NCBI GenBank assembly: GCA_027382625.1
Contig: JAJKFJ010021596.1
Coordinates: forward strand, 16,765-80,764
DNA length: 64,000 nt
Reading direction: 5' to 3'
From: Tetmemena sp. SeJ-2015
Taxonomy: Eukaryota; Ciliophora; Spirotrichea; Sporadotrichida; Oxytrichidae
Below the pieces are notes generated by a model. The model saw only the letters and a program-made list of their open reading frames with translations. It searched no databases and was not told where the DNA came from. Positions 1-64,000 of the stretch are shown here, piece after piece. A program made the translations under genes and the position numbers. Each line of letters starts with the position of its first letter. Position 1 is the stretch's first letter.

Positions 1-493
1 GATTCTCCATTTCTATAGAAGCTGTGAAATCTAGTAGGTCAGAACCATAATTATGATCATTCCCAGTATTTGAGTACTCAATGTGTGCTATAAGATATTT
101 TATAAGGAAATAAGGAAGTTGCATACATGTTCTGTCTGATTAGTAACTATCTACTCTTCTGATTTTGTTAAGTTAGAAGTCATATCAGTTCTCTCTGTGA
201 GATTCCCTAGATTTAAATTATCAGCATCTGCATTTTGTGAATTTCCTTCCATTGATTAATTCTGTAATTTTTGAATTTAACTTGAGAAATATTATTCCTA
301 CAATCATAAGTAGTTTTTTTTCAACTTCATTTCTAAATTGTATTTGCAATATTCTCTATAATGTTGAGATTTTTCACATATGTAGTTTGTTATGATTAAA
401 TGATTTATAGTTCTTGTGGTGGATTGGAATAGAAGTGTAAGTTGTTTTTAAAGAGTAATTAGTATATATATTTATAATTGATAATAAACAATA
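1..493. other. AT-rich non-coding flank
   Basis: No sustained reading frame in ciliate code on either strand and no recognisable motif. It is AT-rich spacer or 5' flank of the PP2C gene that starts at 494. Confidence 0.6.
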
Positions 494-1921
494 TGGGAGC
501 GAGCTTAGTGTATTTGGAGAGGCCAAACAAAGATATTTCCTTTGATGAGGGATCTAACGACAGACTTGCCTACTGTGCAGGAGAGATGCAAGGCTGGAGA
601 ATCAACATGGTAAGTATATTCATTTCACTTGCATTGTGGAAAGGCGGTCTCTTATGACTGAAAATTCGAAATTACAAGCTGGAAGTTTGTGTCTATTTCA
701 ACAAAGAACAAAAGAGATTAGTAGTATAATCAAGAAGCCAAACTTGAGGATAAAGGAAGAAGTTTAAGAGATTTAACTCCAGAAAATATTTCATTAGTGA
801 GGGATTTAGAAGAAGAATATATTCTCATCTATAAAATTTAAAACCGGATATCATATTAAAATTTTATGATCTAGAGAACTCCAATCCATCGTTTTAGAAA
901 TTTGAAAGTGAAGAAGATATTAAATTTGGTTATAGGAGGATGCGCACATTACAAATTTGAGCTTTGGCAACAGAGACAAGTAATACGCACTATTCGGAGT
1001 GTTTGATGGACATGGAGGCAGAGAAGTTGCAGTCTACTCAAAAGCACATTTAGGAGACATAATAACTAGCAATGAGCATTTTAAGAAAGGAGAGTATGGA
1101 GAAGGTCTTAGGCAATTAAATCATTTCTCAAATACATTTTCATACTTAAGCAAAGCTTTTTGGAGATCGATAGGCAGTTAGAGAAAGAAGAGGGATAGGA
1201 GGAACTAAAAGCAATGAAAAAGGAAAGACCTCCTAACAAGGCTCCACTTTTCAAGTTACTAGGAGATATCTCTAATAAGGGTGAGGACTCAGAAATGATG
1301 CTCGACTCTATTGGATGCACTGCCAACGTTATCTTATTCTCGCATGACTTCAAGAAGATCTATGTTGCCAATGCAGGTGACTCGAGATGTGTCCTTGGCA
1401 AAGCTGGAAAGGCAGTTCCACTTTCATTCGATCATAAACCCGATAATGAAGAAGAAAAAAGAAGAATAGAAGCTGCAGGCAGCACGATTAAATTTTATGT
1501 AATGTCTTATTTTTCAGATTCAGGAAGGCAGAGTTGATGGCAATTTGAATCTCAGTAGAGCCTTAGGCGATCTGAAATATAAAACTAACACCTCTCTGAA
1601 ACCAGAGGATCATCCTGTGACAGCCAACCCAGAAATAAAAGAGTTCGATCTTGATGGTGACGAGGATTTCATAGTCATGGGATGCGATGGAATTTGGGAA
1701 ACAAAGTCCAATGAAGAAATGGTGGAATATATATACGAGAGATTATTATCAAACTCCTTGTCTGTTTTAACTAAAGATTGAAGAAAAAGAGACCTCTAAC
1801 TGATGTAGTGCAAGAGCTCCTGAATGATATAATATCGCCAGACTATACACAGACTGCAGGTGTAGGGTGCGATAACATGACCTGCATCATCATAAAATTC
1901 AAAGAGAGCAAATTAATCTGA
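494..1921 (+). CDS. PP2C-family protein phosphatase, interrupted by an intron and IESs
   Basis: Mg/Mn-dependent serine/threonine phosphatase of the PPM/PP2C family. The N-terminus (MGASLVYLERPNKD) leads into GEMQGWRINM, then EDAH after an intron, giving the family's MQGWR..MEDAH metal-site motif. FGVFDGHGGREVA follows from 998, then NAGDSRCVLG, DGNLNLSRALGD, VMGCDGIWE and near the C-terminus GCDNMTCIIIKF; all are diagnostic PP2C motifs with the metal-binding aspartates present. The frame breaks at 1112-1153 and 1486-1520, where short AT-rich segments lie between GCAA and GATT repeats. Removing each restores frame (LRQSFLEID; AAGSTIQEGRVDGN). Another break near 1770-1790 is unresolved. The stop is TGA at 1919-1921. 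Start ATG 494 fits the usual MGA.. beginning. Family assignment is firm; the substrate is unknown. Confidence 0.93.
610..935 (+). other. Spliceosomal intron in the PP2C gene
   Basis: Begins GTAAGT and ends TTATAG, placed exactly between the Met and Glu codons of the MEDAH motif. GT-AG borders suggest an intron rather than an IES, although a GG repeat at both edges also allows an IES reading. At 326 nt it looks long for a ciliate intron, and it contains coding-like text (see findings). Confidence 0.7.
1112..1149. other. IES with pointer GCAA
   Basis: GCAA occurs at 1112-1115 and 1150-1153 around an AT-rich 34-bp spacer. Deleting one copy plus spacer (38 bp) shifts the frame so that PP2C continues as LRQSFLEIDRQLEKEEG. 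It has no GT-AG borders. Confidence 0.85.
1486..1516. other. IES with pointer GATT
   Basis: GATT at 1486-1489 and 1517-1520 flanks 27 bp of AT-rich DNA. Excision of 31 bp gives AAGSTIQEGRVDGNLNLSRA, the conserved PP2C block. It does not begin with GT. Confidence 0.85.
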
Positions 1922-2504
1922 AATGCAGCAATCGCTAATCAAAGTTATGGTATTTCATCATACTGCGCCATCATTATAATTTTAATCATCTGATGAGCCG
2001 TAATTGAAAGAGTATATAAGTTGAAGCAGAGGGGTATGAGATATATTTCTTCTCAACTCACTTGATTCTCAAATCAAAGGGATGCTGAGTGTCTATGTTT
2101 TAGATAAGCTTCTCTCTGAATTTGAAATTGAGTCAAGTTATGTGAATTATTTATGGTTTAAAATTAAAATGCGAAATTATTATAATGAATTGTTTTAAAA
2201 AAAGTATCTGAGAGTTAAGTGAGGAATATACTTTATTTTTATTCGTTCATTAAAAATCTACCTTTCTGCTAATCTTTATTTTAAATTAATCTTTACTTTA
2301 ATTTAGTTATATTTTAGTGATAATAAAGAGTATTCTGCAAAAATGTCTTCACACAAATCTAACACCCCATCTTTTGAAACGAACTCTGCCACTCTAATGT
2401 CTTTTAAATTTATGATTCTCATATTCACAGATAGTATTCACTCAGGTTGATCTTTTATTCAAGTGAGCCAATTTTAATAAATATTGAAATTGTTTTCGAA
2501 AAAC
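1922..2504. other. Non-coding AT-rich spacer
   Basis: Contains the 3' flank of the PP2C gene and AT-rich sequence without a supported reading frame. Nothing else recognised. Confidence 0.55.
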
Positions 2505-5500
2505 ATGATGCTACATTAAACAGCAGTAAACGTCAATTCAGCAGCTAGAAATGTAAGCTCAATAAACGCTTATAAACCCCATTTTAGAGGAGAAATCAAG
2601 GTAATAACAGTAGTGAGAGGCAGCCTTCTTAATATTCTATTCACAATAACTCTCAAATTAAAACAGTTAGTCATTCATTTATAAATGGGAGATGAGGCAG
2701 GATATTAATTCAGAGAATCTGAAGGTTAAAGATTTGAGAGGTCTGGAGGAAGTCATTCTTAAAACACCAGGACCATAAATTGATCTTATGACAATTCAGG
2801 ATCTCATTCGTCATTCAGTAATTCGAGGCCCTAAAATTATCCCAACATCCATGAGAATAGTAATCAGTACAATTAGCAGCAAGTTTAAAGCCAAATTCAA
2901 AACGATCTTAACCTATTAAACTAAATTGTCAGAAGATCATAAGGAGCTATAGCTTCTTCTTCGCCTTAAAGTTATTTGTCAAGAAGGTCAAACTAGCAAG
3001 CATTAATTCAAAGCAGATTGGCTAATTTAATATCTCCTTCTCATCTCAGTAGTGGCCATCATTAATTTAACTACGGCACCAACAATAGACACAATATGAC
3101 TATGAGATCAAGTAATTCTCAGTCTATGGGTAGTCAACTTTAAGGAGTTGGTGGCTCCTCAGGGGCTAATTCTTTCTTAAGTAGGAGAGTAAATCAATTG
3201 CCTAATGCAGGCAGCTTTAGCAATAGAGTTCCGCTTGGAAGTTTAATTTCGCAGCACATTCATTTGCCAAGTAGGTCCTATGCATCTAATTAAGGAGCAG
3301 GCAACAGATCAGCAGGTGGGAGAAGTAGAAGCCACTTAAGTAACTAAAATCAGTTCAGTAATCGATCATTTTCCCAAAGATCGCATCAATATGGAGTGAA
3401 TTACGCTATAAGTATTAAAATATTATATTCGTATTAAGTTTCCATGACAGCAACAGGAGTTACTAAAATCCTAATTAGTCACATGATAACTCCTCTCAAG
3501 TTGAAGGGGATAACGATGCTGAAGCTGAGTATCAGATAATTTAGGAGATAAAGTTTATGAAACTCGCTTAAGGAGAACTAGTAACTTATGTTTCAAGCTA
3601 TGCTATAACACTTTTGCAATTCGTGATACTCCTTCTCGCTCAGCTTCAGTTTCTTTTGTTCGATAATCAGGAGAATTTTTGGAGCATAATTGCTGGTCTT
3701 GCTTCTGTTGACTTAATAATCTAGGAATTCGTTTGGGTTTATCAATTGAGAAATATTCATAATCTAGGACTCTCTGATACTTATGAGCTACGAAGACAAG
3801 CCATAGACACAGCTTTCTATTTCGTTTTTTCTGTAACTTTCATTATTACTTATTTTATTAGGTAGGCCTAATTTTGATTCAATAAATTCATTATCTAATT
3901 TATTTTGTCGAACAATCTTGAAGGATCTTCAATCCCAAAGAAAATTGTCGTCTGCAGTCCCCTCATATTAGCGATTATTGTTCGGCCGTTTCTGAGGAGA
4001 GATAAATTTTAATTTCATATACCATTAAAAATGGAAATTGTATTTAATTTAGCTGCTGCACTATGTTTAAGAATTATTCTTTGAGCGTAAGTCACTTTAA
4101 TAGGTCTAACCCATTAACTTTTTTATAGTTTTGGTTCATAATAAAGGCAGCTATAACTTTACTGATAATCGACATATTCTTGAAGATTGACGATATAATA
4201 AGCTGGCAGTGGGTTTCTGTACTATGGCCTATCTTTATCTTACTTTCGATTCTTTTCATTGCAAGTTTAACAAGCGTATTCATTTTTCTCGCTTGGCTAT
4301 GCGCTTGGCTTACTGGGAACAATACAAAGCTTAGACGCTACTAAGACTCAGACTCCTCTATTTAGTGTAAGCTTTTAGTTATTAAATTGTGATTCCTTTT
4401 GTAGTTTCAATTGCATTTTGGTTGCTAACCAAAAACTGTGGGTAGTTCATTCTTATAATCCAGTTCTTCATAAACTTCATTCAATCTAATGATCTTTTTG
4501 AAATGAGCCACAACACAGGCTTGCTTGGAGTCTGTTATTATGCATTGATGTTCTTGCTTACTATTTCTTTCTTTAAGCCCCTGAGTGGATGGCTTCGCAA
4601 CTTTAAAATGAATCTGCATGGACAGAAGTATGGAGAGGGGGAAGTTGATGAGGAAAGGGATCTCACTCACCCCCTTCACACTGATTAATTATCCGCCTAG
4701 GGCAGAGTCAGACAAGGATTATTTAAAACTTAAATTTAACTCTTTTAAGTAAGGATAGTTGAATGAGATAGATTAAATCAGAAATCTGGAGATGCAATAA
4801 GATAAAACTCAACTAGTTCAAGCTATTTTCGATTTTCACTGCTTTTATTTTTAGAGCTAAACATGCAACGAGAACTTGATAGACTTAAGATCAGAAGCAA
4901 CATCCTTTAGCAATACGAAGGAAGGAAAACACCAGACATCCCCAAATTTATTGTAAGTGAGGATAATAAGTTGTATATGCTGTTTAGTATAGAGTATCAG
5001 GAACTTATTCAAGCTTTAATTTATCTACAATATTTGAACTTATTACATGAAGATGGGATAATTTGCGCAAGAATTCCTCACTGACTTGAGCTAGAAAATC
5101 AGCAAATTTAACTCAAAGAAAGAATACTCTCCTGATGAAAAACCCAAAAAGAATTTAAATGTATCTATATCGATTTTCGTTGTATAGAAATAGCACTAAA
5201 TATAAGCCATCACTTATGATTAAAGCAAAAGTCATTCTAAGAACCCAATGAGAGGCTATGAACAAGCAAAGAAGAGGTAAAAGATTTTAGATGAGAGTTT
5301 CTTTGAGGAGGCGGTGCTTAGTGTTCCAGAGGAGAAGCCTACATTTGATCACACTTCCATGGATAGTAAGAATCTTTTAAACTTACCCTTCTTTATTTAG
5401 AGACCAATGAAGCAGATTTGACGATGAATGCTTTGCTGGGACCTACTTAGAGCGAACGCAAAGCAGTTAACTCTTTCAAAAAACTGAAAAGTCTTGACAA

Positions 5501-7604
5501 CAGCAACTAACTCCTTAAAATCTGAGCATTTTTATGACTGAATAGTCTTTTAAATCAAGTAGAAGACTGTGCAAACAAGCAACTCCCCAAATAATAGAGA
5601 TAACTAATTCATTTACTCGGAAACGAGGCCTTGGCTTACAACTATGAATGACTAGTTGCCTAACACTTCTTCTTAAACAGTAAACTAGACTGAGCAGTCA
5701 AATCTCAGAAACAACCATTAGAATCTAAGGACCGTTTCAAATCAGCTAGAAAATACTGGCTATATTCATAACTTAGGTGGCACTAACTTTCTATAGACTT
5801 AAATTATTTTCCTTATTTAACTACTTGAAGGAGTTAGAAGAGTGGTAAAAGCATCAAGAGCGTTAATTTTTCCCGAAGAAGAAAAAGACTAGGTCTATCA
5901 AGAGTGATTTTGATTATGAAAAAGTTGAGTCCTTACCAGAAAACATTAGAGACGCTAAAGATCTTAGAGACTACTTATTGTTTAATAATTAGTTCGGCAG
6001 TTTCTTCGATCCAAAGATGGATAAGACATAGAAAAATGAAAATTTTCCCAAATCAGGCTAATCAACCAAAGCCTAAAATTAGTAGAATAATCTAAAACGT
6101 TAATAGAAAATGCAATAGTAAATAGGTCCAGGTGGTTAAGTAAATTAGAAGGCTCAGAATTATCAGATATGCGATATTTGCTGCTAGGATAAAGCGGATG
6201 CTGTCATAGTACCTTGTGGGCATGCTGGCATCTGTTTTCTTTGCGCTTTTACTCTCTGTAAGTAAACCAGAAATTGCCACTTGTGCAGAGAGAAAATTCA
6301 AAAGATTTATTAACTCAAACTCTAATCTGTGAACAGCAAACAGAAAGATGAAAAAATAAGGAAGAAGGAGAAGAGAACTTAATTTTTTGGCATGTAAAGT
6401 AAAAGTAAAGAAGATTCTAAAATGAAAGAAAAGATAGGATACCATAGCAATACACCACAAAATGTAGTGAATAAGCCTTTTGGATATGACGATTGTCAAT
6501 ATCAAAGAATCAGAGCCTGCATAGAAATTAGAGATCCACCCGAAGAAGAATTGCTTTAATATCTTCTCATACATTTTTTTATATCAAGGACTTTCGTAAC
6601 TTTAGCATTTGCAATAGCAACCGATTTACAGCTACTACAAAGTAAATTTGCGAAAAACTGGTGGAGATGATGCGGATAAATTTTTCCAAGAGCTTGGGAA
6701 TAACTAGTACTCTCAGCTTTCTATAAATGACGAATTTGAATTCGATGATATTGAAGCAGGTCAGGCAAATATGAAGAAAGGTAGTTCTAATACTAATTTG
6801 GTAAACAATCAGACTCATTTAATTTCTCAAGTTCCCAAGAAAGCAAATAAGAGGTCTGATTCGTATAATATGCAAAATGATAGAGATCAAAAGCTTCTGT
6901 TGGATAAAGAAATGGAAGAAGAGAATCTAGACATAGAGAAGTTGGATGATAAAACTGAGAAGATAGCCTTATCAGTTTATTTTTAAGAATGATGGACTAG
7001 ATAATTAAAAGGGCATGCTCTTAATAAATCAGGTGAAAATCAAAATAGGAGACTAAAAGTATGGATAATATTCTCAAGGTGAAACAATCAGACTTGAGTA
7101 TGGAATTAATGAAAATGATTCATAAAGTTTGAATTAGGAAAAGGTTTAATCTGAGGAAGAATTTTTTTTATTTATTAAAGAGACATAGAAAATAACAAAC
7201 CTAGCAGAATTACTATAAAAGTCAGTATAGGTTTAGAAAAGCTAAGTTATAGAATAGCAAAATTAATTTTTAGTAAATGATAATAGCCTTTTCACGAATA
7301 ACCATTAAAATCCGAATAAGATGCTGATTTTTAATAAAATGAATCGCCCGAAGTTGATAATGATGATGAATTGATTTATTTGTATTCCAGTATTAATTAT
7401 GAGCAAGGAGTTTAAATTGTGGATAGAAAGGACCATCATGAAAAGAATTTATTGCAAATGCTATTTTTATTTAATTTTTCTTTTTAATGGACAAAGGCAA
7501 GGCTCTATAAATAAGTTCAATTTGAATCCAGTTTAAGAAATATTTCTTCAAACTTTTTATTTCACTAAAATTACACAAAATTTGATAGTTGTAACTTTAA
7601 ATGA
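2505..7604 (+). CDS. TMEM185-like multipass membrane protein with Ser/Asn-rich N-terminus and C-terminal RING finger
   Basis: A Ser/Asn/Gln/Arg-rich N-terminal part (about 2520-3420) precedes membrane segments (ALASVDLIIQEFVWVYQLR region, 3580-3860; FWFIIKAAITLLIIDIF at 4122). These are followed by KIDDIISWQWVSVLWPIF, which matches the TMEM185/Fragile-X-F-associated signature, and further TM helices to about 4690. A long charged linker follows. A C3HC4 RING at about 6169-6300 reads CDICCQDKADAVIVPCGHAG ... CHLCREKI. TMEM185 plus C-terminal RING is a known combination in plants and protists, so this is probably a membrane E3 ubiquitin ligase. A pointer-like GAA join near 5005/5075 keeps TM and RING parts in one gene. 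Several IESs are resolved (4376-4401; 2778-2792). The true start is uncertain because the first in-frame Met may lie in another MDS. The segment after the RING (6400-7600) is acidic and low-complexity; the stop is tentative. Confidence 0.75.
4376..4401. other. IES with pointer TAGTT in the TMEM185/RING gene
   Basis: TAGTT at 4376-4380 and 4402-4406 flanks 21 AT-rich bases containing a TGA. Excision joins RCYQ..KLL to VSIAFWLLTKNCG in frame through a transmembrane stretch. Confidence 0.8.
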
Positions 7605-7737
7605 TGCCTCATTTATATTTAAGCATAAATAACTCTCCACTCCAAGAATAATTATTCAAAATTTGCCAAAATCAAATATTAATTCTCAAAACATTCTCAC
7701 AGTTATCAATAAATATCATCTTCATTCATTTACTTAA

Positions 7738-10326
7738 TCAAGCATTCATTTTCTTCATCAAGTAAGGAGCCCCATTTGATTTAGCATCTGATTTGAAAAA
7801 CGAATCAATTTTGGAGTTAGTAATTTGCTTCTGCTCTTTAGCTGGTTTTTTAGCTGTTTATTGTGCATCCTAGCCAGTCATGCTTCCTAACTTTCTCTTC
7901 TTGCTCATCTGCATTTCTCCTTTTGGTTTCTTAGATTTATCATTAAGAGTACTTTCAATTATAATACAAACTCATTTATATTTTAAAGTTTCAGGCTATT
8001 AAGGTTTAACTTTTTGAGCATCCTTTACTTTCTATTTCTACTCCTCTTCCTCCATAAGAACTGGAAGCACCGAGTCGAAGGCTTTAAAAGATGGTTGCAC
8101 TTTATTATTGTTAAACTCAGCAACTCTCTCCTTAGACTAAGAAAATTCTTGCTGCTGGCTACTTTACTTTTTCTAAGCAGGTGTCTGGAATTGATCACTT
8201 GGCCTCGTTGACGCTGGAATTGATGAAGATTAAATTTGCATCATAGTAGTAGAAGTATCGATCTTTGATTCTGACTTTGTAAACGGATTTAACAGCTAAA
8301 GGGAATGAACAGACGTCTGAGAGTTCGATTTATTTATTTTTGCAAAACAGTTGAAAGGAGGAGGACTACTCTATCCACTCCTGATTCAATAAATAAAGCA
8401 AAATAAGAAAAGGATTCCAAACTAGAATCCTTGCTTAGAGGCAGAACTATGTTGCGAAAGTTGAGACATCCCTTACTTGATAAATTAGATGTCTTGCTGA
8501 ATTATCTTGTTGATTTTCTTAACCTCAAGACTATTTTCTCTAAAGGTGTCGTCCAACTTCCCCATAAAGTTGTTTTGACCAATTTGAGAGAACATAGATC
8601 CATCATCTCCATCTTCATCCATGAAAAAGCCTAAAGCGTCTTCATCTATTTATCTTTTTTCAGATATCAGGCCTTGTGGTTAGAAGACTTCTCTCTTTGC
8701 CATATCAGGATCTTCTTCGTCCAAGTCATCCTCTTCAAATTGGTGGTTCTTGAAAATCTGTTGTTTCTATTTCTTTTCCTCTTCTTTAGATAATTGTCCT
8801 TATTCTCCTGGATGCAGTCTTAAATCACTCTGCATAGCAAAAAATATGATGATAAACTTAATTTTTGCATGAAATCAGTGGTGAAGAACTTTCTATCATT
8901 GCATATCAATGATCTCTCAGACACGTTGTTATCAATATAGTCGAGCAAAAGTTTCTTGAAGTCGATAGCATTGAGATAGTTGTCTCTAAGCTTCATGGAA
9001 GATTTCTTAAGTCTGCCATTCACAAAGTTGTCTAACAATTTCTAGTCAATATGTTATCCCATATACTCGAGGTCAAGTTTAGTAGGATCGAAATCACTAT
9101 CAATCAATATCTCATCATCAATTTTCTCCTTCTCTTTAATTTCTTCTTTTGGACTATTCTTGTCTTTAGCTGAGGCCTTCTTATTTGCGGCTTATTTCTT
9201 GCTGCTTTTGCCTTTCTTAACTTCCTCTTTAGTTTCTACTTCGGTAGCCTCAATCTATTCTTCAGGGTGGAACTCCTCAAGCTAGGTTAGTTTTCCAGTT
9301 CTTGAGTCATAAACAGTCTAATAGAAAAACACTGCTACACTTTCTTCAAAGCTACAAATAGCCTTTGGGGACTCTCCCCTGAAATATTTTGTTACTTTCG
9401 AAAGACTTCATCACCGCATCAATCGAACCGTTGTTCTTCTAGAAATGCTTTATAGCCACTTTTAGTCCCACTTGCTGTATAGAAGGAAGATATTCACAGC
9501 CAGCCATAATGCACAATTACACAAATTGCTATCTGGTACAGCTTTGTAAGTAAGCCAGAGTCTGATCAGATTTTATGGCAGGGTCTGTAAAGCATTCGAA
9601 TTTTATTTTTAAACTTTCAAGACTAGCATTTATTTAATAGGTTTACTGTTCTTAAAATCCTTATAGTCAAAGAGTTTGCAATAGCCATTGAAATTTAATT
9701 TCATGATAAGCTTTGGGCAACCGTATGCTATCAAGTCTGAGTCCTCACTAATTGCAAAGTCTGCTATGCCTTCTTTAACCATGTAAGCTATCTGTGCGTC
9801 TGCCTCATAAGGAGCAATCACTAACTAGATAATTTTACACTATTACAAGACTTAGAAATCTTATAAACGATAGATGTCCAATTTCTTGAGAATATCGATG
9901 AAGAGATCGATCATTTTACTCCTGAGGATCAAGCTGCGCATGAAATATTTGCGCGCCTCTTCCTCATTTCCCTCTTCTGCCTTTTGCATAGCTGTTTCTT
10001 TGTTTACCCTTTTGTTGTGGCTTCGAACCATTTCCGTAGCCTCTTTAGCTTTCAAGTGTAGACCATCGAACACGCAAATAGGTTTGATTCCATACTGCTG
10101 CACAAGCTTCAGCATCTTCAATGGGTAGGCTAGAAATATGGAAAATACAATTAAACTTTTGAAATCCCAGAGTTTATTAGTCGAGACCCAACTCATAAGA
10201 GTAAGCATATGCGCCTTTGTAAAGCCAAGTCATGATGTCTACAACAGCTGTTTAGTTGCGATAGCGCGCCAAGTTGCAGTCCTTGACTGCAGGTTTCAGC
10301 ACTTGCAAAAGTCCTTGAATACCCAT
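7738..10326 (-). CDS. EXO1: Exonuclease 1-like 5'-3' exonuclease/flap nuclease (XPG/Rad2 family)
   Basis: Acts in mismatch repair and resection in the nucleus. Start CAT at 10324-10326 gives [20 protein letters not shown], the processed EXO1 N-terminus. [14 protein letters not shown] carries the first metal-binding Asp, [17 protein letters not shown] the second, then the XPG-I block [20 protein letters not shown] and [18 protein letters not shown]. An IES separates YSYELG from [13 protein letters not shown]. The part after the nuclease core ([20 protein letters not shown], 9508 downward) replaces the expected helix-hairpin-helix segment, followed by a long acidic, Gln/Lys-rich tail. The tail ends [20 protein letters not shown] and TGA at 7738-7740. 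KIDSFF resembles a PCNA-interacting motif but has Asn in the usual Gln position. Other XPG members (FEN1, GEN1) fit less well because of the MGIQGLL start and long tail. Confidence 0.9.
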
Positions 10327-10411
10327 TCCTATTTTGAACTCAAGTTGCTATTTACTTTATTAAATTCAAATTGGCGCCCATTTTTATCTCCAATCGCCTT
10401 ATTTTTTGAGG

Positions 10412-10423
10412 AGCTCAAAGATA
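10412..10423 (+). repeat. Pointer AGCTCAAAGATA, start of PARN segment 2
   Basis: Identical 12-mer at 12975-12986. The flanking bases differ on both sides, so the match is exactly 12 bp. Joining at the repeat gives DTVAQRYWKSKESAKNFLAF in one frame. Confidence 0.92.
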
Positions 10424-12986
10424 CTGGAAAAGTAAAGAGTCTGCTAAGAATTTCTTAGCTTTTCAGATGGGTATCTGTGGCTTTAAATATGATACCGCTA
10501 CTCTAACACTCACTTGCTATCTTATAATCATCTATTAAATATTTAATTGATCCCTACAATATGAATATCATGCCTTACTAGAATAGAGACAGAGACCCTA
10601 AGGGAAAAAGAGAGCCTCACAACTTCTATATACAATAGAGCGCTTTTCAATTTTTGAAGGACTATAAATATGACTTCAACAAGCTCATGTATGAGTCTGT
10701 TCCGTTCTTGAGTTATGCAGAATACAAAAATTACCTCACAGATATCAAACTCCAAGAGTAAACCTTAAAAAGTAATCCTATTTTCTCTCATTGATTGCCT
10801 TATTTTATTCATAACTAGTTGAGGAGACTAAGTTCGATTCAGCTGAGTGCATCACTTATGCAAACTCCTGGTTTCATATAATCAAAAGCTGGCTTGAAGA
10901 AACCGGAAGAAAAATTCCAGCCACGGAGTTAGCGAATTCTCCCAAGAATAGTCTCAAACTAGATATCTCATTCACAAAGTATTATCTCTTTGCTAACAAT
11001 AAAAATTCCAATTATCATTTTATATGTTTTATCTTAGATTTTTGCAAGTTTGAGGAAAAATATTCTTAAGATGTTTCCTAAAGATCAGCTCAGCATAGAG
11101 TTTATAGTTGACGATGCCAATTCAGAAATTTACCTTGAATCAATTGCTCAATTAATTTTAAATTTCTAAATTAATATGTTGAAGTTAAAGGTTGTAAACG
11201 ATCGCAGTTCTTGAAAAAATTTAAAACTAGAAGTAAAGAGCTGACAATTACAAAGCTCTGGCCAATTTATCTACAGCTAAAACTTGATTGGGAACGATTT
11301 GTAAACTTCACTCAAGTAATTTTGTAACACTCCAGCCATGTTAGAAGGCATTTTAAAACTGGAAAGCTCGAATTAACTGAATGAGTTGTTGAAAAATCCT
11401 GCTGAAGAAGGTCACTAGCTGCTAGATTCTGTTTCCAAGAATGTTTTAGAATCAATTGAAATTGACACAGAACATCTTCTAGGTGCAAGTATCTTGCCTT
11501 TATATATTGCAGCACTCTAAAAGCCAGTAGTATTTTATCAAGGGTTTTCGGATTTATTGTACTTGTACCACTAATTCTACAAGCCTTTACCTGATGATCT
11601 GCTTTTAAAAATAAGTATAACTATATTTCAAAATTTAAAAATGATCTGCTTGAATTTAGAGCAAGTATAAATACTCTTTTTCCTCACCTATACGACGCCA
11701 AAGTTTTGCTCTAAAATAATTCAGAGTTAGAAAGCATGATTAAATCAGTAGGAGGCTAAAATCTCCACTCGAGTTTTATCCGATCCACAAGCGATGATTT
11801 ACAATTCTCCTAGGTGATAAGTAACATACATTTATCATTATTTCTTCTTAATAAATGAGTATGATAAAAATAGCTAAGGGGTTTGAAAATTACTCTTTTG
11901 ATAAGGATCTAAGTCATGAGGCAGGATTTGATGCACTCTAAACTGGTGTGAGTTTCTTTAAATTCGCTTCTTTTCTAAATGGGCGCATAAATAAAAAGTA
12001 CACTTTCCCTACTAAGCTAGAGCTTACTAAGGGAAGTAAAAGGAAAGGGGTGAATAATTTTCTGCAGACCAATAAGAATCAATTCCCTATCTTCTAGCTC
12101 AAGAAAAATTTATAACTCGATCCTTGGGAAAGCTATAAGGAATCTCAGAAGGGCACTTAAGACTTGCTGAGCACAAAATCAACAAACTAGTAGCAGCTGA
12201 AAGAGCAATTATATTTTAGATATATTTGAAAGACTATATCTTTGTGGTTGATGAATTGCCGTAGGATGCAGACCTAATTAAAATTAAGTAGTTCATAGAG
12301 CAGAAATTCAGTATTCAGATATCAATTTAATAACTTTAATAAGAAGTATTTAACTTATTACAATGTATGATGACAAAGGAATCTTAGCGAGATAAAAGAT
12401 TCTCAAGGAGATAACTTCAAGTGCTGAATTGGCTTTAAATAGAAAATCGGATTCTTCTAAGGGGAATTCTTTGACTTTAATGATTAAATTATTATTAGTT
12501 GAATAGGAGGATTTATTTCACAGTTCAAGGGTTTCAAATAGAAGAGAATATGAACCATATTCTTTAAAATGAGGGAGGAGAAATAGATCTCCCTGAAATA
12601 AGTGAGAATGCAAAGCTTTATGGCTTCCAGCAACGGATTATAGAGGCTAAATTTGAGGCCGAAGAATATAACTAAGAGATGTTTACAGCTATTAAAAAAG
12701 CTTATAATCTAAAATTTTGATATTTCTTAATTAAATCTTTTTTCTCGTATGATTTAAAAATAAATGGAAGGGTTAATAAAATTATTTGAGCCTTTGAAAT
12801 TTAAAATTAACTTAATAGAAAAAAAATTTTAATGAATATTACACGCTACAACTTCCGCAAAGAGCTGCCCCGAATCCTTCAGAACTTGAAAAGCTCAGAT
12901 TTTGTAGCTATAGATTTTGAATTTTCGGGATTACTAACTGAACATATTCACTCCAATTAGGCCACTGACACAGTAGCTCAAAGATA
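10412..12986 (+). CDS. PARN: Scrambled PARN-like poly(A)-specific ribonuclease (CAF1/DEDD)
   Basis: A 3' deadenylase. The N-terminal MDS is the last in the locus: ATG 12832, MNITRYNFRKELPRILQN, then SSDFVAIDFEFSGL with the first two acidic residues. It ends in the 12-bp pointer AGCTCAAAGATA (12975-12986), repeated at 10412-10423, where the protein resumes as RYWKSKESAKNFLAFQMGIC and GFKYD. Next come FNKLMYESVPFLSYAEYK (10670s), a helical region (10826-11000), KPVVFYQGFSDLLYLYHQFY and KPLPDD (about 11520-11600), then LLEFRASINTLFPHLYDAK after an ATGATCTGCTT pointer pair (11594-11604/11641-11651). SHEAGFDALQTGVSFFKFA (11910s) supplies the His and last Asp. DYIFVVDELPQDADLIKIKQ (12231) looks RRM-like. 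A GFQQRIIEAKF segment at about 12625 probably also belongs out of order. Full MDS order and the stop were not resolved. Confidence 0.85.
12975..12986 (+). repeat. Pointer AGCTCAAAGATA, end of PARN segment 1
   Basis: Partner of 10412-10423. This copy lies 2.56 kb downstream although it ends the N-terminal MDS, so the two MDSs are permuted. Confidence 0.92.
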
Positions 12987-13383
12987 AATACAAAAAAATC
13001 TTTAATCTAAATTTTCTTCTTTTTTTACTCTTTCTTTAAAAATTTATTAATAATTTCTGCTTTTATATTTTTCATTTATCTATCTTATGAGTGATATATC
13101 AAATAAAATCCTATAATATATGAGCAATAGATTTAATCTTATTTTTCAGGACTTAATTCTTCTAATGGAAAAAAGGGATATATGCTCCACTTCTAAATTA
13201 TATTAAGATTCTTGTGGATATGAACATTCCTCAGAGTTGACTTCGCAGCTCCTATGCACCAACAAATCAAAGGGATTATAATTTAATATATACGAATTAT
13301 AAGAGATTATTATTTTTTAGATCGCCTCAAAATCATGAATTGCTACTAGGAAGCCATCTTTTTCAAGCAGCATAAATGCGAGC
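12987..13383. other. AT-rich stretch after PARN segment 1
   Basis: Open in one frame by chance of AT composition. A short region (about 13166-13290; ATG 13166, residues like SCGYEHSSELTSQLLCTNKS) looks more coding-like than its surroundings but matches nothing recognised. Confidence 0.4.
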
Positions 13384-15010
13384 ATGCTCAAGATTGAAAA
13401 TTTTTCGCAAATTGTGAGGGAGAGAAACTTAGACAATGGAACAGTTGATCTCAATCAAGAAGTTGACAAAATATTGAAGACGCAAAACATTCAAATAAAA
13501 GATTAATTTCTATTGTTTATTATGGAACATTAAAATCAGAGAGTAAAATATATTATGGAATAGGGCGTATCTGAAGCTAGACTACAAAATTTACACTAGG
13601 TTACTCTACTTTGGCCTTAACCTTTTGATTTTGATTGTCAGCATGGTTGTAATGGGGATTTATGAATATGATTTTGACACTTAGTTCACATATCACTCTG
13701 CACCTGCAATGTCTGGGGAAACGAATTCTACTATTAGCAATCTTTAATTTCACTTTATATTTTTAACCAGACTGATGCGAATAATTAGAGTAGTTAAAAT
13801 TACTAACTCAATGACATGAGGGATGCTTTTCTTGTAAACGAAGACTAGCTGCATTTGATTATTTTGGCAAGATAATTTCAGGCAAGGAGAGTAATAATCA
13901 AACTTTATATATACTATTGATTACTTTTTAAATGAATAATTCAACTAAGAGATTGGATTTTTATTCCCAATTTAGAACTCTATATGTGATATAGATGGTT
14001 TATCTACTCCTTTCTTCAATTACAATATACTTTGGTGTAATTAAAGGCACATTGTAATAAAGTTTTGTCTGTTTAATTTATCATCGAGAGAAGATAGCTA
14101 TGAACTCTGGTTCAAGATAAAAGGAGATTATAGGTACTTGGTTTCTTCACCAAGAAACAGATTAAATGAAAAAATAAAGTTTATAATTTCTAAGATAGAG
14201 TATGCATGTACTAATATTTTGGGACGTTTTGAGCCTGATTCTTGGGTTTGTGATGGTGTTCCACTATGCATTTTCTTATGAGAGTATACTGACAAAATCA
14301 CTAGAATTCCGTTAAATAGACTTCACCAAATTTTATAATTGTTATTAGAATGACACTATTCATAGTAATATAAAATTTGATACTCAATTGAAAAGAGAAT
14401 AATTCGAGAAAGCCGTAGTTACGCTTTAGTTATAATTTTACACTTTATTTTTATTTTCTTGCTTGGGCAAATAGTCTTAGCTTACGCCATAATAGACCTA
14501 TTGTCTTTAGCGAGAGTAGTATTTTTAGGATATTTCTTTATCCGCTAGCCAAAGCACAAGCTGGGACAAATCAGATACCAGATTCTTAAAATAAGTTTTA
14601 ATTTCCTTGCTTGAAGTTAAATTTTATTTAATTTTCTTTTAGAGGCGCAAGTGCTCCACGAGATCCCAGTTATGAAATATAATGACTACGTTATCCAAGT
14701 TCAATAAATAATCACCTCTTCAGAGTACTACAATTAAGATAACTCAAATTAAAAAACTGGCTGTTTGAATATCAGCGACACACAAGAATAAAATAATTGC
14801 TCCATCTGCTGCGAAAATTTCAAAAATAAAAGTCTTATCTCAGTCCTTAACTGCAGTATTAAGCATATCTTCCATGAAGATTATTAATTTATATTTAGAT
14901 TATAGTATGATATTAATTTAGAGTGCATTACGAAATGGTTGGAGAAGAGTGATTTATGCCCACTGTGCAAGGCTGTTGTTATTAAGCAAAATATAGATTT
15001 TTAGTTTTGA
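13384..15010 (+). CDS. Multipass membrane RING-H2 finger protein
   Basis: Several hydrophobic helices (TRLLYFGLNLLILIVSMVVM at about 13600; VYLLLSSITIYFGVIKG at 13995; VLSLILGFVMVFHYAFSY at 14225; IVLAYAIIDLLSLARVVFLG at 14470) precede a cytosolic C-terminal RING. The RING reads NCSICCENF ... NCSIKHIFHEDY, then, after an AT-rich IES, ECITKWLEKSDLCPLCKAVV. This is the C3H2C3 RING-H2 pattern of membrane E3 ubiquitin ligases. The stop is TGA at 15008-15010. The first coding-like segment (MLKIENFSQIVRERNLDNG from ATG 13384) is separated by frame shifts, so the start is tentative. Several IESs interrupt the TM region (about 13820, 13920, 14100-14220, 14600, 14885-14925). The class is well supported; the specific member is unknown. 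Confidence 0.72.
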
Positions 15011-15647
15011 ATTTCCCAGCGAGTATTTAATATAATAAACTGACTCCAACTATCAGAGTTTTTAATAATCAACTAACTTACGTTGCCTTCTAATAAAAAT
15101 ATATTATTTCCTTTCGTTCTTGAGTAATTATAATTCTAACTGTTTGTAAAGATTTCATTTTATGGATGGCGAAATTAAATCCCAAATACATTAAGATATA
15201 AAAATAAAACCCTTGTTAATTGTTCAATTGCTCTTCGATTGCCTTTCTATGAAAATGAAAACCCATCCAGTACCTAATTTTATTTATTGAGAATTAATTT
15301 ACCTCAAGATGATTATAAAGAGAATTCAATTGATTTTCAGAAAGATAACTTAATTTAATGGTGAGCTTCATTTTACAGGAAATGAAATTATCCCTTTCAC
15401 TAAATTTAAGGTTTGAATTTAAATCTTTTTCAAATATATAATTCATTAATCCCAATTGATTACTTCAATCTGAATTATTTTTATCTAAAATAAGTTTTTA
15501 AGAATAGAAAAATATGGTATTTGTAGAAAATATTTTATCTATCTTCTTAAGAAATTTTTATATTTTGTGATAATCAAGAATTTCGATTTTGCACCCTGGT
15601 AAATCCTGAGTTAGTAAACGAAGGAGATCAAGTGAAAGGACACTCAA
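15011..15647 (+). other. Coding-like fragments of unclear ownership
   Basis: An ATG at 15162 opens MDGEIKSQIHQDIKIKPLLI and stays coding-like to about 15290. A second piece near 15350-15415 reads NGELHFTGNEIIPFTKFKV, and a third near 15585-15760 reads VNPELVNEGDQVKGHSN. AT-rich breaks separate them. They may be MDSs of one small gene, or extra segments of a scrambled neighbour. No family recognised. Confidence 0.4.
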
Positions 15648-18600
15648 ATGTACTCAGCGAGATCTTCAAAACCTCCTTCAAATAGTTTAAATAGGAAGTT
15701 TCCTATCCCAAAGGGCCAAAGTTACTCGCCCAAGGACTTTATTAACGATATGGCGCTTGAAGTCGATATAACAAGTAAGTTTCAAGTTCTCAAGAAGAGT
15801 TGAATTTTAACGGTTCTTTTATCTTAAAGACTTCCCATTTACTTTCAACTCAAAATTCTTTGCTTGAAGTATGTTTTCCTGAAAACAAATAAAGTCGACA
15901 AGGAAAAACTACTAGCTTTACAAGATTAATGATAAGACGTTTTTAAATGTCATTTACTTTTAGATTACTTGCCAAAAATTAAGAAACAAGACTGTGCTTA
16001 TGGCTCAATGATAACTCTTTTTGAACTTGAAGACCAGGAAACAAAAGACTTCTTAAAATTAAAATGTTAATAGAATACTTTTTGGAGTTATAATTATTCT
16101 ATAAAGGGAATTATCTGCTATAGATTTAGTTTGACAAATAGACCGTTTTCTAAGAAGCGTTTCAATGTAAGGACATGTCAAGAATGTTATCTGTGAAAAA
16201 GAATTCACCCTCCATATTAATTTGAAGATTATTTGATTATCTGACAAAACTATTTACACACTAATTTCATAGACGAGGTAGAATATGCGAAATGCGTTGG
16301 CTTCGCCGCAGCAGTTATCAAAATAAGTAGCAAAGAGCCTAGAAGTGATAATTCATCGCTGATATTAGTTGACTACTCATCTATTTCTAATGTGTCCGTT
16401 TGCAGAGTGGAAGATTTCTGGAACTTCTCAAACCCTGATTAGACTAATCAGAGGAGATAGCAGATAGTTCGTAAGGAAATTGTATTTTAAATTATTACTT
16501 TATAGCTTGCAAATTCAAAAAGTTCAAAGATAAATTGTTCTCAGTCTACGAGAATACCATCAAATGCGTGTAATTCAAGAGAGATAAGATCACTCCTGAA
16601 GAAGTTTTGACATTCATATCAAAACTTTGGTATTAAAAGCTAAATTTAGATATATTGATTAAATTGCAGTTAGGAAATAGAGATACACCCGTCAATATAC
16701 TTGAAATTGAATATGTGATAATTTAAATTTCTTAGCCTCCCTTCGCTAAAGGAATAGCTCGAATATACTTTGAAGATGCTAACAATAAAATCGACAGCGC
16801 TCTCTTGATAATAAAGTAACAGTAACTCTGCTTTGAAAAGGAAGTGGAGTTGCCTCTCTCTTAGAAGCAATTAAATTTATTTTGTAAAAGAAGGTCAGAT
16901 AAGAATTCATATACTCCTCTGGAATCGAGATATCAGCCTCAAGTGATGGGAATAAATCAGTTATAAATAAATTATTTTACTTAAATTAATACATACATAG
17001 CTGATGAAAATGGAAACATCGAAATTTACAAAAACGGAAAACTTCTCACTACTTTGAACATGACTTCTACCTTCAATGAAATTACCTTGAATATTTTCAG
17101 ACTTTTGAATTATGATAATCTTCAATGAGAAGAATGAAAAACTTGAGCTCTTATCTTTGGATGGCAGAACTCTGTTAGCCAAGTTTCCATCAGAGAATCA
17201 TTACTTTAAGTTTTCTTCCAAAGACCAGAGAGGGCAAGGTTTATAAGATAGGAGCTCTTGGAAAATGATCCTAAAGATCTTTTTGAGATAGCTCGAATGA
17301 TCACTTAGTATCAGCCATTTGAAATATGCTTTACTCTTTCTAGAGTAGCTATATCTCATCATAATTTTTACAAATAATTTTAGTTTAACAATCTTATAAT
17401 TTTAAATCCTTATAATTCAATAAGAATAAATTTTATAATAGCCATAAAAAGTTTAAAACTCTTAAGATTTTTAGTTTAAATTTAATTTTAAACAACTTAG
17501 TAGAAACTTAAAATTAAAAAAGAATCATAACGTGGTGAAGATCTTAGACATAACTAATGGTTACTTGATTAGAAAGGTGTTCTTAGATCGTGAAGTGGAT
17601 TAAATCTTCTCTTTCGAACTAGATATCTATGCTTTAAAAACTTAACATTCCATCATCATTTTAAATATGCTATTCTAAAACAGAGCTATGTTCAAAATAA
17701 ATTAGATACACAGAATGAATAGAATTACTCTGTTGCTCACTTGAAAGAAGAGTCTTAATTTCAGATTATGAAGGGCATCTTAGGGTAAGGTTAACTAATT
17801 CCTAAAATCTTTGTAGTAAATTTGAACAGCTCTACTTGGATAATATGCAATGCTTCATTGTAACAGACTAAGGAGAGTAAAACAGTGTGAAAAGGTTAAC
17901 TAATGGTGGGAGGGTTCATGATGATTTCAACATCAATCAACACTTGTATGGTAAGACTAGTGAGTTAATTAAGATATTCTATAGATAATGGACTTAATTA
18001 AATTAATACTTAGCTTTTTATTAAATGGGATGAAGGAGTTCAGTATTTTAAACTTCCATCACTATTCTGAGCTCTAAGACTCACTTGAGAGGGTAGTCTT
18101 CTATCACAGTTTCTATAACGACAATAAGAAAAGAAGCTTGCTCTAAAATTAAATCTATTTTTAATTATAGTATGTAATTTTGAAGCTGAATTTTTGATAA
18201 TGGACTTTTCCAAAAACATGAGTTTACATTCGTCTAGGAAATTTACAATGAGTACGAACTATCACAGCACGATTTACAGAGTAATGTAAATCAATCAATA
18301 AGATCAGTGCTTCTACTTTTGGAGCCAGTATAGTTAGGAAATATCATGAAGTTAAAGATTTAACAAAATGCAATATTTTAAATGATTCCAATCATTTATT
18401 TAATCTTTTAAAGAGAGAATTTTTTTAAGTTTGAGTTGATAAACCAGAAGCATTAAGATACAGGAGCAGTTTAACCAATTTAAAATTGTCAATCGTTATG
18501 AGGTTATTATATTTGAATTGAAGATAAGTAGTTTATAGACTATCTTGTGATGAGTTTCGACTAACGAGGCCTGACCTACTGCTCAATAAATAATTTCATA

Positions 18601-21600
18601 CCAGATTAAGCCAAGAGGATATTATGAATATGCCAATATATCGTATTCTTGTTTGTTGATATTAGTGAACTCAAATTTTGGAAAAGTATCGAAGGCAAAG
18701 GGAGCAGGATTGATGGATTTACAAGTAACTTTGGATGAAACTATAAGCATGCAAAGGAAGATAAAATAGAAAATTTAAAAGTTTATTAATTATTGCTCGA
18801 TTACTTGAGTTCATGATTAATTTAGCGAAGTTATTTTAACATTAAATATTAACTATCCTATTTTGATGAATATATGAATAGAAGATAAAATTATCTTTTC
18901 TTAAAATTATTTCATTTCATTTAGTAATTATCAAATATAAAACTGAAACAATAGTTAAATCAACGAACACAAATATGCATTCATATAAGCAATAATTATT
19001 TTTGATGATTAGATTTATCAATAAAGAAAATCTCAAAAATAATTTAATATGTTTTAATTTAAAATTAATTAGAATTAGATTAGCCAAACTAAAATTATTA
19101 ATCAAAGTCAAAGAGATTTTAATTAAAAATAATGATGAAGACCAAAAATTTTATTTTAAACGTCCTCATCATTATATTTATGAATATAATACTTTAAGAT
19201 AGTAATAAACAGCTTTAAGCTTGGATACTGTAATAAATTAATCGAATTCCAAGAGAAACCTGATCTTTATTGAATTTAATTATTTTTAAATCTTTTTTAA
19301 ATCTAATTATAGAGATTTTTATTTAAAATAAGTCATTATTTTAATTGCAATTTAAATTATTGATCCGTATCCTTCCCTAACCTCATCTGCCCTTCTTACT
19401 TCCTTTCGGAATCTAAGATTAGAGACATGCAAGATTCCTATTAGAATAAATAAGTTAATATATCCCTTTTTATAAATGATTGCTACAGTGGAAATAGATA
19501 GACAATAAGCTCATATGTCACTATCTTAAAAACAAAATGATAACTATAAATGCTCAGAACGGACATGTAATAAGCAGCATAGATGTAGATGACTAGTTGC
19601 TTTAAAATAAAAATTATTATTTATACTTTTAAAGCTCTCAAATGATTCAAAGGGATGTTTGGGAACGCTGGTTCCTCCACACAAAGAGCCCAGACCTTTT
19701 AGACCTAATCAGATTTCAAGCCTTTATTTTTCATCTTTAAAAAGCCAAATAGGAAACAGAAACAATTATAAGATTAGTTAAATTCAATTGGGAAATACGG
19801 AAATGTAAAAAATATATTCCTTTTAAATTCAAAATATTAGAGAATTAGCACCACAATAACTTAAGGGATATTTTATAAATAAAATTTTAATTGCATAATT
19901 TTAAAGTGAAAATTAAAGCATTTAAAACAATATTTAAGAAATATTCGATAAGGTTCAAAGACATTTAGTTAATTTTGAGATAATTATGACCTTTTTGGTC
20001 TCTACTTTTCTCAGAAAAATAGGATAATTTAATAAAGCACTTTTTTTGTTTTTTAATAATATTTATTGTTAATTTTTTTACTATGATAAAACTCTAGCGA
20101 TATAATTGTATTTAGTTTAGGAAAGATCGGGCATTCAATGGTCCTCTTTAGAGACGATAAATTTGGAAATATCACAGCAAAGGATCCTAAAATAGTAGAG
20201 GAATTAAATGACTCAGATTAATAAATTAATTATTTAATCAATTCTATTTACTAATTTAAAGTTAGATCTAAGTTTCTACAAAGTTGTAGAAATAGAAAAT
20301 GAAAACAGACTTAAAGTAGTCTTTACCTTTCTCCATCAGGAAATTCATAAAAAAATAAATGAAAATTTATATTTAATAGATAATTATAAAATAAATAGTA
20401 AATTATGTGGTGCAACATTATAGAAATTTAAATCGATCAAACTTGTCTGATTTACAATTTCCTTGAAAGACAATCAAAAAGGTATTCTGAGTTTCATCTC
20501 TAGATATCTTCATTGCATTCTTTAATAAACGAGATATATATTTCGGTGTGTCTTAAACATCATCGGATTAATTGAAACCTAAGCTTCTGAACTTGCAACT
20601 TCGCACTAAATTGTAAGAATATAAAGTTCTTAGAATTTCAACCTTGATCGAATAGTATAATGATAATTTAAATTAGAGAGTCTTAGAATGCCCCCCTTAA
20701 TCGAATTTATAAACTAATTTTTTTCAACATATTTCTTTGCTTTAAAGATATTTATTTATATTCTTAGTGTGAGAGATGTGTGCTTTTCAGATGACTTCGA
20801 AAAATTTATACACATCAACAAGTTATTCAGATTATATATATTTTGTTATAATTATTTATTTTTAAATGAAATATAATTTGGTAAAAAGGATTAAGAAAAA
20901 TTGCTTTTTAATATTTATATTCCTTTTTGCGTGATAGTTTGCTTTTAAAATTTAGGTTTGTTTCCATTCTTAAATTTCTTTAACAAAAAATAATTTGTCA
21001 ATTTTTATTTCTTCTTAAAATATAACTTAAGTATTTAATTATAAGTTAAAAAGCAAAGAGGTTGTGAAATCTGTGACTGAGAAAGAGCTATTTTACTATA
21101 AGGAGATTTTGACTTTAAGAGGGGAGTTCAAGTAAGGAAAGAGGAAAGGCTTTTCAGGGGACTTGATTCACCATGCCAGACTTACAGAGAATAAAAATGA
21201 AATCATCATCTCAAATATATACGAGGAGGCTTCAACTGTTCTCACCATTCAACTTTTTAATAAATACTATTTTTTTATATTCTAAATTATAACACTTATT
21301 TATATATTTCCCTCAATTAAAATTGGGTTAGCAAATAAACAAGTTAGAATCACTTAGATCAACATTAATTTTTCTTGTCAAAATTTTTTATTTATCAAGA
21401 TAATAATTTAAGATAACTTTTTTGCACAGTGAAATTGATGTACTGGAGAGGATCTAAAATTTAAAATATATTTTTAAGAAGAATATATCTAAATATCTAG
21501 CATAATAGTGATTAAGGACGAGTTTGGCATTGAGAGATACCTCCATATAGACTTTACAAATAACTCTTAAATTAATTAAAAAAAATACACTTCTAATTCA

Positions 21601-24600
21601 TTTGTTATTCTTATGAATGCATATTTGAGAGTTATGTGGAACTAGACTCTTTTAATTATATTATAAAAGATAATTGAAAATAATTCTAATGATTTTTTAA
21701 ATGCTTTTGTATACAGAAAGTTCAAGGGCCTTTAGGATACAGAATTCGGGGACTACTATTTGTAGTAGAGAGGGAGACCTGCTCACTACAATCTCATGAA
21801 CAAATAAAATTTAGCCATCGATTACCAACAGTAGTTATCAAGATAGATCTCACTCAATAAGTAGTAGAGTCATTAATCTAATTGGCTTTAAATAAATTCA
21901 TTAAAGTTTAATTATCAAAGATTAAAATATTATTTAAAAAAAAAAATAACATTATATTTTTCGCTTGATGGACTGATAAACTTATTTCCTAAGTTGATTA
22001 TACCAAACAACTATTGATTTAGAAATATAGCTACAAGTAATTAAATTAAATGGTAGACTTCTCTTTAAGAAAAATAAGATCTTAGATTCAAGCTAAATTA
22101 GTTAAATCTTTAGAACGACTTAAAATAAATTGTTTGAATCTATTTACATAAGACAATTTGTTTTAAAATAAAAACTTGTGATTAACTCCCTAATAAGAAT
22201 AAGTGTACAATATTCCTAAAAGCTTCTTTTGTATCTATAAAATAAATTAAGTAAATATTATTAATTTAGAATGGATTATTAAATAATAAATTAATTTAAA
22301 ATATTTTTCAATTTATAATGAGTTTAGTAGGATTTTGTAATGGAAAAAGCAAATAATCATGGTTTAGCAGGAACTATGAACTTATAGAGTACAGCTTCTC
22401 ACACTATCATTATTCACTCGCACAAAAGCTTAATTTGTTAATTAAGAAAAATATTTATAATCTTAAGATGGAAAATAATATAAAAATCAGTTTGAAGTTT
22501 TCAATTGCGGCTAAATAATCTTAAAAATTGAGACTAATTACGAAATAAATAACTTAGATTATTCAAGCCAGCCCTTTAAAAGTAACTTATAATTAATTTG
22601 ATTGAAGCTGAAAGAAAACAAGAAAATCTACTATGAAATCGCTGACTATGACTTGAGACTTATGCTTTTATAAATATTTCCAGATGGAAACACTCTAATG
22701 CACTTGCTCGCAAATGATAATTAGATAATCGACGACATTAGAATTAAGCTAGAAACTGCAATCCTTTATCCTCAAATTGAACAAATCAATGAAAAATACC
22801 TCGATTAAGAAATATATTCAATACATATTGAATGAATGCATTTAATTAGCAAGAGCTTGGATGTAAATTTATGTTCCTCAAAAACTAAGACGGATAAACT
22901 CCTCTTCATTTATGCATTGAAGCTGAAAATGCTCTGGGAATAGACATTTTATTTTATATACAATGTTTTGTAAATAAACATAATTTATTAAGGAAGATTA
23001 TTTTTAATTCTTATACTAATTTTGGAAAACATAGGTCTTAAATTCTTAATTATAATTTGTAGATAGTGTTTAAAATTAGACTCGATTTTAAATCTATTGA
23101 GAATTGATTTTTTAATATTATTTTTAGCTTCTTATTTAAAAAATTCTTTCTATTTATTTTAAACAATATAAAGAATAAATGCTTTCAATATATATTATTA
23201 TTATTATATATGGTTTACATCTTTCTAAAAATGCTTCAGAAAGATTCTTTCGCTAGGCACACTTTCCCATATTTAAAGTTTTTATATTAATTTATCCCAT
23301 TAAGTGATGTACTTCCCGATCTTTTACAGATAGAACCATCAAGCTTAGATAATTAAATCGCTTTGTTTATTTATTTAGAGTCTTATTTGGAATCTAGGAT
23401 AGTTCAGACAAACTCTCAGAAGCAGATCAAAGAAGGAGCAATAGACTTTGAAGAAGGATTTCCTATTCAAGCTATTCAAATAAGTGCTATGGCTGACAAT
23501 TCAGACATGTCTAAAATATTTTATGTCTCCTAATATAGTTATAAAATACTAGAGAACGATAATGCCTTGAGAAAAGATATCACGGTTTAGATTTGTGACA
23601 TTCCAAACATTCATCTCTATTCATTTTATAATGTTAAAGAGTAATTTAGTTTCAGACGCTACTAGTTACAGACTATTTCAAATGCTTTCACAAGTAAATA
23701 ATCTTGAGCTCTTCAATTTTAAAACTAAATAGATTTATCTTAATTTGCGTCTTGTTCAAGGTCTGGTGAATCACAAATGGAGGCAAGCTCGAAAATATTC
23801 TTTAATTTGGCTTTTTATACCGTTCATCTTGTTCCATGGAACTTTCATAGCATATTCTAATGTATTTAGTGGATAGCTATCTTATGATGAAAACGAACAC
23901 CCAAACTTAAAGAAAGGATAGATTGCTTTGTCAGTTATCAAATAATAAAATGCATCTATACTTATTTGATATATCCTCTACTTCTTCTGTGTTTACTTTT
24001 TGCAAAATGAGATAAGGCAAGTTATAAACAACGGAGTGATAGAGTATATGCTCTCGATATGGAACTATATCGATATTCTTCCTGTGCTTTTGATAATCAT
24101 AGTGGTTACTAGTCATTTAAACATGCACTACAACGATAGTTACCAACATTACAATTTCCTCTATACAATACATGCTGTGGCTTCCCTGTCCATGTGGCTT
24201 AAATTCCTCTACTTCCTTCGTCTTTTCGACCCAACTGGATACAAAATTAATAAACTATAATTTAGTTATCTATATCATAGAATACATAGTCAGAAGCATA
24301 GTAGGAGTTTTATGGGACATGAAGGTATTTTTGCTGATTCTTGGGATAGTTTACTGCGCCTTCGGAGAAGCCTTCCTCAGACTAGCTGAGCCTATGGAGG
24401 ATGAGGAATTACGCTATGTGACTAACTTCGCAAATGCTTTTGTGTACATTTATAGAATGAGTTTGGTTGACAACAATACAGATGCCTTTGAGATGAATCT
24501 GCAATCAACCACTCTTTGGATTCTTTTTGTAATCACAGGAATAATAATTAAATAAGAGATATTTTAAATAGTGTTGCCTATAATTATGCTTAATCTACTC

Positions 24601-25087
24601 ATTGCAATTATTTCTATGTCTTTTGAACGCATTAACGAGAAAGCAGAGTTAGCTGCTTTACAAGAGAAAGCACGCATTATCTTTGAAAATCATTATCTCA
24701 TTCCCTCTTACATATAGAGAAGTTTAGACGACAAGAACAAATTAGTGACATTTATTATTAAATATTCTTAATATTAAATTCTTAGGGATAATTACTGAAG
24801 TTTCATCTTCACCAAGCAATATAAATTCTTTAGACGTTACTTCCTAAGTTGCCTCTCAAATATCATCTCTTAAAAAGCAAGTTTAAATAATTTATCATGT
24901 TTTTAAATGATTATAAGTTGATGAAGTGTAAGAAGAATTGAAGACTCAATTTAAAGATAAACTCACTCAAGTTTCAAAACAGCAAAGTGATCTTACAGTC
25001 AAGCTTGACACTTACTAAGAGCAAACAAAGAGATAACTTGAGGAAATTAACCACACTCTAAAGTAATTGCTACCAAAGAAATCTTGA
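15648..25087 (+). CDS. Very large WD40-like / ankyrin / TRP-type ion channel
   Basis: From ATG 15648 (MYSARSSKPPSNSLNRKFPI) many short, beta-rich coding segments follow, such as CVGFAAAVIKISSKEPRSD, TYIADENGNIEIYKNGKLL, ILDITNGYLIRKVFLDREV and IIVFSLGKIGHSMVLFRDDK. They are typical of degenerate WD40 blades. Ankyrin-like repeats follow: DGNTLMHLLANDNQ (22688) and DGQTPLHLCIEAENALGID (22890). The pore-forming part starts near 23770 with several TM helices (YSLIWLFIPFILFHGTFIAY; IWNYIDILPVLLIIIVVTSH; SMWLKFLYFLRLFDPTGY; MKVFLLILGIVYCAFGEAFL). It ends with MLNLLIAIISMSFERINEKA, the TRP/ion-transport S6-to-tail signature, and a coiled-coil tail to TGA 25085-25087. WD40-ankyrin-channel fusions are common in ciliates. 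Dozens of AT-rich IESs explain the length. Treating it as one gene is an inference; the N-terminal third is least certain. Confidence 0.7.
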
Positions 25088-25249
25088 AGTTTTGATTAGT
25101 TGAATTATTATTTAAAATTTTCTTTATCGATAGTTAAAAATATGATATTCACAAGCTGTTGAATTTCCATCTTAATTATGATTAAGCCTAATACTGTCAT
25201 AAATATCATCATTATTTCTTGAAATTTAAATATACTGAGTATAAAATTA

Positions 25250-27385
25250 ATGGACACTAACAATTTCCGCCAAGAATCCAAAGAGCCCTTGCTTCTAAAG
25301 CAGGATAATAAAAATGAAGACAGCACTTAGAATTAGCTCAAGAATCAAGACAATTAAAATCCTAGTCTCAATACAGATGTTCAATAGTAAAATCTCCAAA
25401 TTTATGAAAAAGGCAAAATAGATAACTACAATAGTGCGCTTACTTATATTTATTAGCTTGACCTCAGATAAATTATGTCCCAAATTGTGAGTCTCTCTAC
25501 TTATCCAATAATAAGTATGCTGTTCCATCCTGGCTATCATTTAATTCATTTTTCTTTAGCTTATCAGATATTCAACGTAATGAAAGTTGGAAAACTTGAA
25601 AATTCTATAGAGAATCTTGCTATTTATGGTCTTGCAACAGTATCCCTATCACTTCTACTAATGTCAATACAGATCTCTTTTAATAATGCCCTAACTACTC
25701 TCATATCATAAGCAAATGGATAAAAGGAATACATCCTCTGTAACGTTTACTTAAAGAGACAACTTAAAATTTATAGAAAATAATAAATATATGCAGTTGA
25801 ACTTATCCTAAATGTCATGGTTTTCGCGAGCATATCCTTAATCTTTATATTTTCGAAGTAGTTTTACTTGCTAATTTAAATTATAGCAAAAATTAAATTG
25901 GCAGCCAGAATCAGTGGCGCATAAAACTTGGATCTACACTTTGCTTGTCTTACCTGGGTAATTTATGTTTGGAGTCTACCATACTTAACTTAAGAATTTT
26001 TATAAAATAAAGCACCTCCTCACTTAAAATAGGTTTACTCAAAGTATTTAGCAGGTCAGAAAGAAGTTAAATTCTCGATGTGGACTAACATATTTTCTTT
26101 CCTTCTTCACATCTATAAATATCTGACTTATTTAATTTGAATCCCTATTACCTTGTTCATCGTTGACTACTTACAGATGGGGCTTTACGGTGTTGCGATC
26201 GCCACTTCAATTCATTTTACCAATCGATTTTTAATCTGCTTCACAATTATAAAGCGTTCCAGATTCTTAATATTTCATATAAATATGGAATGGTTAATAA
26301 TATCTTTTTTTTTAATTCAATCAGTATTCAGTTTCTTGGAAAGATGAGAGATGCTATCAGAACCTACTACCCTAATTGTAGATGTCTCTCGAATCCTGCG
26401 GGATGATTTTGTGGTCTTGGTGGGCATTCGACATGTTCACCTTTATTTCCTCTTTCATGGCTACCAGTGTACTAGCTGCACAGACAGTTTGCAGAAACAG
26501 CATTAATCCTTGCATAATTTTACTTTTGAAACGTAGTTTTGATGTTCTATATGATTCCAGTGGGTCTAACTCAAGCCACAGCAATCTCAGTGGGAAACAA
26601 AATCGGTTAAAATGACGTTCATGCAGCTCAAAAGTTTGCCTTCGTGTGCACGATATTTGCCATCTGCTGGGCAGCAATGTCAGTAACTATCATGCTTATT
26701 TTCGATGATATGATAATCTCCCTCTTTACTCATATCAATAGATTAAACTTAGAAATGTATTATGCTTTATACTGATAGCTAGGAAGTGATATCTCTTGTC
26801 CACTAGGCTTTTGTACTGATTGGTCTCTTCATAATTTTTGACTGCACTTAGTGTATCGGCTCTGGTATTATAGCTGGCATGGGAAGACAAGGCAAGGGTT
26901 CTATATTCACCATAAACATGGAAATAAATATATCCATTAAACATTTATAATAAAAATGATTTAATCGGCTTTTGGATTATAGGTGTTCCAACTTGCTTGT
27001 GCAGGTATTTTATTTCAAGTCTGGCATTGAGGCGTTGTGGTTCGGTCCTCTTTTAGCTCACTTCCTTAACACTATCTCGTACTAAGTCATATATAAATAA
27101 ATTATAAATTTGCTTACTACACTATTGTAATAAGATCAGATTGGAATGAGATAGTCGTAGAAAGTTAAAAAAGGAGATCTAGAGACAAAAAGTGAAGACT
27201 CAGATCATCACAAATCTAATTAAATACATCAAATACAGTTATTCATTAATTTAAATACCATCGATTACAATAAAGAACTTCAGAAATGGATTATTGTAGA
27301 AATATCATTTAATCATCAAAGTAAAAAGCAAAATTCTTTGCTTCAATCGCTATCGTTTTTTAATTCGATTTCATCATTGCTTTGA
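25250..27385 (+). CDS. MATE-family multidrug/toxin extrusion transporter
   Basis: A cation-coupled efflux pump of the plasma or vacuolar membrane. ATG 25250 (MDTNNFRQESKEPLLLKQDN) leads through a Gln/Asn-rich tail to IVSLSTYPIISMLFHPGYHL, then FNNALTTLISQANGQKEYIL, matching the MATE SQA.G motif. TM pairs follow: VDYLQMGLYGVAIATSIHF (26160), LWSWWAFDMFTFISSFMATS with VLAAQTV (26408), and MIPVGLTQATAISVGNKIGQ with NDVHAAQ (26557), the second MATE repeat. SGIIAGMGRQGKGSIF (26860) matches the late G.GRQ motif, and ALWFGPLLAHFLNTISYQV (27032) the last helices. An in-frame TGA at 26138-26140 and frame changes near 26345, 26515 and 26790 mark IESs. The open frame runs to TGA 27383-27385, overlapping the tail of the convergent gene; the true stop may be earlier. 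Confidence 0.88.
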
Positions 27386-30300
27386 TCACTGCTTATTGAC
27401 TCTTCCCTCTCTATTCTAGCTCTTATATCCATCACCTTTTCCTTCAATTCGATAACAATAATTTATTACTTTTAATTTGTGGAAGATAATTTGAGACATC
27501 ACACTAAGTCTACTCTCCTTGATTTATTGCTCTCCCACACTTATAAAGAGCTCTCCCTTTTGCATGGCTCCTCTAACAGAATTTCCAAACTTCCGCATAT
27601 CTTTAACAACAGTTAAACTAGAACATAAGTAATTTAGTTTATAAGTTTGCTCTAACTTCCTAGACTCATCCCTCAGAGAGGACTTTATCTCGCGAACGTT
27701 TTTTAGAGTAGCTAGCAAGTCAGGACTAATTTTATTCAAGAAAGAAGGATTGAACTCATCGCCTAACTTAAATTAAAGAATAGCAAATATATCTCGCTAA
27801 AACTTATTTCTTGGATTTTCCTGTTGCAAAATTGAGTTGTCATTCTCAATATACACACTATCTTGAGATCTCAAAGTGTAGGCTTGATTCATATTCCTCT
27901 AACTAGTTCTTGGCTTGTTGTTATTTGGCAAACTCTGCCCTAATCCATCAAAGAAAATAGTAATTATGATTTAGAAGAAAGGATCTATGTTGTCATGATA
28001 CTTATCTGGACTCACTTCTCTTGTTAGTCTTTGATTGTTGTTCTGTAGTGAACAATAAATAAGAAAATAGTATTACAGTGATTAAGAGACCCTCTGCTTA
28101 ATAGAATCATCATTTTAAAGCCCCAATCTCACAGGTGTCTCATCCGTAATAGATAACTGGAAATCTAAGTCAGACTTTACTCCGAGTGTGCCTATAACTT
28201 GCGATTCCAACTTTGATACTAAACAAATCGCATATTAAAATTAATTCTTTGGCACACCGAATCGAGAAGTAGCTCTTACTCTAGAAAGAGAATCTTCTCT
28301 TAAGGTCTTTAATTCTTGATCCTCTATGACAGATATTAATCGGCCTATCTAGCTTTATCTATCTGAAACGGGTGTCGTTTCTTAGTTTTAAACTATGCTT
28401 AGTGTATTGAATTATGATTGGGGCTGATTATCATTTGCCTAATCTTGCTCCAATTACTGTTATTGTTGTTTTTAGAAATCTTCTAAGTCATTGAGGACGA
28501 TTTTCTTCATGGTCAAATAAGAAATCTAGCGACGCTTTTTGTGCGAGATGCCATTTGAATCTGTGTTATCTTCTTAGGAGTCAGTGCTTGAAGATTCTTC
28601 CTATTCTCCTTCACAAATAATGGATTATATATAAGCTAGGAAAAATATTAAAGACTTCACCTTTCCGAGGACCTTCCTCATTTTTCAATTATTCATCTTC
28701 CAGCCAGTCATATACTCATTTTTATTTTAATACGACTCTATTCTTTATTGTAATATCATTTTTAAGTTTACTTTTGCCTATCTTTGATAGTTGCAAAGGC
28801 ATCCCCAGCGATTATGATGAAAATATTCATCAACACCTGCATGGAAAGGAACACAAATGTAAAAATGAAGAGAGCACCCACTATCAGATCAATCTACATC
28901 ACTTCCATAAAAGTATTTGATATCTCATCTCCCATCATCATGCAGTAGAGAGTATTGAAAGCGTTCGAAGGCTGCTAGAACCTCCAACCTTGCCAAAATA
29001 CAGACATCCCAAACATCGCAAAGCCAATGAAAATAGGAAGTACGTTTATTAAATTTCTGAAAATATCAGGCCCGGAGTATGCCACTGTCCTTGAAAAGAA
29101 TGAATATAGGATATTATTGAAGTGTAAAAGAATGAGAAATCTTGAGAGTGCTCGATGTATTTTGTTATAGAGATCCAACATAAGAAGCACCCTAATCCAA
29201 CAAACAGAGTCTAAGTTGAAAGAGGTATCGAGTCTCGAGCTATGAACATGACAGATCCAAATATCTGAAAGAAGTTTCCCACAATTATGACGATTGACCA
29301 GTAGCTGAAGATCTTTACCTTATCTAGTTACAAAATTAAGGCTTCAATCTTGTTCTTACCTGAGAAGGTGAGATTTTCCCATTTGAGATTTTTACTTGTA
29401 CTCTGCACTATGGCATCAATTTATTGCTCGCTCATTTCTTCATCATCTCTTGTTATGCTTTAATATAGATTTGTGATTTGCTTCTTATATTAGGTATTTT
29501 TAGTTGATATCATAGATTTGCTGCGTTACTAAAGATACCATGAACTGGAAAAAAAATGCTTACAAGTCTCATTAGTGGAGTTGCCCCAAAGTCTTGGCTC
29601 TCTTTGTATTTTTGTCTAATATCTTTGTACAGTCTAGCTACCTTAAGGTAGTATTCGAAATTCAAGGTATATTACTTTAACATTATAGAGGACAATATTT
29701 TTAACGAGTAATATAAAATGTGCAAGACTAAGGAAGTAATTCCAAAAATCAAGACCATGAAGCAATTCGTCGCAACGTATGCATTATTTAGGAGTTCTCC
29801 AGTTTTATCACAAGTCTTTGTATCAAGATTAAGAGTGAGTTTTATTAAATTTCTGTCTTAGAAATCAATCAATAAAAAATAACTTTCATTTAAAATCAAA
29901 CTGCTGTTTGATCTGCCAAACGAAGCAACTAGTTTAGAAATCGTCATATCGAGAATAATCTATGGTGACGTTGTAATTGAGATTTATAGACTGGGTGAGA
30001 TTTAAGAATTACTTTAAGGTTCCATCGCTTATATATGGCTCTTTAAACATTTCAAAGTTTTCATTGGTAAGTCCATACTCAAGTTCATAAGAAATAGAAA
30101 TCAATAAAGCATTAATAATTTGTGTATCTAGTTCGTAAAGACCAACATATGACTTCTTCAAGTAGGTCACATCCATTCTAACTGGGCATATTTCTTTAGG
30201 GTCCTTGCTAAAAATGCAAGTGTTTCCTCCCTTTTACTAAGAATATAGATCTAGCATATCCCCATTAGTGAGGTCATAGTAAGCATTTACTGATTATTAA

Positions 30301-31041
30301 ATGAATTCTGCTAGGTCCTTAAGATTGAAGAAGTGCTTAGTCCTGGGGTAAGTTGGATTTTAATAGTCTGTTCCATCATCGAAAAATTAGCGATAGAAGA
30401 CAATAGCATGAGCTCGGTAGTGTTAGCCCTATGAGCTTACCAGGAAGCAGACTTAGAGAGTTGTTACAATCAACAAAATCAGATGGATCATGAATTTCCA
30501 AGGGAATCTATCTATTATTTCAAGTAAGACCACTTATAATAACATGGGATATCAATGATAAAAGAGGAATTCATGATTAGTGATTTACTTATAACAAAGC
30601 TCTCAAAACCATACTTACTATAGCTTTCATATTTATCGAGAGGTCCCATTTGGATTCTATCCCTGAGAGGCATTAAAAGTTTTTTCCTTTTCTCTTTATC
30701 AGAATTCAAAAGAATTTTGATTAAAAACAAACTTAAATTCTTGCTGACTATCTTTTGCCGATTTTCATCATCTTCTTGCTCTTGATAATTTTTAATTATT
30801 ATAGAAGTTGAAATGTCATCAATTTTAACCACCTTTTTCTTATTAGATTTTGTGCTATAAAAATTATTGCATTAATATACGTATATAATATAAATTTGCT
30901 CCTTAATTCTTCAGAATCGATGCTCTATTCAGTATCTTCTTTATCTTCATATTGAGTGTTTTAAGTTTCATTACTATTGCCATATGTCTCCACTCTCTTA
31001 GAAGTTTATCTTCCTCTTTTAGTCTCTTATTACTTCTTCAT
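27343..31041 (-). CDS. Mucolipin/polycystin-like TRP cation channel
   Basis: Start CAT 31039-31041 gives MKKQQETKRGRQTSKRVETY. An AGCA pointer joins SEELRS to TKSNKKKVVKIDDISTS. RDRIQMGPLDKYESYSKYGF (about 30650) resembles the mucolipin N-terminal segment before TM1. A long lumenal region (29900-30480) follows. The pore module is at 28780-29260: SRFLILLHFNNILYSFFSRT, GPDIFRNLINVLPIFIGFAM with FGMSVFWQGW, then FNTLYCMMMGDEISNTFMEV and LFIFTFVFLSMQVLMNIFII with IAGDAFATIKD. The last is the S6 segment followed by the family's cytosolic start. A Ser/Gln-rich tail ends at TGA 27343-27345. Mucolipin fits slightly better than polycystin-2 because of the N-terminal motif. In animals these are endolysosomal or ciliary Ca channels. 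Multiple IESs are present. Confidence 0.8.
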
Positions 31042-31054
31042 TAATAAAGCACAA

Positions 31055-31931
31055 ATGGATGAGGGTTTAATTATCTAATAATTTTATGAATTAACTTGTA
31101 AAATCAGAAATCACTCTAAGGATTAAGCTTTTGATTGATGTAAGTTTTTATTTTAAAAATCAACATTTGATATATTTTGCTTATTGAATATTCCTTGATA
31201 TTTGATTTAGAAATATTCCTTATGATGCTACTGAGCAGGATATGAGAGACACGCTCAGACTAGCTGGTCCATTTGAGCAATTCAGATTGAAGACAGATGT
31301 CAAAACGAACCAACCCAAAGGCTATGGATTCTGTGAGTATAGAGACCCGGACGTGGCTGCATCTGCGCTCAGAAACCTAAACAAAGCAGAAATAAATGGA
31401 CGCACAATTAAAGTAGACTTTGCTTCAGATAACAAGAATGGAAATAATCTTAAGGTGAGGCAGAATTAAAAATGCTAATAACCTTTAGGATGAGGATGTT
31501 AAATATAGAGACAGAGCTGAACTAGTGAATTTTAAAATGTTTGTTTAATTTTCTTTAAAGGAGTGAATTAAAAGGGTGACTACATATCTGACCACGAAGT
31601 GACAGTTGAAGATCTCCTTAACTCACTCTCTTCTGAGTAAGAGCAACTTCTCCTCTTTGGAATTAAGGACGCATTCGAATCGATGCAAAGAGATAACCCT
31701 CGCTCAGCAGAGCAAATGATTGAGACCTTAGCTCAGGATGAAACCTTGCTAGATAGCTTAACTCAAATGCTAGAAAGAGTTCAATAGAATCATGGAGGTC
31801 CTCAGTATATGTCCCAGGGAGGTATTTATCACTATAATGCAGCAGCAGCTAGTGGGATGATGTTTCCAGGTGGAGGAATGAGTTAATCTGCTAGCCCTGG
31901 ATATGGAGGAGGGTACAATAACTCATATTGA
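31055..31931 (+). CDS. CSTF2: CstF-64-like cleavage stimulation factor (RRM + hinge)
   Basis: An mRNA 3'-end processing factor that binds GU-rich pre-mRNA. ATG 31055 gives MDEGLIIQQFYELTCKI, joined by an AGAAAT pointer (31106-31111/31209-31214) to RNIPYDATEQDMRDTLRLAG. The RRM contains KGYGFCEYRDPDVAASALRN (RNP1) and ends EINGRTIKVDFA. A second pointer GTGAATT (31525-31531/31563-31569) joins to KGDYISDHEVTVEDLLNSLS. The hinge-like helical region (EQLLLFGIKDAFESMQRDNP; AEQMIETLAQDETLLDSLTQ) and a Gly/Met/Ser/Tyr-rich C-terminus end at TGA 31929-31931. At about 240 residues it is shorter than animal CstF-64 and lacks an obvious C-terminal Pcf11-binding domain. Its start codon is 13 bp from the start of the divergent channel gene. 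Confidence 0.9.
31106..31208. other. IES with pointer AGAAAT in CSTF2
   Basis: AGAAAT at 31106-31111 and 31209-31214. The intervening AT-rich DNA contains TGA. Excision produces TCKIRNIPYDATEQ, the start of the RRM. Confidence 0.88.
31525..31562. other. IES with pointer GTGAATT in CSTF2
   Basis: GTGAATT at 31525-31531 and 31563-31569 flanks AT-rich DNA. Excision gives AELVNQKGDYISDHE in one frame. Confidence 0.88.
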
Positions 31932-32140
31932 AAAATAGTTACCTTGAGTTTTAATTAACCTTAATTAGTTTTTCTTTTTCAAGGAACAATTCAATTTTTC
32001 AAAATGTAAATTTAAGGAATATTTCCAACTAATAACATCTGTGATTTTAAACAATTCTTACAAAAAACGCAAGATGGATTGCTCTGTGCTTCAGCAGAGT
32101 AGAGGGGCTTATACAATCTATAACACAGTTATAAATTTTA

Positions 32141-35100
32141 GGATAACACAACAACAACTATCCATAGGCAAATAAATAGCAACTTACTATTGGCCACTAG
32201 TAGTAGGATAGGAGCTAGTTTGCTATTATCCACTGGGGAGATGTCCTTGCATGCCTGCAAATTATTAAGGTTTCATTAATCAGGAAACAACTTAAATTCT
32301 TAATTAACTTTTATAATGCCTCTTCTAATTAGTTAAGTTGATACATTAAATTAATATCGCCAAGTTACTTTTCTTACTCAATTTGTACCTCTATTTTCGA
32401 TGTTTTTGTGTAATATAATTATTCTTGAGATATGAGTTAAACATTTATTATTGTTATTTCAGAGCTCCTTTAATGATGAGTAATAATACTGCTGCTACTA
32501 CTCAAGCCGAAGTTGTTTTCTCAAAAAGCCAAGCCAACGATCAACCACACCCAATTCTCACCAAGTTTAACTCTCCTCTCAAATTGATACTAAAATCATG
32601 GAAAAGAGGAAAAATGCTCAAAACTTGTAGCAGAATCAGCCAAGTGGAAACAATAGCATCCTGGCAAATAGCACTTTCATGAGAAACAATTTCGTTCGAA
32701 AAGGTTATCATTTATTATTTTATCTTTCTAAAGGTGAAAAGTAAACCAGCAATCTCCAATCCCAAACTGCCTAAGAAATCAATACTAACTTGAAGCCTAA
32801 GAATGCATAGAGCATTCCTATTATCACTTAATTATTAACTATGATTGATATTTTAAGCTTTCTTTTTTAAACTTTCACGAACATGAACAGCAATTCCTAA
32901 CAGATGTAACAATAGCAGGCAGTGAATGAATAAAAAAACAGCCAAAAGCAGCTGTAAAAGTAAGAGCACTTTCTCAACCAACAGTAAGTCAAATCCTCAG
33001 CAGCAAACTGCCTTGGAGAACTTAGTGTTTTACAAACCATCAAGTTAAGGTGCAAAGGGGAAACGGTCCCTAAAGATTAAATTATTCTTATAATGTGTTA
33101 GATAGGTGGAGGGTAATCAAGAAATTTAAATGCTTCTTTGAAGAACAACCTTACCTAAAATCCGAGTACAGTAGCTAATGATACCTCCCCTTATAGGGAG
33201 TTCATTTTAAACAAGACTCAAGACATCAAATCTAGTTATAAGCTATCATAATTAGTCTGAAAATATGTTATGAAGTACTATTTTATCAAATGGAAACAAG
33301 ATACAGGCTCAAAATGGTTTAGCACAAAGATAGCAGTAAATTCAGGCTTTGAACTAGGATAGAAGTTTTGACTAGCTGAGGGCTTAGCATCATGCCTATG
33401 CCATGGACACAAACAGTCTTCAAATTCAATACCAAGCCATGCTGATGGTAAATAAGAGCGTGCTCAATTCATAACAAGCTCAGGGTTAAGGCTAAAGTAA
33501 ATAAGCTGGTGGGCTCAAGTAAAGAAATGAGGTTAGCTTGGAAAATAGAGATGAGGGATTCGGCCATTTCATTAATGGAGAGAAAGATAAGCAAACATCA
33601 TAACCACTCATCTTAAAGCAGGCTATAATTCAAAGGCAATAGACTTTCACTCAAAATAATGTTGCCAGAGTGAGTAAATCGCCTGGGGTAATTCACATGA
33701 ACCAGAACTTGATGGTGGATCTAAAAAGCGATAAGAAACTTCAATAAATTCATAACATCTATCTTTAATCCTTTTAAATATTTTGAATTCTCTTATCTTA
33801 ATAGCAACGGTAGTGGATTATAGATGCAATCTCAATCTCATGTTTAAAATCAAAATGGTCCTTAGTAAATGAATGGCATCAAAGATTTTACTCATTTCTA
33901 AAGCCAGCAAGTCCAAAGCTAGACTAATCAAAATGGGAGTATGGGAGAGAGGTCTCTAATTCAACAGAAGAGAAAAGTGAAACCGTCAACTGCAGGCAAT
34001 CCATCCACTGCATCAAAGCATCACAACAACGCCTAGTCTTAAATGAGCAACTATAATTTATTGTAAAAACAGATTATATTTTAATAACATACCCTATCAT
34101 CAAGCAGCTGCCATGCTCTCACATACTTTTCTCCCTTATGATAACAACACCAAAGGTAGATCTAAGTCCCCTCAGAAATTTATAAATGGCCAAAAGTTTC
34201 CACAGTTACTTCAATATTTTAATGATACTTAGATTATTTTATAGTCCAAACTCCTTAAACCAATTTGTCAATGGTGAGGATGGACGAGTATAGCCTTTAA
34301 AACCAAATGTCAAAAATAGCTTTTAGCAACGGAGCCACCATCCAATAAAACTCCTCTCAAATCATGTCAAAGAACTATCATAATAACTAGTTTCATCCTA
34401 AGGGGTCTAATCCTTAAGTTGCAGAGAATTTATTTGGGAGAAAGAAGTACAGTTTTAAAAAAAGTTGAGTACCTATTCTATGCTTCTTCATATTTTACAT
34501 AAGTTTATAGCCATAATCTCTTGGCTAGATTAGCCCAATCCCAAATAACAGACCCTCTCTCGCTCTGGAAAAGAACAGAGTTAATTCTGAGAATAAGAAT
34601 CTGATGGATTAGAATTACCCCATCAGCTCTGCTTCAGACTTCATTAATCCATTTTTCATTTAGGTGGTTCTTTAATTTTATTTATAATTTGATCCAATCA
34701 GCTCTATAACCCTAATTTCAAGTGAGACAGAATGGGCTGGGGAATAAGATAAGATCACCCGAAACAAGAACTTGCTAAACTAGACTACTATTCTTCCTTC
34801 CTCTTCAAAGCTTCACAAAATGGATATATAATTAAACTATTGTATAGCTAGAAGGAGACCTGTCAAATGGGAAGTTTGCACTTAGTAAAAACACAAAGGC
34901 CAAATTTGTGGATCTATAAACCCATAGCAGCAAAACCTAAAATGTCTCTTAAATCGTTATTTATTGGAGTAGTTTAAATGCATATTTAACAATTAGAAAT
35001 CGTTGCTTCTGCTAAAGAGGACTGCAGGAATAAGCGCAGTTGTATTAGAAAATGGATTTAAATAAAAAGCAACAACATCATGCAGAAACCCTCAAATAGA

Positions 35101-35508
35101 AATAGACAAGAAGGTTATGAGATTTACAACTTCGATCATGTTTAAGACTCATCATAGAATACTTACACTTAAGGGGGATAGCAAAAAGGGCTGAGTAGTC
35201 AAATAGCCAAACCACAGCATCAAACTCTCAAACTTAAATTCATATCATCCAAGGAAAGAGAAGCAAATCAAGACATCTAATAGAGCAAGTAGGAAACTTT
35301 TAACTCAGAGAATGGCAAAATCACTATGGGACTGGAGAATGTTAAAATTGGAAACAAAGAGGATGCTAGAGTTAAAATGATGCAACTACTTGAGAGGTAA
35401 AAAATAGACGGCAGCTAAAAGATAAGTGAATACGTCCAGAAAAAACAAAATTAGAAATAAGATATGACCAAATTTAGGGGATGCAAATATAACTTTTAAA
35501 ATAAATGA
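32141..35508 (+). CDS. Unknown Gln/Asn/Ser-rich protein
   Basis: Low-complexity coding sequence with very high TAA/TAG (Gln) content. Examples are HNNNYPQANKQQLTIGHQQQ (32147), QNLQQNQPSGNNSILANSTF (32620), YAMDTNSLQIQYQAMLMVNK (33400) and GFGHFINGEKDKQTSQPLIL (33557). The C-terminus is more ordered and charged: MGLENVKIGNKEDARVKMMQ, then QKISEYVQKKQNQKQDMTKF, ending at TGA 35506-35508. Frame changes at AT-rich breaks (32700-32860, 33070, 33760, 34060, 34220, 34480, 34660, 34960) are taken as IESs. No domain was recognised and the start is not determined. Prion-like composition of this kind is common in ciliate regulatory proteins, so no function is assigned. Confidence 0.55.
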
Positions 35509-35820
35509 ACCTATTTAAAATTGTCTTATTTTTACATTTCTTTTTTCCTATGTATTTTTGTCTGATCGAAACTAAAGTATTTAAACTTACAAATTTAGAT
35601 TCTAAATGAGACAAGCTAAGCTAGAAATTCAACATCTTTCTATAAGAAGAAGTATTTTAATCGCTTTCTTTAAATATTTTCTTATAATTTCTCTGACAGT
35701 AAAAAATATATCCAACCTGCTATTGATAAATAATTTTTTATTTTCCATTCTATAGAAATCTGATTGTGTACTTTCCATTATAAATTGGGATGATGTAGTA
35801 AATCAATCCCTCCAATAATT
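35509..35820. other. AT-rich non-coding spacer
   Basis: No sustained frame on either strand; nothing recognised. Confidence 0.55.
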
Positions 35821-36919
35821 ATGAAGATACTTATTTTTATGAGGGACAGCAAGAGCACAGCAAAGAACAGATACAGCTTGAGTTCTGAAGACCATTCATC
35901 AGAAGAAATAGAGCACCTTGCAGATCTAGCAGATGAATCAGAGTAGGACTACAGAGACAAGTTAACAGAACAATTCATACTAGAGCATCTCCAAAGCAAA
36001 GAACTATCTCATTTTCAATATCCTAAATTGTTTTACCAGCTCAGCAAGTCAATGAAGAATATAAGCCAGACTTAATGAGTCAGGAATAGACTGACTATCA
36101 ATCAATTGAGACACCTGCTTATTCTTAATTTGCATCCAACAGATGACTTTTCAGAAATGGAAAACCCAGAAAGCAATCAGCAAACCAACACCTAAGACGA
36201 AAATTAAGTAAATACCTATGGGAGTTCATCTAATAACCGTGTCAGTGAGTTTAACTTAGAAGCAAACTTTTTAAAAACACGAAATAGATTGATGTGTTTT
36301 TCTTATTTAAACTTCTAGATTTTGGATGAAAGCTAAAATGAAACTAGCACTAAGAAGCATTAAATCTAAAATCTGATCGTTGAGGAAATGCAGCCTCTCT
36401 ACTATTTCAATGTGAAACCAAAGCTGCTTGAATCAATGTCTTTCGAAGACTCTAACAACTTTAACTAATTCCTGTAAGGATCTCACTACGCAGCTGGGCA
36501 ACCCTCATCAGGAAGCAACTTAAATAATCCGAAGAGCTCTGGGTTGAAAGAGGCAGCAACCCCATTCTTCCTAGGCTCTCCAGTTAACAACGCAAACAAC
36601 TAATTTCCATTTAACATTTCTCATAACAAATGATAACAGATATTTTCTAATTAGACAGTCTGAGGCTACAAAGTTTCAATATGGTGATTATAAATGATAT
36701 AAAAGTTAAGGCAGCTCTGATAGCCACATAGCTTCCTTTGGAGGAGTCCATTATGGGAAGGAGTCTCAAACAACTCTGCGAGTAAGGATAAGGCAACCTA
36801 AAGAAACAGTCATGAACTTTGAAAACCTCTAATATGAAAGCTATTGTCAATATTTAAACTTATTTTATTGTAGCTTTGGAGGGAGCTAAAGAAGCCAACA
36901 TGACAGTCCAAATTTTTGA
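35821..36919 (+). CDS. Unknown acidic Ser/Asn-rich protein
   Basis: ATG 35821 (a second in-frame Met at 35839) opens a charged segment, SSEDHSSEEIEHLADLADES. It continues through LFYQLSKSMKNISQTQ, then an in-frame TGA at 36076-36078, and resumes in the same frame as VRNRLTINQLRHLLILNLHP with TDDFSEMENPE. Further coding segments are IVEEMQPLYYFNVKPKLLES (36379) and GSHYAAGQPSSGSNLNNPKS (36480). A last segment, SSDSHIASFGGVHYGKESQ (36715), runs to TGA 36917-36919. The gene has at least three AT-rich interruptions. No family was recognised. Composition resembles the preceding gene, but no pointer linking the two was found. Confidence 0.55.
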
Positions 36920-37383
36920 ATATCCTCCTCTCATTCATACCTATGAAGCCTCAGCAGTGCTAATTTTCCATGATTGAAAGCAAAAGCCGAGGGTGTTTAT
37001 TTTGTTTTATGCATCGAGAATAATATGCTAATCATTTGATATAATTGTAGTCCATGCAAACTGTGAGTTATAAATGGAACTTATATTATAGCATTCGTTT
37101 AATAATTTATGGATTAATTGCATTGAAATTATAATAGAGCTTAACTTAATGATGGGTTTATGGAAGTGCTTCTGAACTAAATATTATCGAAATTTAAATA
37201 AAGACGCTTGAGTTTCGTTCTCTCTGCTCCAAATGATGGATTAGAGAACAAACTCTTGCATAATTGTTTAGGTTCAAGCCATATATGTAATAAATTCAAA
37301 CATATACTCTTATAATGTAACTGAGTAGTTTCTGCGAACGATTTATTACAGATTCTATCTTGCGATAGTCCATGTCCTTTCTC
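36920..37383. other. AT-rich spacer between convergent genes
   Basis: 3' flanks of the genes on either side; no supported reading frame. Confidence 0.55.
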
Positions 37384-37860
37384 TCATTAGTGGATGGCTT
37401 GTTGCTTGAGTTCTGAGAATTGCTTGTCTACATTTTGGCCGAACTCTTGGATGGGGTGTGCCTCCACGTGCTTGGCACTTTGGCTGCGCTTTATCTGACT
37501 GGCAGTGTCGCTTCCATGCTCCACCTCCATCTCAGTGTAGCGAGAGACGTCGATGTATGATCTCACATCCTTCTCCTGCTCTGCTCTCACTTGCAGTCTC
37601 AAGTAAACCCTTCTATCTTCATTAAAAAAATACGTGTTCTCTTAAGACTGCAAATGAATACTTTTTGTTTACATGTCGAAAGCTTTGTAGGTTTTTGATT
37701 GGCAGTTGGAGATGCAGGTCTTCTCAGATTCGCTCTCAGCAACTGAGAATTCGTGGGTGTTGACGCAGTACTTGTGGCACTCAGTGAAAAGCAGCTGGGG
37801 AAGAGCGTAGCTCATCAAGGACTACTTTTGATGCAAGGGGTTGCCTGCCCAGTTTGACAT
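37384..37860 (-). CDS. Small-Tim-like twin-CX3C protein with long C-terminal extension, IES-free
   Basis: A single uninterrupted ciliate-code frame from ATG (37858-37860) to TGA (37384-37386), 158 codons. The N-terminal 75 residues include FTECHKYCVNTHEF ... SEKTCISNCQSKTYKAFDM, a twin CX3C arrangement with spacing near that of Tim9/Tim10-class chaperones of the mitochondrial intermembrane space. The C-terminal half (RRVYLRLQVRAEQEKDVRSY and onward to QEFGQNVDKQFSELKQQAIH) is an unusual charged tail; canonical small Tims end soon after the second CX3C. GC content is higher than in neighbours. The chaperone role is inferred from the Cys pattern only. Confidence 0.65.
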
Positions 37861-38056
37861 TTTATTGATTATTTATAATAAACCAATCTCAAACACACTC
37901 TTAACTGAAAAAAATACCGCAGGTTTATTAAGAGTGATAGCCTCAATAATAGTTAAAACTTATGATAATCTCAAATTTATTAACAACACCTTCATTAATC
38001 TTAAAAGATAAGTTAATACAGTCGCACTCACATTTTCATATCAGATTAATGCTGCT

Positions 38057-40224
38057 TCAAATGGCCACATATACAGTCTTGCGAGAGAAGGTGTCAATTG
38101 CTTTATCAAGCTTGTTAATCTTCTCCTCCATTTCTTTGATACGTTTCTGTAAAGCCATGCTTTGATTGGCTACTGGCATTCTCTCCAGAGCGTTTATAAG
38201 TTCTTTCTTAGTAGACTGTAAATCCTCAAGAGTGCGAAGTCTCTCATCCTCTGGCATGAGTCTCGTGCCAGCTGGCATCTTTGCTTCTTCTTCCTGCCTT
38301 CTCCTGTACTCTGCCTCACTCTCCTTCTGCTTTTGGTATTTCTCAATGTATTTGGGCACCTTTCCAAAGTCCTTGTGATGGGGATCTTGTTACTGATTTA
38401 CTCCTTGTTAAGATTGCTTGCGATTAACTGCAGCTCCCTTGTTCGGATTCAAGGCTTCCGCTTTATTGTCCTTCACATAATTACGAGGCTGCTTAGAGCT
38501 CTCTTATTAATTGAGGGAGGTTAAATTTGCAGCAGTAAGTGTCTACGGTCTCTTCTGTTCCTCTTCTTAGGCTTCATAGTTTCTCATTAAAAAATTAATT
38601 CTATTCAAATTGAAATACTCACATAGCATATCAAATAGTAAATAAGCAATTCGATTTATTCTATGGCTGGATCTTGCTCTCTCAGTAACTTGCTTTGCCT
38701 TGGGAGGTTTGGCAGCTATCTTCTGACCCCCTACTCCTAGATCATTAGCTTCAGGCTTATTATCAGTCAATCTTTAAGTTCTGTTGTTATTAGCTTTAGG
38801 AGGGTAGACCTGTTGGTCGACTTCATTACAGCTCCCTTCTGCTCCTATAATTAAGAAACTAATATAATTTATCTCCTCTTGGGGGTTTGACAGGTGCTGC
38901 AAATAAAGGAACCTTGGTGTCTTCGATAGACACTAACTTAGTATCCTCATAGATTACTACTCTTGAAATTTGAAACTCCTCAGACATAGCAGCTTGTAGC
39001 AAAGCAGTCTTGTTCGCCATTCTTATTCAATAATTAAATGACTACAATAGGATGAATTTTTTATCTTTGCTTTGCATCAGGTTGATTTTTATTCTGAGGT
39101 TGCGCTCTAGCATTAGGAATTTGATAATCGTACTAGTCGTGCTGCATAGATCCATTAATCTTATTCTAGCTGCTATGCCTCTGTGGTTTGCTGCCGCTCA
39201 TATTGTTTGGGAGTTAGTTCAATACCGCCTTAATAGAAATAGTGAATAAATATTTATTCAACCCTTCGAGTAAGGACCATCCATTTGAACTGGAGATTAA
39301 ACATTGGAACTAAAGGGATTAAGCTTGAGTATAGTTAGTCTTACAAGTTTTGGTTTTCCTTCTAGCCGTTGTTGCTGCGAGTGCTTTCCTATTCAAATAC
39401 ATTAAGCACAATTTAAAGAGTAATCCTCTTATTAAAAGGGCCTTTACTTACTGGAACACCATTTCTGACCTTGGCTTCAACACTTTGGAATCTCTTCATT
39501 TTCCACTCTTGCTCTAAATATTGTTTTATTTCGAATTTCGTTTACTGGGGTGGGCATTTGCCTTTTCCTCTTCTTATTTTTGCTTTGACTCTTGCTCCTT
39601 TAGTTTCATCTTATCTTTATTCTCCTTGTGGAAGTCTTTCGTATAACTATACACCACCAAAGTTAATAACAAACAACAATCAATAAAATGAAAATATGCA
39701 ACATAAATAAAGTAAATAGTATATATTAAAGTATCCTTGTCTTACGATTTCTTAATATCTGGGAAGAGTTGAGAACTCATCTGGCTATTTTCATGTTGCT
39801 GCCTTGTTTTATGAATCATTTTTAAAATATTTAAATCTATTTTCCCTTTAAATTAGTGATAACAAAATGAAGAAATGAATAAAATCCAAGGGAGTAATTT
39901 ATTAAATGCTTAAAAAATAACTATACAAGTCTAAGAAATAATTACAGAGAGCATCGACCGTTTTGAGTCGAAACTACATCCATTATTATATTAAGTCGTT
40001 AGTATTTGTGAGTTAGACTATTGCTCAGAATTTGTATTTCCTTTTATAATGAGTAGAGCCATTCCAATATTTTATAGTGTTGGTCAGTATTAAATGATGT
40101 TGACTGACTTGGAGTCATCATTCACTCCCAAGCCCTCTCTCATATTTCTTCTCTTTTTGGATTACAGATGTCTCTCAACGTCTCTACTTTGGTTTTTCTA
40201 AGAGAAGCTGGGGTCTGAAGTCAT
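38057..40224 (-). CDS. ENKUR: Enkurin-domain ciliary protein
   Basis: The C-terminal enkurin domain (38057-38400) reads KDFGKVPKYIEKYQKQKESE, then TRLMPEDERLRTLEDLQSTK, and ends RKTVYVAI with TGA 38057-38059. Enkurin is a ciliary/axonemal protein that binds calmodulin and TRPC channels in animals. Upstream coding pieces are MANKTALLQAAMSEEFQISR (39020 downward; a GGAG pointer joins KPPRG to AEGSCNEVDQQ), MSGSKPQRHSSQNKINGSM (39180), KFEIKQYLEQEWKMKRFQSV (39530) and TKDFHKENKDKMKLKEQESK (39640). The last resembles the N-terminal motif of enkurin-like proteins. MTSDPSFSQKNQSRDVERHL from 40224 is a plausible first MDS. Two readings remain: one gene starting at 40224, or a shorter one starting at 39020. 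The domain call is firm; the 5' extent is not. Confidence 0.75.
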
Positions 40225-40547
40225 GCCAAACTAAGCAAAAAAATTATTTTCCAGTTCATTTCATCTTAGGGACAGAGATAACATAAAATTTCATAAGTAT
40301 AAACTGCCAATTATTATAATGAAGGTTACTTGCATTGCAACTTACTTATTTTTCAACTTCAAAGCGATCAGCTGTAATGTACTAGTCAGAAACACAATTT
40401 CCCATTTTCCAGTAGGCAGTTAGTTAGTTAATCTATATTTTATAATTCAAACACTTATAATCCAATTTATTCTCTCTATTAATTAAGAAATTAAGATCAT
40501 ATATAATTAATTGACTGCTTCAGTAGATTCTATAAAAAATAGTTTAA
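40225..40547. other. AT-rich spacer
   Basis: No supported coding sequence; separates the enkurin gene from the next minus-strand gene. Confidence 0.55.
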
Positions 40548-43500
40548 TCAATTAGTGGCCTAAGAACGCTCTTCAATCAGGAGGATCTTTTCTGGAGACT
40601 TAAGTCTAGCAGTTCTTTCCTGACTCTCCTGAATTTATTTCATCAGCTCATCGCTATCTTGCTCTCCAATTTGATTTACTATCAATTTAATTATAGATAG
40701 ATATGTATTTGATACTCTAGGTAGTATTTCTCTCTAAACTCAGTTTGGAGTTCATTATAGTCTCTCTTTAAATGCTCTAAATAGTCCATGCCATTCATTA
40801 TGAAAGGTCTCTTGAATATCTTGTGATCCTCTTGAAGGTTACTAATCTCTCCAACTATCTTCTGAGTCAGTCTTTGGAGTTCCCTCTCAATTTCCATAGT
40901 ATTTGTTGCTGCAGGTTGATCTTAAAGTTGAAGTGAAGCTTATTTGATCTACTGCAAGTCTTCTTTGAGTTTTAAGTAGAAAGAAATTAAATTGAATTTG
41001 AAGTTTCTCTCTTGAGATTGAAAGTCTGATGATCCTGATCATGCTCTGCCTTGCATCATACATTCGCTTCGCTCTCACCAGAACCTTAATGCAATTAAAA
41101 TAGTTTATCATGTTTAGTTTAAAGATGTTTAATTAGATAATTCTCAACAGTGATGCTTGATTCTTAAGTGCCGTAGAGAGCCTCTATCTTCTTCCACTAA
41201 GCCTGCAGCATTAGTAATGTCATCAAGGCTCCTAGTGTCTTCAGAGCTAAGAAATATATGTCGTACAGATGCTCTTCTTCTTAATATTATCAATATACAA
41301 TAATGATATAAAACTCATTGCTCCTCATCAATTTGATCTTTCCTGTGTAATTTCTTTTTGAGAATGTTGCCATGGTACTCACACTCTATCTACGAATAGA
41401 TCTTCTTAGATTTCTTATAGTGGTAGAAGAGAGTGCGCTTCTCCTATTCATCTTCTTCATCTATCTGCTTTTCAATTATCGAGTTCAAGAGTTCCTCCTC
41501 TGTCATATTCTCGGTATCAAGTGCTAGGATTCAAAGAAATGAAATTAAAGCTAATTATGTAAGATTGACTTGTAGAGTTCTGACTCCTTCCAGTCAGTAA
41601 TAATTGGCTAATGATCTTGTATATTCGATGACTTCTTTGAGTTCACGCTTGCTTCCACCAAAGACTGCTGAAGCCTTTTCATATTGCTTAAATCCACACT
41701 AGCTTTCAACTTTACAAAGATTGATAAGACCTAATATATTTGTAATTTTCAATCTCTTCTTCTTTAGTCTTCTTCTATATGCTTTTCATCTCTAGCTGCT
41801 TTAGTAGCGTTTGAAGTCATGAGATGTCTTAGGCCGTCATATGATCGATTCCGCATGTTGTTTATGTCTTCCAGCGACATAGCTCTACTCCCAACCATAA
41901 ATTTCCCGTTTGGCAACTGCTTTGCAAATTTGCCGCTCTCTCCTAACTTGTTATAACCAAACCTGCTTACGCTTTAAATTTTAATTGAGAATTAATTTGA
42001 CTTGGAGCAAATGAGGTGCGACTGCCCTGAGAACTAGGTCTTTGATCAACTGATCTGAAATGAATTACAGTATTTATAAGATGAGAATGTAAATGCCTGT
42101 CAATATCTCTTCCTCTTAAGGAATCTTCTCGATGCGACCTCCTCTCTAATTTGGAGTGAGGCTAATCCTTTTGATAGTTGCTCAGGCTGCTAATTTAAAT
42201 GATTTTGTTCCTAGACTTTTAATGACCTCAAATAAAAGCTATGATTCATTCACTTAAACAATATATTTTTTGACCTACTTGAAGTCTTGCAGAGTCAGTA
42301 AGAATTTAGGTTTTCGACCTCTGAGAAGAGCAGCATTCGAGATGGCGGTTGTAAGGCCTTGAGTGATCTCTTTAGGGAGATTCACTTTTCCTCTCGTCTA
42401 AATCTATCTTTCTAATTTCTAAGCTTCCTCTTTCAACAGATGAATCGTCAAACCTCTCTAGAGTTGAGGTTTCAATCGCTCTTACCTAAAGATCTTAATC
42501 ATGAATGGCTGCTTTAAATTCAACTTCTTGTCTTTCCTCTTTCTAAAGAGGGGCCTAGACTTCGCTTTCAACTTTAAAAATAACAGAAGATAATTTTTCA
42601 AAACTTGCTTGAATGCTTCTTTATAAATTTGTGGGAGAGCGCTCCTCTTAATAAACTTCTTATGAGTCTATAGCTAACTTGTCTATGACTTGTCTTTAAT
42701 TCTTCTTCGGCCCATACGATTGCTCCTCACCTTCTATCCTTATTCTAGGCTATGCTAAGAGGAAATCTTGTTCATGTCTACGAATTTTTAGAATTTCCTT
42801 TCCCTTGCCTTTTGCAGATTCTCTAAGATTATTGCTCTCCTCTAATTAAGGTTTGACTGCTATTCCTCCCATCGTTTGATAAAACTTTTGATTTGGTACA
42901 GCGATGTTTGAATTATAAGTGCTGTTTTAGAACTAGGACTCGCCTTTGAGAGCAGGACCTTGCTCTACGTAGTCCTTTGCTTTGAACTTGCCATTTATAA
43001 TAATCGGTCTAGTTTTGAGATTAGTCAAGGGTCTGATGTTATCTCGTCTTGAAGAGAGTGCGATACTATGGTCATGATAAATTAAAAGCATGATTATCTT
43101 CTTAACCTCCGAAACATCCAGGGCACTTCTTTCTTGGCGAAGCTCTTTGTAAACTCTTTATCTTATCGTCCCAGTTTATAGTCGTTGATTGACCGTTAAC
43201 ATAATACGAATCATTATTTAAAGTGTTTCTGCTTTGCATTGGCTCAAGTCTGGAATTGAAGCCTCCAGCCCCGTACTTAGTAGAATAAACGGTGCTGCTA
43301 AATTAATTCTGTGAGGAGGCTTCATTCAAATTCTGTCTGAGTGATCCCATATGATGGAGTCTTTGTCCACTGAATTCCTTTGACAAGTACTCTGTCTTGA
43401 TTGTGAAAGCTTGAGGTAACTTGCTTGGCCGATCAGCTGTTTAAGTTCTCTTCTAGGTCTTTAGATACTCAGTTAAGAAACTTTGGCTCTAAGGCAAAGT

Positions 43501-44051
43501 TGGACCTGTTGTATCTTAGTGTGTCCCTCTTTGATTTCCCTAAATTGGTATCACTCTTCTTTTACTAATTTCTAAAATGCTTTTGGGTCGGTCGTTGCTC
43601 TGATACTCTTTGAATAAAATCAACTCCCCTTAAGAAAAATAAGTGCCTCATATTTAAATGGATTTTAATCGATCTCTTAAGCCTGATTTCTTCCTCTTCT
43701 GTTTTAAGTTTATTAAAGGTTGCGCTTGTTGAAAAAGGACTAGTTCTAAGTTTAGCTGAACACCTATTACTGTTGCTCTTTCTAATCATTATAAACAGTT
43801 TAGGAAGTTGAGTCTCCAGTATTCATGAAGGACTCATTATAAAGGTGATTAATGATACATGAATGATAAATGAGAGATCATCTGCTGTTTGAAGTTAGAT
43901 CTAACTTTTAATTAACTCTATCTAGCATTTAGTTGAGATGACTAGGGTTGCTGAGTATTTACTAGATTTAAATAGTGTCATTATAAGCCCCTGAGGGATC
44001 AGTAGAGGCATTTCTGATTTGATAAGCATCTTAAGAACTCTCACTTTTCAT
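40548..44051 (-). CDS. Unknown large coiled-coil/charged protein
   Basis: Start CAT 44049-44051 gives MKSESSQDAYQIRNASTDPS; the stop is TGA 40548-40550. The N-terminal half is Ser/Asn/Gln-rich (SQSFLTEYLKTQKRTQTADR; GAGGFNSRLEPMQSRNTLNN). A middle basic segment reads ITQGLTTAISNAALLRGRKP and FLLTLQDFKQVKKYIVQ. Later pieces include KFAKQLPNGKFMVGSRAMSL, VFGGSKRELKEVIEYTRSLA, MTEEELLNSIIEKQIDEEDE, LGALMTLLMLQAQWKKIEAL and LKRDYNELQTEFREKYYLEY. The helical, heptad-like C-terminus suggests a structural or axonemal protein, but no family is recognised. At least nine AT-rich breaks are present. It could be two genes, but no internal TGA-plus-ATG boundary was found. Confidence 0.5.
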
Positions 44052-44449
44052 AGTCTGAGTGAAAGTCTTATTTATTCTATTTTTTCCTTTCCTTGTACTC
44101 TGTTTGGATTGTATAGAATAAAATAAAAGTAATTCTTAAATGTGCCTTTTTCCGGTGTCTCTTCTGCTGTTAAAATTACATAAATTTATATGTTCTTGAT
44201 TATCGAAGACCAAGTTAAACAAAGACATAATAAAAAGTTCTTTATAGGTCTAGTCTTCATCAACCACGAATTCTCTCACCTCATCAAAAATTAAATCAAA
44301 TTTAATTATAATCAAGTAGTTGATTCTAGTGATCATTCAAAAAAAAATATAATGCAATTTATTTCCATCATTCTAGTCAAACTACTTTACTTCGCTTCTA
44401 TCTATGACCTTAGATTGCTTCGTTGAAGATTAAGCCATTATAGCTTCAT
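44052..44449. other. AT-rich spacer with weak coding-like patches
   Basis: No assignable gene. Minus-strand patches around 44255-44300 are short and unsupported. Confidence 0.45.
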
Positions 44450-45660
44450 TCAATAAATTTAGAGCATAATTATCTATATTAAGATGAATTTTTAATTGTT
44501 TGCCAGTTCTTAGCTAGAAGAAGCTCCTAATAGTACTGGAGATTCTGGTTCTTTTTCAACATTTTCAGTCTAGGCTATTTTCCTCTTTTTCGACTTATTT
44601 TTATTTTTCTTCTTGTGCTTTTTCTTGCCTTAATCAATGAAAGCTCTATAATTTATTTAGATTTATGAATAGTGACTGATAAAGTTTCTCAAGGAATTCC
44701 TACGACTGATTTTTAACGATTTCTAAGTTTCTCTTATTACTGTGAGAGCGCCTGCTTAAGATTTAGTTTACTTCTTTGTAGTGGTCAAGAGTTTCCGTAA
44801 TCAGCTGCTTTTTAAATTACTTGAGTTATTTAGTTTCCTGCTATGCCTAGAAATCTTCTTGATTTTTATTTTATCTATTCTATGACGTCTCAGCTTAATA
44901 CAAATATAAAAAAAACAATATTATATTTTTACTTAGTTCTTCATTTTTTTGAGATACTTCCTATACATCCATTAGTTGCTTCCATAAGTAGCTTTCTAGC
45001 CATTTTCACTTGGTTGCTCAAGTTTCTACCTGTTATCTTCAAACTATTCTAAGTACTCAGGTAAGCTAACCTGGTTTTAGTCTGCTGTAGTTAACTAGGT
45101 AGGCTGTTGATATTTATTCACCAAGTTGCCTGTTAGGTTGAGATCTTTGAGAACATTTAAAGGGATCTTATCTATGTCAGCAGCTGTGAAAGTTGAATTT
45201 TAAGCCTGGAAGGAGGTAGGCTGGCCGAAACTCCCAAACTGATAGTTCTTCATTATGATATTTATGTTGTTATTTGCAACAATCTGACTCGGTAGACTTG
45301 CCTTCTAATTATAGCTAAAAAGAATAAAAAGTTGAATTAGAAAATTAGTTTTGTCATTAGTAGAAGACCGTTTCTAGTGCTAACTATTTAGGTTTTATGT
45401 TTTTGAAGCCTTTTTCATGTTCCCTTCTTGATTTTAATTTCTGCTTGGGTTTATAATCGTATCTGAGTCTTTTTCATAGCCTGATAGCTAACTTGAGGAG
45501 GGATCTATCATTTTTTACTACTGTTCTTTTCTTGATTAATTGTTATTGGCTGTTTGAATGAATCTCGGATCTGTTTTCTTAACCCTTTTTTTATTAATTA
45601 TGGATCCTTTTTTATTTCTTATACTCTCCTTAACTACCTGGTCAAGATTCAAAATTTGTA
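44450..45660 (-). CDS. Unknown lysine-rich, probably nuclear protein with FG motif
   Basis: Coding pieces in order on the minus strand are NLDQVVKESIRNKKGSIINK, KRVKKTDPRFIQTANNNQ, MKNYQFGSFGQPTSFQAQNS (45252), IDKIPLNVLKDLNLTGNLVN, QLITETLDHYKEVNQILSRR and a strongly basic run at about 44600 (Lys/Asn repeats). The last part is EPESPVLLGASSSQELANNQ, closing at TGA 44450-44452. The basic clusters suggest a nuclear location. The first segment resembles short helical UAP56-binding motifs of mRNA export adaptors, but this is weak. No start codon was found for the first segment, so its first MDS may be elsewhere. Confidence 0.45.
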
Positions 45661-45930
45661 AAGAAATAAATAATAATTAAACAACAAATGCATGTTGTTT
45701 TGAGGCTGATATTAGTGTTATAATCGGACCAAATATTATTAAAGTGCTGATGATGCAATCCAATATAAATAAAATTCACAAAAACTATCCCTTTACTTCC
45801 TACGTTTATATTACAAATAGGTAAATTGATTTAAGTTTGTGGATTTTGGAACTGCTAGTATTCGATATTAAAATTGTATGCTTTATTTACACTCTTCTTT
45901 AGACTTAACTAGAAATGTTATCTTTGATAC

Positions 45931-46947
45931 TCATACTATTTCACTTTTACTATTGGGTATGACTATGGTTTTTACGCTTTCACTTGTTATCTCTTCTTTA
46001 CTTTATGATTAAATGTGATTGCTGTTTTATTATTGTAGATACTTATCTGATTGAGAGATGGTCGGACAAATGACACTCTGCCTTATATTCTAATCTTGGT
46101 AGTCGGGATTTTACTCGTTGTCTAAAGTAACAAGTGATTAACACTAATTGTTGATAGGGTTAAATTTCATGAATGAGAGATAGGCGTTCCAAAATACTGA
46201 AATCAAGTTCATTTTTATAAAAATAAATATATTTTATAAATATTATTCACATAAGCTACTTGCAAATGCACTGGCACAAACATAAAGTTCAAGAAGGACA
46301 TCAAAGGCCAAATTTTAAGACTTGTCATAAATGTAGGCCATAGTTTCTACCGCACCTCACACTAGGATTGCTGCAAAGTCATTTTAATACTTGATTAAGA
46401 TTAAAATTATCATTCCACTTAATAGTGAGAGTGAAAAGTAGAAGAGTGATATTCCAAACACGGTGAAAATAGTTTAGGTGAATGCAACTTTTATCAATAC
46501 AGATCTCAGTGAGCAGCCTGGACCGATCAATGGAAGTATTTTTGAGTAGACAAAATGCATAGTAGGCCCACTTATTGCAAATCCGTAAAATAGCAATCTT
46601 CCATTTTAAATATCCTTTCGTACATATCATAGATAATATTTACTTATTAATTTCTTTGATAGTCAAAACTTTTTCTAGTTTATTGTTCTCTATTAACTTA
46701 AGTTGCTTGTTCTTCTCCATTTTTATCTTAATCTACTTATTTGCAATTGCTGACGAACCCTATATTTTGAATTACTCTCCATTATAGCGAGCCAATAATC
46801 TTAAAATTATCTCTTATCTCACTTACTCTTTTCAATAGTCTGACAGAGTGCATCTCCCAAACCTGATAGCACAGATGATGTGACCATTTTTGTAATTAAG
46901 GGCTTTTTTTGTAACTTGGCTTAGTACCAACAGAGCAACTAGAGCAT
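45931..46947 (-). CDS. Mpv17/PMP22-family four-helix membrane protein
   Basis: Mitochondrial inner or peroxisomal membrane protein family. ATG (46945-46947) gives MLQLLCWYQAKLQKKPLITK, then MVTSSVLSGLGDALCQTIEK, the canonical N-terminal Mpv17 motif. After an IES and a charged insertion (KMEKNKQLKLIENNKLEKVL) comes LLFYGFAISGPTMHFVYSKI, then FGISLFYFSLSLLSGMIILI. The signature follows as KIWPLMSFLNFMFVPVHLQV (46305 downward) and, after a TGAA pointer, NLISVFWNAYLSFMKFNP. This is the family's WP..F.NF..VP and WN.YLS blocks. An in-frame TGA at 46357-46359 and a frame shift before KIWP mark a further excised segment. A longer-than-usual polar tail ends at TGA 45931-45933. Confidence 0.88.
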
Positions 46948-47225
46948 GTGAATTTTTGTGCCTTTAATAAAAATGTTTATGGCTGTTTTATCTACTGCTT
47001 TCAATTTAATTATTTATAGCCGAATACTAAAATGCTGATAAATTTTGATGTGATCTCTCATACTGATGAACTTAATTAAGAAAAAAGATTGCTGGTCAGA
47101 ATTTATAAGAGAGAGGGAAAATCTGAATAAACACTTGAGTAAAAATTATCCAATCAAATTGAAGGGATTAGAATAAGTGTGATATAAATGGCTTTGCTTA
47201 AAATAATTAAACCTTACTCAAAACT
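46948..47225. other. AT-rich intergenic spacer, divergent
   Basis: Lies between divergent starts at 46947 (minus) and 47226 (plus). No coding evidence. Confidence 0.5.
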
Positions 47226-50200
47226 ATGAACGAAGACTCATATCCCAGCTCTCAAGACCAAATGCACTCAAATTTAAAACAATGCTTTGGAGACAACTTC
47301 CATAAGAAGTATATACATAGCAATTCTGATAAACCAGCTAGCGACAATGAAAATTTAAATGAAGACTCCAGATTCTAAATCGAAGAGCAGAGCAAATCAG
47401 ACGATCTAAATCAGAGTGATCCCCACTCACTCAATCTTAAATAGAATATTTATATTACTTAATAATGATGCAAATATTTTAGTTAATTCTGAGATACTAA
47501 ATTCACTTGAACATTAATAAGATTTTCACGATAGCACATGGCTACCTCCATCAGAATTCAATGGGAAGACTGCAGCTCAAGCCAACTAAAAGCTAAAGCA
47601 AAAGCAACTATTTTTCTCAAGACCAGATCATAACTATCAAAGTGCTCAATAGTAACCTCTCTAAAATAATTCTCTCTTTACTAAAGAATAAAGGCAACTA
47701 ATTTTCCCTCAAACTCTCAAAAGTGTTAATAATAATGAATCTAATAGCTCTAAAAGAACAGTTCCCAAGTTTCTGGCAGCTAATCAGAAAAATAAAATGA
47801 GCGAGAGCAAGACTCCAATTAAGTAGGAGATATTTTATACATTTATTTTGAGATCAAAGAGTTTGAAAAATCACCCATGAAAGATTTAAAAGAAAAGGAC
47901 CTAGTAATTGGTCAATTAACACCTGATGATAATGATAATTTTGTGACTGCAAAAAACTCCTTGAATTAACTGTTTTCTCTATTTATATTGATTGAATGCT
48001 ATAGATGGGCACACTTATTAGAGTATATTTAATTTATTGTTTTGATAATTAAAATCACACTTCAGAAGAAGATGCTACTTGTTGGTTAAGTGCCTTGCCT
48101 GCACATAATTTTTTATTATTTCTTTTAATGCATCGACTCCAGATTTTGAAAAATAAGGTTCCTTAGCCTCATCTTGCAACCAGCCTGCAGAAACAGTGGA
48201 ACAAAATAATCCTAATTCTGATTTTGACTTTGACCTGCTCAAGTAAAAGCTAATCGCTCAGCAAAACTTAGATCATAAATTTCTTAAAAAGTTTGACTTT
48301 AAATTTTTGTAAGAGTAATCCAAGCTTCAGGAAGATCCAGAAATTGAATCATCGATTGAAGATTAAGGGAGCAAATGTATGCTGATGAACAAGTCTCTGA
48401 TTGAGAGAATGTTCTTGAAGCACAATAACATTACAGCTTCAGAAAAGTTTGACATGCTCTTGTCTATGCTCTCCATTACTAACTCTGAGGATGAGGATTC
48501 ATAGCCCAACTAGCCTAAAAAGAAGAGACAGCAGCATAAGAGAAATACTAAAGCCAAATAGGTTACTGCAAAAAAGGTCCCTAAATTCCTGACTCCAAGT
48601 CTGCAGAGCATCACTGAGAATTTAATTATTGTTTCAAGTTTATTATGTGTTGAGTAGGATGATCATTCTGAATTAGATTAGCTTCTCGCCTCTTAATAAA
48701 AATAGATAAACGAGAAGAATTCTGAAGAAATGAATAAGATTGACATAAACAATAGAAATTAGGATTCATCAGACAATGTGATACAGTTAAGAGAAAGTGA
48801 TCTTGACGAATCAAATTGGTCTGAGAAATAAGAGACTCATTAGCATAAACCCTCAACGAAGGAATAAATAGGTTCTGATTAAGATGAATAAAAATCTATT
48901 GACAAGCAAGGACTAATAGAGAATATATAAATCTCTCCTTCTTAGGTCAATAGTAAAAGCAAAGGGAAGAATAAGCCAAAAACCTATGAGATGGAAGTTA
49001 ATTTGAGTTACTATCCTGGAGTCAAGCCTCGTAAACTCCACAAGTTTGAGTTCAAACTAAATGAGGTTGGCCTCTATGAAATTAAACTTGGAGAACTTAC
49101 TCTACATAAGTTTGACTATTAATTTAGTTATGATAAAAATTAAATTATAAATTCTATAGGAGGTATCAATATATTTCAAGGCCAATTGGTTGGGACAAGC
49201 CTAAATCTTACAATCAACTAAATAAAGTGAAGATAGAGCAGCCATATCAAGAGGTTATATAAATCCTTTGATGATGTTATGCTTATAATATGAATTTTAA
49301 GATATAGAAGGAGAATGCATTTTAGGACGATCCAGAAGATTTAAAGAGCATAGTGCAGCTTTTGACTTTTGATGAGCAATTAGACAAGATAAAACTACCA
49401 GACGACTAGGCATTGAGTGATTTAAGTGATTACAAGAATGATCACGATAACATTAACCTCTCCTAGATAGACACTTCAGTTCTCTTCTACAGGAATAAGC
49501 AGTATCTAACCTACAAACAGTTTCTTGCTAAGCCAAAGTTAAGAGAAATCTTCAACTTGAATTCGGAGAGAGACGTGCTTTATATTGAGAAGAGACTGCT
49601 GGTGCACTAACCCAGAGAGAACGATAGACCTGGCTGGCTCTATGTTTATTACAGACAGCTAGACGAGTAGAAGCTCAAGTAATAGATGCTTTCTCATTTG
49701 ATTATGTACAAAGTTGGCAAGACTGTCAACCTACCCGCGCAAAGGGTGGGAAGGCAAGCAAGTTTAAATGGAGAAGTTTACAAGATCAGAGAAACTTAAG
49801 AATACTCATTATCATCACTTAATCTTTTGTTGAGTTAAAACTTTCGCTTCCAAGTAAAGCTTTTCTAGTCAATAATTATAATTGAATTCATAATTGGCTT
49901 GTCATTTTATTTCTATACTTTACAACAGCTATTTGGAGTTCATGGTGCACCTATACTTCGACTCTAACCGAGTGGTGAGGCCAGAATTGAAGGACGGAAA
50001 GACTGAGTGGTTCTTAGTTTCTTTCGCAGAGTTGCGTGATATCATAATGAAGATTAAGCTTTTCATGATAAGGTAGTTCGGTGACTGTGGCTGGGAGAAA
50101 TTAGATGAGGCCAGCACTAATCAACCTAAAAGGAAATATAAAAAGAAGAAAGCTGGAAGCAATTAGAATTCTAATAATTTTGATGGCGAAGCTGAATAGG

Positions 50201-50262
50201 AGAATTTGTAAGTTGGAGTGCTAACTAGAAATCAAAAGCTACTTCAAGGAATCCAAATTTGA
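47226..50262 (+). CDS. Unknown large polar protein, probably nuclear
   Basis: ATG 47226 (MNEDSYPSSQDQMHSNLKQC) opens a Ser/Asn/Gln-rich N-terminal half. It continues with SKRTVPKFLAANQKNKMSES, then LLKQKLIAQQNLDHKFLKKF, SKCMLMNKSLIERMFLKHNN, KPKKKRQQHKR-type basic runs and KPRKLHKFEFKLNEVGLYEI. The C-terminal half looks globular: DDPEDLKSIVQLLTFDEQLD, VLFYRNKQYLTYKQFLAKPK, DRPGWLYVYYRQLDEQKLKQ, FMVHLYFDSNRVVRPELKDG and TEWFLVSFAELRDIIMKIKL. The stop is TGA 50260-50262. AT-rich IESs lie at about 47460-47540, 47830, 47960-48150, 49130-49300 and 49800-49900. The C-terminal fold was not identified. Confidence 0.55.
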
Positions 50263-50727
50263 GAAGTCAGGTGTAATATTTGAAACCAAATAATTTACTC
50301 TTTAACTAGCTAAAAATATATGCTAAATTAATTTTTTATTTCGAAACATTTTTACTTAATTCAAAAGAAAAGAATGTTAGTCCAATTCATATGAAGATAA
50401 ATTTTCTTCCTGATTGTATATTTTATAAAAGGAATGATATTTTCCTATAGAATATATTAAATATAAAGAGATCAAAGAAAAAATCATTAGGTTTTAATTC
50501 ACAATTTGAAAAAAATTACGGTAGTCAGTCATATACTTTAATCTCTATGATTAAATGATTCAACCTTACTTTTTTTAAGAACATTAAGGTTGAATGTTGA
50601 ACACTATGGCTTGCTAAGTTATTTAATTAAATTTAAAAATGCAGCAATAAGATTAAAACCCCTACGATCAAATTGATCCGCTTGCTGTTTAGGAGTAGCA
50701 AATTTAATTGAGATTTCTCTTTTTTTA
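50263..50727. other. AT-rich intergenic spacer
   Basis: No coding evidence; 5' flank of the MFS gene. Confidence 0.5.
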
Positions 50728-51295
50728 TGCAAAGACAGGCAGGACCAACTCACGACTAAATAGTCAAATAAAATACTAGGACAAGAAGAACAAATCAAAA
50801 CAGTGGAAGAAAAAAGAAAACTCTAACCCCTCTTGAGATAGAATTCATTTAGCAATTTAATTTAAGTTTGATTAGAATAGCAGAGAGCATTGCTTGAGAA
50901 CATGAGGAATGATAGAAGCAGAGTGAGTATTGATGACATAGTCAAAGAAATTCCATTTGGAAAATTTTAGGTTTACATGATCTTAAATTAATAGCACATT
51001 GAATAATATTATGATCATCATCTTTGTGCTTATCTACAGTGCTCCATCAATAGTCGTTTACAACTACTCCTACTTCCTAATTTATCCCTAGTATCTTTGC
51101 ACAGTAGATGGGTCTGCTCCACCTCAAACGCCCCCAGGAATAGATTCGAATTCAACAGTGGAATACTACAAATGCACTAGAGAAGAGATGTGCCACTAAC
51201 AATAGAGCTTAGGAATCTACGAAAATTACCAGTACTAGGTAGATTGGAGTGACCCTTACTCTTTGAAGAACTGGATCAGAAAGCTGGGCTTAGAG
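50728..51295 (+). CDS. MFS transporter (SLC22/SV2-like), 5' part
   Basis: ATG 50728 (MQRQAGPTHDQIVKQNTRTR) leads, after AT-rich breaks, to MRNDRSRVSIDDIVKEIPFG, the usual cytosolic lead-in of SLC22/SV2-like carriers. TM1 follows, IIFVLIYSAPSIVVYNYSYF. An extracellular loop has Cys pairs (YLCTVDGSAPPQTPPGIDSN; YKCTREEMCHQQQSLGIYEN) and ends NWIRKLGLE. The frame then hits TGA in AT-rich DNA. The direct repeat AGAG at 51292-51295 recurs at 58073-58076, where the same frame resumes at TM2. Long loop 1 with cysteines is typical of SLC22 carriers. Confidence 0.75.
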
Positions 51296-51363
51296 TTAGT
51301 GAATTTTTCATGAATTTATAAGTAAAGAATATAATCTGTTTTACTTAGAATAAAATTATATAC

Positions 51364-51735
51364 CTATTGATCAATTCGAGCCACCTCTGAGCGGAAGAGA
51401 TTCCTCCACATTTTCCATTCTATTTTTGAATTGAGGCGAGCGAATATTGATCTCTTTGATATATGCTCCTCAAGACTTAAATAGCTCTTTCCTTGAACAC
51501 TTATCAGATCCACATCTGAGGCCCCAGTTAATGTAGCAGTTAGATGCTTAGGGATCGTCTTGAGATTAGTAGTTAATTGCCCTCCTCGCAGTCCTTTGTT
51601 CTTGAGGCTATCCGCGTCTTTTGATGTTTTCATGTCCTCGGCTAGCTCTTTCCACTAGCCTACTGTTATAACTAGCCACTGTTTGACCCCTACGACTATT
51701 ATAGTGACTTCGTTTGCTCCCTCACTAATTTATAT
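51364..51735 (-). CDS. Unknown coding-like block, no TGA stop in place
   Basis: A minus-strand frame reads SEGANEVTIIVVGVKQWLVI, QWKELAEDMKTSKDADSLKN, TATLTGASDVDLISVQGKSY and HISKRSIFARLNSKIEWKMW. Balanced amino-acid composition argues for real coding sequence. In ciliate code it continues past 51364 without TGA into the MFS antisense strand, so it is probably an MDS or a transposon ORF fragment. No family recognised. Confidence 0.4.
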
Positions 51736-51949
51736 ATTTTCCGTACTTATTAATTAAATTATAAGATCAAAATATTTCTTTATAGATTTATATTATATCA
51801 GTCCATCTAGGTTAACTATCATCTTACTTTCCTACTACTTTGTCACAGTTATTATCTTTGAGATATTTTTAACACATAGCAATATTTACTTAAAACAACT
51901 ATGCTATTTTGAGTGAGATTACTAGTGATGTACAAGCGTCCAATTACTG

Positions 51950-52350
51950 AAATATAATGGATTATTCACAATCAACTCAATCACAATCAGCTCAAGTGTC
52001 TCAATTGACTCACTTGACTCAATGAGCTCATTTGGTCACTTATCATTTAAAATATTCTATAAACAATTCTTTCATTGTAATAATCATGATAATTTCTATC
52101 TAAATATACTTTTCTTAGTTATCTTGTATGGAGGCTCAGGATGTGACTAGCATGCGACCAAGCTTTCTTTCAAAACTGTCTCAATTACTCAATGAGACAT
52201 TTGAGACAAGTAATCTGAAATTTAGAACACAAAGAACTTATTACAAAAGATTAATTAATTCACCATCTCAACAACTATCAAGTATTGTCTCAATTGGATA
52301 TCTCAAAACTGACTCATTTGACACATTTATTCAAAGATGGACTTGACTCC
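51950..52350. repeat. Degenerate TGTCTCAATT / GACTCA repeat zone
   Basis: The exact 10-mer TGTCTCAATT occurs at 51997-52006, 52177-52186 and 52286-52295. GACTCA-type hexamers occur in between and around (for example the run at 52008-52030). A short frame from 52128 to TGA at about 52346 spans part of it and is probably not a gene. Confidence 0.6.
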
Positions 52351-52836
52351 CCCCCAACAATTTTTCACGCATCAAACTACGAATACTACACATTTCAGTT
52401 GCGAAGCATTAACAAACCTTTATATATAAATATGTGATCCACTGTGTGTAAGATTCAATTTAAAATAGTGTTCGTGTTCAAACTAATTTAAAATTAACTA
52501 AAGAGAGTGTTTTATAGATTGACATGACCAAGATAAAAAGGATAAATAAAGCTCATTAAATATACAACTTAAAAGACCTATATTGAACTGAGGGGTACCG
52601 AGATGGAAGCAGCGATATGCAGAATAAACCCCAAGGATTTACTTCAGCATAACAAGCAAGTATCTCAAGCTCACGGGAAATTTATATGAATGAAAACCAA
52701 AATCATTTTATCAAAAGTGTCTGCACCTTTCCCTTTGCAATCTACATAATAATATACTCGAACCTGAGAAACGATAGCTCTCCCCCAGAAATTTAAAAGC
52801 AGTCATAATATCCTAGCACATACAATAGACCTAGCA

Positions 52837-53535
52837 GTGGTGAATTTTTGCGATTGCATACTTGTGTACGTCATCGACTTTCCCAGAATCCTTTCGCCCC
52901 TCTCGCTTGAGATTCTATGTTACCGTTTGACATATGGGATTAAGCGAAAGACAATTACTGTCCCAAGTACAAAGTTGCAAAATAAAAACTCAAATACGAT
53001 TTGGAGAATGTATTTAATAATTTTCCTGCATCAATTATCAGAAATCAGCCATCCGGAAGTTTGCAATCTGAATCCTCATTTCTGACAAGTGTTTATGTTT
53101 ACTCAAGCAACTAGGACTGATCATTAGTACACAAGTAATAGAAATACACAATATAAAAAGTCCCAGTTGGATAACACAAGACATGTAAAGCTTATGTGAA
53201 ATTGTTTTGCCGTCGTTGTAGAGATTCTCACTTTGTCTAAGCCTTGAAATCTTTTACTCTGAACAGCATTCGATTTACCAGTCGATTGCCACTGGCATAA
53301 TGTTCACACCTTATCCGGGAGGCTGCAAGATATCTTTGAAGACAGAAAGTTAGCAATAGTGCTTGACAATCTGAGAGTCCATCATAGCAAGAGAATCAAA
53401 GCACTCTGCAAGGAACTCTCACGACATATTCGACTTATTTTCACGCCTACCCTACTCGACCTCCGCACGAGTGAACACATCCATAAGAGAATTACTATTC
53501 TTTGCTCAAAACTAATACAAAAAAACTTAAGCTGA
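52837..53535 (+). pseudogene. Decayed Tc1/mariner-type (TBE-like) DDE transposase
   Basis: The C-terminal catalytic half is open from about 53297: LAIVLDNLRVHHSKRIKALC, KELSRHIRLIFTPTLLDLRT, SEHIHKRI. It aligns with the Tc1/IS630 blocks LVLDNA..HKSK and PPYSPDLNPIE. The second Asp (codon 53365-53367) and the final Glu (53473-53475) are retained with 35 residues between. The region normally reading PYSPDLNPIE is altered to TPTLLDLRTSE. An upstream segment in another frame (52837-53085; LTYGIKRKTITVPSTKLQNK) fits the N-terminal part. Frame changes and a missing first-Asp block suggest decay or internal eliminated DNA. TBE elements of Oxytricha carry a 42-kDa transposase of this superfamily. The catalytic-core call is good; the TBE assignment is inferred from context. 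Confidence 0.65.
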
Positions 53536-53907
53536 AGAGCATTCACTCATAAGCGAAAAAATAAATCAGCAAGGAACTCGTCGAACTCTGCCCGCGTACA
53601 ACAGTCATTTAGTTTGATAGATGATAAGATAGTGAGAGAGCTATGTGTGAATAAGTTAAATTAGTTAGGAATAACTCTTAAGTGAATTAATTCAAATGTT
53701 AAATCTCACCTTTGAGAGATTTTAAGTTAGTCCCTCTTGGCTTTGATTCATAGGATTGTGAGCTGAAGCATCTATCATAAGCATGTTTGATTGATAGGAG
53801 TGCTTTGAGCTGAGCTAGGCCATCGGCATTCTTGAATCTCTTCAATGATGCTAGTGGAGGAGGGTTCTACTTCTATCGTCTGGCTTTGAAAACCTTTGCT
53901 GATTGCT

Positions 53908-54362
53908 TCATGAGCTAGAGTGCTCTGCCGTTTTTCTCTGTAAAATATGTTTAAGTAATTGAATGATATTTTTACTTGAGATAAAGGGATGGCTAGTGAG
54001 TTGAGATAGCCATTCATCTGAGATGAGTATATAGTCGCTCTTGACATTATCACCGGAGGCTGCATTCCTCTTGTCTTAAGTAGTCTTGACAATGTGTGCA
54101 AGGTAGTCTGGCTGGAGGGTATTTACAACGTTGAAGAAGTATTGCCGATCGATTGGCTTAGACTTATCATCCATGTCTGGTAAGAATCTCAGCAGATCTC
54201 CATCGTCTCGAACTCCCTTAAACACATGTCAGACTGAGAGTTCATCGTATTTAGGGACCTTGGTCATCTTGACATCCGACATCTTCAAGAGTCTCTTGTC
54301 GCCTTTGAGTATCAGCCTGAAGTAGTCCCGGTTCACTCCATCGATCGGTGGCATGTAGTAGC
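53908..54362 (-). pseudogene. Minus-strand ORF beside the transposase, possible TBE accessory ORF
   Basis: One frame reads YYMPPIDGVNRDYFRLILKG, LLKMSDVKMTKVPKYDELSV, then TGA at 54229-54231, then HVFKGVRDDGDLLRFLPDMD, QYFFNVVNTLQPDYLAHIVK and SDYILISDEWLSQLTSHPFI, closing at TGA 53908-53910. Apart from the internal TGA it is a well-formed protein. The fragment lies beside, and opposite in strand to, the DDE transposase, as expected for one of the two accessory ORFs (22 and 57 kDa) of TBE elements. Identity with the 22-kDa ORF is a guess. Confidence 0.4.
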
Positions 54363-54987
54363 ACACTAAAATTAAAAAGTTTTAAAGCTAATATTATTGT
54401 CTTACGTATCTCGGCTAAGTATGTGTAGAGATTCATGCTTCACTCTGAGCGACCAGAGATTCTTGAAGGCACCACATCTTCATTAGCTCTCGTCAAATTT
54501 CATCTCATGCGACTGCTGCAATCAGTTCCACTTTCTTTTCTAGATCATCCGCATAATCTCAAGTCTGAAGTTTGTTCATGATGAGATTATTATCTTTTAA
54601 CCTCACTGATTCATAATAAGATAGCTTTTGATTACCGATTTCCCATAATAGTTGATGAGCTACTTATCATTGCGAAGTAAATATGAAGAGATTTTTGATT
54701 TTTCTCCTTTATATCATGTCTAACCAAAGCCAGGATATCTATAATTGCCGTTATGAATTCTATTATTGATTATTTATTTTTTGTGATAATTTCGATCTGA
54801 TCCATTTTGTTGTTTGTTTCTATCATCGTCACGAAAATGATATACTTGTGGGTTCTCTGATATATTCAATCAGCAGTGACGTGACACTTTGCATAGAGGT
54901 TATGTCATGAACAGCGCCATGCGGAAAAATTGAAAATGCGCATTCTTTGAATACCCTAATATATATAATAATATCATATATTAAATA

Positions 54988-56659
54988 ATGAACGGGCAAG
55001 GTAATTCAAACTTCCGAACAGCGAACGACTCTCATATGAAGATGGTCCGTATCAGGATGCTAAAGCATTATGAACACTTCACTGAAAACTAGTCATAGAC
55101 TACCTTTGCACTCTAAATGTTAACTTTGACACACTCATTACAGCTTGGATACAGAGGCTAGAAGCAAGATGAAGTAAGTAAAATCATCAAAAACACTATT
55201 TGATTATGATAATTCATTTTCAGTAGATGAAGGGAATCATAGTTCGATATGACACATGCATGCGTATTGAAATCTATTCAGGCAAACTCTTTGTTCCTAA
55301 AACAAATCACAAAGGGATTCAATCTCACCATAAGGAAGATATAAAATCACAATCTCTCAAAAAGCCAACCTCTCTCCCAATACCGAACTCGATGAATTAG
55401 GGAGTTCATAAGAGTCAAAAGATAAAAGCTGAATAGAAAAGGTCCCTCCTTAATCTAAGAGAACGATGATGAACTTATCAACTATCTCTCCAATTTCTAT
55501 CGAGAGTAATATAAAAGAGGAGGGCTCTTTTGACAAGCAAGATAAGGCAACTCTCGAAACATCTTCTCTTCATAACCCTGAAACGTAGCTCCAATAGATT
55601 AAAGTCTCATAAAAGTATTTAAATTTATATTAGAAAACTACAACGACCTAGAGATGAGATCATGAAGCTTCAGTTCAAAAACAATTAATAATGGAAAAAA
55701 ATTTATCGAAAACCTCAACTCATGCTTCATCTCTCACGACATGGTTTGATTTTGCAGTACCAAATTAGTCTCGAGTAAGAGGAAGCTTCTCTCACGCTTT
55801 CAGATAGAGGTAGACTCATATGAGTTTCGAACTGAGAATGCTGATTTTAACTAAGTACTTAATATTCACTTACAGGAGTCGACAGACCCTGAACCATACA
55901 TCTTCCACATTGAGGATATAACATCTGATATTCATACCTCTCTATCCATTTCGAAAACTCGAATCAACATTTCAGAAAACTAGGCTCTATGCTCAATTAC
56001 TATTTTTAGATAAATATACTAACCCTTAACAGGTACCTGCAGGATAATGATATTCCTTACAACCCACACTTTATCGGCCTCCTGGTTGAGTATTAACCTC
56101 TAATGCTTAGAGATAACATGCAACTTGAATAGCACTCTGCATCAATATAACAATATATTAAAGAGCTAGGCTTTAATGAGATTGAGTCAAAGTGCATTCA
56201 GCACGACAAGTGACAATTTTGGATCAGTGCAAAGACAACATGGACAAGGGTATTTCGATCCTCAAGAAGATCATGGGCTACGATGAGCAAACTCTATTAT
56301 ACTTTATTTAGGTTGTTTAACTAAGACCTACTATGTAGCTGCCTGCTGCAGAGACATTCTTTCTCTTCATCAACAACGAGCGGAAAGAATAAAGCTCCAC
56401 TCGAGCGATGTCTGAATCAAATTCTTCAAATCAAATTAAAAATTTATCAAAATAAATAATTGCGAATGTGGTGTATCGGGGAGACTCATTGTTTGTGATG
56501 AACGAAATAATGACAAATTATGAGGAGGAAGAAATTTCGAAGGTATCCCAACGACCGAACTTCATAGTTCTTCTTCAAATAGTTTTGAAAGCTTAGTGCT
56601 AAGAATATGTGGAAATACAAATATATATTCCAAGAGAGGCATTTCCTCATATGATTTGA
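54988..56659 (+). CDS. Unknown protein nested inside the MFS insert
   Basis: ATG 54988 opens MNGQGNSNFRTANDSHMKMV, then RIRMLKHYEHFTENQSQTTF. After an AT-rich break comes MKGIIVRYDTCMRIEIYSGK. Later pieces are KLLSRFQIEVDSYEFRTENA, TDPEPYIFHIEDITSDIHTS, NPHFIGLLVEYQPLMLRDNM, IKELGFNEIESKCIQHDKQ, MDKGISILKKIMGYDEQTLL and LPAAETFFLFINNERKEQSS. The end is VSQRPNFIVLLQIVLKAQC, followed by a tail to TGA 56657-56659. The LPAAETFFLFIN stretch recalls the ..FFL.VN block of ATG8-like ubiquitin folds, but the rest does not fit, so no function is assigned. Several AT-rich breaks suggest ordinary MDS/IES structure, so this looks like a host gene nested in the insert rather than transposon coding. Confidence 0.45.
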
Positions 56660-57512
56660 AAAGCGAAGGAATAATTTGGAAAGAATTGAGTTAACTAGGT
56701 CGCGAAAAAGTTTGAAAAATTTTGTGAATTGAATACAACACAACTAAGTAGCAAAGCAACTATTAGCAGGCTATCTGCTTAGTGCCGATCGTACAGTACT
56801 ATTCCTGAGTGTCATCTTTCTACTGCATCTTGTAAAACGTGGCTCCAACAAGCATGATAGTGGTACTGGAGTAGCCGAGGGAAGAAAGTCCTCATCTTGA
56901 GTTGCTCAACGATTATTATTATATAACGCTAGGTCCTTAGATTGTGATAGTCTAAATTCATTCTAGAATCATTTGAGTGCATTATTTCCATTAAAAACTG
57001 TTATGGATAGAAGAACACTCATGACAATAGTAATAGTTGATGTGAGTATGAAGCATAATTTCAGCCTACGCACACACCCATCTTCACACGATAATTTAAG
57101 GAAACCGAATGATTATGATATAAATATTGGGGCACTGACCTCCTCACTCGACTGCATCTATTCAGCTGTGCGCGACTTCTCAATTTCCTGGTTATGTCTA
57201 AATCATTTAGAAAACTCTTGGATAAACCTAAAATTCTCTCCTTACTCAGAAGTAAGTAGAAATTTGTATCAAGGCAATCTTCACATCAAAAAGACATTTC
57301 GAGGTAGATATCAATATCAAATCTATATGAGAAATTAATAGATGCTTTAATTACTAACACATCAAGATTTAGAGGTAGAAAGCGGTATTATCTTATGAGC
57401 CAGACTTCCTCTATAAGCTTTTTTCTAGTAAGAAAGTTAATGTACAGTATAAAAATTAATTCGGTATAGGGAGTGATCAGTACTTCATAGAGAGGGGGAG
57501 ATTTTTTTTACT

Positions 57513-58008
57513 ATGAGAACTTTAGATGGCAGATTCCAGCAATGCTACTCTGTGTAGTATTTGATGCTTGACTTCAAGGAATGCTGCGGAGTACAACACG
57601 AGCATTTCGGACCAAGAGCGCACAAAGTGATAATATCTTGGCAACATTTCAACTGCGAAGTCTATTAGCGGGCTTAAATTTATAGATAGGCAGAAGCTCT
57701 AGATCCAGACATTCCTACACCAATCAGTAGAATACATCAGGCAGGTAAGCTACTAGTTCGAAGAGCTAAGATCTTTAAGCATGGAAAGCTACTCGATTTG
57801 TCAAAGTCTCTTTTTGATATAGAGAAACTACTCGAAGGTGTCTACCAAAAGAGAACACAAAGGACCTCATCAGACTCCAGCAATAGCTTGAGAAAAGATG
57901 AAATTAAATCGCTCTAGCACTGCAAACAGTCTAGGCGAAAAAGATTTTACGAAAAATTTATGAGATATTCCATTCCCATCTTCGTTTGTCATTAGAAGGG
58001 TGCCAAAT
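57513..58008 (+). CDS. Unknown Cys/His-containing ORF at the right edge of the insert
   Basis: ATG 57513 opens MRTLDGRFQQCYSVQYLMLD, then FKECCGVQHEHFGPRAHKVI, HFNCEVYQRAQIYRQAEALD, TPISRIHQAGKLLVRRAKIF and LLDLSKSLFDIEKLLEGVYQ, followed by a Ser/Lys/Arg-rich tail. Closely spaced Cys and His residues could form a zinc site. It has no TGA and its frame runs through AT-rich DNA directly into the MFS TM2 frame at about 58060, probably by chance. It may be part of a transposon accessory ORF or a foreign MDS. Confidence 0.4.
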
Positions 58009-58072
58009 AATAATTAGTTCTCAAAGAAAATGTATTTCATTATTATTTACCAAAAAAATTTACTAAGTGCTC

Positions 58073-59502
58073 AGAGCCTTATGTAATTGGACTCTTCGGT
58101 ACTCTAGAGTTTGCTGGACAGTTATTTGCCTGCTTTATTTTCCCACCTCTTGCAGATCTTCTTGGTAGGAGGGTTTTCACATTCATAGGTCTTGGAATGC
58201 AGGCAATCGTATTTGTAGGGCTGATTGCCTTCAGAAACCTGGAACTATTTTTCTTGCTGATCTTCATTCTTGGTAACGCAGCCATCATTAGATATCTGAT
58301 TGTGTATGCACATCTGATGGAGTTCGTAGCAGCGCGGCAGAATTTAATAACAGGAGTTTTCATGTTCATGGATGGGCTAGTTTACATATTCTCGCCGCTT
58401 ATACTCATTTATCTCACCAATAAGACATCTTATATAATTTCAATGTATGTTGACTTCATATTTCAATTCAAATCTTACCTAGTGTACCTAGCGTTAGTCT
58501 CATCAGTGATGGCGATAGTATTCCTTGCATTTGGGCTGCACATGCCAGAGTCTTTGAAATTCTCATTGGCAAAACAGGACATCATGAAGTTCCAAAATGA
58601 CATGGACTATATTTGTACTATGAATAAGGCAACAGAGTAACAAGTGGATAATATCAACTCTCTCGTTGAAAAGTACTGTAATCAAGTGAGACAAGAAGCT
58701 CTCTTGATGCAGAAGAGTTAAATGGTCCCAACTAGCAGGTGGCAAGGACTCAAATAGATGGTACACAGCTAGGACTCTCAAATGAGGAATCTGATGCTCA
58801 TGACTATTTGTTGGAGTAGTACCACTTTCACTTATTTCTTAGTCATCTTCTATGTCAAGTATTTGCCAGGAGATATCTACACTAACTAACTTAAAATATC
58901 GTGAATAATTCATTCTTGTCAAGTCTAATATTAAGCTGAAGAATATATGAAACGACTATTCTTATTTGTAAACTAGATTGTGTCAGGATTTTCAAGTTTT
59001 GCATATTTAGCAGCTCCCTTCATGGCAAGAAAATATGACAACAGACAGATAATGCTGATAGGAAACACCATATCTTTGATCTTCTTAGTGATAATGATAG
59101 TATTCCAGCTAGTGGAGGTGAATGCTGTTCTTTACTCCTTCATTTTCCTGCTGTTCAAGTGCGGAGTGACTCTCGTTTTCCTTTCACTTTTCATTATCCA
59201 CATAGACCTCTTCCACATTTAGTTATTTGCTTCTAGTTATGGAATATGCAACATAGTTTCTAGAATATTCACACTCGGTGCTCCTATTGTAGCTGAGTTT
59301 GAAGAGAGATTAGTCCCTTTGCTCATTATGATAACATAAATAAAATCAATTAGATGTTAAATTTTTAGAGATTGAATTATGATGATTGAAGAATAAATAG
59401 ATTGAATATGATATAAATATGATGGTGATGAACGTTCTAGCTTTAATTGCAAACTACTTCTTAAAGATGAGATCTAAGGGATAGAACTACTCCAATAGCT
59501 GA
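58073..59502 (+). CDS. MFS transporter (SLC22/SV2-like), 3' part
   Basis: Resumes at the AGAG pointer with EPYVIGLFGTLEFAGQLFAC (TM2) and FPPLADLLGRRVFTFIGLGM, the MFS G-x-L-x-D-x-x-G-R-R loop 2-3 signature. Further TMs are LELFFLLIFILGNAAIIRYL, VFMFMDGLVYIFSPLILIYL and LVYLALVSSVMAIVFLAFGL, followed by the MPESLKF motif after TM6. The large central loop (about 58560-58780) contains basic and polar residues. The second half includes SGFSSFAYLAAPFMARKYDN with RQIMLIGNTISLIFLVIM, then SYGICNIVSRIFTLGAPIVA. TM12 probably spans 59290-59340, with a last MDS near 59415 ending KMRSKGQNYSNS, TGA 59500-59502. The substrate is unknown; organic ions are typical for the family. Confidence 0.82.
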
Positions 59503-59850
59503 TTAAATCCTATCTACCAACCTAAAAGGGTTATTTAAAATTTGTAAAACTGTAAATAATTTCAGAGAGTCAACATTCTCATAACAACAAGAAGTAAATA
59601 TATTTTAGCTCTTTAACGATTAGCATATGATTCAGCTTTATATTTAGAGGTAAGATTTGTTGGCAAGTACTGAAATATCATTAAGATTTGAGAGGTGTTC
59701 ATCTATTTACTAGGGAGAATCCTCCTCAAATCTTACGAACAATTACCATCCTTATAATTTATTGCTATATTCGTCTATTTTAACAGAAAAATTTACTTTC
59801 TCTCATAATTCTCCAATATTATAACTAAATAATCGAGCCTATCTCTAATA
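59503..59850. other. AT-rich intergenic spacer
   Basis: No coding evidence; 5' flank of the ALDH gene. Confidence 0.5.
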
Positions 59851-62192
59851 ATGGTCGAATCAAACCCTACTTCATTTAAATCCAGCTTCTATTTATAAGT
59901 ATACTGCATTAACATTCTCTCAGTATCCCTTCTTGAAGGAACTTGGACTCTCAGAAAACAACTTGGGATGCTACCACAGCGGGAAATGGATCGGTGGTGG
60001 AGAAGAAGTTGTCGCACTCAATCCCCACAACAATCAGCCAATTGCTAAGATCAGATTAGCAAGCGCCCAAGATTATCAAGACTTAATAAAGTAATTAAAA
60101 TACGTTCCCCTTTATTTATTGAGACTGCATCAAGGCAATGGAATCTGAAAAAGTAAGGTGGGCAAAGACCCCAGCCCCTATCAGAGGAGAAATCGTCAGA
60201 CAGATTGGAGAGGCCTTCAGAGCAAAGAAGGAGGCCCTAGGTTTACTTGTGTCTCTCGAGATGGGAAAAATTAAGAGCGAAGGGCTTGGAGAAGTTTAGG
60301 AGTACATCGATATCTGCGATATGGCAACTGGCATGTCCAGAACTCTTGAAGGTAAAGTACTTCCCAGTGAGAGACCAGGACACTTCATGATGGAGCAATG
60401 GAACCCTCTTGGACTGATTGGCTGCATCACAGCCTTCAACTTCCCCATAGCAGTTGCAGGCTGGAACGCAGCAATATTTGTAATTTCTAATCCTTTTTGC
60501 AATAGCCTTTATTTGCGGTGACTTGATGATTTGGAAGCCAGCACTCACCACTTGCCTCTGCGCCATTGCTACTCAGAACATAGTGAATGAAGTTTTGGTC
60601 AAATTCTAATTTACATCTATCATCCATCCAGACTCTCTGCGCTGGAGATGGCCCCAACGTTGGCTCCCTTCTAGTTAAGGATCCTAGACTGCAACTTATT
60701 TCGTTCACTGGCTCAACTGCCGTTGGAAGACAAGTCTCCCAAGAGGTTGCTAAGAGATTCGGAAGAACAATTCTCGAACTTGGAGGAAACAATCTAGGAA
60801 TTTAAAAATTAGATGTTAGTAAGAACTTCATTTTATTGCTTCATTTAATTGCTAGTAAATGCAGCAGTGATCATGCCAGATGCTGATCTTGATCTTGCAT
60901 TGAAAGCTTAGCAAAGATAACTAAAAGTTAATTTTAAATTCTCATTTTGAACCCACAGTTGTGAGCATCTAGCATGACGCTGAAATATAAGGAATCAGAG
61001 TTATTCTATAATCTAAAAACAATTTCATTCAGAGTAAATGCTTCATATTTTAAAGCAAAGGATATCCAAAACTACTTCAACTAGAAAGTGTTAAGTCTCT
61101 GACTGTGGTATTGTAAACTGCAACATCTTATTTTAAATTGATCGGAACCTCAGAAGCAGAAATCGGAGGTGCCTTCGGCGGAGAGAAGGAGACTGGTGGT
61201 GGAAGGGATATATATGCACTGATTCTTGGAAGCAGTACATGCGTCGCTCAACTTGCACTGTCAACTACACTAACTATCTTGCTCTCGCTCAGGGTGTGCA
61301 GTTCAAGCTCTGATCTTAATACTTAACATTTAAATTAAACAAACCATTTATTCTACTAAAAATAATTTTCTCTTATTTTATTTGAGGTGTATTTTTAAGC
61401 TATGGTCTCAGCTTATTAGACCATTAAAAGAGGAGATCCTCTTCACTAAGATACTCTTCTAGGACCCCTTCATACTAAAGATGCTGTCAGACAATATAAG
61501 GAAGGAATCGAAGAGATCAAGAGTAATTAATTTAAACTAAAATCACATTTTATAAATAAGAAAGATCTAAAAAAATCTATCAGCATATAAGCTTATCTAT
61601 TAACTTTTAAAAATAGAATGCTTATATAAAATCTGATGCTATTTTTTATTAAATTCGGATTCAACTCCATCCAGACTTTAACTTAAAATACGATAGAATT
61701 TCTGTCTACTCAGCTAAATTAATTCAATCAAGAATTTATTTAAATCATAGTGTTGAGAGATAATTTGATATATGTATTTTTGAAAGCTTGCGTGTTTGCA
61801 GCAGTAGGCACTGCTGGTCAACGCTGCACCACTCTGCGCAGAATTATAATCCATGAGTCTATCCATGACAAGTTCGTTGAAGCTATGGTTTGATTATTTT
61901 CTTAAATATATTTGAATAAGAGATCAAGAAGCAAGGAGGAAAGGTGCTAGTAGGAGGCAACGTAGTTGGTGGAGAAGGTAACTATGTTGAACCCACAGGT
62001 AAAGATTTAATTATAGTTGACTCTGAGTGTGTGAAGCACGAGTTATTCGCACCTGTTGTGTATATCATTAAGTTCAAGACTCTTGAAGAAGCCATTCAGT
62101 ATAACAATGGAGTCCCTCAAGGACTTTCTAGCACTCTATTCACCAAGGATATCCAATCATAATTAACTGGACTGGCCCCACTGGCTCTGACT
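59851..62192 (+). CDS. ALDH7A1: Scrambled ALDH7A1 (antiquitin, alpha-aminoadipic semialdehyde dehydrogenase)
   Basis: An NAD-dependent dehydrogenase of lysine catabolism, cytosolic or mitochondrial. ATG 59851 (MVESNPTSF), then after a break [20 protein letters not shown]. Ordinary IESs with pointers GACT (60080/60123), GCAATA (60471/60499) and AAT (60791/60858) join [80 protein letters not shown] (catalytic Glu). The gene then jumps to 61780 ([20 protein letters not shown], catalytic Cys), back to 61397 ([20 protein letters not shown]), forward to 61918 ([20 protein letters not shown] ... [20 protein letters not shown]), and back to 61097 ([20 protein letters not shown] ... [20 protein letters not shown]). 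The stop is TGA 61311-61313. Each jump is made by a matching pointer. A 2-nt frame mismatch near 62158-62166 is unexplained. Confidence 0.94.
60900..60909 (+). repeat. Pointer TTGAAAGCTT (ALDH S1 end)
   Basis: Partner at 61780-61789, start of S2. The join reads [19 protein letters not shown] in frame. Confidence 0.92.
61097..61104 (+). repeat. Pointer CTCTGACT (ALDH S5 start)
   Basis: Partner at 62185-62192, end of S4. The join reads [20 protein letters not shown] in frame. Confidence 0.9.
61397..61406 (+). repeat. Pointer AAGCTATGGT (ALDH S3 start)
   Basis: Partner at 61880-61889, end of S2. The join reads [18 protein letters not shown] in frame. Confidence 0.92.
61511..61522 (+). repeat. 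Pointer AAGAGATCAAGA (ALDH S3 end)
   Basis: Partner at 61918-61929, start of S4. The join reads [17 protein letters not shown] in frame. Confidence 0.92.
61780..61789 (+). repeat. Pointer TTGAAAGCTT (ALDH S2 start)
   Basis: Second copy of the pointer at 60900-60909; 870 bp away, with S5 and S3 lying between. Confidence 0.92.
61880..61889 (+). repeat. Pointer AAGCTATGGT (ALDH S2 end)
   Basis: Second copy of the pointer at 61397-61406; S2 lies downstream of S3, so their order is reversed relative to the protein. Confidence 0.92.
61918..61929 (+). repeat. Pointer AAGAGATCAAGA (ALDH S4 start)
   Basis: Second copy of the pointer at 61511-61522. Confidence 0.92.
62185..62192 (+). repeat. Pointer CTCTGACT (ALDH S4 end)
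   Basis: Second copy of the pointer at 61097-61104, which lies 1.08 kb upstream. Confidence 0.9.
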
Positions 62193-63137
62193 AAGTACTA
62201 TCCTAGTTTTTTTATCTCAGGAGCAGAATAAGATATAGACCATCTATTTAAAATGTTAGGGAAGGGAGTCTGGCTCTGATTTCAAATATACAAAAAATTC
62301 AGCATTAGGTTTAGCATTAAATCATTTTTATAAATATCCCATCTCATATGGTTAGAAAAACTTATTTTTAATTTTTATTATTAGAATCAATAGCAATAGA
62401 TAAACAACTTTAATATTACAAATCTAAACTTAAGAGTTCAGAAGTAAGTCAGCATTATTTTTATCAAACGAAGTAAAGCTTATGAAATTGATCATAGGAA
62501 GAAGTCTTTTTTTAATTATGAATTAAAATATAATTTTTTTAAACAATTAAAAATTTTTAAAAAACGAAATCTTTAAATAAATGATTTGCAAAATCTTAAA
62601 ATAAAATTCAGTTTAGCATTTTAATAATTTAAATTCAAAAACTTCAGTTTTTAAATTTTAAAAGTTTTCCAAAGGTTTAAATAAAAAAAAAATTAAAAAT
62701 AGATAGAGAGAAATTGAATTAATTTACAATTTTCTGTAAAAAATAATTATATTAATAAATTAGAAACATTTTCCAAATTATATTGTCATAAATTAACAAA
62801 ATTTAATCATTAGATACTTAATCTAGTCAACAACCTCATCTTCATTATCATCCTAGTCAAATATTAAAATTGTAATTAAGGAAGAGAGAAATATCTTTTT
62901 ACTCTCTTTTTAAATTAAAAATAAAATATTTTCTTATTTAGTTTATTAAAAAAAAATAATTTTTAAAAAATTTGGATTGTTTTTAAAATTCAAATTTAAT
63001 TGGCATTTTATTAAAAAGTTTTAAAGATAATTTATTGTGCAAAAAATATCTGCAATATATATCACATCTTAATTGAAGGATCATCATCGATAAATAAAAG
63101 TAACTTTTTAGTTTGAATTTTATGCTCTTGATTTAAA
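62193..63137. other. Very AT-rich germline spacer
   Basis: Long A/T runs with no coding frame supported on either strand. Composition changes abruptly at the C4A4 block. Confidence 0.6.
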
Positions 63138-63157
63138 CCCCAAAACCCCAAAACCCC
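63138..63157 (+). repeat. C4A4C4A4C4 telomere-like block, TBE-type transposon terminus
   Basis: Two and a half units of the spirotrich telomeric repeat, preceded by AAA, inside the window rather than at a sequence end. AT-rich DNA lies to the left and much more GC-rich DNA to the right. TBE transposons of Oxytricha-type ciliates end in such C4A4 repeats, so the element should extend rightward from here. Confidence 0.8.
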
Positions 63158-64000
63158 AGTTACCCAAGTTGAGAGAGAGTGAGAAGTGATGAGAAATGTG
63201 CACATTTAATTGCACGTGTAAAGGCTCAATAGAGTCGTTAGATCTGATCCCCATATCCAAGTCAGATCTGAAAAATGGCGAGCTCCATTCAGATGAAACC
63301 ATTGATCGCTCCGATATCTCTCTTTCGCTCTCTCTGCTTTCTTGCTCTTCACCATCGCCGGTTGCTGCTTAGCTCTCACCTCCTATCGTCTGGCAGCGTA
63401 TTGACTGACCTGATAGGGTTCCTTCCTGATGTGGAGAAGTTGATGCATGCCGAGAGCGTAATAGCATCCTTGGTTGTGAATTAGCGATAGCCATGTTTGA
63501 CGAGCCTCCCCTTATATTATTAACTTATATAATTAAAATCTCTAAATCAAACGGGGAGGCAAGAAAGCAGAGAGAGATACATGAAAGATGCGAGCTGGTC
63601 TTCATCTTAAGTGCTCGACTCATTCAGAACTGTAGTTCTCGAGGATAGAGAAGATGCATGGTCAAATCAACTCCGTTGATGGCTTCACTTTTCTCTTCCA
63701 ACTCATCTCTCCTCACACTCCATGAGAGCCGCCGCTTTCTCAAGAGCATGAAGCGCACTCCTCCACCAGCAGAGGACGATGGCCAGTCTCCTCAGCTTAT
63801 CTGCTCCTCAAGACAGCATGCGCGACACCTCTCTCACAAGTCTCCGGCCCTCACTTCGTTGACATGGCCTTGCGGATCTCGCCAGACTTGTAGAATGTCT
63901 CCCTCCTCACAACTCCGAGCCGCTATCAATCTCAGTGCTGTATGAAGTGACTCCTCGGCAGACATTCCTCCATCTTCGAGCACCTCCGGCTCGCCAAGCG
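63158..64000. mobile_element. Left end of a TBE-like transposon, truncated by the window
   Basis: GC-rich relative to all flanking DNA. Minus-strand frames pointing toward the terminus look coding-like. From right to left they are LEDGGMSAEESLHTALRLIA with ARSCEEGDILQVWRDPQGHV, then KLRRLAIVLCWWRSALHALE, then RKEPYQVSQYAARRQEVRAK and YRSDQWFHLNGARHFSDLTW. They are broken by TGA and frame changes, so the ORF is decayed or itself interrupted. No transposase catalytic motif is visible in this part. The identity rests on the C4A4 terminus. Confidence 0.55.
63504..63560. repeat. Inverted repeat GCCTCCCC / GGGGAGGC around an AT-rich core
   Basis: GCCTCCCC at 63504-63511 and its reverse complement at 63553-63560 bracket 41 bp of almost pure A/T. 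This could be a hairpin, a small nested element or a degenerate excision unit. Confidence 0.6.

Follow-up and report, generated by a model that had tools for sequence, protein, structure and literature searches.

In the stretch of 64,000 nucleotides analysed here (the window), an antiquitin (ALDH7A1) gene lies in pieces between positions 59851 and 62281 when the DNA is translated with the ciliate code (table 6, where TAA and TAG encode Gln and TGA is a stop). The pieces belong to one aldehyde dehydrogenase and are joined via short direct repeats, the pointers. In total, the locus holds 18 segments (MDSs) and 17 pointers, and every MDS lies on the + strand (Table 1). The MDS order along the DNA is 1, 2, 3, 4, 6, 7, 11, 13, 15, 16, 18, 9, 5, 8, 10, 12, 14, 17, an order called scrambled by comparison with homologous proteins, which stand in for the somatic gene of the species. 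The joined frame contains a single stop, the final TGA at 61311-61313, and its product has 515 residues followed by that stop. The coding sequence has a GC content of 0.47 vs 0.08-0.29 across the 17 AT-rich spacers.

Table 1. Segments of the antiquitin locus, listed in the order of the joined gene.
Feature	Position	Strand	Content	Out-pointer and destination
MDS 1	59851-59871	+	Coding part; ATG start, MVESNPT	TACT, conventional
MDS 2	59902-60083	+		AGACT, conventional
MDS 3	60122-60476	+		GCAATA, conventional
MDS 4	60499-60606	+		AAATTC, to 61651, scrambled
MDS 5	61651-61677	+	Tiny (GFNS)	TCCATCCAGACT, to 60623
MDS 6	60623-60793	+	Contains LELGGNN	AAT, conventional
MDS 7	60858-60909	+		TTGAAAGCTT, to 61780
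MDS 8	61780-61889	+	Contains GQRCTT	AAGCTATGGT, to 61397
MDS 9	61397-61522	+		AAGAGATCAAGA, to 61918
MDS 10	61918-61998	+		TTGAACCCACAG, to 60947
MDS 11	60947-60983	+	Tiny (VVSIQHDA)	CTGA, to 62023
MDS 12	62023-62156	+		AAGGATATCCAA, to 61058
MDS 13	61058-61082	+	Tiny (KDIQNYFN); cures a frameshift	AACT, to 62165
MDS 14	62165-62192	+		CTCTGACT, to 61097
MDS 15	61097-61127	+		ATC, conventional
MDS 16	61141-61208	+	GAA = Glu464	GGAAGGGA, to 62260
MDS 17	62260-62281	+	Tiny (GRESGSD)	CTGATT, to 61219
MDS 18	61219-61313	+	C terminus to TGA stop	
Candidate micro-MDS or decayed paralogue remnant	62216-62228	+	CTCAGGAGCAGAA; 12/13 identical to 61149-61161	

The map was obtained by dynamic programming (DP), in which a guide protein is read along both strands of the DNA and a jump requires at least three identical preceding bases at both places, its cost dropping as the repeat grows longer. 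Two antiquitin-type aldehyde dehydrogenases compared as proteins only, F5AMQ0 of Oxytricha trifallax (P0001) and F5AMQ1 of Stylonychia lemnae (P0002), were used separately as guides. Both gave the same 17 segments without indels, except that the first one starts at 59885 or 59906. The DP skipped the TACT jump, and MDS 1, the first 21 coding bases, was placed by hand, its MVESN being identical to P0001. No inverted segment was used by the DP although both strands were allowed. A map guided by homologues in this way is blind to swaps of pieces that leave the protein unchanged. A search of the locus for repeats returned mainly AT-rich imperfect repeats, and the sole pointer that it recovered was TTGAACCCACAG, inside a 14/15 match.

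The DP score was 2143 with free jumps, 1668 when only forward jumps were permitted and 591 without jumps; it did not exceed 133 in 20 decoy stretches of 3 kb taken elsewhere in the window and fell to 45 with the reversed guide. Ordinary introns, or forward-only excision in general, were rejected on the difference between 1668 and 2143. The same comparison bears on a reassembly of the gene at the RNA level, by trans-splicing or ordinary introns, in place of a rearrangement of the DNA: backward joins are required, which is impossible for cis-splicing, and splicing is not known for direct repeats of up to 12 bp at its junctions. Two spacers do start with GTAA (61523 and 61999), which would fit such processing, and DNA and RNA processing are indistinguishable by sequence alone; on balance, we regard RNA-level reassembly as extremely improbable.

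The four tiny MDSs were assayed individually by dinucleotide shuffling of the surrounding spacer DNA (guide P0001, + strand, 59700-62500). For each of them, none of 100 shuffles reached the real score at the default costs, with margins of 5-19 units, and none of 250 did so at lower jump costs, with margins of 5-17 over the best shuffle.

The protein encoded by the 18 MDSs is identical to Oxytricha antiquitin at 456 of 515 residues and to Stylonychia antiquitin at 441 of 512, with 3 gap letters in each case. It carries the aldehyde dehydrogenase motifs LELGGN (at 271) and GQRCTT (at 303), which we take to contain the catalytic Glu and the catalytic Cys, respectively. At three alignment columns it has a gap where most of the best 120 of 7,995 homologues have a residue. 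Database and structure matches were obtained with a provisional join of 515 residues that still lacked MDS 1 and MDS 11. Its nearest solved structures are antiquitin/alpha-aminoadipic semialdehyde dehydrogenases (E down to 2.4e-190), and its best database relatives among the matches listed come from Oxytricha trifallax (87% identity) and Stylonychia lemnae (85%), over 99% of the join; among these matches, no protein is more than 87% identical. Compared with nine homologues, this provisional hand-made join, an open protein, displayed faults at the N terminus and, in addition, three surplus residues before CIKAM and a poor fit after NYVEPT. The top of 43 matching families was the L-piperidine-6-carboxylate dehydrogenase equivalog NF050084, whose 681.7 bits lie below the curated cut-off of 730, in a library built for bacterial and archaeal annotation. 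The identities of 87% and 85% point to a host that is probably a hypotrich near Oxytricha and Stylonychia.

Other features of the window were recorded in parallel. The domain scan covered 19 of the 45 open frames of at least 220 residues, plus the shorter frame 58905-59375. A major facilitator gene at 57477-59375 is spread over two frames, 57477-58904 (profile positions 33-223) and 58905-59375 (profile positions 244-342, below the curated cut-off), and the junction near 58.9 kb may be an IES or an intron. An open frame of 839 residues at 8275-10794 contains a partial CAF1 ribonuclease domain (profile positions 61-144 of 320), the remainder of which may be located elsewhere. Frames read in code 6 also matched Enkurin (38057-39076, - strand), a RING finger (5648-6670) and, both partially, an ion channel (24094-24798) and MatE (25223-26140). 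At 63138-63157 stands an exact 20-nt telomere-type repeat, CCCCAAAACCCCAAAACCCC. The ends of Oxytricha TBE transposons are described, in the available part of PMC4724952, as CA4C4A4C4 with ANT target duplications; ANT is absent directly before the 63138-63157 repeat, which could be either the end of an element or a chimeric macronuclear telomere. Rfam gave no match at the gathering threshold over the whole window.

The first-pass annotation had described the gene as five segments in the order S1-S5-S3-S2-S4, resolved by four long-range pointers. These pointers are indeed present, TTGAAAGCTT at 60900/61780, AAGCTATGGT at 61397/61880, AAGAGATCAAGA at 61511/61918 and CTCTGACT at 61097/62185, and the coarse order is correct. 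The continuous frame that they were said to restore was not found: the bare join measures 1747 nt, which is no multiple of three, and contains 8, 16 and 4 stops in the three frames. Missing from that description are the five conventional junctions and the four tiny MDSs of 22-37 bp, and MDS 17 lies beyond its end at 62192. A simpler gene made of these five segments and four scrambled pointers, with the remainder intact or conventionally interrupted, scores nearly as well as the whole locus when forward-only excisions are added to the join (2141 vs 2143, at default jump costs and with the four long joins made cost-free). After these collinear excisions, its product retains 438 identities over 511 residues with the Oxytricha protein (10 gap letters) and 423 over 510 with the Stylonychia protein (6 gap letters), that is, in the case of Oxytricha, 18 identities fewer and 7 gap letters more than for the 18-MDS map, and the lost stretches are those that the tiny MDSs supply. 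This simpler model was rejected on the stops of its join and on the lost identity, and we consider it very unlikely. The concept of a scrambled, pointer-joined gene holds, whereas the map with five segments and four pointers was too coarse; the map that fits has 18 MDSs, and 12 of its 17 pointers are scrambled. The programmed unscrambling of DNA that had been presented as read directly, base by base, is deduced from the germline sequence and homologous proteins.

Direct repeats of 3-12 bp were found at 17 of 17 junctions. Because the DP requires a run of at least three bases and the hand placement of TACT looked for a repeat, only the longer pointers count as evidence. Shared runs between random pairs of places, within 12 bases on either side, reach at least 12 bp with a frequency of 1.5e-5, at least 8 bp with 6e-4, at least 4 bp with 0.089 and at least 3 bp with 0.30. 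Because short runs are this common by chance, the evidence resides in the long pointers, and the short ones lean on the reading frame and homology; TACT, AAT, ATC, AACT and CTGA are weak when taken singly. The 12 scrambled pointers have a mean length of 8.7 vs 4.2 for the five conventional ones (Mann-Whitney p=0.006). The pointer TTGAAAGCTT also has a third copy outside the antiquitin locus, at 56585-56594. The list of scrambled pointers reduces to two repeat (odd-even) words with nothing remaining.

These features are in agreement with what is known of related organisms. Scrambled genes have long been described in Oxytricha and its relatives and, according to Feng et al. 2022 (PMC9797194), 13.6% of the genes of Tetmemena and 15.6% of those of Oxytricha are scrambled, so that the mere presence of a scrambled gene is to be expected in a genome of this kind. 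With the genes that this paper presents for Oxytricha trifallax and Tetmemena sp., the antiquitin locus shares the MDS/IES architecture and the short pointers, as well as the odd-even pattern and the longer scrambled pointers, the latter being also published for Euplotes woodruffi. Its pointer list is reducible by repeat words, as in the odd-even and 'Russian doll' loci that Braun et al. 2018 (PMC5940158) describe for O. trifallax; it differs from these loci in being devoid of an inverted segment. In the same source, combinations of repeat words and return words account for 96% of the scrambled Oxytricha chromosomes. An odd-even list is the usual hypotrich pattern without being obligatory. The antiquitin gene map and a 13-bp micro-MDS were not met in the available part of the main text of PMC9797194, and, among the papers listed, our searches of the open-licence literature showed no report of scrambled Oxytricha aldehyde dehydrogenase or antiquitin MDSs and no pertinent report on the smallest or tiny MDSs in Oxytricha. 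If a germline genome has been published for the species, bulk data may already contain a map of the locus.

The conservation of the product was analysed on the best 120 of 7,995 homologues, in columns with at least 50 letters. Among the 173 columns conserved at 95% or more, the only departure found is Glu464: in this column, all 115 homologue letters are Gly, whereas the 18-MDS protein has Glu (GAA). The alteration of a residue that is invariant in 115 of 115 homologues, together with the dependence of the map on one genomic sequence, could speak for a pseudogene that is dead and broken into fragments, or for an artefact of assembly, merely resembling scrambling. Against such an origin, the 18 pieces meet at exact repeats in one open frame with zero internal stops, the part mapped by DP is free of indels, no second departure accompanies Glu464 in these columns, and matched long pointers in odd-even order are hardly expected from random breakage. 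We accordingly give a pseudogene or artefact very little credence. The DP map, the relatives and the jump scores make a scrambled germline ciliate ALDH7A1, resolved by pointers, the best reading, in line with the earlier annotation; with high confidence, the locus is the micronuclear, germline form of the antiquitin/ALDH7A1 gene in a hypotrich-like ciliate, and its 18 segments on one strand, when joined at the repeats, give a full-length protein of 515 residues.

The exceptional Glu464 has a counterpart in the spacer 62193-62259. There, CTCAGGAGCAGAA at 62216 pairs with CTCAGAAGCAGAA at 61149, in a collinear place, and the single mismatch would give Gly instead of Glu464; once this patch is joined in, no departure is left among the 173 columns. 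In 300 shuffles of the spacer, a match of 12/13 with MDS 16 was never reached, the best value being 11, obtained three times. Matches of 12/13 to any coding place are not rare, with 3, 1, 2, 3 and 0 of them in five control stretches of 900 bp, and another one within the locus (61377-61389 vs joined position 553) is non-collinear and probably due to chance. The 62216 patch is therefore notable only by its collinear place and its coincidence with the single odd residue. It is an evenly balanced question whether 62216-62228 is a micro-MDS of 13 bp woven into MDS 16, contributing one unique base that turns Glu464 into the family-invariant Gly and raising the number of MDSs to 20. MDS 16 would then possibly be split near 61154, the pointers of the micro-MDS would be CTCAG and AGCAGAA, and programmed rearrangement would correct a germline point mutation. 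At about even odds, the patch is instead what is left of a copy that had been better preserved, with Glu present in the soma.

With the locus read as a scrambled germline gene, its segments would be joined at the pointers during macronuclear development, with template RNAs as a guide, and the AT-rich spacers would be discarded, by extension from the available part of PMC9797194. That source also gives local duplication as a proposed origin of scrambled genes. In the present case, the 3' part of the gene might have been duplicated locally and then have undergone reciprocal decay, after which the upstream and downstream halves would each keep alternating pieces. We tentatively hold this scenario as the likeliest origin. 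The sign of duplication is the single collinear 12/13 patch at 62216. Similarity between spacers and the exchanged MDSs was absent in nine of ten comparisons, the one remaining pair, that of spacer 62193-62259, giving p=0.036 uncorrected for ten tests, and the flanks past the scrambled pointers were no more alike than random pairs (84/288 vs a mean of 76, p=0.18).

The antiquitin locus thus provides a compact and closely mapped case of odd-even scrambling. A coarse reading of germline sequence overlooks the smallest pieces, and this gene is cut into more pieces than had at first been assumed; when a homologous protein guides the search, the somatic map is predictable from the germline sequence. 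If the micro-MDS is real, the duplication-and-decay model would become directly testable, and a mutation in one germline half would be harmless as long as the correct base continues to come from the other.
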